From Bacteroidales bacterium (GTDB lineage: Bacteria; Bacteroidota; Bacteroidia; Bacteroidales; UBA10428): 46,849 nt of DNA. Location: positions 1-46,849 of the forward strand of contig JAFGSZ010000122.1 of NCBI GenBank assembly GCA_016934395.1, read 5' to 3'. A program made the translations under genes and the position numbers. This document shows positions 1 to 46,849 of this stretch, piece after piece. Under the pieces are notes generated by a model. The model worked only from the letters and a program-made list of their open reading frames with translations. It made no database searches and was not told the origin of the DNA. Position 1 is the stretch's first letter, and each line of letters opens with the position of its first letter.

Positions 1-144
1 AGTCTTGCATGTCTATAATTTTTTGTTTAACAATTAAATTTATCATTTTGACGCAGGTCTTTTTTTTCCGGTTACAGATTTACTACTTTTATTTTTTTTG
101 ATAATCAGTAACCGAATAACTTTTCCCGACGTCTAACTCAGCAT

Positions 145-729
145 ATGGAAGAATTTTCAGATAATATATATATTAATAAGGTTTTACAGGGAGAGGTTAA
201 CCTGTTTGCCGTGCTCATCGACCGCTATAAAAATATGGCATATACTATGGCATTCCGAATTGTTAATAATAGCGAAGATGCCGAAGAAATTGTTCAGGAT
301 GCATTTTTAAAAGTATATAAAAACCTCGCCGGTTTTAAAAATAGATCCAAATTCTCCACATGGCTTTACAGAATTGTTTACAATACTTCAATATCTAAAA
401 TACGAACCAAAAAACAAGCCGGAGAACCGCTTGACAATTTGCACTATCTGAGTGATCCTTCTTTATCGGCGCTTGAAGAACTTGAAATGGAAGAACAAAA
501 AAAAATTATACATAATTTGTTAAACCGGCTTCCGAAAGATGAACAAACCTTATTAACTTTGTATTATACAAATGAAAATTCCATAGAGGAGATCGGCGAG
601 ATTACCGGATTATCAAACGCTAATGTAAAAGTAAAACTTTACCGGGCAAGAAAAAAATTACATGAATGGATCATTAGTACATCAGAGTTTCGCCGGCAGG
701 AATTAACCACATTAAATTTCCAGTTATGA
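145..729 (+). CDS. ECF-type RNA polymerase sigma factor
   Basis: A 194-residue sigma-70 family factor that would direct RNA polymerase to a small set of promoters. Region 2 lies at about residues 20-90 (seen: AYTMAFRIVNNSEDAEEIVQ, then FSTWLYRIVYN) and region 4 at about 125-180 (LPKDEQTLLTLYY, then IGEITGLSNANVKVKLYRAR, a helix-turn-helix). The length is normal for an ECF factor and there is no extra domain. The stop codon overlaps the start of the next gene as ATGA, so the two are translationally coupled, as is usual for an ECF factor and its regulator. The regulon cannot be told from the sequence. Confidence 0.93.
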   Translation: MEEFSDNIYINKVLQGEVNLFAVLIDRYKNMAYTMAFRIVNNSEDAEEIVQDAFLKVYKNLAGFKNRSKFSTWLYRIVYNTSISKIRTKKQAGEPLDNLHYLSDPSLSALEELEMEEQKKIIHNLLNRLPKDEQTLLTLYYTNENSIEEIGEITGLSNANVKVKLYRARKKLHEWIISTSEFRRQELTTLNFQL

Positions 730-1151
730 AAAAAGAGAAATTTCAGCAAGATAAAATAATTGAGGAACTGGTAAAAAATTCCGGTATGAAAACCCCTTCT
801 GTTGATTTTACAGAAAAACTCATGGATAAAATATATGCAGCACCTGCTCCTGTGTCTCCCTATCAGCCCCTGATCAGCAGAAATGTTTGGTTTGTTATTG
901 CTTTGTTTTTGGGCGCTTTAATTCTTTTGCTGTTTATTATGCAACCCGTCACTGAAGAAAGTGTACTGGATAAATTTTTTCAGGCCAACCTCACATTTTC
1001 ACAAAATATAGTAGCGCAACTGCATACGGCCATACAAAATCTCCGGATTTCATCCACATTTATAACAGCAGTAGTTATCGGTTGCGTACTTCTAATGTTT
1101 GATTTTTCATCAATAATTTTTGCAAACTATAAAAAAAGGGAGTTGATTTAA
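726..1151 (+). CDS. Two-TM protein coupled to ECF sigma, possible anti-sigma factor
   Basis: A 141-residue protein with a charged, probably cytoplasmic N-terminus (1-50) and two hydrophobic segments at about 53-71 and 113-131. It starts inside the stop codon of the ECF sigma gene. Position, size and an N-terminal soluble segment before a membrane anchor fit a membrane anti-sigma factor, but I see no zinc-binding HxxxCxxC motif and no FecR domain, so the role is inferred from context only. Its last codons and stop lie inside a hairpin that appears to terminate the opposing operon (1131-1159). Confidence 0.7.
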   Translation: MKKEKFQQDKIIEELVKNSGMKTPSVDFTEKLMDKIYAAPAPVSPYQPLISRNVWFVIALFLGALILLLFIMQPVTEESVLDKFFQANLTFSQNIVAQLHTAIQNLRISSTFITAVVIGCVLLMFDFSSIIFANYKKRELI

Positions 1152-1159
1152 CAACTCCC
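1131..1159 (-). terminator. Intrinsic terminator of the PPIase/DUF3127 operon
   Basis: On the minus strand GGGAGTTG pairs with CAACTCCC around a 6-nt loop (1138-1159), followed by seven T (1137-1131). It sits 3' of the DUF3127 gene. The stop codon of the plus-strand gene ending at 1151 lies in the loop, so the convergent genes share this DNA. Confidence 0.75.
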
Positions 1160-1181
1160 TCGTCCCGCATCAGGCGGAATA

Positions 1182-1535
1182 TCAAAATGGTAAATCATCT
1201 TCTTCATCAGGCAGGGGCGGTAATTCTTCATCAGGCGGTTCAAATGCCGGGGTGGAAACTGCTGCATTTCCTACGGCCTGGATTCTCCATGCCTGAAGGT
1301 TAACAAAATACGCGTCTTTCCATTTATTACCTCTTACATTAAAACTCACATTTATTTCACTGCCAACTGAAAATCCGTCGATCAATGAGGTTTTATCCTG
1401 AATGAGCTGAAATTTGATCTGGTCTGAAAATCCCGATTCTTCTTTCTCTATTACAAATTCACGCTTTTTAAACCGGTCGTTTACCTGAACCTCGTCATAT
1501 ACCTTAATTAACTTTCCTGATAATTCAAAATTCAT
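1182..1535 (-). CDS. DUF3127 domain protein
   Basis: A 117-residue small protein of the DUF3127 family, common in Bacteroidota and predicted to fold like single-strand DNA-binding OB domains. The recognisable part is residues 1-88, beginning MNFELSGKLIKVYDE and including FVIEK and FNVRGNKWKDAYFVNLQAW. The tail is rich in Pro, Glu and Asp and ends DEEDDLPF, which resembles the acidic tail of SSB proteins that binds partners. The gene lies 2 bp after the cyclophilin gene and is probably its co-transcribed partner. The biochemical role is unknown. Confidence 0.85.
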   Translation of the reverse strand: MNFELSGKLIKVYDEVQVNDRFKKREFVIEKEESGFSDQIKFQLIQDKTSLIDGFSVGSEINVSFNVRGNKWKDAYFVNLQAWRIQAVGNAAVSTPAFEPPDEELPPLPDEEDDLPF

Positions 1536-1537
1536 AA

Positions 1538-1972
1538 CTATTCCTCAATAGTAATTTTTATAATTTTATCACCCGCACGGATATCATCAATTACATCAAG
1601 ACCTTCAGTTACTTTTCCAAAGCAGGTATGATTTCTGTCCAGATGCTGGGTGTTCCTGCGATTGTGACATATAAAAAACTGGGAACCGCCGGTATCCCTT
1701 CCTGCATGTGCCATGGACAGCACACCGCGGTCGTGATACTGCTTCTCTCCGTCGAGTTCGCATTTTATGGTATATCCGGGTCCACCGGTACCATCACCCT
1801 TAGGGCATCCCCCCTGGATTACAAAGTCGGGGATTACACGATGGAATGTTAAACCATCGTAATAGCCTTCTTTCGATAACTTTATAAAATTTTCGACAGC
1901 TACCGGAGTTTCATCCTCATAAAACTCAACAGTCATATTTCCCTTTTCTGTCTGAATTTCTGCAGTTTTCAT
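1538..1972 (-). CDS. Cyclophilin-type peptidyl-prolyl cis-trans isomerase
   Basis: A 144-residue cyclophilin that speeds cis-trans isomerisation of Xaa-Pro bonds. The active-site signature is complete: F43-H44-R45, VIQGG at 51-55, and GGSQFFI at 95-101, with the usual closing FGKV at 118-121. There is no signal peptide, so it should be cytoplasmic, in contrast with the FKBP lipoprotein just upstream. The length matches the short bacterial PpiB type. It lies between the FKBP gene (10-bp gap) and the DUF3127 gene (2-bp gap), indicating one operon. Confidence 0.95.
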
Positions 1973-1982
1973 TAAAACACTT

Positions 1983-2675
1983 TTATTTGTTGGTAATTTC
2001 GATTAATTCAATTTCAAAGATTAAGGCCATGTTTGGCTGAATTTTGCCACCCGGACGAACCCTTGTTCCATAACCCAGTTCTGTGGGTACATATATTTCC
2101 CATTTAGCGCCTTCTTTCATCATCTGAATTGCTTCCTGCCAGCCTTTTATTACACCGGTAACAGCAAAAACAGCCGGTTCTCCCCTGCTGTATGAACTGT
2201 CAAATTCTTCACCGTCAATCAGGGTTCCCCTGTAATTACATTTTACACTATCTGTGGCAACAGGAGTTCTGCCCGTACCGGGTTCAATAATTTTATATTG
2301 TAATCCGCTTTCGGTAACCATTACACCTTCTTTGCTTTTGTTTTCTTCAAGAAAAGCACGGCCTTCTTCAAGGTTTTTAACATTTGCTTCTTCAAATCTT
2401 TTTTCGAAAAAGGTATTTAGATAGGCATTTAATTCCATATCTGTAGGCAGGTCTTCTGCTTCAGCATAAACATCACGAATGGCACTGGCTAAAGCGTCAA
2501 CATTAACTTCATCGAGATTGTTTGCATCTCTCAGGCTTTTACCCACTGAAACACCAAGATAATAACTTGCCGTATCGATCTCCGTTTTTAATGTTACCCT
2601 TTTTGTTCCTGTACTGCATGATGAACTTATTATCAGTATGATCACTGCTATCCAAATAAGATCTTTAATTTTCAT
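1983..2675 (-). CDS. FKBP-type peptidyl-prolyl isomerase lipoprotein
   Basis: A 230-residue exported isomerase. Residues 1-20 form a lipoprotein signal with the lipobox ending at Cys20 (ISSSC). A helical segment (about 30-115) resembles the dimerisation part of FkpA/Mip proteins. The FKBP domain follows at about 120-228, with [22 protein letters not shown] and ELGYG, the usual hydrophobic pocket landmarks. It probably helps outer-membrane or periplasmic proteins fold. It is first in the operon with the cyclophilin and DUF3127 genes. Confidence 0.93.
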
Positions 2676-2821
2676 AATTGTGTTAATTTAAGTTACAAAT
2701 AATTCATGCGGCGAATATAAAGTTTTTATTTCAGTTTGGATAAAATTGTGAATAATTCTTTTTCTTTTTCACGCTATGTTTCACTAATTTTCACCCGACT
2801 AAAACATGAACACCCACGGCT

Positions 2822-4786
2822 ATGAGATATCCTTTTTTAATCATTATTTCCTTTTTAATCATTGGTTCTCCATTTTTAGTGCAGGAATCATTTTCACAAA
2901 TGGCCGCAGATGATTCATTGCAGTCGATTGCCATTCAACAATTCAATAAGCAGGAATACAATCCGGCATTGGCAATTTTTTACGATTTGCTTGAAAAATA
3001 CCCTAAAGAACCCCTTTACCAGTATTACGCCGGCGCTTGTTTGTTTAATCTGAACCAAAACCTGGAGGAGGCTATACGGTACCTTGATTTTGCCTGTTCT
3101 AAAAACATCAATGCGGAGGCTTATTTTTTATTAGGACGTGCCTGTCATAATAATTATCAATTTGATGACGCTATAAAAGCATACAAAAGTTATACACTGC
3201 ATGCTAAAAAATCGCAGGTTCGAAAAAAAGATGTTTCCCGATGGGTAGAAATGGCCAAAAATGGGAAAGAGCTGACCAAGTTTGGGAAATATATTACAGT
3301 GGAGGATAAATCTGTTGTTGCTGAACAGAATCTAGAGGCCCATTTTACGCTCAATGCCAGTGGTAAAATTATTAAAAAGCCGAAAGAATTTACCACACCA
3401 AATGATTATAAAGCAAAATATACCTCGCTGATGTTTTTACCTTCATTTACGGATGTAAACGAGTATATTTTTGTTTCAGGATATCCGAAAAACCGCAAAC
3501 GCGGAAAAGACATTTTTCGAATAAAAAATATAAGTAACCAGGAATGGAGTGCGCCGGAGCTGCTCAGTCATTCTGTTAATTCGGCTTATGATGAGGAATT
3601 TCCTTATTACGACCATAAAACCTCAACATTATATTTTAGTTCGAAGGGCCATAACAGTATGGGTGGATATGATATTTTTAAAAGTACATACGACTGGAAT
3701 TCAAAAGTCTGGTCAACTCCTGAAAATCTGGATTTTCCAATCAATACCCCTTTTGATGATTTTTTATTTGTTCCCGACGCAAATGGTGAGTTTGCTTTGT
3801 TTGCTTCGAACCGCTCCACCGGATCGGGAAAAGTTGAAATTTTCAAAATTAAACTTGAATCCGCACCGCTGCAGATTGAATATATTAAAAGAAACGATAT
3901 ACTAACAGCATCGAAACTGGAAATTGTTGAAACTCCAGATGCTTCGAAAGCCGAAATGCATAGTATTACCGGTAAGGCAGAAACTATTGCAGAATCAGGC
4001 CCATTGGCTGCGGAAGATCAGTATTCCCTGTTGATTGGTGAAGGATTGGAATTACAGCTACTTTCCGATTCATTAAACCAGCTTATTTCGGAAAAGCGCA
4101 AACAATTAAAGGGTGTGGAAGCGATAGAAAATAGAAATTTGTTGTTTGCAGAAATATCAAACCTGGAAAGTCAGAAAAAAATGTGTCAACTGCAGGCAGA
4201 CGGAAAATTTTTGCAGGCTGCAAACCTAAAAAAACAAGAAAAAATTCAGAATGCTGAAATACCGGCTCTTGAAAAAACCAATTCAAACATTACACTAAAA
4301 GAACAAATCGGGGATATAAAAGTGTATCAGTATACGCCCGAAGCTATTGAAACGCAAAGCCCAGAATCTGAACCTGAAAAAGAAACCGGAGAAATAACTC
4401 AGGCTGAACCGCCGGCAATTGAAGAAAATTCTGACGATTTTAACATTATGTCTCAATCTCCATACAATACAAATAATCCAATTCCGTATAACATTCCCCT
4501 TCCCGGAGGCCTTATTTTCAGGGTTCAGCTTGGTGCATTTAGTAACCCTATTGCCAACGATGCCTTTAAGGGAATATCACCGGTTTCAGCTGAAAAAAAC
4601 CCGGAAAATGGTATTACCAAATATTTTGCAGGCATTTTCTATAGTGGGAAAAATGCAGCTATAGCTCTTGAGCAGATAAAAAACTACGGGTTTCCTGATT
4701 CATTTATTGTGCCTTATTTTAATGGTGAGAAAATTTCTATCCAAAAGGCAAAAGAAATCGAATATTCCCAAATTAAATTTCAATAA
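2822..4786 (+). CDS. Exported TPR-PD40 protein with SPOR-like C-terminus
   Basis: A 654-residue envelope protein. Residues 1-26 are a signal peptide ending near SFSQ. About 35-135 holds TPR-type helices (QFNKQEYNPALAIFYDLLEK). About 200-345 has PD40 beta-propeller blades (DEEFPYYDHKTSTLYFSSKG, GGYDIFKS). A charged, partly coiled linker and a Pro/Glu-rich spacer precede residues 560-654, where LIFRVQLGAFSNP resembles the start of a SPOR peptidoglycan-binding domain. Bacteroidota have many TPR-PD40 proteins that end in OmpA; this one ends differently. It stands alone, and its role is probably structural at the cell wall, by inference. Confidence 0.75.
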   Translation: MRYPFLIIISFLIIGSPFLVQESFSQMAADDSLQSIAIQQFNKQEYNPALAIFYDLLEKYPKEPLYQYYAGACLFNLNQNLEEAIRYLDFACSKNINAEAYFLLGRACHNNYQFDDAIKAYKSYTLHAKKSQVRKKDVSRWVEMAKNGKELTKFGKYITVEDKSVVAEQNLEAHFTLNASGKIIKKPKEFTTPNDYKAKYTSLMFLPSFTDVNEYIFVSGYPKNRKRGKDIFRIKNISNQEWSAPELLSHSVNSAYDEEFPYYDHKTSTLYFSSKGHNSMGGYDIFKSTYDWNSKVWSTPENLDFPINTPFDDFLFVPDANGEFALFASNRSTGSGKVEIFKIKLESAPLQIEYIKRNDILTASKLEIVETPDASKAEMHSITGKAETIAESGPLAAEDQYSLLIGEGLELQLLSDSLNQLISEKRKQLKGVEAIENRNLLFAEISNLESQKKMCQLQADGKFLQAANLKKQEKIQNAEIPALEKTNSNITLKEQIGDIKVYQYTPEAIETQSPESEPEKETGEITQAEPPAIEENSDDFNIMSQSPYNTNNPIPYNIPLPGGLIFRVQLGAFSNPIANDAFKGISPVSAEKNPENGITKYFAGIFYSGKNAAIALEQIKNYGFPDSFIVPYFNGEKISIQKAKEIEYSQIKFQ

Positions 4787-4811
4787 AGTAAAGAAAATAC
4801 GGATTTTTTTC

Positions 4812-4819
4812 TAATTTTG
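4812..4819 (+). promoter_or_regulatory. Bacteroidota -7 box before clpS-nfeD-floA
   Basis: TAATTTTG matches TAnnTTTG exactly and lies 43 bp before the clpS start. I see no clear TTG at the -33 position, so this is a half-supported promoter. Confidence 0.4.
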
Positions 4820-4862
4820 ATTTCAGTCTAAAGACCGTGCAATTTAGTCAATTAAGATTGAG

Positions 4863-5150
4863 ATGAAGGAAAAAGAATATTCTGAAAATCAGCAGGATTT
4901 TGAGGAAATTGTTGATGGCGATCAGTTGAATAAGCGTTTTCTAATCCTGCACAACGATGATACACATACCTTTGATTATGTGATTGATTCGTTAATTGAG
5001 ATTTGTAAACTGGAACCCGAACAAGCTGAGCAATGCACATATATCATTCATTATAAGGGAAAGTGTGATGTTAAAAAAGGTTCCCTGGAATATTTAAGAC
5101 CTTTACGAAAAGGCCTGACAAAGAAAGGCCTGAATGCCACAATTGATTAA
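4863..5150 (+). CDS. clpS: ClpS-like ATP-dependent Clp protease adaptor
   Basis: A 95-residue protein of the ClpS family, which docks on ClpA/ClpC and delivers N-degron substrates. The core starts at about residue 26 with FLILHNDDTHTFDYVIDSL (the NDD.T.ffVi pattern of ClpS), followed by CTYIIHYKGKCDVKKG and the C-terminal LRKGLTKKGLNATI, where ClpS usually has L...GL.atv. The family's HxxG element is present as HYKG. It is first in a run with nfeD-like and floA genes (25-bp and 6-bp gaps). Confidence 0.88.
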   Translation: MKEKEYSENQQDFEEIVDGDQLNKRFLILHNDDTHTFDYVIDSLIEICKLEPEQAEQCTYIIHYKGKCDVKKGSLEYLRPLRKGLTKKGLNATID

Positions 5151-5175
5151 CTATACTTCAGATAAATAATTTCAG

Positions 5176-5646
5176 ATGTCCATTCTAGCAATTATTCTTT
5201 TAATTATTCTCGGTATTTTTCTCTTATTAGTTGAATTTTTAATAATTCCTGGAGTTACCATTGCTGGCATTGGCGGATTCCTCATTATTGGTGGTGCTGT
5301 GTTTGCCTCATATTATTTTCATGGAACAAAAACCGGAAATTATACCCTGCTCTCAACGCTGGTATTTTTTATATTTACCGTTGTTTTTGCCCTGAAATCA
5401 AAAACATGGAATAAAGCTATGCTGGGCAGTCAGATAGATAGTACAGTTGATAATATAAAAAAAGAAAACATCGTTCAGATTGGAAGTACTGGCAAAACAA
5501 TTACCCGCTTAAATCCTATAGGGAAAGTGATTATCGGGGAAAAATATTACGAGGCAAAATCAACCGGTGGATATATCCCCCAAAATACAGAAATTGAAGT
5601 AACTAAAGTTTTAAATACTAATATTGTTGTTAAACCAAAAAAATAA
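5176..5646 (+). CDS. NfeD-like membrane protein
   Basis: A 156-residue protein with three hydrophobic segments (about 3-25, 30-48, 57-75) and a C-terminal soluble OB-like domain (about 90-156, with GKTITRLNPIGKVIIG). This is the short NfeD form, without the ClpP-like protease domain, that partners flotillins. It sits 6 bp before floA, the standard NfeD-flotillin pair. NfeD is thought to support membrane microdomain assembly; its exact biochemical function is not settled. Confidence 0.9.
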   Translation: MSILAIILLIILGIFLLLVEFLIIPGVTIAGIGGFLIIGGAVFASYYFHGTKTGNYTLLSTLVFFIFTVVFALKSKTWNKAMLGSQIDSTVDNIKKENIVQIGSTGKTITRLNPIGKVIIGEKYYEAKSTGGYIPQNTEIEVTKVLNTNIVVKPKK

Positions 5647-5652
5647 TTAAAC

Positions 5653-6642
5653 ATGGGAGTTCTGGGAACTTATATTCTTTATATGGTGGGCATTATTGTC
5701 CTGTTAATGATTATTCTTTATTTTGTACCGCTTGGATTATGGTTTCAGGCTTTGGTATCAGGTGTTCATGTATCACTTATCCAGCTTATATTTATGCGCT
5801 GGAGAAAAGTACCGCCAAGAGTAATCGTTAATGCTATGATCGAAGCTAAAAAAGCTGGTCTTGAAGTACTGCGAGATCTTCTCGAAGCACATTTCCTGGC
5901 TGGCGGGCATGTAGAAAAAGTAGTACATGCTCTGGTTTCAGCATCAAAAGCAAATATTGAATTGTCATTTCAAATGGCAACAGCCATTGATCTGGCCGGC
6001 AGGGATGTTTTTGAAGCCGTTCAAATGTCGGTTAATCCAAAAGTTATCAATACACCTCCTGTAACTGCTGTTGCAAAAGACGGAATCCAGCTAATTGCAA
6101 AGGCAAGGGTAACTGTAAGGGCCAGTATTAAACAGCTTGTTGGTGGCGCCGGAGAGGAAACTGTTCTTGCCCGTGTGGGTGAAGGTATTGTATCATCTAT
6201 TGGTTCTGCTGATTCACATAAAGTGGTGTTGGAAAATCCGGATTTTATCTCAAAAGTTGTGCTCGAAAAAGGTCTCGATGCAGGAACTGCTTTTGAAATT
6301 CTGTCGATTGATATCGCCGATGTGGATATTGGGAAAAACATCGGAGCAGTATTGCAGATGGATCAGGCCAATGCTGATAAAAATATAGCCCAGGCTAAAG
6401 CTGAAGAACGCCGTGCAATGGCCGTTGCCCTTGAACAGGAAATGAAGGCTAAAGCCCAGGAAGCAAGAGCAAAAGTAATTGAAGCTGAAGTTCAGGTTCC
6501 ATTAGCTATGGCTGAAGCTTTTAAAAAGGGTAACCTCGGAATTATGGATTATTACCGGATGAAAAATATTGAAGCAGATACCGGGATGAGAGATTCAATA
6601 GCTAAATCGGAAGATAAAGCAGCCGGAAAGAAAAAACATTAA
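5653..6642 (+). CDS. floA: Flotillin-like protein FloA
   Basis: A 329-residue flotillin of the FloA/YqfA type that scaffolds lipid microdomains in the inner membrane. An N-terminal hydrophobic hairpin (about 5-30) is followed by the PHB/SPFH region ([40 protein letters not shown]) and an Ala/Glu-rich helical part (about 240-290, [17 protein letters not shown]). Length equals the family norm of about 330. The pairing with the upstream NfeD gene supports the call. Confidence 0.95.
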
Positions 6643-6698
6643 CCGGAAAATTTCCGGAAAAAAATTATACAAGGCAAAAGTGAATTCTGACAGATAAT

Positions 6699-6729
6699 TT
6701 TGCGTTTGTAAATTGATTTTATACTTTTG
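6699..6729 (+). promoter_or_regulatory. Promoter of tRNA-Ser
   Basis: TTTG at 6699-6702 is separated by 19 bp from TACTTTTG (6722-6729), an exact fit to the Bacteroidota -33/-7 pattern, 33 bp before the tRNA. Confidence 0.65.
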
Positions 6730-6762
6730 TCCAGCTTTTTAAAAAGCCACTAATTTACCAAA

Positions 6763-6851
6763 GGTGAGGTGGGTGAGTGGCTGAAACCACCGGTTTGCTA
6801 AACCGACGTACCTGGCAACGGGTACCGGGGGTTCGAATCCCCCCCTCACCG
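6763..6851 (+). tRNA. tRNA-Ser(GCT)
   Basis: An 89-nt class II tRNA with a long variable arm. The acceptor stem GGTGAGG pairs with CCTCACC and the discriminator is G. The anticodon loop TTGCTAA gives GCT, reading AGC/AGU serine codons. The T arm has GGTTCGAATCC-type sequence. CCA is not encoded. Confidence 0.95.
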
Positions 6852-6862
6852 CACAAAGCATG

Positions 6863-6896
6863 AAGCTCTGATATCATTAATCAGGGCTTTTTTTTA
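6863..6896 (+). terminator. Intrinsic terminator after tRNA-Ser
   Basis: AGCTCTGAT (6864-6872) pairs with ATCAGGGCT (6880-6888), one G-T pair, followed by eight T. Confidence 0.8.
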
Positions 6897-7146
6897 TTAT
6901 AGCCAGACGATTCGAACGAAACGTAGGCCGGGGCCAAAAATCAGAGTGAGTGTGAGTGTGAGAGCGAGGGCAATCATCCTGATTTTTTCATTTTTATAAC
7001 TAACTATCTTTGTTAAAACTTTAAACGAATGCAGAATTATTCATCAGATGCATAAAACCATCCATCATAAAATGACTGGTTTTCACCAAAAGAAATAAAC
7101 ATCTTAAAATTAAATCAGTAAAAATTGTATAAACAAAACTGAAAGA
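6897..7146. other. Non-coding stretch with a -7 box
   Basis: No gene seen. A short GTGAGT-type repeat lies at about 6945-6969. TATCTTTG at 7005-7012 is an exact -7 box that could serve the small gene at 7147, giving a leader of about 130 nt, but I find no good -33 element. Confidence 0.35.
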
Positions 7147-7443
7147 ATGATGAAAAAAACAAACAGTTTAATTTCTATCCTGATCATCACCATAATGTTG
7201 GGGTTAGCAAGCTTTGAGGTGAATGCAGGAACTGCAGCGTTTATAAACGGAAACAAATATGACGGAGCCAAATCAAACCGGCCAATGAAAACAAAACGCC
7301 ATATAGAATTAAGATCACGGAAAAAGAGCAAAATAAAAATAAATACTGTTTCAAAATGTGTGAGTTACAGTCTTTATGTATCAAAATTGGCTGATAAAAG
7401 ACAAAAGAAAGTTTTAAAATCAAGGAAACATCATAAAATTTAA
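7147..7443 (+). CDS. Small basic secreted protein, unknown
   Basis: A 98-residue reading frame with a convincing signal peptide (1-27, ending VNAGTA) and a very basic mature part rich in Lys and Arg (KTKRHIELRSRKKSKIK). I recognise no family. It could bind acidic surfaces such as nucleic acid or polysaccharide, but that is only suggested by charge. It is not in an operon. The exact -7 box at 7005-7012 supports transcription. Confidence 0.5.
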   Translation: MMKKTNSLISILIITIMLGLASFEVNAGTAAFINGNKYDGAKSNRPMKTKRHIELRSRKKSKIKINTVSKCVSYSLYVSKLADKRQKKVLKSRKHHKI

Positions 7444-7478
7444 AATAACAATTAACATACCCAATTTTTTAAATTGAC

Positions 7479-7508
7479 TTGCGATTTATAATATTTTTAA
7501 TACCTTTG
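7479..7508 (+). promoter_or_regulatory. Promoter upstream of the broken and intact tRNA-Pro
   Basis: TTG (7479-7481), 19 bp, then TACCTTTG (7501-7508), an exact -33/-7 pair. No comparable promoter lies between the broken copy and the intact tRNA-Pro at 7748, so this may drive both. Confidence 0.6.
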
Positions 7509-7560
7509 TGCCGCTTAAAAAGTGGCATTTTTTTATGCATTATTTACTCTCGGGGTATAG

Positions 7561-7580
7561 CCTGCCTGGCGGCAGACAGG
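7561..7580. repeat. REP-like 20-bp palindrome inside tRNA-Pro copy
   Basis: CCTG, mismatch, CTG, GCGG loop, CAG, mismatch, CAGG: an imperfect hairpin inserted exactly between tRNA bases 10 and 11 without loss of tRNA sequence. Confidence 0.6.
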
Positions 7581-7591
7581 CGCAGTCCGGT

Positions 7592-7700
7592 CCCGAATTT
7601 ACCAAAATTTAGGATTTTGTTGTAAATTCGAGGATCCTCGAAAAATGACAAAAATTGAAAATTTTTTATTTTTCGGGATTAGCTATCCCGCCTTAAGCGG
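7592..7700. repeat. Nest of palindromes inside tRNA-Pro copy
   Basis: Contains outer inverted repeats TCCCGAA and TTCGGGA, the inverted pair AATTTAC/GTAAATT, a perfect 16-bp palindrome TTCGAGGATCCTCGAA (7627-7642), then GGGATTAGCTATCCC and CCCGCCTTAAGCGGG. This density resembles REP/BIME-type elements. Confidence 0.6.
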
Positions 7701-7747
7701 GAGGGTCGCAGGTTCGGACAAAAAAAGTTCTTTATATAAAAATATTT

Positions 7748-7822
7748 CGGGGTATAGCGCAGTCCGGTTAGCGTATCTGCTTTGGGAGCAGAGGGTCGCA
7801 GGTTCGAATCCTGCTACCCCGA
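7748..7822 (+). tRNA. tRNA-Pro(TGG)
   Basis: A 75-nt cloverleaf with acceptor CGGGGTA/TACCCCG and discriminator A. The anticodon stem TCTGC/GCAGA encloses TTTGGGA, giving TGG, which reads CCA proline codons. The T arm is CGCAGGTTCGAATCCTGC. CCA is not fully encoded. Confidence 0.95.
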
Positions 7823-7829
7823 CAAAGAA

Positions 7830-7860
7830 AAGTCTGACACATTAGTGTTAGGCTTTTTTT
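7830..7860 (+). terminator. Intrinsic terminator after tRNA-Pro
   Basis: AAGTCTGACAC pairs with GTGTTAGGCTT (two G-T pairs) around ATTA, followed by a T run to 7860. Confidence 0.8.
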
Positions 7861-7895
7861 ATTTGATAAAGCCATGCTTGCTTGATTTGAGCAGC

Positions 7896-8558
7896 CTATT
7901 TTCTTATGACCATACACTTCGGGCGCTCTCCCTCTTTATCATAATACACTTCAAACTCGTTTATCCAGCCGTGTCCGGAGTTACAATTATTAAATAAAAA
8001 TCTGATTCTTGAAGAAGTTACTGTAGGAAAGGTGTCCTCATAAGCAATGCTGGATCTTTGATAGGTTTTAAAATGTTCTTCATAAAAAATTAAATAGTAT
8101 TCTTTTAACTTTTTAATTTTATCTGATACTTCAATAGCATTTTTCCATACCTTATTTTCTTCATTCCAATATTGGATATAATAATGATCTATGGTATCCC
8201 TTTCCATCCAGATTACCGTTCTGTTAAATTGAACAGGTACACCAAAATTTATGGTAGCCTGCCTCCAGCCACAGGTATCAATATATTCTTCTTTTCCCCC
8301 TGTAAATGCAAGTCCGGATGTCCAAAAATTTGTAGAAAATCTGATCCCATCGATAATTTGCCACGGATATTGTCCCCCTCCCCACCCTTCATCCGATTCT
8401 AAAGGATCAGGACTTTTTGTTGTGCCATCGTTTAATGCCAGGTTACCCTCTGAGGAATAGGGTGAAAAATCATAATCACTATTATTATGGCAACTGTTAA
8501 TAAAAAGAAGTATCCATACTATTTTAAGAATAAGGCCTATTTTGTAAAAACGGCGCAT
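7896..8558 (-). CDS. Discoidin-like lipoprotein
   Basis: A 220-residue lipoprotein: signal 1-22 with Cys23 (FINSC). The remainder resembles an F5/8-type (discoidin, galactose-binding-like) beta sandwich: WQIIDGIRFSTNFWTSG near the start, INFGVPVQFNRTVIWMERD in the middle and VTSSRIRFLFNN near the end. Such domains often bind sugars at the surface. It stands alone, divergent from the sensor kinase at 8737, so it could be part of the same sensing system; that is inference. Confidence 0.65.
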   Translation of the reverse strand: MRRFYKIGLILKIVWILLFINSCHNNSDYDFSPYSSEGNLALNDGTTKSPDPLESDEGWGGGQYPWQIIDGIRFSTNFWTSGLAFTGGKEEYIDTCGWRQATINFGVPVQFNRTVIWMERDTIDHYYIQYWNEENKVWKNAIEVSDKIKKLKEYYLIFYEEHFKTYQRSSIAYEDTFPTVTSSRIRFLFNNCNSGHGWINEFEVYYDKEGERPKCMVIRK

Positions 8559-8720
8559 ATTTTAATTTTTTATTCAATTTTAAAACCAACAATACTGAAT
8601 TATTCAATAATATAAAAATATAATAACTCTGTTAATTTAACTACTTAATATTTAAATACCTGATAGTTGGTTTAACCATTCAAATTAAATATATTGCATC
8701 AAATATTGGATAAACCAACA

Positions 8721-8737
8721 TGTAAATTGAATTTACA
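8721..8737. promoter_or_regulatory. Palindrome at the sensor kinase start
   Basis: TGTAAATTGAATTTACA is a perfect inverted repeat with 8-bp arms and a central G. Its last base is the first base of the start codon. A candidate operator, or an AT-rich coincidence. Confidence 0.3.
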
Positions 8738-10755
8738 TGAAAAAAAAGAATTTTCTTCTCCTTGTATCCCTTTTCATAATGTTACATTTTGTAGACGGAC
8801 AGTATACAAAATCCTCAATCGATTCTCTTTTATTAATATATAATTCCTATTCGCAATTACCCGATGATACTAACAAAATTGATTCATTATATAATATAGC
8901 AAAGGTGTTATCGAAATTCGATTATCAGGAACCCCTTTACAATAATAATTTTATATCCATCAGAGATATATATTTCAAAGCATTGGATTTAAGTATAACC
9001 CTCGGTTACCAAAAAGGTATTCAGGATTATTTCAACACATTAGATTACATCTACTATCTAAAAACATTTACCCCCATTATTGAACCGCCTCTTTATTTCG
9101 ATTATATTTCTGATAAAAAATTAAAGGATCTACACCGATATCGTAATCAAAATCATTTTGGCTCTTTATATTCCTATTTAATTGCATCAGATAGATTATC
9201 AAAAAATCATGGGATCAAACAAAAAGAATATCTGTTCAATTACAGAATTGGCCTGTGCTATTACGATTGGTATAATTATTCCAAGGCAAAAATATATTTT
9301 AGTAAAGCCCTTGATCAGGCATTTTTTGAATTGGATACTGCTTTAATCGGTGATCTCCTGATGTATCTCGGGATTTCCTATTATGAGTCTTCTGATATGG
9401 ATTCAGCTTTAATAAATTTTAATAAGGCTCTTTTTATTAGCAGGAAAAGCAAGAACACTAAGGAAATTTTTGCATCGTATAATAATCTCGGTGAAGTTTT
9501 TTACCATGAAGGAGAATATGATAAGGCACTTGTAAATTTTCAGGAATCTCAAAAAAATGCCTATATGTTACAGGACACTTTATTGATTACTAAATCGTAT
9601 TTCAATATGGGTAAAACCCTTTATAAAATCAATAAATTTGAAGAATCTATATATTGGCTTAATAAAGCATTATTCCAGGCAAATTCCGTATTCAATAAGG
9701 AAATTGAAAGAGATTGTTATTTTATATTATCGGAATTGTATGCACAAAAAGGAGAAGAAAATAAAGCCCTGGTGTTTTATAAAAAATTCTCGGAATTAAA
9801 AGATTCCTTGTTTGTAAATGAACTTGATCGTTTTTTTGAGGGCAAAGAAAAAAGCTGGCAAACCCTGGTAGGACGTGAAATTACCAAAAAGGAATATGAA
9901 TCCATGCATTCCAGGCAGACAACAATCCGTTTAAATAAAATTAAAGTATATATCTACGGTTTGTTATTTGTTATTTCTATTGCTATTCTTTTGGTCTATC
10001 TTATCTCCAGGGCATATAAAACCAAAAAGAAAGCGAATGAATATTTAAATAAATTAAATGCAGAGCGTGATAAAGTAATTTCCGTTATATCTCACGATTT
10101 ACGCGGACCATTATCAGGTTTTATAATGCTGCTTAATTCATTAAAGAAGAATTATAAGAATCAGATGAATAATACATGGAATGAGGATCTGGATATTATT
10201 TTACGACAGACCGGTGAAATGAGACAATTATTAGATAATTTGCTGGAATGGATTAAACTCCAACGAGGCTTTATTGAATTAAACACTGAAATGGTGGATA
10301 TTAAAGCTTCAATAGAAAATTGCCTGAAAATCTATAGTTCTCTTGCACATTCAAAGAATATTCAAATCAAATCTGAAATAATTAATAATACTTTTGTTTT
10401 TGCTGATAAAAGAATGATTGATACTGTTATCAGAAATTTACTGGATAATGCCATCAAATACACTCCTCAGGGTGGAAGAATTATTTTAAGATCAAAAGAA
10501 GAGAATCAGATGAATGAAATTTCTGTTATCGACAGTGGCAAAGGCCTTTCTCCGGATCAAATAAAAAATTTATTCCGTTCCGACTCTTCCATTACTCCAG
10601 GCGCAAGCAAAGGACTTGGTCTTTTACTCTGTAAGGAATATATCGAAAAATGTGGAGGATATATCTTTGCAGAGAGTTTAGGTTCTGGTAAAGGAAGTAA
10701 ATTCTCTTTTGTATTAAAGGCAGGGTATTCAATTATTGAATCAAACATAAATTAA
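8737..10755 (+). CDS. TPR-containing membrane sensor histidine kinase
   Basis: A 672-residue kinase. Signal peptide 1-21, then periplasmic TPR helices to about 370 (clear repeats such as YNNLGEVFYHEGEYDKALVN and KSYFNMGKTLYKINKFEESI). One membrane segment lies at about 403-425. HisKA follows with phosphoacceptor His453 (VISHDLRGP). The HATPase domain shows the N box (RNLLDNAIKYTP), DSGKGL and GLGLLLCKEY. Receiver and DNA-binding domains are absent; the response regulator is encoded 5 bp downstream. This arrangement is common in Bacteroidota; the ligand is unknown. Confidence 0.93.
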   Translation: MKKKNFLLLVSLFIMLHFVDGQYTKSSIDSLLLIYNSYSQLPDDTNKIDSLYNIAKVLSKFDYQEPLYNNNFISIRDIYFKALDLSITLGYQKGIQDYFNTLDYIYYLKTFTPIIEPPLYFDYISDKKLKDLHRYRNQNHFGSLYSYLIASDRLSKNHGIKQKEYLFNYRIGLCYYDWYNYSKAKIYFSKALDQAFFELDTALIGDLLMYLGISYYESSDMDSALINFNKALFISRKSKNTKEIFASYNNLGEVFYHEGEYDKALVNFQESQKNAYMLQDTLLITKSYFNMGKTLYKINKFEESIYWLNKALFQANSVFNKEIERDCYFILSELYAQKGEENKALVFYKKFSELKDSLFVNELDRFFEGKEKSWQTLVGREITKKEYESMHSRQTTIRLNKIKVYIYGLLFVISIAILLVYLISRAYKTKKKANEYLNKLNAERDKVISVISHDLRGPLSGFIMLLNSLKKNYKNQMNNTWNEDLDIILRQTGEMRQLLDNLLEWIKLQRGFIELNTEMVDIKASIENCLKIYSSLAHSKNIQIKSEIINNTFVFADKRMIDTVIRNLLDNAIKYTPQGGRIILRSKEENQMNEISVIDSGKGLSPDQIKNLFRSDSSITPGASKGLGLLLCKEYIEKCGGYIFAESLGSGKGSKFSFVLKAGYSIIESNIN

Positions 10756-10760
10756 TTTGA

Positions 10761-11480
10761 ATGGAAATGATTAAGATTATTCTTGTTGATGATCATGAGG
10801 TATTCCTGGCTGGATTACGACAAATTTTGGCCGGATATATCCCGCAAATACAAATCATTGCCGAAGCGAAAGATTTTAAAGAATTAAAAATACATTTAAG
10901 CAATAATAAAATCCCCGATATCCTTATTCTTGATTATCAACTTCCTGATATAGATGGAATTCAGGTAGCAAAAAAAATACGAAGCGAGAAACGATATGCA
11001 CAAATTAAAATTATTATGTTATCAGCGTTTCAATCACATACTTTTAATACGTTCAGCTTCGATCTTATTCTTGAAGCCATTGATGCCGGTATAAATGGAT
11101 ATTTACTCAAAGATTCTAATCCCGACGATATTATTGAGGCTATCTATAAGGTTAATGATGGTGAAGTATTTTACCTGGGGGAATCCATTGATTTGCCTTT
11201 ATTATCCAAAGAAATTATTAAGGAAAGAAAAAATATAATGACCTTGTTTTCAGGTTTTAAAAACAAATTCCTGACAAAGCGCGAACTCGAAGTACTGGAA
11301 TTGCTTGCACAAGGATTTAGTGCAAAAGAAATAGCTGATAATTTATATGTAAGTGCAGATACAGTCACGAATCATAAAGATAATATTAAACAAAAGTTAA
11401 AACAAAAATACGATATCGATATCAAAAATGTGGTTGAAATGGTGGTTTGGGCAATTAAACATAAAATAATTGAAATCTAA
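10761..11480 (+). CDS. NarL/FixJ-type response regulator
   Basis: A 239-residue regulator in an operon with the TPR kinase. The receiver domain (1-140) has the acidic pair at Asp10-Asp11, the phosphoacceptor Asp58 (ILDYQLPDIDG) and the conserved Lys in GYLLKDS. The LuxR-type helix-turn-helix is at about 170-215 (LTKRELEVLELLAQGFSAKE, then TVTNHKDNIKQKL). It probably controls genes nearby, such as the exported-protein genes at 11827-13413, although I found no shared operator. Confidence 0.93.
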   Translation: MEMIKIILVDDHEVFLAGLRQILAGYIPQIQIIAEAKDFKELKIHLSNNKIPDILILDYQLPDIDGIQVAKKIRSEKRYAQIKIIMLSAFQSHTFNTFSFDLILEAIDAGINGYLLKDSNPDDIIEAIYKVNDGEVFYLGESIDLPLLSKEIIKERKNIMTLFSGFKNKFLTKRELEVLELLAQGFSAKEIADNLYVSADTVTNHKDNIKQKLKQKYDIDIKNVVEMVVWAIKHKIIEI

Positions 11481-11826
11481 TTTGCTACTAAAAAGTTTTG
11501 CAGCGTACATACAAGATTTTTTATACCTGAAATTTTTCAAAGCATTACCCCCAAAAAATGCTGGAAAAAAATCCCCATAATTACCAATTGATAAGTTAAT
11601 ATATTAGAAATATCTTTCCCTCGGAAAACTCAATAACTATAAAATTTACTTACGATCCGGGAATTTGAATTTTATTCATTCCTGGATAATATAATGTTAA
11701 CCCAAATTTTTAACTGTGAAATTGGAGTGAGTTACCTGAAGAGATATATTTTACTCTATTACAAAAAATAATTCGGATTGAAAATATTTAAACACCTGCT
11801 TAATAACCCATTAAATACTATTCGAA
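11481..11826. other. Intergenic region without a visible gene
   Basis: 346 bp, AT-rich. A small stem GCATT/AATGC surrounds a C run at about 11541-11563. I see no gene, tRNA or exact TAnnTTTG promoter on the plus strand. Confidence 0.4.
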
Positions 11827-12330
11827 ATGAGAACAAAATTATTTTTTTCTTTAGTTATTCCGGCATTGTTCATATTTTTCATATGCAACAATTGCAGTAA
11901 AAAGGATGATGACAATGATCCATTAAATGATGTAACATTAACCATAAGTCAGGGCGATTTTAACGGATCAACAAGCAAAAACCAGGATGTCTATCTTCAT
12001 GTTAATAATCAATTTGATATCGATTCAATTACCGTTAAGATTAAAGTAAATTTTGTAACCTACTATTGTACCTATACCTTTTATTGCAGTAAAGATATTT
12101 CCATAGATAAAACCACAAAACAGTTTGAGGCTAAGTTGACAAATCCTTATATTTTTATTTGCGGAGAAAGTGATTACCCGATAATTACAGGAACTTTTGA
12201 GGATGATAATAATTGCTCAGGCACAATTAGTGATTTTAAGCAATGCGGAGGTTTGTGTGGTTCAAGTTTATCTTTTGGCTCAGGATCAACTGTGTCGGAA
12301 CAAACATGGACAGCTGTGTTTGAAAATTGA
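11827..12330 (+). CDS. Lipoprotein, unknown
   Basis: A 167-residue lipoprotein: hydrophobic signal 1-22, Cys23 (CNNC), then a Lys/Asp-rich linker KKDDDND typical of surface-exposed Bacteroidota lipoproteins. The mature part has many beta-prone stretches and eight Cys (for example YYCTYTFYCSK, ICGESDYP, CSGTISDFKQCGGLCG), which could form disulphides after export. I recognise no family. It lies 59 bp before an outer-membrane protein gene and may be expressed with it. Confidence 0.7.
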   Translation: MRTKLFFSLVIPALFIFFICNNCSKKDDDNDPLNDVTLTISQGDFNGSTSKNQDVYLHVNNQFDIDSITVKIKVNFVTYYCTYTFYCSKDISIDKTTKQFEAKLTNPYIFICGESDYPIITGTFEDDNNCSGTISDFKQCGGLCGSSLSFGSGSTVSEQTWTAVFEN

Positions 12331-12389
12331 CCTGATCCATTGTATTGTTTTAGGGCTAAATATTTAAAGAAAATCTAACCGAGGTCAAT

Positions 12390-13022
12390 ATGAAATATAA
12401 AATACGTTATCTGATCAGCCTGCTTATTTTCACACAGCTTTCTTTACAGTTTATTCAGGCACAAGAGTACGATGATATTTATTATACACCGGAAAATAAG
12501 AAAAAATCATTAAAAACAGACACCGTCCACAGGGTATCTAAAAACTATCATGCTGCTTTATTATTTGATCCTTCTGGGTTTATTACCATGGGTCCGGCTT
12601 TGTTTTTTGAACCTGCATTAGGAAAAAATTTCAGTGCAAACGTTGGCATTCGATTGCATAATTTAGGCTTAATTCAAAGTTCCCTTTTTGGTGAAATGGA
12701 TTTGTCCTATATGGTTCATACATCTGTTAGGTGCTATATAAATCCTAAACAAAAAATCAGGGGCTTTTTTTTAGGGCCGGGGTTTGAATACGGACGATCA
12801 AATTACGAATCGGGAAACGTATATAAAGCAAGGGCTTATGGTGGTGAATTGGGTTATAAATGGATATTTAGAAACGGCTTTTGCTTTGAAATAGCTGACA
12901 TGGTTGGCTACACCCAATCGAAAAAAATTGAAGATACTTCTGGAGAATTTGTAGAAGATGTATGGACTACAGACATGTTCGTGCTTTACATGTTATCATT
13001 GAAAATTGGCATAACATTCTAA
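12390..13022 (+). CDS. Predicted outer-membrane beta-barrel protein
   Basis: A 210-residue exported protein: signal 1-24 (ending IQAQE), then alternating beta strands (HAALLFDPSGFITMGPALFF, FFLGPGFEYGRSNYESG) and a C-terminal strand ending in Phe (LSLKIGITF), the usual outer-membrane barrel signature. A Shine-Dalgarno-like GAGG lies 6 bp upstream of the ATG. No specific family is recognised. It stands between two small lipoprotein genes, which could be its partners. Confidence 0.7.
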   Translation: MKYKIRYLISLLIFTQLSLQFIQAQEYDDIYYTPENKKKSLKTDTVHRVSKNYHAALLFDPSGFITMGPALFFEPALGKNFSANVGIRLHNLGLIQSSLFGEMDLSYMVHTSVRCYINPKQKIRGFFLGPGFEYGRSNYESGNVYKARAYGGELGYKWIFRNGFCFEIADMVGYTQSKKIEDTSGEFVEDVWTTDMFVLYMLSLKIGITF

Positions 13023-13053
13023 AAAGATTATTCTCACTCAAAAATCTTGTATT

Positions 13054-13413
13054 ATGAAAAAAAGAATTATTATCTGGCTTAATACCTTACTTATATTGGG
13101 AGTATTTTTAGTGCTGACCGGAAGCTGTGAAAAGGATGACGAATCTATTGGAGTTTGTATTGCTGTTGATGATTATGATATTATAATAAGGAATTTATAT
13201 GATGATGACCATGAAGTTGTATTTACTGCAAGAATTGTTAATGGAGGTCAAACAACATCTTATAGTGCTTTTGAAGGAGATTACTCACACAACAATATTG
13301 TTCATCATATTGCCTATACAAATATCCACTTCGATAATTCAAGAGTAACAAATGTTGACATTACAATAGATATTATTGATAATTACACCTTTCCGGAAGA
13401 TAAATGTAAATAG
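13054..13413 (+). CDS. Small lipoprotein, unknown
   Basis: A 119-residue lipoprotein with signal 1-24 and Cys25 (LTGSC), followed by EKDDESIG, an acidic linker consistent with surface display. The rest is beta-rich and acidic with no family I can name. It is 31 bp after the barrel protein gene and probably belongs to the same unit. Tandem hairpins follow it (13438-13494). Confidence 0.65.
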   Translation: MKKRIIIWLNTLLILGVFLVLTGSCEKDDESIGVCIAVDDYDIIIRNLYDDDHEVVFTARIVNGGQTTSYSAFEGDYSHNNIVHHIAYTNIHFDNSRVTNVDITIDIIDNYTFPEDKCK

Positions 13414-13600
13414 CGCTAATTAAATTCGCAGTAATATTATCCCAAAAGATCGGGGATAAAATAACCTGCTTTAAGGAAAATTTTACTCCTTAAAATACAA
13501 GGAATATTATTATACAAACAGGCGGATGTCTTAAATATTATTTACCTGGATAATCAATTTTTGAGGTAACCAGGTACCTTAATTTTTCAAATTTATTTGT
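13414..13600. other. Two consecutive hairpins downstream of lipoprotein gene
   Basis: TTATCCC/GGGATAA (about 13438-13461) and TTTAAGGA/TCCTTAAA (about 13470-13494). Neither has a strong T run. They may stabilise or end the 11827-13413 transcript. Confidence 0.4.
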
Positions 13601-13705
13601 TTAAAGTAAAAAAATAGCCACTATTAATAATGCTAAAATAGCAAGAGATATAATGAGTGCAATTCTGTTACCTCGCCTTTGTTCCAATGTATCATCAATT
13701 AACAT
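13601..13705 (-). CDS. 34-residue single-pass membrane peptide
   Basis: A short frame from ATG (13705) to TAA (13601). The N-terminus MLIDDTLEQRRGNR is charged, followed by a continuous hydrophobic helix of about 20 residues running to the C-terminus. The charge pattern suggests the N-terminus stays inside. It has no obvious Shine-Dalgarno, and AATATTTG upstream is one mismatch from a -7 box. Single-TM peptides of this size can be toxins or subunit regulators, but nothing here decides which. Confidence 0.4.
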   Translation of the reverse strand: MLIDDTLEQRRGNRIALIISLAILALLIVAIFLL

Positions 13706-13885
13706 AGTCTTAAGTTTAATTTAAATTAAGACGATACAAATATTGGGAGTAACGGAATTTTGGATGATATTTTTTTTAACAATATCCTGATAGCAGAAAT
13801 AAAAATTGATACCCGTATTTAACAGAATTTGGAAAAATATTCCTGCAAAAGGAAATTAAGAAACATGTAAATTCAGAAACTATTG

Positions 13886-14284
13886 CTATAACTTCTTTTC
13901 TTCAATAATTTCCCCATGTTCATTAATGAATAACAAAAAACGATTCAGCTTGCTGTCTCTGAAAATAATTTCATAGGTAATACTGTTTCCTTTATTTATA
14001 AGAACAGAATTCATAATCTCCCCTTTATTCAACATTATGCCCTTTATTATATCTGGTAAATATCCTTCGGGTAAGTACATTTTATATTCTTCCAGTATTC
14101 CGTTGTTTTTAAAAATTGCAATATGTTCGATATTATTTTTATAAAATACAGCTTCATAGGCTTCTTTTTTTCGAAACCATTCAATATTAAATGCTTCCGG
14201 GAAATTCTGGTTCAATCCTGAAACAATAAGTTCAGGAGGTGATATTCTTTCTCCTTCAAATAATCTTGTGAAGAATGTATCCAT
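13886..14284 (-). CDS. Unknown protein partner of ECF sigma, PepSY-like
   Basis: A soluble-looking protein of 132 residues from the ATG at 14284; an earlier TTG at 14332 would add 16 residues but has no support. The sequence has two similar halves: LNQNFPEAFNIEWFRKKEAY...YKNNIEHIAIF and IIKGIMLNKGEIMNSVLINK...ITYEIIF. This resembles the PepSY-like/DUF2874 pattern of an alpha-helix and a small sheet in which an aromatic reporter strand follows a W..., but the match is weak. It is immediately downstream of the ECF sigma gene and may regulate it; there is no signal peptide or membrane segment. Confidence 0.55.
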   Translation of the reverse strand: MDTFFTRLFEGERISPPELIVSGLNQNFPEAFNIEWFRKKEAYEAVFYKNNIEHIAIFKNNGILEEYKMYLPEGYLPDIIKGIMLNKGEIMNSVLINKGNSITYEIIFRDSKLNRFLLFINEHGEIIEEKKL

Positions 14285-14340
14285 TAGTAAACTTTTTATA
14301 GTAATGACGTTACAAGTAATAATTGTAACCAATAAAATTA

Positions 14341-14910
14341 TTATTTATCGTAAAATTTATTCATGTATAAATAAATAACCCTTGATCTTGCCCTTTTTAA
14401 GCGCATCTTTGCAGCATCTTCACTTATCCTCAGCGATTCCCCAATTTGTTTCAATGACAGGTTGTCCTGATATTTCATTAATATCAGGGCCTTTTCTTCG
14501 GGGTGAATTTGTTCAAAAATTTGAAGCAGATTCTCGTAACTGATCTCATTCAGGTTTTCACCGGTTTCATCTATAATTTCCGGAATTTCATTTTCCCGGT
14601 TCCAGTCGGGATAATGCATTTTTTTCTTATACCGTAAATAATCAATACAAAAATTATAGCTTATGGAATATAGCCAGGAAGAAAAAGAAGAAAGAAACTT
14701 AAATGATCCCAGTTTTTCAAATACCTTGGAAAAAATATCCTCGGCCAGTTCATGGGCAGTTGTTTTATTTTTTACCAGGGTATAACATTTATCCAATACC
14801 TTTCTGTGGTACCTGTCATAGAGAATTTGAAAATATTCTGATGAATTTTCAGATTGGATTTTCCTTATAATTTCTTCATCGGTTAATGTCGGGTCAACAT
14901 TAGTTCTCAT
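14341..14910 (-). CDS. ECF-type RNA polymerase sigma factor
   Basis: A 189-residue sigma factor from the ATG at 14910; an upstream TTG at 14934 would add only eight residues. Region 2 is at about 20-90 (YFQILYDRYHRKV, AEDIFSKVFEKLGSF, SSWLYSISYNFCIDYLR) and region 4 at about 125-180 (LILMKYQDNLSLKQIGESLR, then AAKMRLKRARSRV). It is not close to the ECF factor at 145. The downstream gene lacks a membrane anchor, so this is not an ordinary FecI/FecR pair. Confidence 0.9.
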   Translation of the reverse strand: MRTNVDPTLTDEEIIRKIQSENSSEYFQILYDRYHRKVLDKCYTLVKNKTTAHELAEDIFSKVFEKLGSFKFLSSFSSWLYSISYNFCIDYLRYKKKMHYPDWNRENEIPEIIDETGENLNEISYENLLQIFEQIHPEEKALILMKYQDNLSLKQIGESLRISEDAAKMRLKRARSRVIYLYMNKFYDK

Positions 14911-15186
14911 ATGAGTTGAAAATATTAGCCGCAAGTTAAGTTTTTTTAGGCATTTAAAATATAGCGGTTAAAACAAGTTTTATTTTTTATCAGGCAATAA
15001 AATTGCTTTCGAAAATTGCTGTTAAAAAATATTTTTACTGCAACAGTTACCTTTCAACAACTCACCGTCATAATATCAAAAAAAAGATGTAGATCGGATT
15101 TTAAGAAAACAAATCAGCCCACGATGGGCATTTATATTAATATTTAGTAACATTCAAATCAATTATAACTAATAAAAATTAAAAAG

Positions 15187-15801
15187 ATGAGAAGTAAATT
15201 GTTCTTTGGCCTTTCAACTCTTGGCGTAATCCTTATGTTATCTACAAGTTGCTCAAAAGTTCCCCAGGCAGAAATCGATAGTGCAAACCTGGCAATACAA
15301 GAAGCACAGGCCGCCGGTGCAGACCAATATGTACCTGAAGCGTATACCTCACTAGTTGATTCAATGAACTCAGTAATGGAAGGTATTGAAGCTCAGAAAT
15401 CAAAACTGATAAAGAAATATGGCGCTTCAAAAGAATACCTGGCCAATGTTGGAATGTACGCAAATGAAGTAAAACAGCAAGCTGAAACAAAAAAAGAAGA
15501 ACTGAAAATTGAAATTCAGAATATTCTTACCCAGGTTAAAACCCTGCTGGACGAAAACAAAGTGTTAGTTACCGAAGCTCCCAAAGGCAAAGAAGGAACC
15601 TCTGCACTTGTAGCAATTAAAAATGAAATTACTGCTATTGAAACTTCAGTAAATGAAGCCAACACAATGTTTACAAATGGCGAATATTTAAGTACTCTTG
15701 ACAAAGTTAAAGCAGCACAAACAAAAGCAGCTTCGATTAATGCCGAACTTAAAGAAGTTATTGCCAAGTACAAAATGAACACCAAAGGTAAAAAAGCATA
15801 A
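15187..15801 (+). CDS. DUF4398-like coiled-coil lipoprotein
   Basis: A 204-residue lipoprotein: signal 1-21, Cys22 (LSTSC). The mature protein is almost all alpha-helix, starting AEIDSANLAIQEAQAAGADQ, the pattern of DUF4398 lipoproteins found beside envelope genes. The same pattern opens the transpeptidase gene that follows, so the two proteins share a module. A strong terminator separates the two genes. A scaffolding role at the cell wall is inferred. Confidence 0.75.
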   Translation: MRSKLFFGLSTLGVILMLSTSCSKVPQAEIDSANLAIQEAQAAGADQYVPEAYTSLVDSMNSVMEGIEAQKSKLIKKYGASKEYLANVGMYANEVKQQAETKKEELKIEIQNILTQVKTLLDENKVLVTEAPKGKEGTSALVAIKNEITAIETSVNEANTMFTNGEYLSTLDKVKAAQTKAASINAELKEVIAKYKMNTKGKKA

Positions 15802-15822
15802 GGAACCGGATCGTTTGTTTGT

Positions 15823-15853
15823 CCCCGGGAATATCCGTCCCGGGGATTTTTTT
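15823..15853 (+). terminator. Intrinsic terminator after the lipoprotein gene
   Basis: CCCCGGGA (15823-15830) pairs perfectly with TCCCGGGG (15838-15845) and a run of seven T follows. It probably makes the lipoprotein the most abundant product, with weaker read-through into the transpeptidases. Confidence 0.9.
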
Positions 15854-15881
15854 ATCTGTTTTGTAGTGACTGAATAAATAT

Positions 15882-16973
15882 ATGAGGAAGATATTGCTTA
15901 TTTTGATGTCGATTGTGATTATAGGTCTCGTAATCATAATATCATTTCGTCCGGCACCGCCCGAACAGGAAATCAAACAAGCCCGTCAGGCTTTACTGGA
16001 AGCCAAAGTTGGGAAAGCCGATATTTATGCAAAAATTTCTTATAAAAAAGCCATGGCCATGTACGATTCGGCCATGCAATACTGGAACTATGAGAACCAG
16101 AAGCTGTTTTTTCTGAGAAATTTCGATAGTGTAAAAAAATTTGCCGATAAATCCCAACTCTTTGCCGCTGAATCTAAAATCAAGTCAAATCAAAATGCCT
16201 TAACCTTAAAAGAAAACCTGCAGCATAAACTGGATGATCTGGATGCCCGGATCAAACATTTCCAGGTACACTATTACCATCTTCCGCTTAGTGAAAACCT
16301 GAGAAAACAACATGTAATTGGTAAACTTTACTTCGAAGAAGCCTATATTGCTTTTAAAAATCAGGATTTACACAAGGCCGGAGATAAATTTGAACTTGCC
16401 CGGAAAAATATAACCCAGGCATACACTGAAGCAGATAAAATGTTAAGCAATTATTTTAACCATTTTCCGGAGTGGGAGAATTGGGTTAAAAAAACCATTG
16501 AATATTCACGAATAAATAAAACCTATTGCCTGGTCATCGATAAATACTCAAGAGAATGTTTGGTATATTCTAATGGATCAATAAAAAACAGCTATACGGT
16601 TGAGTTTGGTCGAAACTGGATCGGGGATAAAAACCAACAGGGCGATAAAGCCACACCTGAAGGAATATACCAGGTTACCGACAAAAAAGCGAATGGAAAT
16701 ACCCGCTATTACAAGGCCCTCTTACTAAATTACCCGAATGAGGAAGATCTTAAAAGATTTAATACTAGCAAAAAAAACGGCACCTTACCCCCGGATGCAA
16801 AAATTGGAAGCCTAATTGAGATCCATGGAGAGGGAGGTAAGGGGATCGACTGGACAGACGGTTGTATTGCCCTGAAAAATTCCGATATCGATGATTTATA
16901 TAAAATATGCAATACCGGAACCCGTGTAACCATTGTGGGATCATTAAAATCCCTTGAAGAACTGATAAAATAA
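15882..16973 (+). CDS. YafK-like L,D-transpeptidase domain protein
   Basis: A 363-residue exported protein. A membrane/signal segment (1-24) is followed by a DUF4398-like helical module (about 25-115, EQEIKQARQALLEAKVGKAD) similar to the lipoprotein upstream, then a YkuD-fold domain (about 210-360). The active site is His315 (EIHGEGG) and Cys328 (WTDGCIAL). The usual S/T-H-G-C is T-D-G-C, as in the YafK/DpaA branch, some members of which cut rather than form cross-links. It acts on peptidoglycan stems or attached proteins in the periplasm. Seven bp separate it from the next transpeptidase. Confidence 0.85.
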   Translation: MRKILLILMSIVIIGLVIIISFRPAPPEQEIKQARQALLEAKVGKADIYAKISYKKAMAMYDSAMQYWNYENQKLFFLRNFDSVKKFADKSQLFAAESKIKSNQNALTLKENLQHKLDDLDARIKHFQVHYYHLPLSENLRKQHVIGKLYFEEAYIAFKNQDLHKAGDKFELARKNITQAYTEADKMLSNYFNHFPEWENWVKKTIEYSRINKTYCLVIDKYSRECLVYSNGSIKNSYTVEFGRNWIGDKNQQGDKATPEGIYQVTDKKANGNTRYYKALLLNYPNEEDLKRFNTSKKNGTLPPDAKIGSLIEIHGEGGKGIDWTDGCIALKNSDIDDLYKICNTGTRVTIVGSLKSLEELIK

Positions 16974-16980
16974 TCGAATA

Positions 16981-17763
16981 ATGGAAAATATAAAGCATTA
17001 TGTTACCCGTCAGGTACCAGTTGAAGCACAAAAAATATATAGTTTATTACTAAAAGGAATACGCTTTATTCAGGATCATTTTAAAATAAGCCGGTCTCTC
17101 ATTTTCAAATTACTATTTGCAGTAAAGGTGCTGGCTATAACCATAATCCTGATTATAATTTTTCTTCTGGTTCCCGAATGGATACAACATTGGGTGGTTC
17201 CGGTAAATAAAGTGAAATCAGATTTAGCATTCGCAGAAGATTCCGTTCAATTTAAAAAAGATAAAAAAAACCTTGAAAAGAGTATAACCCAGCTTGACAA
17301 AAAACTTGAAAGGCAAATACCTGCTTCATATTATATGGTAATTAACAGTTCAGAAAATGAATTTCAGCTTTACAAAGGAAAACAACTTATAAGAGACGGA
17401 ATGTGTTCTACCGGCAGCTATATTTTACTCCAAAACGGAGATGAGCAAAAGTGGATGTTTAAAACGCCAAAAGGTGAATTCAAAATTAGAAGTAAGACCA
17501 CTTCACCAATATGGAAAAAACCTGATTGGGCATTTGTTGAAGAGGGATTGCCAATTCCGTCGGCAAACCATCATACACGATTTGAATATGGTGTGTTGGG
17601 AGATTATGCCCTTGGCCTTGGACAAGGATATCTGATACATGGAACATTATATAAAAGATTTCTGGGATTACCTGTTACTCATGGATGTGTAAGAATGAAT
17701 GATGAAGACCTTGAACTGGTTTACCGGTCATTAAACATTGGATCGAAAGTCTTTATATATTAA
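16981..17763 (+). CDS. YkuD-type L,D-transpeptidase
   Basis: A 260-residue membrane-anchored enzyme: an N-terminal cytoplasmic stretch, one TM segment at about 43-65, then the catalytic domain (115-260). The motif is canonical: LIHGT, then PVTHGCVRMNDEDLELVY with catalytic Cys236. It would form 3-3 cross-links in peptidoglycan or attach proteins to it. It is in one operon with the YafK-like gene and followed by a gene whose product looks like a non-catalytic relative. Confidence 0.9.
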   Translation: MENIKHYVTRQVPVEAQKIYSLLLKGIRFIQDHFKISRSLIFKLLFAVKVLAITIILIIIFLLVPEWIQHWVVPVNKVKSDLAFAEDSVQFKKDKKNLEKSITQLDKKLERQIPASYYMVINSSENEFQLYKGKQLIRDGMCSTGSYILLQNGDEQKWMFKTPKGEFKIRSKTTSPIWKKPDWAFVEEGLPIPSANHHTRFEYGVLGDYALGLGQGYLIHGTLYKRFLGLPVTHGCVRMNDEDLELVYRSLNIGSKVFIY

Positions 17764-17833
17764 ATAACTATGTGGGCATACTTCAAAAAGGAAAACGAAT
17801 ATTAAAACTGAAATTATAAAAATATCGCAAACA

Positions 17834-18652
17834 TTGAAAAAAATACTACAAAGAATTACTCAACAATTTAAAGAGCTAACCGGGAAAATCACAGTTAAAA
17901 TATGGGTAATTGCCGGGATAACAATTATTGCTTTGGGGTACCTGGTGCCGGTTTCACTTGCTCCTGTAAAAACTTTAAAACATTTAAATCATTTTGCCCT
18001 TGCAGATTCGGTTTTTACAGAACAATATAAAATAATAAATAAATCGCCTGAATTAGCCCTTCTGGCAAAGGAAAAAGGATTTAAAGAAGCACAACTCAGC
18101 ATGGCGAAAAGTGATTCGATTGGTCTAAAAATCAATTTTAAAGACAGTACCCTTTCCCTGGTTATAAAAGGTGTTACAATTCACGCGGCAGAAATTAAAA
18201 ATTATAAAATAGACAAGGTATTCTTTGCCATTGAGAATTTAACATCTGCAAAATTATTTTCATCTCCGCTAAATATTCAGCATGAATCGGCCACCATAGT
18301 TAAAGAACCGATAATTGTGAAACATGCCCCAAAAGATGCTGCTGAAGCTGCACAACAAGCCTATATGCCCGATACCCTTCAAAAAAATCCCGCATTCCTT
18401 AGCATGGTGTGTACATATAATATTCAACTTATTGTTAAACAGGTTGAAAAAGAATCTTTTAAAGACAAAAAAATCGGGATTAGATTCGATTTTAAAAATT
18501 ATGTGCAAAAAACAGCAAATACTATTTGGAGTATCCTCCGATTACAAATTCCGGAATACAAACCCGTGATCCAATTATATGTGTCCGGGGATGATATACG
18601 AACAATATACAGGGCGTTACCCCGAAATGCCATGGTGGTTATTTACTATTAA
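17834..18652 (+). CDS. Membrane protein resembling L,D-transpeptidase without active site
   Basis: A 272-residue protein starting with TTG; the first internal ATG would remove the membrane segment, so TTG is preferred. A TM helix lies at about 24-42, then a VPV...K...LADSV segment similar in spacing to the upstream transpeptidase, a beta-rich middle, and a C-terminus GDDIRTIYRALPRNAMVVIY that parallels EDLELVYRSLNIGSKVFIY of that enzyme. No H-G-C motif exists and the likely site has QLYVSG instead. I read it as a diverged, inactive partner; this is an inference from eye alignment. Confidence 0.6.
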   Translation: MKKILQRITQQFKELTGKITVKIWVIAGITIIALGYLVPVSLAPVKTLKHLNHFALADSVFTEQYKIINKSPELALLAKEKGFKEAQLSMAKSDSIGLKINFKDSTLSLVIKGVTIHAAEIKNYKIDKVFFAIENLTSAKLFSSPLNIQHESATIVKEPIIVKHAPKDAAEAAQQAYMPDTLQKNPAFLSMVCTYNIQLIVKQVEKESFKDKKIGIRFDFKNYVQKTANTIWSILRLQIPEYKPVIQLYVSGDDIRTIYRALPRNAMVVIYY

Positions 18653-18698
18653 TTCTGTGCTGAATAAAATAATCGTAAATATTAATGTAATACAGATC

Positions 18699-18839
18699 AT
18701 GAAAACAACAGGAACAACAACAAAGGATAAAAAAGATTATGGGGCACTTCCCCTTATACTTTTTGTAATTGGTATAGTTGCCGCAACTATCATCCTGAAA
18801 TATGTACTGAAATATTTTCAGCAGGGCAGGCCGCAATAA
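18699..18839 (+). CDS. 46-residue single-pass membrane protein
   Basis: Starts at ATG 18699 (MKTTGTTTKDKKDYG), with one TM segment at about residues 17-36 (LPLILFVIGIVAATIILKYV) and a short polar tail ending GRPQ. It lies 46 bp after the transpeptidase-like gene and completes the envelope cluster. A longer frame beginning at 18579 overlaps the preceding gene and is not favoured. Function unknown. Confidence 0.55.
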   Translation: MKTTGTTTKDKKDYGALPLILFVIGIVAATIILKYVLKYFQQGRPQ

Positions 18840-18869
18840 TGCTGCTATTTGTATTGGGAATACGGGTAC

Positions 18870-20114
18870 TTATTGAAACAACCGTTTTAAATGCCTCTCA
18901 AATAAATTATAGGTTACATTTTTCGAAATATTAGACCGGTAGGCTGCCAGGGCATTGTAGAACTCATCACCCATTTCTACAGCAATTTTGTATCCCACAT
19001 GGATCAATTGTCTGAAACTGGGGTTAAAATCCATACATTTCTGATCATGAATAAGAGCTTCCGAAAATTCTTTGCTGCTCCATCCTGAAACCTCAGTTTC
19101 GCCCGGAAGTTTCGATTTGGTTATATTCAGCACTGTGGCATAGGGTCCTGTAAGTTCATCGAACCGTTTCAGGGAATTAATATAAATCTTTTTGGCAATT
19201 TCGAGTCCCTTGCCGCCCGACTGGGCCAAACCGATTACTTCCTCCAGCCAGGTTGTACCTGCAGTTTTTACATGTATCCCTGCATCAAATTTTTGAATAG
19301 CCTTGCGAATAGCAGGATAGATAGAAAACTTATCGCTTCCGCTATGTACGCTTAGTTTCAGGTTAGCGGGCAAATCCAGAATTTCAACGGCATATTTTAC
19401 AACGGCTACGTCCTGTTCAAATTCTTTTTCAAACAAGGCAACATCACCGATATAATCTACACCTTTGGCAAACAACCCGGTAAATTTAGGTGCAATGGTT
19501 TGCACTTCAACTCCCTGATATTTTAACTCGGCAAGAATAAAGAATAAATCCAGAGGCGTTTGTGCATGTTCAGTTTCGTCCATCGACACTTCCGGAATAA
19601 AATTATTCTTCCCTTTTTTAGACTCTATATACTTGTAAATTTTAGATACTTCCTGAATGGCTAATAAATATTTACTTGCCGTATCTTTTAAGAATGATTC
19701 GGTAACTTTAAATTCCTTATTAATACCGGGAATAGATAAGCCGCCCAGGTATTTACCATGACGTTTAACAAATGCTGAAATGCTCCTGCTTTCGGCAGAT
19801 TTTGATATAAAATGTGCTACATCAATAGTAAAAAAGTTACTGTAGTGTATAAATTCATCAACTGTTTCCAACCCGATATGGTCCGCATCAATATAATAAC
19901 CTGCGTTCCATTGTTTTGCTTTTACAGCCTCATCAGCTTCTTTTTTTACTGAAGCCTGCGTGGTTTTTACAATGGTATGTTCCCTGAAGGATTTGTTCCA
20001 AACCGGTACAACCGGTATACCCAATTCATTTATTTTTTGGATAGCCTCAAGCTGGGCTCCACCCTCCATTGTAAAACGGTCGCCAATACCAAATGAATAT
20101 TTCTCTATTAACAT
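18870..20114 (-). CDS. uxaE: Tagaturonate epimerase UxaE
   Basis: A 414-residue protein of the UxaE family, which epimerises D-tagaturonate at C4 to D-fructuronate and so replaces the usual UxaB/UxaA route. The family start KYSFGIGDRF and TIM-barrel strands such as YYIDADHIGL, FIPEVSMDET and LSVHSGSDKFS are present; the acidic and His residues here suit metal binding. It is 17 bp after uxaC, its pathway neighbour, which supports the function. Product mannonate and KDG steps are not in this window. Confidence 0.85.
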   Translation of the reverse strand: MLIEKYSFGIGDRFTMEGGAQLEAIQKINELGIPVVPVWNKSFREHTIVKTTQASVKKEADEAVKAKQWNAGYYIDADHIGLETVDEFIHYSNFFTIDVAHFISKSAESRSISAFVKRHGKYLGGLSIPGINKEFKVTESFLKDTASKYLLAIQEVSKIYKYIESKKGKNNFIPEVSMDETEHAQTPLDLFFILAELKYQGVEVQTIAPKFTGLFAKGVDYIGDVALFEKEFEQDVAVVKYAVEILDLPANLKLSVHSGSDKFSIYPAIRKAIQKFDAGIHVKTAGTTWLEEVIGLAQSGGKGLEIAKKIYINSLKRFDELTGPYATVLNITKSKLPGETEVSGWSSKEFSEALIHDQKCMDFNPSFRQLIHVGYKIAVEMGDEFYNALAAYRSNISKNVTYNLFERHLKRLFQ

Positions 20115-20131
20115 TACCTTCAGAATTTTAA

Positions 20132-21532
20132 TTAGAAATTAAAATAGTTTTTTGCGTTATTGTAACAAATATCTTCAACCATGTTGCCCAGAATTTTTTT
20201 GTCATCGGGCAATTCACCATTTTCTACATCTGTAGCAATCAGATTGCATAATATCCTGCGAAAGTATTCATGCCGCGGATAAGACAGAAAACTGCGCGAA
20301 TCGGTGAGCATGCCTACAAACCGGCTAAGTAAACCAAGTACAGAAAGCGTATTCAACTGGTCTTCCATTCCTTTTTTCTGATCGAGAAACCACCAGCCTG
20401 AGCCCCATTGTAATTTTCCGGGAACACTTCCATCCTGAAAATTCCCAATCATGGTTGCCACAATTTCATTATCGGCCGGATTCAGATTATACAGTATGGT
20501 TTTTGCGAGTTTTCCTTCACTGTTAAGCCGGTCGAAAAACCGGGACATTGATGTGGCAATTTTAAAATCTCCAATAGAATCGAAACCAATATCAGGGCCC
20601 AGCTTTTTATACATGCGGGTATTATTATTTCTCATGGCTCCGAAATGGAACTGTTGTGTCCAGCCTTTTTCATAATCCATAACCGCCAGGTCGTAAAGAG
20701 CAGCAGATTTAAATTTGTTGATTTCTTCAGCTGAAAGGGATTTATTTTTTTTCAGCTTGCTGAAAATATTTTCAATTTCCCGGGGAGTATAGACTCCAAC
20801 ATAAAATTCTTCCAGGCCATGGTCTGACAGCCGGCATCCGTTTTCATGGAAATAATCGTGACGCATCTTTAAAACTTCAAGTAGTGACCGGTAACTGCTT
20901 ATTTCTTTTCCGGCACTGGCACCCAGCCTATTAATATATTCATTAAATGACGCTGAATCTTCAACAGCCATAGATTTATCAGGTCGCCAGGCAGGTATAA
21001 GCCGCATATTCTGATTTTCTTTTGCATACTGCTGATGATATTCAAGAGTATCTGAAGGATCGTCAGTAGTACATACCACTTCCACATTCATTTTATTTAA
21101 TAACCCTCTTACCCTGAAGTCTTCAGAATTCAGCATAATATTGGCTTTATCATAGATGCTTTTTGCTGATTCGGGGGTCAACAAATCGTGTATGTCAAAG
21201 TATCTTTTTAATTCGAGCTGGGTCCAGTGAAACACAGGATTACGGAAAGTATAAGGAATGGTCTCGGCCCATTTTTTAAATTTCTCCCAATCCGAGGCAT
21301 CGCCAGTACAATATTTTTCTGCCACTCCATTAGTGCGCATTGCCCGCCATTTATAATGATCTCCATGCAGCCAGGCCTGAGTTATATTTTCAAATTTTGT
21401 ATTCTCTGCAATCTGGCGCGGTATAAGGTGATTGTGATAATCTATAATGGGCATTTTTACAGCATGCTCGTGGTACAGGTATTCTGCAGTTTTTGTTTGT
21501 AACAGGAAATTCTCATCCAGAAATTTTTTCAT
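20132..21532 (-). CDS. uxaC: Glucuronate (uronate) isomerase UxaC
   Basis: A 466-residue enzyme of normal length that converts D-galacturonate to D-tagaturonate and D-glucuronate to D-fructuronate in the cytoplasm. Recognisable blocks are the N-terminal MPIIDYHNHLIPRQIAEN with the metal-binding His pair, the FRVRGLL/CTTDDP region, QFHFGAMRNNNTRMYK and GSGWWFLDQK, MLTDSRSFLSYPRHEYFRR near the end. It is co-transcribed with uxaE and takes in the galacturonate released by the pectin enzymes upstream. Confidence 0.97.
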   Translation of the reverse strand: MKKFLDENFLLQTKTAEYLYHEHAVKMPIIDYHNHLIPRQIAENTKFENITQAWLHGDHYKWRAMRTNGVAEKYCTGDASDWEKFKKWAETIPYTFRNPVFHWTQLELKRYFDIHDLLTPESAKSIYDKANIMLNSEDFRVRGLLNKMNVEVVCTTDDPSDTLEYHQQYAKENQNMRLIPAWRPDKSMAVEDSASFNEYINRLGASAGKEISSYRSLLEVLKMRHDYFHENGCRLSDHGLEEFYVGVYTPREIENIFSKLKKNKSLSAEEINKFKSAALYDLAVMDYEKGWTQQFHFGAMRNNNTRMYKKLGPDIGFDSIGDFKIATSMSRFFDRLNSEGKLAKTILYNLNPADNEIVATMIGNFQDGSVPGKLQWGSGWWFLDQKKGMEDQLNTLSVLGLLSRFVGMLTDSRSFLSYPRHEYFRRILCNLIATDVENGELPDDKKILGNMVEDICYNNAKNYFNF

Positions 21533-21688
21533 CTTAAATTTTTATTTATAGCTTTTCGGGTTTGCTAATCTATTTATCCAATAAGACTATAAAGTTCTAA
21601 TTTTTTAACTTTAATACATAATATATTTTATACACTTTCACTATCCAGAAATAAAACGGAAATACAATATAAAATGATTCCCTTTATA

Positions 21689-23005
21689 TTATTGTTCTTT
21701 ATAGCATTTTCCAAGGTTTAAAAAATTACTGCAATTTCTTTCATTTACTGAAGCAGTAACAGCATAAATCTCACCCGAAATAAGTTCGCACGAATTCTGT
21801 GTAAAATCATCAATGCTCAATAACTGATCGCTGGTAAATGTCAAAATATCTCTCCCTCTTCCCATTGAATACGTGATTCGTTTTCCTGTTGATGTTTTTA
21901 ATACAACATTACCTCTGATCCCCACCAATTCGTTGAAATAAAGAATGAGATTTTTACCCTCAATTTTAAAGCCATTTACCTCCTGCTTTTTTTTGTTTTC
22001 CGGGTCCCATTTTCCATCAAAAGTCCAGCGGGCATTAATCTGTTCCGGCAGAATTTTTCCGGGCCATGTGTCCACATTATCCCCAAACCAGTTAAAATTT
22101 CCACCTTCACGTGAGCACTGGTAATAATAATACCGGTCGCCGTAAAGATAAGGCCTGTTTTTTTCAGGTTCATCAGGGTAGGTGACTCTCCATATTGGTT
22201 TATCTACCAAGGTTTTGGAAAAATTACAGTGTAATAAAAAAAATTGTGCATCATAATGATGTCTTCCAAGCATAAATCCTTGCACTCCGTCGAACCTGCA
22301 GTTCTCAAGAACAAATTTCTGGTCCCTATTTACAGGAGCAGCATGCCAGATGGTCGCAGTTTCTTTTACCTCATAAAATTCTGAGTCGCGAATGTAACAC
22401 CAGCCCCGCGGGCAAACAAAATCTACGGCCCCTTCAAAATAACATCCGGCATGATAATACATACCTTCTTTGTAATTCCAAAGCGAAACGGTATCTCCCC
22501 CCCTGCTTATTACCCTGCAGTTTAGCAGAATGGTCCTTGTACCGTTTCCATAAATGGTAAATGCATGTTTATCGGTTTCAGGCTGCGTATTTATAATGGT
22601 AAGGTTTTTTAAAATTATGTCATCACCATGGATATTAATCACTGCAGGTCCAATATTATCAGGGGTTTTTATCCAGTCTTCACGCAACTGAGAAAATTGA
22701 ATAACTACACTGTCAGGATGCTCGCCTACAAGAGTGATATAGTCGGTTTCAAGCCTGATTTTTTCGTTATAAATCCCGGTTTTAATCAGAATCACAACCC
22801 GCTCGTAATTGTACATTGGCAACGACTCAACAGCATCAGTTAATGAAGTAAAATCACCACTGCCATCCTGGGCCACAATTATATCATAGCTTGTCTTGTT
22901 GGAATAACCTTCAGTTGTGAAAAGAAAGAATAAAACTATGCTAATTATTTTCAAAAAATAATCCGTTGTTCCTGCCTTATTATCTGATTTATACTTTTTC
23001 AACAT
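21689..23005 (-). CDS. CE8 pectin methylesterase-like protein
   Basis: A right-handed beta-helix protein of 438 residues from the ATG at 23005 (an in-frame TTG at 23026 is less likely). A signal peptide or anchor lies near residues 15-35. Family CE8 removes methyl esters from homogalacturonan. It keeps the two key acids, Asp171 (GGDTVSLW) and Asp195 (GAVDFVCP), and Arg248 (MLGRHHY). The oxyanion Gln before the first Asp is Gly, and the Trp after LGR is His, so activity or specificity may differ. A C-terminal beta domain follows (about 340-438). It lies downstream of the GH28 terminator and so has its own unit. Confidence 0.8.
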   Translation of the reverse strand: MLKKYKSDNKAGTTDYFLKIISIVLFFLFTTEGYSNKTSYDIIVAQDGSGDFTSLTDAVESLPMYNYERVVILIKTGIYNEKIRLETDYITLVGEHPDSVVIQFSQLREDWIKTPDNIGPAVINIHGDDIILKNLTIINTQPETDKHAFTIYGNGTRTILLNCRVISRGGDTVSLWNYKEGMYYHAGCYFEGAVDFVCPRGWCYIRDSEFYEVKETATIWHAAPVNRDQKFVLENCRFDGVQGFMLGRHHYDAQFFLLHCNFSKTLVDKPIWRVTYPDEPEKNRPYLYGDRYYYYQCSREGGNFNWFGDNVDTWPGKILPEQINARWTFDGKWDPENKKKQEVNGFKIEGKNLILYFNELVGIRGNVVLKTSTGKRITYSMGRGRDILTFTSDQLLSIDDFTQNSCELISGEIYAVTASVNERNCSNFLNLGKCYKEQ

Positions 23006-23111
23006 AATTTTCAAGGGTTGAAGCAATTATAATGGAATACAAATTATTAGCAATATTACTGGCAATACCGGGAAATATAAAATTTTGGAATTTTAAGAGT
23101 TCAGCAAAATT

Positions 23112-23144
23112 TAAAAAAACAAACAGGATCAATCCTGTTTGTTC
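23112..23144 (-). terminator. Intrinsic terminator of the GH105-DUF4861-GH28 operon
   Basis: AACAAACAGGA (23118-23128) pairs with TCCTGTTTGTT (23133-23143). On the minus strand a run of seven T follows. It lies 200 bp after the GH28 stop and before the CE8 gene. The rest of 23006-23339 holds nothing else that I can identify. Confidence 0.75.
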
Positions 23145-23339
23145 TTTTACTTCCCAACTTCGAAAACCAACACTGCGATTCATTTCACTTCCAATATAAA
23201 AACATTAATAAAAACCACCGGCATATCTATGAGGTGCAAATCATAAAATACTTACGGTTCATTCGAAAATACAGTAGTAATACATTTTTATGAAAATTAT
23301 AATTAATACTTTTTAAAATCCTGAAATATTCATTTTATC

Positions 23340-24788
23340 CTAATCGTTTATGCAATTTTCAGAAACCTTTTTATTTGCTATGAAATTGCCATTTATAAAC
23401 ACATTATCCAAATTCAGGTTACGAACCCCCGACACAAAATTATCATCAGAAGATCCGTCAAACTTCGAATTATCAATATAGATATTATACACACAATCCT
23501 CATTTTCTATACCCTGCAGGTATAAGGGATATTTGCTTTTTTTACTCTTTATATTACTGATATGGACATTACGAATTACAGGTAAAAATTTATCGGATTC
23601 CACATTCTCCGAATCATACAGGCAATTTATTTTTACAACGGCTTCTTTAACTTCGCCAACTTTTATATTTCTAACAAATATATTTTCTACTATCCCTCCT
23701 CTTTCAGTATTGGTTTTAATTCGAATGGCCCGGTCAAGTTCTGGGCTGTTCATGGTGCAATTTTCGACAAATACATTTTTACACCCGCCTGATATTTCAC
23801 TGCCTATCACTACGCCACCATGCCCGTTGCGCATTTCACAATTTCTTACAATAATATTTTCACTGGGTACATTCCAACGTCTGCCGTCTTCATCTCTTCC
23901 TGATTTGATAGCGATACAGTCATCTCCTGTATTAAAAAAACATTCTTCGATTAACACATTTTTACACGACTCGGGATCACATCCATCGTTATTAGGACCT
24001 GTGCTGTTTGCGGTAACTCTGCGAACAATTATATTCTCAGACAGCAGCGGATGGATAATCCAAAACGGTGCATTCTCTATGGTAATATCTTCTATCAGGA
24101 TATTCTCACAACTATTAAATTGTATAAATGGCGGACGTAAAAAATTACCCTCTCCAAACTGACGCTGATCAACAGGAGTTTCATTCTTATTATACCATAT
24201 TAATTTTGGACGATCTTCAGGATTCGACTGACTTTCCATGCCTTTCTCCCAGCCATATTCTTTTCTTCCCTTCCATATCCACCAGTTCTCTTCATTTGCC
24301 TGGCCATCGAGTTTCCCTTTTCCGGTGATCGCTATATTTTTTTGCTTGTAGGCATATATCAGGGGTGAATAGTTATAACAATCCACGCCCTCCCAACGGG
24401 AAAGCACTAATGGCAGGTAATCATTCGGATCGGTTGAAAATTTTAAGATTGCCCCTTCTTCCAGGTGAAGGTTTACATTACTTAACATATGCAATGCTCC
24501 GGTAAGATACACACCTTTTGGCACCAGCACAGTTCCACCACCTTTTTTGCTGCATTTTTCAATGGCATTTTTCAGGGCCATTGTACAATCTGTTTTGCCG
24601 TCTGCAATAGCACCAAATTTTGTAATGTTATATACTTTGTCTTTAAATACAGGCGCCACTATCTGCTGTAAAATAGCGTCCATCTGACCCCAACCCGGCT
24701 CTGAAGTTTGACCAATTGCCGTTTGCACTGAAACTGACAAAAATATTACCAGCCATAAACTATTTAAAAGGCTATTATTTTTTTTCAT
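23340..24788 (-). CDS. GH28 polygalacturonase family enzyme
   Basis: A 482-residue exported enzyme: signal 1-26 (ending AIGQ), then a pectate-type right-handed beta-helix. All GH28 landmarks are present: NNDGCD with Asp268, GDDCIA with Asp289 and Asp290 as acid/base residues, NGHGG with His323, and RIKTN for substrate binding. It hydrolyses alpha-1,4 galacturonosyl bonds. The open layout and the exo-type genes around suggest an exo-acting or rhamnogalacturonan-directed enzyme, which the sequence alone cannot decide. It is third in the operon with GH105 and DUF4861. Confidence 0.95.
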   Translation of the reverse strand: MKKNNSLLNSLWLVIFLSVSVQTAIGQTSEPGWGQMDAILQQIVAPVFKDKVYNITKFGAIADGKTDCTMALKNAIEKCSKKGGGTVLVPKGVYLTGALHMLSNVNLHLEEGAILKFSTDPNDYLPLVLSRWEGVDCYNYSPLIYAYKQKNIAITGKGKLDGQANEENWWIWKGRKEYGWEKGMESQSNPEDRPKLIWYNKNETPVDQRQFGEGNFLRPPFIQFNSCENILIEDITIENAPFWIIHPLLSENIIVRRVTANSTGPNNDGCDPESCKNVLIEECFFNTGDDCIAIKSGRDEDGRRWNVPSENIIVRNCEMRNGHGGVVIGSEISGGCKNVFVENCTMNSPELDRAIRIKTNTERGGIVENIFVRNIKVGEVKEAVVKINCLYDSENVESDKFLPVIRNVHISNIKSKKSKYPLYLQGIENEDCVYNIYIDNSKFDGSSDDNFVSGVRNLNLDNVFINGNFIANKKVSENCIND

Positions 24789-24826
24789 CGTTATATCTCT
24801 TCAAATTAATAATCAATACTATTTAT

Positions 24827-26086
24827 CTATCTGTTATTACCAGTTTTTATCTGATTTTGTATTTTAACAAACACAGGTTGTGTAAGCAGGGCGCAGTATT
24901 CTTCCAGGTAATCAATAAATTCAGTTTTTGATTTGATCGCGTCCGGTTCCAGTTCCCATGCCGCGAGGAAATAATACCCCAACCTGTTGTTTTCAGGAGA
25001 CAACACAACAACATAACTATATTCGTCTTCAGATACCTGGATCAAACGATCCACGGGAAAGAGCACGGCAAGACCTAACAGGTCACCATTAAGACTTTGT
25101 TTTCCCCATGTGGCCAGGTAGTTCCAACCTGCATTTTTTTCACCAATGATAACTTCTGCGTTGGGATCTTTTCCTATTCCGGTGCAAAGATTATCTATCT
25201 GTCCCTTTATCTTCAGCCGGTGATATGTAGCTCTTGAACCTGCTTTTATTGATAAATACGATTCAAGGGTAAGCTTATTGTTTCCTGCTTCCCAACCATA
25301 ATAATCTGTTTTAACCTCTGAAAATAAGTCGGTATTTGCCTTAATCCTGCACATCACACTGTCGGTAACTGCCACACGTTGTGCATTTTTCCCATCCCAG
25401 TATGCCACAGTACCAATACCAAGTGATGAACCTACTTTAAGAACATCCATACCCCATTCGGACATGTTATGATAAGATTCATATCCATCCTGCCCTACTT
25501 CAGGAAGTACCATGTGTGGTGTTTTTTTCCCGAATACATCAATTGCATTACGCCAGTCGAGATATAAACGATATCCAACTTTATCGGATTCCCACCCTGG
25601 ACCTTCATATTTTATATAAAAAGAATGATCCGTGCACTCTTCAGGCACTCTTAAAGAATCAACAGGCTGAAATGCGCCGCCACCAACATATTTGTGATCC
25701 ACAAATTCCCCCCCGGTTTTATGCCATAGTTCAGCCAGTGTGCGTTTGGAGCAGGAACCGGAATCGTCCCTTTTTTCGAATTTTAACTCAATACTTGTCT
25801 CCGATAAAGCAGGCAAACTGACATTTAAAAATAACCGGCCGCCTGAATCAGACCAATCGGGTTTCTGGTGCTCTACACAAATTTCTTCTGATCCGATAAA
25901 AGCGGCCAGTTGTGTGTTTTGAAATTTTTCAGCCGGAATATTCAAACTATCATCACTAATTTCAAGAACTATATCTTTTAATTCAAACGGATGAGGGTTT
26001 GTTACCACAATTTTTACATCTTCTGAAAATTTTCCACGCTGACAGGAAACAGTAATTATCAGAAGGATCAGGTAATATTTTTTCAT
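24827..26086 (-). CDS. DUF4861 family lipoprotein
   Basis: A 419-residue lipoprotein from the ATG at 26086; Cys15 follows ITVS. An upstream ATG at 26128 adds 14 residues and spoils the signal, so it is not preferred. The DUF4861 family occurs in pectin and rhamnogalacturonan loci of Bacteroidota. Recognisable are the opening ISDDSLNIPAEKFQNTQLAA and the WESDKVGYRLYLDWRNAIDV block. A role in uronate-containing oligosaccharide hydrolysis is often suspected from context, but I cannot assign a reaction. It lies between GH105 and GH28. Confidence 0.85.
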   Translation of the reverse strand: MKKYYLILLIITVSCQRGKFSEDVKIVVTNPHPFELKDIVLEISDDSLNIPAEKFQNTQLAAFIGSEEICVEHQKPDWSDSGGRLFLNVSLPALSETSIELKFEKRDDSGSCSKRTLAELWHKTGGEFVDHKYVGGGAFQPVDSLRVPEECTDHSFYIKYEGPGWESDKVGYRLYLDWRNAIDVFGKKTPHMVLPEVGQDGYESYHNMSEWGMDVLKVGSSLGIGTVAYWDGKNAQRVAVTDSVMCRIKANTDLFSEVKTDYYGWEAGNNKLTLESYLSIKAGSRATYHRLKIKGQIDNLCTGIGKDPNAEVIIGEKNAGWNYLATWGKQSLNGDLLGLAVLFPVDRLIQVSEDEYSYVVVLSPENNRLGYYFLAAWELEPDAIKSKTEFIDYLEEYCALLTQPVFVKIQNQIKTGNNR

Positions 26087-26136
26087 AATATTTAAAATTT
26101 GGCCGTATACAAATTCCAGGTATTTCATCTATTCTA

Positions 26137-27327
26137 TTATCTTTTTAATTCAATGGCTGCCAGAATGAACGGGGCAACACCTTTCGGATCATTGTCTACC
26201 TGTTTTTCCGTAATATAGTATTCATAGCTGCCATCCCTGTAAGGATTTCCTCCCAGGCCGCAACCTCCGCATACATGAGTCATTGTCAGTAGTCCATCAG
26301 GTTCTTTAACAATAAATTCCTTGAGTATGGCATCAAATGAATCGGAAGCAATGTTGTTGAATTTTGCCGGCAGATACCCGTTTTTTGCCCCTTTGGCAAA
26401 AACATAGGTAAACATATTTGAACATGAAGCTTCAAGATAATTCCCTTCTCTGCCTCCATAATCAAGCACCTGATACCAAAGTCCGGTTTCCTTATCCCTT
26501 ACTTTAAGCAGCGCTTCGGAAACATTGTTTAATATTTTGATGATTTCTTCACGTTGCGGATGTTTTTCAGGTAAATAGTCGAGCACATCAACCAGCGCCA
26601 TGGTATACCATCCCATGGCCCGGCCCCAGAAATGTTTCGATCTGCCGGTAAGGGAATCGCACCAGGCCTGAGTACGGCTTTCATCCCAGGCATGATACAT
26701 TAATCCCGTTTTTTCATCTACCGTTTTTTCATATATGTGGGTAATCTGAAAAATCGCCTCATCAAACCATTCGGGTGCATTAAATTCCTGCGCATACTGC
26801 ACCATAAAAGGTGAAGCCATATAAATACCATCCAGCCACATTTGCCACGGATACCGTTTTTTATGCCAAAATCCGCCAGAATGTGTTGTTGGTTGATTTT
26901 CCAACTGAAAAATAAAATGCTGAATGGCCAGATTATATTTCTCTTCTCCTGTTCTTTTGTATAAAGTAATTAAATTTTTAGCCGGATTAATATAATCCAG
27001 GTTGTACTCTTCCAGATTATATTTTTTTACAGTACCATCAGGTTCAATAAAATAATCTACATAGGTTTTCAGGTATTCTGAATATTTATCGTTTAAAAAT
27101 CCAAGCTTATCAACAGCCTGTCCAAGCATGGCTACATCATACTGCCATTTTATTGTCCCTGAAGATTGTGTGAAATTTACCAGGCTGTCATATCGCGTCA
27201 TCACCGAATTTGCCATTTTTTGGGCAAAGGGCATGTTCATATCAGATTCCTTCGAAGATTCTCCGGATGACTGGCATCCAATTTCAAAAAATAATAAAAT
27301 CAGGACTGGGATAAATAATCCTTTCAT
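26137..27327 (-). CDS. GH105 unsaturated uronyl hydrolase lipoprotein
   Basis: A 396-residue alpha/alpha-barrel enzyme of the YteR/YesR type that removes the 4,5-unsaturated galacturonate left at the end of lyase products. Signal 1-17 with Cys18 (EIGC). Catalytic Asp166 lies in DGIYMASPF; other family blocks are MYHAWDESRTQ, FWGRAMGWYTMALVDVL and CGGCGLGG. It heads the operon with DUF4861 and GH28 and is the only intact one of three GH105 copies in this window. A conserved promoter block ends 26 bp upstream of its ATG. Confidence 0.95.
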   Translation of the reverse strand: MKGLFIPVLILLFFEIGCQSSGESSKESDMNMPFAQKMANSVMTRYDSLVNFTQSSGTIKWQYDVAMLGQAVDKLGFLNDKYSEYLKTYVDYFIEPDGTVKKYNLEEYNLDYINPAKNLITLYKRTGEEKYNLAIQHFIFQLENQPTTHSGGFWHKKRYPWQMWLDGIYMASPFMVQYAQEFNAPEWFDEAIFQITHIYEKTVDEKTGLMYHAWDESRTQAWCDSLTGRSKHFWGRAMGWYTMALVDVLDYLPEKHPQREEIIKILNNVSEALLKVRDKETGLWYQVLDYGGREGNYLEASCSNMFTYVFAKGAKNGYLPAKFNNIASDSFDAILKEFIVKEPDGLLTMTHVCGGCGLGGNPYRDGSYEYYITEKQVDNDPKGVAPFILAAIELKR

Positions 27328-27353
27328 AATTTTTCAGATTTATACAACCGAAA

Positions 27354-27420
27354 CAATTATACTAATCAATACATAAATCCAGGGTAGACATATTACCGGA
27401 AATCGGGGGATAAACTATCA
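27354..27420 (-). promoter_or_regulatory. Promoter block A of the PUL, before GH105
   Basis: In gene direction, 48 bp (27420-27373) with TATCCCCCG, then CGGTAATATGTCTACC and GGATTTAT, an 11-bp spacer and TATAATTG (27361-27354), one base from the TAnnTTTG -7 box. It aligns without gaps to blocks B (34569-34635) and C (38303-38369); 38 of the 48 motif positions are identical in all three. The likely activator is the hybrid regulator at 38747. The rest of 27328-27633 holds no gene. Confidence 0.65.
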
Positions 27421-27577
27421 ATGATGCAGCATATTCTTCAGTAATCCGAATATATTCAGCTGTGAAAAAACCTCCCCGGGTATTCGCTATACCAATCTTC
27501 CGGAATTTGCATTAAATGTACAATAATAAACCAGCCAGAATAATTGTTACGGTTATTTTGTAAACATTATTACCTTG

Positions 27578-27624
27578 TATAAAAGATGCAGGTACAACAA
27601 CAATTGTGCACCCACATCTTTATA
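27578..27624 (-). terminator. Long hairpin after the SusCD operon
   Basis: TATAAAGATG and CATCTTTTATA bracket further pairing (GCACAA with GTTGT). No T run follows on the minus strand, so it may be an RNA-stabilising or pausing structure and not a true terminator. Confidence 0.35.
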
Positions 27625-27633
27625 AAATTATTA

Positions 27634-29226
27634 TTATTCCCATCGAGGATCTCCGGCGCTTGCGCCTAAGGGGCTTAAAAATGAGAAATCTCCATTTACC
27701 GGATCTTTCCACAAAGCCGTTGAACTTCCGCCATAAGGTATTAGCAAACTTAAAATGGAATACCCTGCAGAATCATCAAAATCACTGGTAGCATAAGAAT
27801 TGTTTATGGAGAGTGTTCCATCAGTTCTAATTCCCTGAGTATACCCGGCTTGAGATTCCCCAAGAATACAATTATTAATTTGTATACCACTACCTGTAAA
27901 TACCGTACCATTATAATCCATAAAATACCTGCTACTGCCGTCATCATAGGCTAACCTGTTAAAGGTGCAATTTTCAACAACTATGCTTTCGCATGAAGGC
28001 CCGTTCTGATAATAAATCAGGCCTCTTCTGGTATTATAAACAGTAGTGTTGCTTATTTTAATATTATTGATAGTTGATTCGACCTTATTAGAGTGAATAA
28101 CACCATATGCAGATCCCCAGGCAAAATCATTTAAAACGCAATCATTAACTACTATATTTTGTATAGTCTGAATCGCTCCTGTACCTCTTAAACGTATTAA
28201 ATGACGATCAAAATTCTGAATTTCACAACTATTAAATTTAATCAAGCCAAGATTACATCCGTCATCCGGTTGTTGGTCGAAAACGCCTCTGATCCGGCCT
28301 TGTGCATCATCGTAATTAACATAACCGCTGATCGTTAAGTACTCAAATACTAATGAATCTGCGGTAGTTAAGCCGGCATCAATCGAAAACATATGATCTC
28401 CTGAAGTAGTATAAATTACCGGTTTACCATCAGCATTTAATCCTCTGATTTTTATACTTTGAGTAAGCATAATATCTCCGGCAAATCCATACGTTTCATT
28501 AGATGTTAACACAATTACATCACCGGCTGCAGCCGCTCCGATAGCAGCAGCCAGATCAGCTCCGGCAGCTAACAAAACAGTACCTTCTACGGTAAAATTC
28601 TGAGTACCCCTCACAGCGCTGGCATTCATCAGCCTGATTTCATAATCCGCGTTATCCAGTCCGGAAACAGTTTTCTCACCTGCAGCAAGTTCGGCCGCTG
28701 AAATAGCTTCCGAAGTCTCGCCCGAACCAGAAACAAATAAAAGACCGGTTACCGCTTTACCGGGTTTCCATTTTATATTTACCGTGCCTAATGCAGTCAT
28801 TTTAATTGAGTAACCTTCAAACAGGTTCTCAGGCAACGATCTGAAAGCTAAAGTTGTCCATTTTGAGTCTTCCACGCCCGAAGCGCTACTTATTGCTTTT
28901 ACCCGTGCAGAAAATTGAGCATCACCTGCCGGTAAATCATAAACATAAGGAAGATCATTTGCTGCAACAGTTGCTGTATGAATGATGTTAGCAAATAAAA
29001 GGTTATCATCACTAATTTCAAGTTCGTATGAATCAGCTCCGGCTGAAAGCTTCCAGTTTAATGTTACCGTTGTCTGATTGGTAATTTCAGCAGAAATATC
29101 AAGAGGAGTAAAGATCCTGTCAAACTCAAGATCTTCAACAACCGGGTCTATTTTTTCCGTACACGCCATTGCGAATAGCAAAAAAATAAAACCCAGTGTA
29201 AATGTTAAATATTTAGTATTTTTCAT
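27634..29226 (-). CDS. DUF4957/DUF5123-type beta-helix lipoprotein
   Basis: A 530-residue lipoprotein: Cys22 after LLFAMA. Residues about 40-135 look like a fibronectin type III domain (VTLNWKLSAGADSYELEI). A second small beta domain follows, then from about 220 a right-handed beta-helix with ladder repeats (LVFEYLTISG, LIKFNSCEIQNFDRHLIRLR, NIKISNTTVYNTRRGLIYYQ). Such proteins sit next to SusCD pairs in pectin loci, at the position of surface glycan-binding proteins. The beta-helix also resembles pectate lyases, so an enzymatic role remains possible. It starts 14 bp after the susD gene. Confidence 0.8.
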   Translation of the reverse strand: MKNTKYLTFTLGFIFLLFAMACTEKIDPVVEDLEFDRIFTPLDISAEITNQTTVTLNWKLSAGADSYELEISDDNLLFANIIHTATVAANDLPYVYDLPAGDAQFSARVKAISSASGVEDSKWTTLAFRSLPENLFEGYSIKMTALGTVNIKWKPGKAVTGLLFVSGSGETSEAISAAELAAGEKTVSGLDNADYEIRLMNASAVRGTQNFTVEGTVLLAAGADLAAAIGAAAAGDVIVLTSNETYGFAGDIMLTQSIKIRGLNADGKPVIYTTSGDHMFSIDAGLTTADSLVFEYLTISGYVNYDDAQGRIRGVFDQQPDDGCNLGLIKFNSCEIQNFDRHLIRLRGTGAIQTIQNIVVNDCVLNDFAWGSAYGVIHSNKVESTINNIKISNTTVYNTRRGLIYYQNGPSCESIVVENCTFNRLAYDDGSSRYFMDYNGTVFTGSGIQINNCILGESQAGYTQGIRTDGTLSINNSYATSDFDDSAGYSILSLLIPYGGSSTALWKDPVNGDFSFLSPLGASAGDPRWE

Positions 29227-29240
29227 AATTCATAAATTTT

Positions 29241-31037
29241 TTAGTAACCATAATCATTTGTTAACATACCATTGCTGTTGTCGATAAAATTTTGCCATAT
29301 TGGCCAGAATTGATAATCATCCGGATTATATGTATAAAGGGAGGCTATTTTCGGGTCATCAATTTGATCAGGTCCCACCCATTCCATAAAACTCGGATAT
29401 TCAGAAGACATATCTTCAGTTTCGCCTCTGTTAAGCCCGTAAATTTCCAATTTGGTTTGCAGTCCGTCTTCATCTGCCACATACCTGAAATACAAATTTG
29501 AGGGAACATCAGCATACTCACCGGTCTGATTGCGTAAGTTATCCATCTTAACTTTAGCCTCAGCCATTTTAGTTCCTAACAAATTCCAGCGGATAAGCGC
29601 CATTTTACGTTCCATTTCACCGGTAAACTCAAATCCATGTTCTTTAACAATGGCATCAAACATCAGCTCTTTTGTTGACAATGCATCAACATAAGCATCT
29701 ACTTTTGTTGACCAATCTGCCTGTGCAAATGCTCTTTTACGAATCTGCTTTAAATAGGGAGCTGCGGCGGCAGGCCCATTCAATTCATTTTCAATCTCGG
29801 CAGCCATTAATAATACTTCGGCATATCGCATGTACATTTTATTTAAGCCATCATCATTTGTAGAAGTAACCCGGCGGGTCATCCATTCATATCTCCATTT
29901 TCCGAAACACCAGTTATCTAATGATCTTAATTCCTGTTTTGCAATTCCATCTCCATCAACATCTCCATATTCATAAGGAACACATGTTACGTCCCTTCTC
30001 TGGTCTTTAACATCATAATCATAGTATACAAAAGGAAGCGGGCCATAGCTGCCTCCCTGGGGTTGCCCTGTATATTGATCTATGGCATTATGTTTTACTG
30101 CAAAATAGAATCCTACTCTTCCGCGGCCTGAGTTAAATGGTATTTCCCAAAGTGATTCACCACCGGCTGAAATATCTTCTTCATTCAATAACCTGAACAG
30201 TTCTTCGAACGAAGTTTCAAGTTGGGCCTTTCCACTTTCTTCAATGTCTTTACATTCCTGTAATGCAATTGGATATAAAACATCAACAGACAATTCAGGA
30301 TCGGTACTTCTTCTTATTCCCCCCTCAGGTCGTTGCGAATAGCCTGATGCAACCAGACAAAGTCTTGCCCGAAGGCCTTTAACAAAAGCTTTATTTATTC
30401 GCTCAGTTGTACTTGTTGCCTCAGTTTCATTTGGCCAGGCGACCAAAGTGGCTGCCTCTTCCAAATCGGCAATGAGTTGTTTGTAAATAACATCTCTGTC
30501 AGATTTTGCTAAATACAAACTTTCTGCTGAAATAGGCTCAAATCTTGCTACAATATCTCCCCATGCCCTTAATAAGTCGGCATAATAAATAGCCCTCAGG
30601 GTTAAGGCTTCACCCAGTAACTGTCCCATTTCATTTCCGGGGGCCGGTTCTCCGTATTTTCTAATGCCCACGATACATACATTTGCGCGTTCAATACCAG
30701 CGTAGAACATTGCCCATGCATTATTGGAAGAATTCATCCAGCTATTTGTAGCAGAGTTTTCATATTTTGCCAGCAAAACACTGGTACTTGTACCGTCTGA
30801 AGAATTATTCCATTCAAGATCCGAATTGGTACCATACTGAGGCAGGAACCTTCCCCTGTAAGAATTGGTTTGCCCCATGGGTTCTTTTATACCATCCACA
30901 GCCTGTCCTGTAAGTATTACATTTGAGAATATCAACGATTCATCAAATGTTGATTGCGAAGGTGCATCCAGAAAGTCCTCGCAGGAGGTTAAAAAACCTG
31001 CTAAAACCAGAATAGTTATATATAGTATTTTTTTCAT
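29241..31037 (-). CDS. SusD/RagB family glycan-binding lipoprotein
   Basis: A 598-residue surface lipoprotein: Cys19 (LTSC), then CEDFLDAPSQSTF, the standard SusD opening. TPR-like helices are seen in the N-terminal half (LLGEALTLRAIYYADLLRAW) and the RagB C-terminal region from about 340 (MYMRYAEVLLMAAEIENEL, RKRAFAQADW). It forms the lid over the SusC channel and binds the oligosaccharide to be imported. It is 35 bp after susC and 14 bp before the beta-helix lipoprotein gene. Confidence 0.96.
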   Translation of the reverse strand: MKKILYITILVLAGFLTSCEDFLDAPSQSTFDESLIFSNVILTGQAVDGIKEPMGQTNSYRGRFLPQYGTNSDLEWNNSSDGTSTSVLLAKYENSATNSWMNSSNNAWAMFYAGIERANVCIVGIRKYGEPAPGNEMGQLLGEALTLRAIYYADLLRAWGDIVARFEPISAESLYLAKSDRDVIYKQLIADLEEAATLVAWPNETEATSTTERINKAFVKGLRARLCLVASGYSQRPEGGIRRSTDPELSVDVLYPIALQECKDIEESGKAQLETSFEELFRLLNEEDISAGGESLWEIPFNSGRGRVGFYFAVKHNAIDQYTGQPQGGSYGPLPFVYYDYDVKDQRRDVTCVPYEYGDVDGDGIAKQELRSLDNWCFGKWRYEWMTRRVTSTNDDGLNKMYMRYAEVLLMAAEIENELNGPAAAAPYLKQIRKRAFAQADWSTKVDAYVDALSTKELMFDAIVKEHGFEFTGEMERKMALIRWNLLGTKMAEAKVKMDNLRNQTGEYADVPSNLYFRYVADEDGLQTKLEIYGLNRGETEDMSSEYPSFMEWVGPDQIDDPKIASLYTYNPDDYQFWPIWQNFIDNSNGMLTNDYGY

Positions 31038-31072
31038 AGTGTATTTAATTAAATTTTAAAAATTAAACCGGG

Positions 31073-34000
31073 TTAAAAAGAAAGATTTAAACCAAAAATT
31101 AACTGCCGGCTTTTCGGATAACCTGAATGATCGGTTCCAGGAGTCAGAGGTGTTGCCGTTCTTGTAGAAACTTCAGGATCGAAACCCGAATAATTTGTTA
31201 ATATAAATACATTATACGCTGACATATAGAATCTTATCCTCTGAATATTTACTCTTTCGGTTATATTGGCCGGAATTGTATATCCCAGGGTTAATGTATT
31301 TAAACGAAGGAATGAACCATCTTCAACTGCCCAGTCGGTAAATACATGATTTTGCATATATGGCGACCACATGGTAGTGTTGGCATTCATAGCTTCCAAT
31401 TCAGCCGGATCATTCACAATAGTTCCATCTGCACCTAAATTGGTCCATCTTTTACCATCTGCCATAATATCAATCATATTCGTAAACTGGTTCCTGCCGG
31501 TTGTATATTCAATCTTATTGGCATTATAAACATCATTTCCATAACTCCAGTTAAATACGGCAGATAAATCGAATCCGTAAAAACGGGCATCGATATTAAA
31601 ACCTCCTGTACTGAGTGGATTATTATTGCCTATAATGGTAAGATCTTCAGTTGTTACCAATCCATCGCCGTCAATATCTATCAATTTTAATGTGCCGGGG
31701 CGAACAGCGCCGGTTATTCCGGAATTATCAGAAACCCCCGGGTTCAAAATCCATGTATCGGTAGCGTCATCGTAGCCTGAGAAATCGGAAACTTCGTACC
31801 TTCCATCATTTAAATAGCCATAAAACCGGCCAACAGCACCGTTAACAGCTACCCAGTAATCGTTTCCAATCTGCGAAGAAGCCCATCTGGTCTCCTGACC
31901 AAAGTCTTCCATTAAACCTAATGAAACAATTTTGTTCCTGTTAAAGCCTACATTAAATCCTAAATTAAGTCCGTATTTTGCTTTATTTACAGCTACCCAG
32001 TTTAAAGCAAGTTCCACACCTTTATTTTCTGTTTCTCCCATATTTCGGTACTGATAGTTATATCCTGTACCGGAAACGGGGAACCTTATTAAACCATCTT
32101 TGGTGGTATTGTAATAGAGTTCAATTGTACCGTTAAGGGCGCTTCTGAATAATCCAAAATCAAGTCCCATATTTCGGGTATAGGTTGTTTCCCACTTAAG
32201 ATCAGGATTTGACATATATTCTCCACCGGCAGACCAGTACGTACTAACATTATTGATATAAGTTGTTGAACTTGATGAAAATACCTGGTCTATCTGGCCG
32301 GTTGGTATACGATTATTCCCTGCAGTACCATAGCTCAATCGAAGTTTAAGGCTATTTAAAACATCTGATAAACTCTCCATAAAACTTTCTTCTGATATTC
32401 TCCATGCCACGGCTGCTGACGGGAAATAACCCCAGCGGTTACCCCTGGCAAATTTACTTGAACCATCAGCCCTGAATGTTGCAGAAACCAGGTATTTATT
32501 TTTGAAATCATAATTTGCCCTTCCAAAAAATGATATTAATTTATCATCCGGGGCAAATTTATTTTCATAAACTCTTGAAAATCCCTGATCAACCAGTTTA
32601 TAAGCCTGGTCGGCAGTAAAAAATGAAGGAAATCCTTCAACATCATTTTCAATTGTATTTGATTTAGCCAGATTTATTTCCTGTCCGACTAAAACATTTA
32701 AAGAATGATCCTCGCCTAAAATTTCTGCAAAATCATATTGTAGAATATTTGTATTCCTCAGAACCGGTCTGTTTTGTACAACTGATATTAAAGCCGGTAA
32801 ACCCTGACTATCGGTTGTAACATTATTCTTTACATAATAGGTGGTTTCACCAAAAAATTTATCATCAGTGTTTAAGTAATAATCCAAACCAGCCAGAGTT
32901 TTAAATTCTAATCCCTTTATAATTTTCCATGAAAAACTTCCGTTCATGTTATAATTGGTTCTATGCTGCTGACGATCGTTATCAGCAACAGCTCTTAACG
33001 GATTTATCATATTTGAGGAAAATTCTTCATCGGCAAATTCCCCAAGTGTATTAAAGGGAATAGGAGCATAAAGCATGGTTTGCTTAACCCTTGGGTCGGT
33101 ATAGTTGCTGCCCTTATCAACAGATCCGGCGCCTCCTATTTTGGTATCTGAATAACGCAAAGAAAAAGAAAGTTCCACTTTTTCATTTGGGTTATTATCA
33201 AGTTTAAATGAAAGGTTATTCCGGCTATAACTGGAATTCAACATAATTTCATCACTATAAATCCCGGAATAATTTAAGGAGTATTTTATTTTCTCCGATC
33301 CTCCGTTTATAGTTAAATCATTATTAAAAACTGTTCCAATATTTCCGAAAACCTGATCGTACCAGTTGGTGCCTGGTTGTCCGTCATATAAATCAATATC
33401 CTGGTATTGACCAAAATATTTTTCGTAGTTTTCCAGGTTGTCATTTAACAATGCATATTCATATTGCCATTTCACATAGTCTTCAACACTTAGAGAATTA
33501 AGACTGTTTGCTACTTTTTTAAAGCCATAATAAGCGTTATACTTTACTTCTACCTTCCCTTCAGCACCACCTTTGGTTGTAATAATAATTACCCCATTGG
33601 CTCCACGTGCACCATAAATGGCAGTAGAAGAAGCATCTTTTAAAACATCAATAGATTGAATTATTGATGCCGGAACATCGGAGATACTATTAACAGGAAA
33701 ACCATCTACAATATACAATGGTGAGTTGTCTTGTGTAATAGATCCCCCGCCTCGCACACGGATATTGATTTCCGCATCGGGTGAACCTTCGGTGACCACA
33801 ACGTTTACACCAGCCAGTTTACCTGCCATCGCTTCAGCAACAGATGAAACAGGAATTTCAGCCAAAGCATCACCTTTCACAGAAGCAACAGCGCCTGTTA
33901 GGTCTCTTTTCCTCACGGTACCGTATCCTATTACGACTACCTCATCCAGTTCCAGAATGTCTTCAACCAGAGATACATTAATACTGGTTTGGGTACCTAC

Positions 34001-34285
34001 AGTAATTTCTTCAGTCAGAAAGCCTATAGCTGATATTACGAGAATATCACTTGGGCCTGCCATAAGTGAAAAATTACCATCCAGATCTGTTACAGTACCA
34101 GAGGTAGTATTCTTAATTAGAATATTAACACCTGGTATTGGGCTATTATCTGTAGCCGATGTTACTTTACCTGTAACTCTGCCCTCTTGACCAAGGACAT
34201 TGAAAAGACCAATACTCACAATAAAAGCAAACAATAATAATCGCTTCCATTGAGAAATCATCTTAGTTTTTAGATTTTGAATCAT
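31073..34285 (-). CDS. SusC/RagA TonB-dependent outer-membrane transporter
   Basis: A 1070-residue channel. Signal 1-33, a carboxypeptidase-D-like domain (about 35-110, VTGKVTSATDNSPIPGVNIL), a TonB-box region DEVVVIGYGTV, the plug (about 118-230, ending PLYIVDGFPV and GVIIITTKGG) and a barrel ending in Phe (FGLNLSF). It imports oligosaccharides, here probably pectin fragments judging from its neighbours. No FecR-type or N-terminal signalling domain is present, so control is likely by the hybrid regulator and not by an anti-sigma factor. Promoter block B lies about 284 bp upstream. Confidence 0.97.
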   Translation of the reverse strand: MIQNLKTKMISQWKRLLLFAFIVSIGLFNVLGQEGRVTGKVTSATDNSPIPGVNILIKNTTSGTVTDLDGNFSLMAGPSDILVISAIGFLTEEITVGTQTSINVSLVEDILELDEVVVIGYGTVRKRDLTGAVASVKGDALAEIPVSSVAEAMAGKLAGVNVVVTEGSPDAEINIRVRGGGSITQDNSPLYIVDGFPVNSISDVPASIIQSIDVLKDASSTAIYGARGANGVIIITTKGGAEGKVEVKYNAYYGFKKVANSLNSLSVEDYVKWQYEYALLNDNLENYEKYFGQYQDIDLYDGQPGTNWYDQVFGNIGTVFNNDLTINGGSEKIKYSLNYSGIYSDEIMLNSSYSRNNLSFKLDNNPNEKVELSFSLRYSDTKIGGAGSVDKGSNYTDPRVKQTMLYAPIPFNTLGEFADEEFSSNMINPLRAVADNDRQQHRTNYNMNGSFSWKIIKGLEFKTLAGLDYYLNTDDKFFGETTYYVKNNVTTDSQGLPALISVVQNRPVLRNTNILQYDFAEILGEDHSLNVLVGQEINLAKSNTIENDVEGFPSFFTADQAYKLVDQGFSRVYENKFAPDDKLISFFGRANYDFKNKYLVSATFRADGSSKFARGNRWGYFPSAAVAWRISEESFMESLSDVLNSLKLRLSYGTAGNNRIPTGQIDQVFSSSSTTYINNVSTYWSAGGEYMSNPDLKWETTYTRNMGLDFGLFRSALNGTIELYYNTTKDGLIRFPVSGTGYNYQYRNMGETENKGVELALNWVAVNKAKYGLNLGFNVGFNRNKIVSLGLMEDFGQETRWASSQIGNDYWVAVNGAVGRFYGYLNDGRYEVSDFSGYDDATDTWILNPGVSDNSGITGAVRPGTLKLIDIDGDGLVTTEDLTIIGNNNPLSTGGFNIDARFYGFDLSAVFNWSYGNDVYNANKIEYTTGRNQFTNMIDIMADGKRWTNLGADGTIVNDPAELEAMNANTTMWSPYMQNHVFTDWAVEDGSFLRLNTLTLGYTIPANITERVNIQRIRFYMSAYNVFILTNYSGFDPEVSTRTATPLTPGTDHSGYPKSRQLIFGLNLSF

Positions 34286-34454
34286 AATTCTAATAATTTA
34301 GTTAGGTTAAACAGATTTCTACATTTGTATAGGTAATATTTTAAATATAATTGTTAGCATCCTGAAAGTTTAGTTTATTCCTGATTTCCCGATAATCAGA
34401 CAGGCCGTCTTTATTTGTTGTAAATGAATCACCATGTTGAAATATTATATTATG

Positions 34455-34546
34455 GATTTCGCGGATTTTTTCAATAATTCTCCGGCTAAAAGACCCGCCA
34501 GGGAAGTAATCCTTAGAATTAAGGCAGCACTTAAAATACTTTTCAT
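34455..34546 (-). pseudogene. Relic of a GH105 5' end ahead of susC
   Basis: From ATG 34546 the minus strand reads ATGAAAAGTATTTTAAGTGC, matching the pseudogene at 37609-38280 (AAAAAGTTTTTAAGTGCTGC) and continuing with GGAGAAT...AAAAAATCCG against GGGGAAT...AAAAGAATCTG, the region that encodes SSGECSKES. The homologous frame stops after about 33 codons. Beyond that only weak similarity remains. A 76-residue frame over 34341-34571 is in another phase and not real. It now forms part of the untranslated region between promoter block B and susC. Confidence 0.65.
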
Positions 34547-34568
34547 AATTGGCCATTTTATTCCCGAT

Positions 34569-34635
34569 CAATTATAGTAATCCATAGATAAAACTATGGT
34601 AGACATTTTACCGGAAAAAGGGGGGTATATTATCA
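34569..34635 (-). promoter_or_regulatory. Promoter block B of the PUL, before susC
   Basis: Same layout as block A: 48-bp motif (34635-34588) with TACCCCCC and CGGTAAAATGTCTACC, 11-bp spacer, then TATAATTG (34576-34569). The first downstream ATG is the GH105 relic at 34546; susC starts at 34285, which gives a leader of roughly 275 nt. Confidence 0.6.
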
Positions 34636-35045
34636 CACCCATCAGCTTAAATGCTTTTCACCAAAGCTTTCGACAGCAGATAATATTTCCTGCAATTTTT
34701 TAATGTCAAGAAAATGATATAAATCGTGAAAATTTAAAAAGAACAGATAAGGTAAGTCTTTTTAGGTATTTTTTGGGAAATAATTTCTACACCGGACTAG
34801 TTATAATCCCCGGCAGAGTGTATTATAAACAATATTAAAAATATAAATATTCATTATACATTTTAGTCTAACCAGCAGATTATTATTATAAATATAATAA
34901 GGATTTTGGTATTTATATACTTCCAACTGATCTTAAAATAATAAATTTTAATTCACCGGCTAATTAATTATTTTAAAATATTGTAATCTTAAGCACATTA
35001 CAATTAGTTTCGTTAACAATAAAATAAAAAGATTTTTATACGTTA
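34636..35045. other. Diverged copy of the regulator's upstream region
   Basis: No gene. Two parts match 38370-38748: 34650-34700 (ATGCTTTTCACCAAAGC, GACAGCAGAT) and 34988-35047 (GCACATTACA, AATAAAAAGATTTTTA). The second part ends where the regulator ATG would be, but the base here is ATT, and no regulator gene follows. It is the residue of a duplication of the region between GH105 and the hybrid regulator. Confidence 0.55.
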
Positions 35046-35061
35046 ATTTTTTTAACTGTTA

Positions 35062-35116
35062 AAAAAATCCCCTGACCTGAATGTCTTGCAATTTAATTCA
35101 GGCAGGAGATTTTTTA
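35062..35116 (-). terminator. Intrinsic terminator of the T9SS repeat-protein gene
   Basis: A stem of about 20 bp with one mismatch and a bulge: AAAAAATC..CCTG.CCTGAAT against ATTCAGGCAGGAGATTTTTT. It has A and T flanks on both sides so could act in both directions. It lies 72 bp after the stop at 35188. Confidence 0.75.
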
Positions 35117-35187
35117 TTATCTGTAATGAGAATTGAGAAAACGGGGAATATTTCTAAAATTCCCGGCAGATAATCTCATGTATTTAA

Positions 35188-37542
35188 CTATTGTTTTACA
35201 AATTTTCGGATTACCGAATTTTCACCATCTTTCACTTCAATAAAGTAAATTCCAGATTGTAAACCATGAGTATTAATAGTGAATATTTTTCCTTCAGGTA
35301 TAAATTCTGATATTTTTTCACCTGTAATGGAATAGAGCTTAATCCCGGAGACTTTATTCCTTAAAGTAAGCTTGAGATAATCTCCCGCAGGATTTGGGTA
35401 CATACTGAAGAATTCCTCCTTATTATTAGATATTGCGGTAGCAATTGTAATGTTTACCGTATAATCCCTGGTTGTGGTTCCGTCTTCAGCAGTTACTGTA
35501 ATAACTGCAGTGCCCGGGATTACAGTAATTTCTCCGTCTCCGGAAACTGTTGCATTATCGTCGTTTGGAGTTGCTGTTAGGGTAACACTGGTAGTACCGT
35601 CCGGTAATTCAAGATCGTATGTAACTGTTTCCGGATTAAAGACAGGATCCAATGTACCAACGGTGGTTACCAGACCGGAAAGTGCAGCGTCTGTTGAAGC
35701 TGGAGCCACTGTGATATTTACTGTGTAATCCAATGTTTCGTCATTATCTGCAGTTACTGTAATAACTACAGTTCCCGGGACGGTACTAATTTCTCCGTCT
35801 CCGGATGCTGTGGCATTGGCATCGTTTGGAGTTGCTGTGAGGGTAACACTGGTAGTCCCATATGGTACTTCAAGATCGTATGTAACTGTTTCCGGAGCAA
35901 AAACAGGATCTAAAGTACCAACACTCGCGGTTAACTCCGAAAGAGTGGCATCTGATGAGAGGCCAACTGTAATAATATTTACAGTATAATCCCGGGTTGC
36001 ACCATTTTCTGCAGTTACTGTAATAATTGCAGCGCCCGGGATGCTAACAATTTCTCCATCTCCGCTTAATGTTGCAACCGGATCATAATTGGCAACCGCC
36101 GATAGTGTTACACTGGCCGTTCCTGCAGGCACAACAAGATCGTAACTTAATGTATCCGGGTTAAATACAGGATCGAGCGCGCCTACATCGCTTGCTAAGC
36201 TATAAAGCGAAGCGTCGGATGAAAAAGGATCCGTTTCAGGCATTCCAATCACACCCGGAGCAAATATACCTGAGGTTGTCCATGCTACCCAGTCAACAAA
36301 ACCTCCAATTTCGTAACTGCCATTGCCATCGCCAAAACGGAAATAATTCTCTGAAGAAGTTGTTGCTGTAACGACTTCAGCCACTGCTACCGGATTTTCG
36401 TCAAGATAAAAGGCTAACTGATCAACAGTTTTTGTAATACGATAAGTATGCCAATCCAGAATGTTTATACCATCCGGGAGATCACCTTTTAAACCTGCCT
36501 GTTTTAATTCAAATGTGGAATCAATATTTATATACAATCTTTCCCTGAAACCTCCCTGCTGAAAATCAAATTCCATAGGCCGGTCAACAGTATCAGACAC
36601 TGCTTTTACCCTGGCTACCATCGTAATATCAGGAGTAGGGTCTACAGGAAAGTTGTGTTTCCACATAAAATTAGAAGCTGCAGGAGAACTTATCAATTCA
36701 AGTAATGAATTTCCAGTTTGATCAGGATCATCAATAATCCTGTTGGTATAAGTATCCCCGGCTGTATTACTTGGTTCAAATTCCGGGTTATTGCGGTCTG
36801 GTAATACATCGCCGTCGTAAACATGCCACTCAACTAATTCAGTACCGGCCAGACCAGTTAAAGCAACAGGTAGCGGTCCTGTTACCGGTGTATAAGCACC
36901 CGTACTGTCCAATACTATCCAGTCAACATATCCGCCGATAGCATCACCGGAACCATCTCCAAACCTAAAAGATTGTTCTGTTGATGAGGTAGTTGAGGTC
37001 CCTGTTGAAAACGGAGTGGGATCTTCATCTACGAATATTGTTGCGCTGTCGCCAATTACCTGGATACGGTAAATATGCCATTCATTCACATCAAAATCAA
37101 CATCAACGGATACACCCGCTTTTTCAAGCTTAATTCTTCCCTCATTATAAATGCGCAATTCATCCCTTGTTTCTGCATTTCCATTGTCCCAGCGTATATC
37201 CATCACACGGTCATATGCGGGATCGCCGCTGCCCTTTAACCTTGCTACAATTGTAAAGGTTGAATCAGTATATGCCGCATCAAAAACATGTCTGAACGTA
37301 AGTTTGCCATCCGGATGAAAATATTTTAAAACTTTATTGCCGGGAATATTAGCATCTAAAATAATTTCCCGGATCATTCCGGCGCCAAGAGAAATATCCT
37401 TCTCACTAGTAACATCAAGCGTGTCTCCTCCTCCATCAGTTTCAGAAGGTAAAACACTGCCATCGTAAATCAGCCAGTTCTGAGCTGAACTAATAAGACT
37501 AAAAGTTAGCATTAAAGCTATTAACAGGTAGATTTTCTTCAT
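35188..37542 (-). CDS. T9SS-exported protein with two LamG-like and three cadherin-like repeats
   Basis: A 784-residue secreted protein. Signal 1-20 (ending SSAQ). Two similar LamG-like sandwiches at about 24-215 and 240-425 (both with YRI.V/KT, FRFGDG.G and GGYVDWI/GGFVDWV). Three beta-sandwich repeats of about 87 residues follow at 434-700 (SSDAxLxxL...GxLDPVFxPxTxxYDL), the cadherin-like PF12733 type. A Por-type sorting domain ends it (about 712-784, YPNPAGDYLKL, GIYFIEVKDG). It should be cut and attached to the surface, perhaps binding pectin. There is no obvious enzyme domain. It follows a GH105 pseudogene. Confidence 0.8.
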   Translation of the reverse strand: MKKIYLLIALMLTFSLISSAQNWLIYDGSVLPSETDGGGDTLDVTSEKDISLGAGMIREIILDANIPGNKVLKYFHPDGKLTFRHVFDAAYTDSTFTIVARLKGSGDPAYDRVMDIRWDNGNAETRDELRIYNEGRIKLEKAGVSVDVDFDVNEWHIYRIQVIGDSATIFVDEDPTPFSTGTSTTSSTEQSFRFGDGSGDAIGGYVDWIVLDSTGAYTPVTGPLPVALTGLAGTELVEWHVYDGDVLPDRNNPEFEPSNTAGDTYTNRIIDDPDQTGNSLLELISSPAASNFMWKHNFPVDPTPDITMVARVKAVSDTVDRPMEFDFQQGGFRERLYINIDSTFELKQAGLKGDLPDGINILDWHTYRITKTVDQLAFYLDENPVAVAEVVTATTSSENYFRFGDGNGSYEIGGFVDWVAWTTSGIFAPGVIGMPETDPFSSDASLYSLASDVGALDPVFNPDTLSYDLVVPAGTASVTLSAVANYDPVATLSGDGEIVSIPGAAIITVTAENGATRDYTVNIITVGLSSDATLSELTASVGTLDPVFAPETVTYDLEVPYGTTSVTLTATPNDANATASGDGEISTVPGTVVITVTADNDETLDYTVNITVAPASTDAALSGLVTTVGTLDPVFNPETVTYDLELPDGTTSVTLTATPNDDNATVSGDGEITVIPGTAVITVTAEDGTTTRDYTVNITIATAISNNKEEFFSMYPNPAGDYLKLTLRNKVSGIKLYSITGEKISEFIPEGKIFTINTHGLQSGIYFIEVKDGENSVIRKFVKQ
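35430..36240 (-). repeat. Tandem ~261-bp coding repeats
   Basis: Three in-frame copies encode the cadherin-like domains. Copies two and three are very alike at DNA level (shared TCTCCGTCTCCGGA, GTTGCTGT.AGGGTAACACTGG), copy one is more diverged. This points to recent duplication of one unit and a chance of length variation. Confidence 0.8.
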
Positions 37543-37608
37543 AAATTTAATTTTTAAATTAGGTTTAAAATTTTAAGGATTTATTAAAAGGTCTGTAAGT
37601 TCATTATG

Positions 37609-38280
37609 TTACTTTTTTAGTTCTAAAGCTGCCATCACGGTGAGTTTTTCCACCAGGTCCGCAGCCTCCGCACATTCTGGTCAACACAAGTTTTCCATCT
37701 GCATCTTTCACGATAAACTCATTCAACATAGCACTAAAGTACCTTCCAGAAATTTTTTCAGACTTTACCGGCAAGTATCCTTTTCGGGAACCTTTTCAAA
37801 AACATACCTGAACAGGATGCTTCGAGATAGGTGCGCGTGTCTCTGCCAGGGTCCAAAACCTGATACCACAGCCCGGTTTCTTTATCCCGAACTCTGAGTA
37901 AGGCTGCCGATATGTTAGTAAATAATTCAATAATTCTGGCTCGTTAAGGATGATTTACAGGCAAATAATTAAGTACATCTAAAAATGCCATTGCATACCA
38001 ATCCATAGGTCAACCCCTGAACTTTTATGTAATCCCTGTTTTTGAATCGCAACAGCGCTGCGTTCTGCTTTCATCCCAAGCATGGCAATTTCTTACTGCC
38101 ATCTATTTTACCCGGAAGATCGTGTGAAATTAACCAGACTCTCATAATCCATCATTATCGAATTTGCCTTCTGGCGGTCTGATGTCATGGTTGTAACAGA
38201 TTCTTTTGAACATTCCCCTGACGATTGACGCGCTAAGGCTGTAATTAATAAAAAGAAAGCAGCACTTAAAAACTTTTTAT
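37609..38280 (-). pseudogene. GH105 pseudogene with catalytic region deleted
   Basis: Similar to the intact GH105 at both ends: SLVNFTRSSG near the 5' end (SLVNFTQSSG in the intact gene), then HAWDESRTQ, LTYGLVCNGIF-type remnants, and EAAD.../AALELKK at the 3' end against AAIELKR. About 500 bp between SSG and HAWDESR are missing, including the catalytic Asp. Stop codons and frame changes follow. The original start, aligned to ATA near 38278, is lost; the ATG at 38305 lies inside the promoter -7 box and cannot be the start. Confidence 0.85.
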
Positions 38281-38302
38281 TATAAGCCCTTTTATTCCAT
38301 TT

Positions 38303-38369
38303 CAATAATACTAATCCATGAATAAATCCATGGTAGACATTTTACCGAAAAAGGGGGGGTAAATTATCA
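38303..38369 (-). promoter_or_regulatory. Promoter block C of the PUL, before the pseudogene
   Basis: The 48-bp motif (38369-38322) has TACCCCCCC and CGGTAAAATGTCTACC, 11-bp spacer, then TATTATTG (38310-38303). It would transcribe the GH105 pseudogene and possibly the T9SS gene behind it (65-bp gap). Confidence 0.6.
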
Positions 38370-38746
38370 CACTACTTCAAATTGCATGCTTATCATAAAA
38401 GCCCCGGTAAGCAGATGATAAATTTTGTTTTTCTTTGCCGTGTAATGGGCATAGATCCATTAAATTAATAAAATAACAGACCGGGAAAGATGTATTCTTT
38501 TTTAAAAGAAGAATTCTATTTAGAAAGAAATCCTAATTTTGCTAATGAAGAAAAATGCAGTACCCGACACATCGATTTTCAAAAAATAAAAGCTCAAAAT
38601 TATACTGAACTAAATCAGAATAATTAAAATCGTTTGAAAAAATTTATATTTTGACTATCTGATAAATCATTGTAAAATATATTAATTTTAGGCACATTGC
38701 ACTCGGTTTCTCTAATATTAGAATAAAAAGAATATTTTATCCGGTA
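38370..38746. other. Divergent upstream region of the hybrid regulator
   Basis: No gene. It separates promoter block C from the regulator start. It shares pieces with 34636-35045 (see there). Plus-strand promoter elements of the regulator are not obvious. Confidence 0.5.
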
Positions 38747-41700
38747 ATGAAGACAAGAATTGTATATCACAAAACTTTACTTTTCAGATGGCGCATATTT
38801 TTTATTCTAAGTTTTCTATTATGTGAATTCAGCCAGCTTAGAGCAATCGAGGTGGAACGCTTTGAAAAGCTCAATACCGAAGACGGATTATCCCAGAATT
38901 CAGTGGTGAGTATCTTTTGTGATCATAAAGGTTTTATGTGGCTGGGTACCTGGGACGGACTAAACCGTTACGATGGATATAATTTTAGAATTCTGAAGGC
39001 CCAGTCCGGTAAAAGCGATGTGCTAACCAATAACCGGATAATCAAAATCTGGGAAGACCAGCGAAATTTCCTGTGGGTAGATACGTATGACGGTTATACA
39101 CACTGGTTTAATCCCGAAACCGAAAAATTTAAAACCATTCCTTTTTTTTACCGGTCAGAAGAAGAAAAAAACAGTTCAATCACCTGCTTTCAGCAATTTA
39201 AGCAGGATGAAATATGGATAGGTTCGAGCAATTCGGGCCTGTATTATTTACAATACGACTCCTTAAGCCGTGACTATATTGTAAATCAATATTTAAGCCG
39301 GGGTATCAGCGCTTTAACAAATAATGAAGTTCGGTTTATTGTTCAGGATACGGATTTTAATATTTGGATCGGCACCCATAAAGGGTTAAATAAACTGGAA
39401 AACAAAAAGAAAAATATCGAGAATCAGCAGTTACAACATTATTATATTAACCTGGATTTTACGGTTGCTGCAGCTTCAAAGAAATCGATCTGGTTCGGGA
39501 CAAAAAGCCACGGAATAATTTTGTTTGATAATACAACAAATACCTTCAATCCCCTTCCGAAAGCATTTAAAACACTTAATAATAGCGAAATTACATTGTT
39601 ATATACAACAACATCCGGAAATATTGTAATTGGTACAGCACAGCAGGGATTATATATTTACAATACACTTACTAAAACACTTCGGCAATATATATTAACC
39701 GGAAACAGGATAAATACAGTATATGAAGATGCTTATGGGTTGCTCTGGATAACCACTGAAAAATTTGGTATAACCAAGCTTGACCCTGCAAATCAAAAAT
39801 CACACTATTTTATTTTAACTCCCAAAGAAATTGAACCCCTGGTGGATGAAGAACGTCAGTATATATTTGAAGATTCTCAAAAAAATTTATGGATTGGCCT
39901 TCATGGTGCCGGACTTGCCCATTATGTGAGAGAAAACGATAATTTCGAATTCTTCAGGAACGATCCGAATGACCCGTCGACTATAAGTTCAAATTTTGTC
40001 CATTGTATTACCGAAGACCAGTCGGGATTATTATGGGTAGGCACCGGTCAGGTAAACGGCGGGATAAATAAAATTATACCTGCCAATCCGTCTTTTAAAC
40101 AAATTATTCCGAAAAAAAATATAACCGATATGGCGGATAATGTTGTGCGGTGTATTTTTGAAGACGATAATGGTTACATCTGGATGGCTACCAAATCGGG
40201 TAGAATTTATATCTACGATAAAAATTTTAATCTGAAAACCACACTGCATAATCTCCCGCTTATAGACAGGAACCTTCCGGGATATAATATTTACTCCATT
40301 ACCCAGGATAGTAAAGGATATATCTGGCTCGGCTCAAAGGGGGGCGGAATAGCAGTAAGCACACTACCCTTATCTGATCTTAAAAAAAACTACAACTTAC
40401 TAAACTTCAGGCTTTACCAGCACCATCCCAAAATTTCCTCATCGCTGAGCAGTAATTACGTTTACTCCATAACTGAAGATCATGAAGGAAAAATATGGAT
40501 CGGAACCTATGGCGGAGGATTAAACCTTGTAGAACACCGTACAAATGATTCTATTTTCTGTAAACATTACAACCGGGCCAACAGTAACCTGACCAGTGAC
40601 GATATCCGGCATGTTTTTGAAGATTCCCGGCACAGGCTCTGGATTGCAACAGTTTTTGGATTAAACCTGCTGGATGAAGTATTCCCGGAAAACGACAGTA
40701 TTTCTTTCCGGTCTTTTAATTATAATCCGCTTGAAGATTCTACAATTAGCTATAATGACATCATTCATATTTTTGAAGATACCGACCAGAATATCTGGTT
40801 TGCTACATTTGGAGGCGGTGTTAACCGTCTGGCTTCCCTTACCCGGGATATTGCAAGATTTGAAAATTTTAATCATACACAGGGCCTGATTAACGATGCC
40901 GTATGCGGAATATTACAGGACGATAACGGGAACCTTTGGTTTAGCACTGAAAATGGAATTTCAATGCTGGACATAAAGAATCGAAAATTTGAAAATTATG
41001 ATAAAAATAACGGCTTATTATCGAGCAAGTTTTGTGAAAATACCTGCATTCATTATCACACAGGAGAATTAATTTTTGGAAGTACCCAGGGAACCCTGGT
41101 GGTTTATCCCGATAAAATTTCAAAGAAACAATATATCCCTCCCATAGTTTTATCAAATTTCCAGCTATTTAACCAGGATGTTGACATACATGATAAAGAC
41201 GCTCCTTTTCATAAAACCATAGAATATCTTGATAAAATTGTTTTAAAACATTCGCAGTCGAGTTTTACCATTGAATATGCTGCGCTAAGTTATTTTGATC
41301 CGAAAAAAACCCAGTATGCCTATATTCTTGAAAACTTTGAAAACCGCTGGAATGAAGTTTCTTCTTTACGCAGAGCCACATATACAAACCTCTCGCCGGG
41401 CAGGTATATTTTTAAAGTTAAAGCCGCCAACTGGGATGGAACATGGAATGAAAATCCGCGTGTGCTGCATATTACTATCCTTCCTCCCTGGTGGCGCACT
41501 ATATGGGCGTATATTATTTATAGTATATTGTTCCTTATTTTGGGTGAAATTACACGCCGTATTCTTACCAAGTACAATCATATGCGGAATGATCTCCGGG
41601 TAGAACGCCGGGTAAACGAAATTAAACTCCAGTTTTTCACCAATATATCACACGAAATACGTACACCGTTAACCCTGATCCTGGGGCCGCTGGAGGATAT

Positions 41701-43198
41701 GAAAGCCCATGAAAAACTGAATGCCTCACTGAAACGCTCTATAGATATTATGGACCGCAACGGAAAACGCATGCTCCGGCTGGTGAATCAGCTGCTGGAT
41801 TTCAGAAAAATTCAGAAAAATAAAATGAAATTAAAAGTGCGGAAATTTGAGGCTATTGGGTTTGTAAAGGAAGTGTGTGAAAATTTTAACCCCATGGCTA
41901 TTCAGAAATCGATAAAATTTAACTTTTCTTCTTCAATTAAGGAACAGGATGTGTGGGCCGATCCGGATAAATTTGATTCTGTATTGTTTAATATTTTATC
42001 GAACGCTTTTAAATTTATTAAATCAAACCGGGAGATTAATGTAAATATTGAAAAAGAAAATGAAGATTTCCTGAAAATTCTGGTAAGGGACCAGGGCCCC
42101 GGTATTCCTAAAGATAAACTGCCTGTGCTGTTTCAGCGGTTTACTCCATTATCGGGTACAGATGTAAATTACAGCGGTACCGGAATCGGACTGGCTCTTT
42201 CGAACGAAATAATGAAACTTCATAAGGGTGAAATCCGAGTGGAATCGGAACTAGGCGCCGGAAGTACTTTTATGGTGCTTTTAAAACTCGGAAATAAACA
42301 TTTCTCGACGGAAGAGTTGCAGGCTGGAGAAACTGTTATAAATACACCAAGGCACGAAATTGTTGAAGAAGAAGATAAAAACACTTCACAACACAGGGAA
42401 ACAGATGAAAATGGTGAACCGGAAAAACACAAAAACTCAGTTTTGGTGGTTGAAGATAATGAAGAGATCACCAATTATATTCTTGAAATCTTAGATCATC
42501 AGTTTGAAATTATTACCGCTTTAAATGGAAAAGAAGGATTGATACAAGTTCAAAAACATCATCCCGATCTAATTCTTACCGACCTGATGATGCCGGAAAT
42601 GGACGGTATTGAAATGACAAAACAAATTAAAAATAATTTTGAAACCAGTCATATCCCGGTAATCATGCTTACGGCCAAATCGCAGATCAAAGATCAGATT
42701 GAAGGCATAGAATCCGGCGCTGAAGCATATATTTTAAAACCTTTTAATACAAATTACCTGAAAGCCGTGGTGGCCAATATTCTTAAACAGCGGGATATTA
42801 TCATTAAAAAATTCCGCGATAAAAAAGATGTTGAAAATTCTGAATTTAAAATCACAACCCGCGACGAAGAATTTTTGAAGAATATTGTATCCATTATCGA
42901 AGAAAATTTTTCCGATCCTGATTTTAATGTGGAAAAACTTATTGAGAAATCTTATGTAGGGAGAACCGTTCTTTATAATAAAATTAAGGGTTTAACGGGT
43001 TTATCACCGGTTGAATTTATCCGGCAGATGCGCCTTAAAACAGCTGCTGATTTATTGGTCACCTCAGGATATAATGTTTCTGAAATTGCCTACATGACTG
43101 GTTTTAACGACATAAAATATTTCAGTAAATGTTTTAAAGCTTTATTTAATACCCCGCCCAGCGAATATAAAAATCTGCAGGTAAAGAATCATTTGTAA
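38747..43198 (+). CDS. Hybrid two-component system regulator (HTCS)
   Basis: A 1483-residue one-polypeptide sensor-regulator. Signal peptide about 1-32. About 40-800 is a double beta-propeller of Reg_prop blades (repeated LWIGT...GLN pattern, e.g. FMWLGTWDGLNRYDG). The Y_Y_Y domain is about 835-905 and the TM helix about 910-928. HisKA has His969 (SHEIRTP), the ATPase domain has DQGPGIP and GTGIGLALS, the receiver has Asp1279 and Lys1331, and the AraC helix-turn-helix is at about 1395-1475. It senses oligosaccharide in the periplasm and activates loci like this one. Probable target: blocks A-C. Confidence 0.96.
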   Translation: MKTRIVYHKTLLFRWRIFFILSFLLCEFSQLRAIEVERFEKLNTEDGLSQNSVVSIFCDHKGFMWLGTWDGLNRYDGYNFRILKAQSGKSDVLTNNRIIKIWEDQRNFLWVDTYDGYTHWFNPETEKFKTIPFFYRSEEEKNSSITCFQQFKQDEIWIGSSNSGLYYLQYDSLSRDYIVNQYLSRGISALTNNEVRFIVQDTDFNIWIGTHKGLNKLENKKKNIENQQLQHYYINLDFTVAAASKKSIWFGTKSHGIILFDNTTNTFNPLPKAFKTLNNSEITLLYTTTSGNIVIGTAQQGLYIYNTLTKTLRQYILTGNRINTVYEDAYGLLWITTEKFGITKLDPANQKSHYFILTPKEIEPLVDEERQYIFEDSQKNLWIGLHGAGLAHYVRENDNFEFFRNDPNDPSTISSNFVHCITEDQSGLLWVGTGQVNGGINKIIPANPSFKQIIPKKNITDMADNVVRCIFEDDNGYIWMATKSGRIYIYDKNFNLKTTLHNLPLIDRNLPGYNIYSITQDSKGYIWLGSKGGGIAVSTLPLSDLKKNYNLLNFRLYQHHPKISSSLSSNYVYSITEDHEGKIWIGTYGGGLNLVEHRTNDSIFCKHYNRANSNLTSDDIRHVFEDSRHRLWIATVFGLNLLDEVFPENDSISFRSFNYNPLEDSTISYNDIIHIFEDTDQNIWFATFGGGVNRLASLTRDIARFENFNHTQGLINDAVCGILQDDNGNLWFSTENGISMLDIKNRKFENYDKNNGLLSSKFCENTCIHYHTGELIFGSTQGTLVVYPDKISKKQYIPPIVLSNFQLFNQDVDIHDKDAPFHKTIEYLDKIVLKHSQSSFTIEYAALSYFDPKKTQYAYILENFENRWNEVSSLRRATYTNLSPGRYIFKVKAANWDGTWNENPRVLHITILPPWWRTIWAYIIYSILFLILGEITRRILTKYNHMRNDLRVERRVNEIKLQFFTNISHEIRTPLTLILGPLEDMKAHEKLNASLKRSIDIMDRNGKRMLRLVNQLLDFRKIQKNKMKLKVRKFEAIGFVKEVCENFNPMAIQKSIKFNFSSSIKEQDVWADPDKFDSVLFNILSNAFKFIKSNREINVNIEKENEDFLKILVRDQGPGIPKDKLPVLFQRFTPLSGTDVNYSGTGIGLALSNEIMKLHKGEIRVESELGAGSTFMVLLKLGNKHFSTEELQAGETVINTPRHEIVEEEDKNTSQHRETDENGEPEKHKNSVLVVEDNEEITNYILEILDHQFEIITALNGKEGLIQVQKHHPDLILTDLMMPEMDGIEMTKQIKNNFETSHIPVIMLTAKSQIKDQIEGIESGAEAYILKPFNTNYLKAVVANILKQRDIIIKKFRDKKDVENSEFKITTRDEEFLKNIVSIIEENFSDPDFNVEKLIEKSYVGRTVLYNKIKGLTGLSPVEFIRQMRLKTAADLLVTSGYNVSEIAYMTGFNDIKYFSKCFKALFNTPPSEYKNLQVKNHL

Positions 43199-43266
43199 AT
43201 TTAAAATTACTCCCTCAGCTAAGATATATTTTTCCGGGGCTCTATGTTGATGAGAAGTTTATTTCA

Positions 43267-44466
43267 TTAACCCTTTTTAAGATTACTATAGGCCACAATT
43301 ACAATATACCCCAGGATTACCAGAGGAACAATAAAACCCAGTAATACCGAAGATACATCGGCCACGGCACCGGTTATGGGTGGAATAATCGCGCCCCCGG
43401 CTATGGCAGTTACCATAAGGCCCGATAATTCGTTTGTACGTTCCGGCATTTTTTCAACCGTTATTGAAAATACCAGGGGAAAAATATTGGCAAATCCAAG
43501 TCCTACCAAAACGATACCTGTAAAAGCCAACACCTGGTTGCCAAATAATAATAACAATATCCCGGCAATTGCCAGTACCACGGTAATCATTAAAAACCTT
43601 GGCGGTGAAAGGATCCGCAGGATGAGCGATCCTAAAAATCTTCCGAGCAATATGGGCAGAAAAAACAAGGCCCAGCTAACCCATAGACCTACATTCGCTA
43701 TGCCGTACACTTCTTTCATTAAAATGGGCACCTGGCTGCTCATGGAAACTTCTGCACCCACATAAAAGAAAATGGTTAATACCATCATCAGTACATACCC
43801 GTTTCCCAGGAGTTTAAAACTTGAACGCAGGCTGGCCCGGACTGCATTAGTTTCTTTTTTTTCCTGAATTTTTGTGGCAGAAATCCAGAGAATGGTAATA
43901 AAAATTAACACCGTATATACCGGGAATAAAATGCTCCAGTCCATATCAAATGCGATTACCAACAACGGAGGAAGTAAAAATCCCAATGATGAACCAATAG
44001 CTTTTACCGACTGGGCAAGCGATAAGTTGCTGGAATATTTTCCCGGAGCCGAAACATCGCGCATTAAAGGGTTACCCGAAACCTGTAAAATTGTTGCGCC
44101 GGCGCCTAAAAGTAATAATGACAGCAGAATAATATAAAATTCACCTTTTGATTCGGCGGAAAATTCTACTCTTGGCCCGTACATACCGTTAAGTATGGGA
44201 ATAATTAATCCAATAAATGCTATAAAAAGCCCCAGCAATAAAATGAATTTTTTCCCTTTTTTATCCTGATAGATCCCAACAGGAATAGACAGTACGGCAA
44301 ACATAATAAAACCCGTAAAAGATAATAACTGGGCCGAAAAATTAGAAAGTGAAAAGCTGTCTTTTGCCAGGCCAACCATTGGGCCGACAACATCTCCGAA
44401 TCCCATACATAAAAAAGCAAGAAAAATGGGCAGGGCTTTCAGGTTATTGGTTTTTGTAGCGTTCAT
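43267..44466 (-). CDS. FucP-like MFS sugar transporter
   Basis: A 399-residue inner-membrane transporter with about 12 hydrophobic segments, starting at ATG 44466 (MNATKTNNLKALPIFLAFLC). A TTG at 44520 would add 18 residues without support. Family clues: GFGDVVGPMVGLAKDSF at the first helix and YQDKKGKKFILLLGLF in the 2-3 loop (D..G[RK][RK] pattern). Symporters of this group carry fucose, glucose or hexuronates. Its convergent position next to the regulator fits hexuronate uptake, but substrate is not provable here. Confidence 0.85.
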   Translation of the reverse strand: MNATKTNNLKALPIFLAFLCMGFGDVVGPMVGLAKDSFSLSNFSAQLLSFTGFIMFAVLSIPVGIYQDKKGKKFILLLGLFIAFIGLIIPILNGMYGPRVEFSAESKGEFYIILLSLLLLGAGATILQVSGNPLMRDVSAPGKYSSNLSLAQSVKAIGSSLGFLLPPLLVIAFDMDWSILFPVYTVLIFITILWISATKIQEKKETNAVRASLRSSFKLLGNGYVLMMVLTIFFYVGAEVSMSSQVPILMKEVYGIANVGLWVSWALFFLPILLGRFLGSLILRILSPPRFLMITVVLAIAGILLLLFGNQVLAFTGIVLVGLGFANIFPLVFSITVEKMPERTNELSGLMVTAIAGGAIIPPITGAVADVSSVLLGFIVPLVILGYIVIVAYSNLKKG

Positions 44467-44662
44467 AATTTCCAGGTTCTGTTTTAGAACGATAAAAATA
44501 CTTTTTCCGGGAAAATACAAACTATAAAAACCTGAAAAAATTTATTCGCAGATGGATGAACAATCTTTATTTATCATTTGCAGGTACTATTTTAACAAAT
44601 CCCGGATTCTATAAAACAGTTTGTTGGTAAATAGGGCACAATTGCACATTTAGCAAAAACAG

Positions 44663-44744
44663 ATTTGTGATTTATGATTTGGGATTTGTGATTTGTTTCT
44701 TGTTTCTTGTTATTTGTTTTTTGTTTTTTGTTTTTTGTTTTTTA
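44663..44744 (+). repeat. Low-complexity 7-bp tandem repeat
   Basis: Variants of GATTTGTG, then GTTTCTT twice and GTTTTTT four times, lie just after the stop of the gene at 44750. The repeat could vary in length by slippage. Confidence 0.8.
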
Positions 44745-44749
44745 TTAAA

Positions 44750-44941
44750 CTACGCAGCCACTTTATCAAACACTTCGTTGATTATTTTTTTATGAGTAGT
44801 CCCAAACCGCATGTTCAGCCAATGATACATTGCAATAATTTCATCCGGGTTAAGCCACTTTACAGATTTTAAAAGTTCTTTTCTGAATAATTCTTTATTC
44901 TCACTAATATTTGCCAGTATAATTTTTTGATGCTCTAACAT
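44750..44941 (-). CDS. Small conserved-looking protein, unknown
   Basis: A 63-residue protein, MLEHQKIILANISENKELFR at the start and LNPDEIIAMYHWLNMRFG in the middle, mostly predicted helix with no signal or membrane segment. The compact amphipathic pattern and normal composition suggest a real gene, but I cannot name a family. No neighbour on the same strand within 100 bp. Confidence 0.6.
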   Translation of the reverse strand: MLEHQKIILANISENKELFRKELLKSVKWLNPDEIIAMYHWLNMRFGTTHKKIINEVFDKVAA

Positions 44942-45042
44942 TTAGAATTTCCTGTTTTGTAATTAAATAATTAATCAGAATGTATGGTTAGCAATATAAG
45001 TATAAAACAGATCCCCCGGGGATATATTGCCCGGGGGAATCT

Positions 45043-45498
45043 TTAAGCAATTTTAATTTCCCGTGCCGGTTTGGGTTTTACTTCTTCGCGTTTTGGTAAC
45101 GTAAGTGTAAGGATACCGTCGGCATATGCGGCTTTAATCTTATCGCCGTCAATTTCATTTTCGGGGAGATTAAAGGTGCGCTGAAACGACTGGTAACTGA
45201 ATTCCCTGCGGGAATACTTTCCTTTGTCTGCCTTTTCCGATTTTTCTTCTTTCTGCTCCGAAGAAATGCTGAGCAGATTATTTTCCAGTTTAATTTTAAA
45301 ATTATCCCTTTTCATACCCGGGGCAGCCACCTCAATACTATATTCATTGTCCGTTTCGCTTATGTTTACTGCCGGCAATGTGGTATCTGTACTGGAGAAG
45401 TTGGTGTTTGTCCAGTCCATAAGCTCCCTCGAAAAAAGACTATCGATCAGTGAAGGCACTGAAGGAAATGTGTTGTTTGAACGTTTTACGAGTGTCAT
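45043..45498 (-). CDS. Hsp20/alpha-crystallin small heat-shock protein
   Basis: A 151-residue chaperone that holds unfolded proteins. The start at 45498 is chosen since GGAGGG lies 8 bp before it; this sequence also contains an ATG (45513) that would add five residues. The alpha-crystallin domain runs from about 40 to 135 (PAVNISETDNEYSIEVAAPG, NLLSISSEQKEE, FQRTFNLPENEIDG) with the C-terminal GILTLTLPKRE. The tail ends EIKIA, an IxI-like contact motif. Stand-alone gene. Confidence 0.95.
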   Translation of the reverse strand: MTLVKRSNNTFPSVPSLIDSLFSRELMDWTNTNFSSTDTTLPAVNISETDNEYSIEVAAPGMKRDNFKIKLENNLLSISSEQKEEKSEKADKGKYSRREFSYQSFQRTFNLPENEIDGDKIKAAYADGILTLTLPKREEVKPKPAREIKIA

Positions 45499-45836
45499 AG
45501 CTTTACCCTCCATAATTTTTGCCCGATTATTGCTCAGGCCGGTTAAACATATTTATTTACATTTAAAGTTAAAATACAACCAATAATTTTCAAAGAATAT
45601 GCCAGTTGAACGGGTATATCAAATTGACATTTTAAAAATGAAATTTTGTCCCGAAAATGAAAATATGACAGCCGGGTTGATCAGAGATTCTGGCAGACGC
45701 ATTGTAAAACTGTTTTAAAAAATTCAATTTTTTTATTTATTCACGCAACCCTTATTTCCTGTTTGTACTCTATGCATAAACCGATTTTGTCGGAAAAAAA
45801 TTAATAGTTAAGTTCAAGCGGGTATTTTAGGGCGTT

Positions 45837-45874
45837 GCGGCAAAAGTTTTCTATTCGGCTTTTGCCGCTTTTTT
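45837..45874 (+). terminator. Orphan intrinsic terminator
   Basis: GCGGCAAAAG (45837-45846) pairs perfectly with CTTTTGCCGC (45859-45868), followed by six T. No plus-strand gene ends shortly before it, so it may end a small RNA. Confidence 0.8.
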
Positions 45875-46060
45875 AATTTACAGGTTTGTTCGTTATCAGA
45901 AAATTACAGAAGGTTTTGAATTAACTCCGCAGATTTTATACATTTATAACATAAACATAATAAACGTTTAAAAAAATTTAAACGATTACTAATAAAAAAG
46001 CGGTTTTATCCTACTTACAGACTATATAGGGATGTAAGTAGGATGTCTGTTACACACTAG

Positions 46061-46069
46061 TTAGCGCAA
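46061..46069. repeat. Left arm of inverted repeat flanking HigBA
   Basis: TTAGCGCAA; its exact inverse TTGCGCTAA is at 46759-46767, just past the antitoxin gene. Confidence 0.5.
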
Positions 46070-46081
46070 ATTTAAGACGAG

Positions 46082-46112
46082 TTGCACCTTAGTGAAACAT
46101 TTTGTATCTTTG
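46082..46112 (+). promoter_or_regulatory. Promoter of the toxin-antitoxin operon
   Basis: TTG (46082-46084), 20 bp, then TATCTTTG (46105-46112), an exact Bacteroidota promoter. Only four bases separate the -7 box and the ATG at 46117, so the mRNA is likely leaderless or nearly so. Confidence 0.65.
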
Positions 46113-46116
46113 TTAC

Positions 46117-46467
46117 ATGAAATCAAATAAGAAATTTCGGACAGCGATTTTTTATAAAGATTACTTTGAGAAGTTTTTTATTAAGCAATCGAAGAAAGTT
46201 AAAGCAAAAATCATTTGGACTATTCAATTGATTGAGGAATCAGAAAGAGTTCCAGAGACTTATTTAAAGCATATTGAATCAACACAAGGATTATATGAAA
46301 TAAGAATTAAATTAGGCAAAGATATTTTTAGAATTTTTTGTTTTTTCGACTATGAACAACTTATAATATTGACAAATGGATTTCAGAAGAAAACGCAAAA
46401 AACACCTAAAAAAGAGATTGATAGGGCACTAAAAATTATGGAGGAATACAAAAATGAAAAAGAGTAA
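46117..46467 (+). CDS. HigB/RelE-like toxin
   Basis: A 116-residue protein of the Gp49/HigB group (phage-derived RelE superfamily), a ribosome-dependent mRNA endonuclease. The start is the ATG at 46117; an upstream TTG would lie inside the promoter. Seen: FFIKQSKKVKAKIIWTIQLI, then LKHIESTQGLYEIRIKLGKD and FRIFCFFDYEQLIILTNGFQ with the C-terminal KKTQKTPKKEI, all typical for this family. It comes first and overlaps the antitoxin by 14 bp, the reversed order of HigBA operons. Confidence 0.9.
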   Translation: MKSNKKFRTAIFYKDYFEKFFIKQSKKVKAKIIWTIQLIEESERVPETYLKHIESTQGLYEIRIKLGKDIFRIFCFFDYEQLIILTNGFQKKTQKTPKKEIDRALKIMEEYKNEKE

Positions 46468-46753
46468 TAAAATGACCCTTACTGAATTTAAGGATAAGCA
46501 TTATGGTGTTAAAGGAACCAAATCAAGAGATGAACTTGAGAGTGGTTATGAAAACTTTAAACTAGGAACTTTATTACACGAGGCTCGACTTGAAAAAGGT
46601 ATGACTCAAGCTGAATTAGCAAAAAAAGTTGGGACAACTAAATCATACATTTCTAAGATTGAGAATAATGTTAAAGAGGTTCGACTTTCGACTTTACAAA
46701 AGATTGTACAGTTGGGATTAGGAGGAGAACTTGACTTGTCGATTCGATTATAA
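46454..46753 (+). CDS. HigA-like XRE antitoxin
   Basis: A 99-residue DNA-binding antitoxin. The helix-turn-helix lies at about 40-90 (ARLEKGMTQAELAKKVGTTK, SYISKIENNVKEV). The start at 46454 is set by GGAGG nine bases upstream, within the toxin gene. It should neutralise the toxin and repress the promoter at 46082. The gene ends 5 bp before the right inverted-repeat arm. Confidence 0.9.
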   Translation: MKKSNKMTLTEFKDKHYGVKGTKSRDELESGYENFKLGTLLHEARLEKGMTQAELAKKVGTTKSYISKIENNVKEVRLSTLQKIVQLGLGGELDLSIRL

Positions 46754-46758
46754 AAAAC

Positions 46759-46767
46759 TTGCGCTAA
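46759..46767. repeat. Right arm of inverted repeat flanking HigBA
   Basis: TTGCGCTAA, inverse of 46061-46069. The probable intron end abuts it. Confidence 0.5.
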
Positions 46768-46849
46768 TCGAGTAGGCAGCCGATAGGCTAAAAGCCTACC
46801 GGTGAACCTCTCACACCACTGCACGTACGGGTCTCGTATACAGCGGTTC
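46768..46849 (-). mobile_element. 3' end of a probable group II intron, cut by window edge
   Basis: On the minus strand the sequence begins GAACCGCTGTATACGAGACC and continues CGTACGTGCAGTGGTGTGAG, a domain V-like hairpin (CCGCTG pairs with CAGTGG), then a domain VI-like stem (CCGGTAGGCT/AGCCTATCGG) and CCTACTCGAT, where group II introns end in AY. I recall this layout from bacterial group II introns; the reverse transcriptase gene would lie to the right, outside the window. Confidence 0.55.

Follow-up and report, generated by a model that had tools for sequence, protein, structure and literature searches.

A repeated operator and promoter block in a pectin cluster of a Bacteroidales bacterium, a probable target of the neighbouring hybrid two-component regulator

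Results

Three similar blocks lie upstream of genes in a pectin cluster

The DNA analysed here, called the window, comprises positions 1-46,849 of contig JAFGSZ010000122.1 from a Bacteroidales bacterium (UBA10428; assembly GCA_016934395.1), whose genome measures 4.53 Mb. It carries a homogalacturonan-type pectin cluster with genes for UxaE, UxaC, a pectinesterase, GH28, DUF4861, GH105, DUF4957/DUF5123, SusD, SusC, a cadherin-like protein with a T9SS sorting tail and a hybrid two-component regulator (HTCS) (Table 1). Nineteen window proteins, not every open reading frame, were scanned with Pfam, and the HTCS showed the hybrid two-component architecture (Reg_prop, Y_Y_Y, HisKA, HATPase_c, Response_reg and HTH_18). 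The cadherin-like part of the T9SS-tail gene contains a tandem repeat (35489-36064; 261-bp unit, 2.2 copies).

Table 1. Features of the pectin cluster and its three blocks (window coordinates)
Feature	Coordinates	Strand	Remarks
GH28	23340-24788	-	block 1 unit, downstream of DUF4861 (unit 23340..26128)
DUF4861 protein	24827-26128	-	block 1 unit, downstream of GH105
Intact GH105 (Glyco_hydro_88 family)	26137..27327	-	
Block 1	27354..27420	-	half-site A 27405-27419, half-site B 27383-27397, -7 box 27354-27361 (TATAATTG); heads GH105-DUF4861-GH28
Hairpin, possible terminator	27575..27625	-	-21 kcal/mol, z -3.73; after DUF4957 gene, before block 1
DUF4957/DUF5123 protein	27634-29226	-	block 2 unit
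SusD	29241-31037	-	block 2 unit
SusC	31073-34285	-	block 2 unit (27634..34285)
Block 2	34569..34635	-	half-site A 34620-34634, half-site B 34598-34612, -7 box 34569-34576 (TATAATTG); heads GH105 5' remnant, then SusC-SusD-DUF4957
81-bp copy of 38659-38739	34960..35040	-	75% identical; original just upstream of HTCS gene
Terminator-like hairpin with U run	35062..35116	-	-23.9 kcal/mol, z -4.97; after T9SS-tail gene, before block 2
Exported cadherin-like protein, T9SS sorting tail	35188..37542	-	downstream of block 3
GH105 pseudogene	37625..38280 (approx.)	-	by tblastn and blastn
Block 3	38303..38369	-	half-site A 38354-38368, half-site B 38332-38346, -7 box 38303-38310 (TATTATTG); heads GH105 pseudogene, then T9SS-tail gene; ancestral position, from gene order in relatives
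HTCS, proposed binder of the blocks	38747..43198	+	by Pfam and ortholog/motif co-occurrence

The original prediction, made from the letters of the window, described three gapless 67-bp blocks consisting of a 48-bp motif, an 11-bp spacer and a shared -7 box. We confirmed all three on the minus strand, with 52 of the 67 aligned positions invariant (38/48 in the motif, 7/11 in the spacer and 7/8 in the box) and pairwise identities of 55/67, 56/67 and 58/67. A 36-base consensus matched the window three times and 100 shuffles not once. The 16-base core CGGTAAWATGTCTACC has three exact matches in the whole genome, none at one mismatch and three at two; at up to three mismatches there were 89 matches against 96 for a reversed-pattern control, so that matches beyond the three are at noise level. 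The block profile returned the three blocks from the genome with E values of 2.4e-21, 6.6e-21 and 2.7e-20, the next best match having 0.084. The window blocks are the only strong copies in the genome, and the many copies away from carbohydrate loci that would have told against the prediction are not seen; a plasmid search with block 1 as query gave no match.

The GH105 start codon, or the position equivalent to it (27327, 34546 and 38280), follows the -7 box by 22-26 bp; the arrangement is as predicted, but the distance had been given as 23-27 bp. Block 1 does head the GH105-DUF4861-GH28 unit. Block 2 heads the SusC operon, as proposed, with about 55 bp of a GH105 5' remnant in between. Block 3 had been placed directly before the T9SS gene, but a GH105 pseudogene intervenes, and some 760 bp separate the block from the start of the T9SS gene at 37542.

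The motif is a probable tandem operator at a fixed distance from the -7 box

Thirteen sites from related genomes could be aligned without gaps over 75 columns, and this alignment reveals a half-site repeat that is hidden in the window alone. The 48-bp motif is a single tandem operator of two 15-bp half-sites (GAYAATTTRTCYMCC) in the same orientation, 22 bp apart; the two half-site profiles of the 13 sites correlated at 0.73 when offset by 22 bp, whereas no other offset between 12 and 29 exceeded 0.26. A C run and CGGTAAAATGTCTACC, first described as separate elements, are both present but form parts of this direct repeat, the C run being the end of half-site A and CGGTAAAATGTCTACC being half-site B plus one preceding base.

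Several other readings of the motif were set aside. The inverted repeat GGTA-N7-TACC looks palindromic in the window and is lost in the relatives, whereas the 22-bp direct repeat is kept; a CCATGG..CCATGG dyad and an ATGGATT repeat in the 3' part of the window blocks are likewise absent from the relatives. As to an RNA element, Rfam found only two tRNAs in the window (genes at 6763-6851 and 7748-7822, plus strand).

Primary-sigma promoters of Bacteroidetes are described, in the part of PMC7366714 consulted, as having TAnnTTTG at -7 and TTTG around -33; a sigma-70-type promoter scan was set aside, since these promoters are outside its coverage. The window boxes are of the TAnnTTTG type (TATAATTG twice, TATTATTG once), and the distance from half-site B to the box is 20-21 bp (judged by eye in 25 sites). 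Across the 13 relatives' sites the match to the -7 box peaks at a single column (4.38 of 6; neighbouring column 3.46, others 1.2-2.9), and all 13 matches used to select these sites had ended before the box. TTTG near -33, expected at about columns 38-41 of the same sites, reached a mean of only 0.15-1.6 of 4 matches; the sole TTTG peak (3.23, column 31) is inside half-site B, too far upstream for a -33 element. Measured from the -7 box, the centre of half-site B is near -40, beside the missing -33 element, and because the half-site ends 20-21 bp before the box it reaches the -33 region.

The motif accompanies one group of HTCS orthologs

We ran a sequence-only model of the three window blocks (R1) on 197 related genomes, the own genome being included as the sole member of its genus, and four of its ten best matches outside the own genome share a contig with an ortholog of the window HTCS. 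Orthologs were defined by at least 44% identity and found in 17 genomes (own included), with two candidates scored per genome at E<=1e-150. Applied to 25 stretches surrounding 16 of these orthologs, R1 gave 13 matches at E<=0.1 outside the window, which are the 13 sites aligned above. For the controls, 15 stretches surrounding 8 HTCSs with identities of 34-38%, there was no match at E<=1.

A second model (R2) was built from relatives' sites only (13 training sites from 11 genomes), with the window blocks and the sites of genome G012 held out. R2 recovered the held-out window blocks with E values of 4e-10, 1.2e-9 and 1.2e-8. Scanning the 197 whole genomes under Infernal's stricter filters, R2 found 25 matches at E<=9e-6 (13 of them training sites, 12 outside the training set), spread over 13 genomes, every one of which belongs to the 17 with an HTCS ortholog; none occurred in the 180 genomes without one. 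The count of 13/17 is partly circular, since 13 of the 25 matches had themselves served to train R2, and the Fisher value of 3.3e-17 for 13/17 versus 0/180 overstates the case, because the training sites came from 11 of those genomes. Fairer tests are the comparison of ortholog and control loci with R1, the held-out window and G012 sites, and a leave-one-genome-out scan, in which the training sets for non-window loci contained two of the three window cores. In that scan the best score was at least 28 in 13 of the 17 loci; the remaining loci scored 18.5 (G010), 12.7 (G133), 11.0 (G051) and 2.3 (G014), and the 15 control stretches at most 14.5 except for one at 24.5.

GH105 homologs of 55-56% identity in three genomes that lack such an HTCS (G036, G157 and G095) had no R2 match, so the occurrence of the site parallels that of the regulator and not that of the enzyme. 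Operators of Bacteroides HTCSs are described, in the consulted portion of Ravcheev et al. (2013; PMC3878776), as direct repeats on one DNA face at an average distance of 21 bp, and response-regulator fragments of BT4124 and BT4663 bound promoters of polysaccharide utilisation loci (PULs) with predicted sites in the mobility-shift assays covered by the part of PMC11253607 consulted. The present motif is a direct repeat with a 22-bp period and is conserved before operons near orthologous HTCS genes in several genomes. On the strength of the ortholog co-occurrence, the published direct-repeat operators and the published fragment binding, we class the block as an HTCS operator with its promoter. 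The comparative data, namely co-occurrence and held-out recovery, thus lend support to the earlier suggestion that the motif is a candidate target of the AraC domain of the hybrid regulator, and the blocks are probably the target of the neighbouring HTCS.

Co-occurrence is not binding, and where several pectin genes are inherited together the blocks might be the operator of another regulator, such as a stand-alone activator or a global carbohydrate regulator, that is co-inherited with the HTCS. A global regulator would, however, leave more sites than the three in the own genome; the sites track the HTCS ortholog and not GH105; the architecture published for HTCS operators is one of direct repeats about 21 bp apart (same part of PMC3878776); and no other regulator gene was among the 19 window proteins scanned near the cluster. 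We consider this alternative very unlikely. That three near-identical intergenic copies belong to a small mobile or repetitive element is improbable in the extreme: strong copies in the genome number just three and all lie within a single cluster in the same orientation, the core and its fixed spacing to the -7 box are preserved across genera, and among the 197 genomes no copies were found at E<=1e-5 outside those with an HTCS ortholog.

The motif fades with regulator divergence

A strong site is absent from four of the 17 ortholog genomes (G010, G014, G133 and G051). G010 has a weak one (E=0.023) 45 bp before GH105, and the HTCS contig of G014 is 3.1 kb long and begins inside the gene. Among the control stretches, that of G154 contains a moderate match (L126:19596-19654, E 0.0065, score 24.5) just before an HTCS of 35% identity. 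Related regulators may share related sites, and the motif family could predate this group of orthologs. G154 also has a DUF4957 protein nearby. Intermediate R2 matches were found in two genomes without an ortholog, G178 (C32:88187-88220, E 3.1e-4) and G156 (C38:14286-14333, E 5.5e-4). Of 80 named loci only L166, which is probably G007, gave strong matches. Four of the six loci L167-L172 (35-45% sensor identity) gave none at E<=1 and the other two only E 0.036 and 0.57; L198 (31%) had one match at E 0.01, far from its HTCS. The motif fades as the regulator diverges.

Sites in relatives precede genes for GH105, GH28, SusC and other proteins

The 22 sites outside the window precede genes for GH105 (7), GH28 (4), SusC (2), probable exported proteins (6) and, one each, a GDSL lipase, an MFS transporter and a DUF6383 protein. 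All five of the six exported proteins that were scanned with Pfam have a T9SS tail. Six of the 22 sites do not share a contig with the HTCS. The motif is not restricted to the window locus and is a regulon motif in relatives with the same regulator. G007 has three sites, before GH105, GH28 and SusC, which show little similarity outside the core and are not necessarily recent copies.

Sites at distant loci were seen in a sister genus (G022 C148:18135 and C67:8583; G016 C58:10987 and C386:3956; G009 C37:9673). The pairs share even the spacer, with 51/61 and 56/69 positions identical within a genome, and their similarity possibly reflects another promoter copying, to a gene for a T9SS-tail protein.

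The blocks were probably duplicated together with the GH105 5' end

The GH105 pseudogene has ATA at its start position and contains stops and frame changes. Compared with the protein of the intact window GH105, its three pieces are 43, 62 and 54% identical, and a stretch of about 430 bp is missing between the first and the second. A tree on 220 columns joins the pseudogene, on a very long branch, to that intact gene (bootstrap 87). Taken together with their GH105 starts, blocks 1 and 3 are identical at 219/282 positions, and the regions of blocks 2 and 3 at 148/193. Past block 2, about 55 bp are homologous to the 5' end of the pseudogene and are followed by unrelated sequence and then SusC. 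These identities and the remnant give comparative support to the proposal that the promoter was duplicated with the 5' end of its enzyme gene. The 81-bp copy at 34960..35040, in the same order, marks how far upstream the segment copied before SusC extends. A 33-codon open frame (MKSILSAALILRITSL..., 34445-34546, minus strand), a relic of the copied GH105 start, also lies between block 2 and SusC and could act as a leader peptide.

Terminator-like hairpins precede blocks 1 and 2 (Table 1); a consensus terminator scan with a loop limit of 8 lists neither of them.

Two relatives, G013 and G019, whose HTCSs are 63-64% identical to that of the window, have one site, before GH105, followed by a homolog of the T9SS-tail gene (59-60% identical, at the same position) and SusC; in G019 the order continues with SusD, a DUF4957-type protein, GH28 and a pectate lyase. 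SusC is only 42-49% identical, so the comparison is one of gene order and not of close strains. No site was found between the T9SS-tail gene and SusC in either genome, where by eye a hairpin-like stretch is present; a site is therefore not required for SusC expression in every relative. Both relatives carry an extra exported-protein gene between the HTCS and the site (L094:4836-6968 in G013, L095:13730-15859 in G019), of which the window has none; that of G013 encodes a Pel9A-like beta-helix protein with a T9SS tail.

Homology extends into GH105 coding sequence beside all three blocks and one GH105 copy is a pseudogene, as would be seen if the blocks were alike only as recent duplicates of the GH105 upstream region, with one or two of them working and the rest relic DNA. 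Blocks 2 and 3, however, keep their half-sites and -7 box intact although the adjoining GH105 sequence has decayed, they still precede intact genes (SusC and the T9SS-tail gene), and relatives such as G007 have separate sites before GH105, GH28 and SusC. We regard the relic explanation as unlikely. From these sequence comparisons it is likely that a single cluster became three co-regulated units through promoter copying.

Discussion

We propose that the blocks all belong to one HTCS regulon, each serving as an activator-plus-promoter unit, and that they spread by copying from one ancestral GH105 site; we put the probability of this reading at about three in four. Repeat structure, spacing, regulator co-occurrence, gene order and the traces of duplication were all established by sequence. 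In the mechanism that we envisage, a homogalacturonan-type pectin oligosaccharide would be sensed and the HTCS would become phosphorylated. Its AraC-type domains would then sit, as a dimer, on both GAYAATTTRTCYMCC half-sites, on the same DNA face and two helical turns apart. The position of half-site B at the -33 region suggests class-II-like recruitment of RNA polymerase to a promoter without a -33 element of its own. Three units would thereby come under one signal: the GH105 relic with the T9SS-tail protein, SusC-SusD-DUF4957, and GH105-DUF4861-GH28. Against this reading counts that transcription would have to cross about 760 bp of dead gene to reach the T9SS gene.

In the ancestor a single copy would have stood before GH105, close to the HTCS. 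In this lineage the intergenic region between the HTCS and GH105 would have been copied, along with the 5' end of GH105, to a place before SusC, and the site with a whole GH105 would have been copied downstream, the first GH105 decaying once the copy existed. Each copy would restart transcription behind a terminator, and the simplest history would be that the ancestral site was copied twice within the cluster.

Systems of this kind are known. In the portion of PMC3878776 consulted, HTCS_Rgu-1 and HTCS_Rgu-2 of Bacteroides thetaiotaomicron (rhamnogalacturonan/pectin) likewise have direct repeats on one face, with sites before SusC/SusD and enzyme operons near the regulator and before a few remote operons. 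The same portion gives published HTCS operators as 12+9, 14+6 and 16+5 bp, whereas here the half-sites are 15 bp long with a 22-bp period. Unlike those of the HTCS_Rgu systems described there, which belong to different bacteria, the present half-sites have an apparently different sequence, a fixed distance to the -7 box and a promoter copied with part of a gene. The window HTCS shares its protein architecture with BT4124 and BT4663, and its receiver has the SHIP stretch described as conserved in the part of PMC11253607 consulted; the binding of promoter fragments in mobility-shift assays described there concerns these two proteins. A search for literature on promoter duplication in PULs gave as its only match a paper that, in the part consulted, concerns raffinose-family sugars. 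As far as the literature searched goes, subscription papers being mostly outside it, the operator family, the fixed -7 distance, the gene list and the well-marked promoter copying in a utilisation locus are new.

The analysis turns a visual repeat into a testable regulon for which a half-site of 15 bp is defined, a regulator is proposed, the promoter geometry is fixed and targets are listed in 13 genomes, which lie outside the well-studied gut Bacteroides. With relatives serving as before-pictures and a pseudogene as residue, it describes an HTCS pectin cluster that was probably split by promoter copying, a concrete route for the growth of a polysaccharide utilisation locus. More tentatively, and with rather less than even confidence, we suggest that PUL regulons can grow by copying a ready-made activator-plus-promoter cassette, with its half-site/half-site/-7 geometry fixed and together with part of the first gene, behind terminators inside the parental cluster. 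If so, one regulated cluster would become several separately tunable, co-induced units, leftover GH105 5' ends would be the fossil trace of the process, and the sister-genus pairs that share a spacer at distant loci would suggest the same route for recruiting remote genes.
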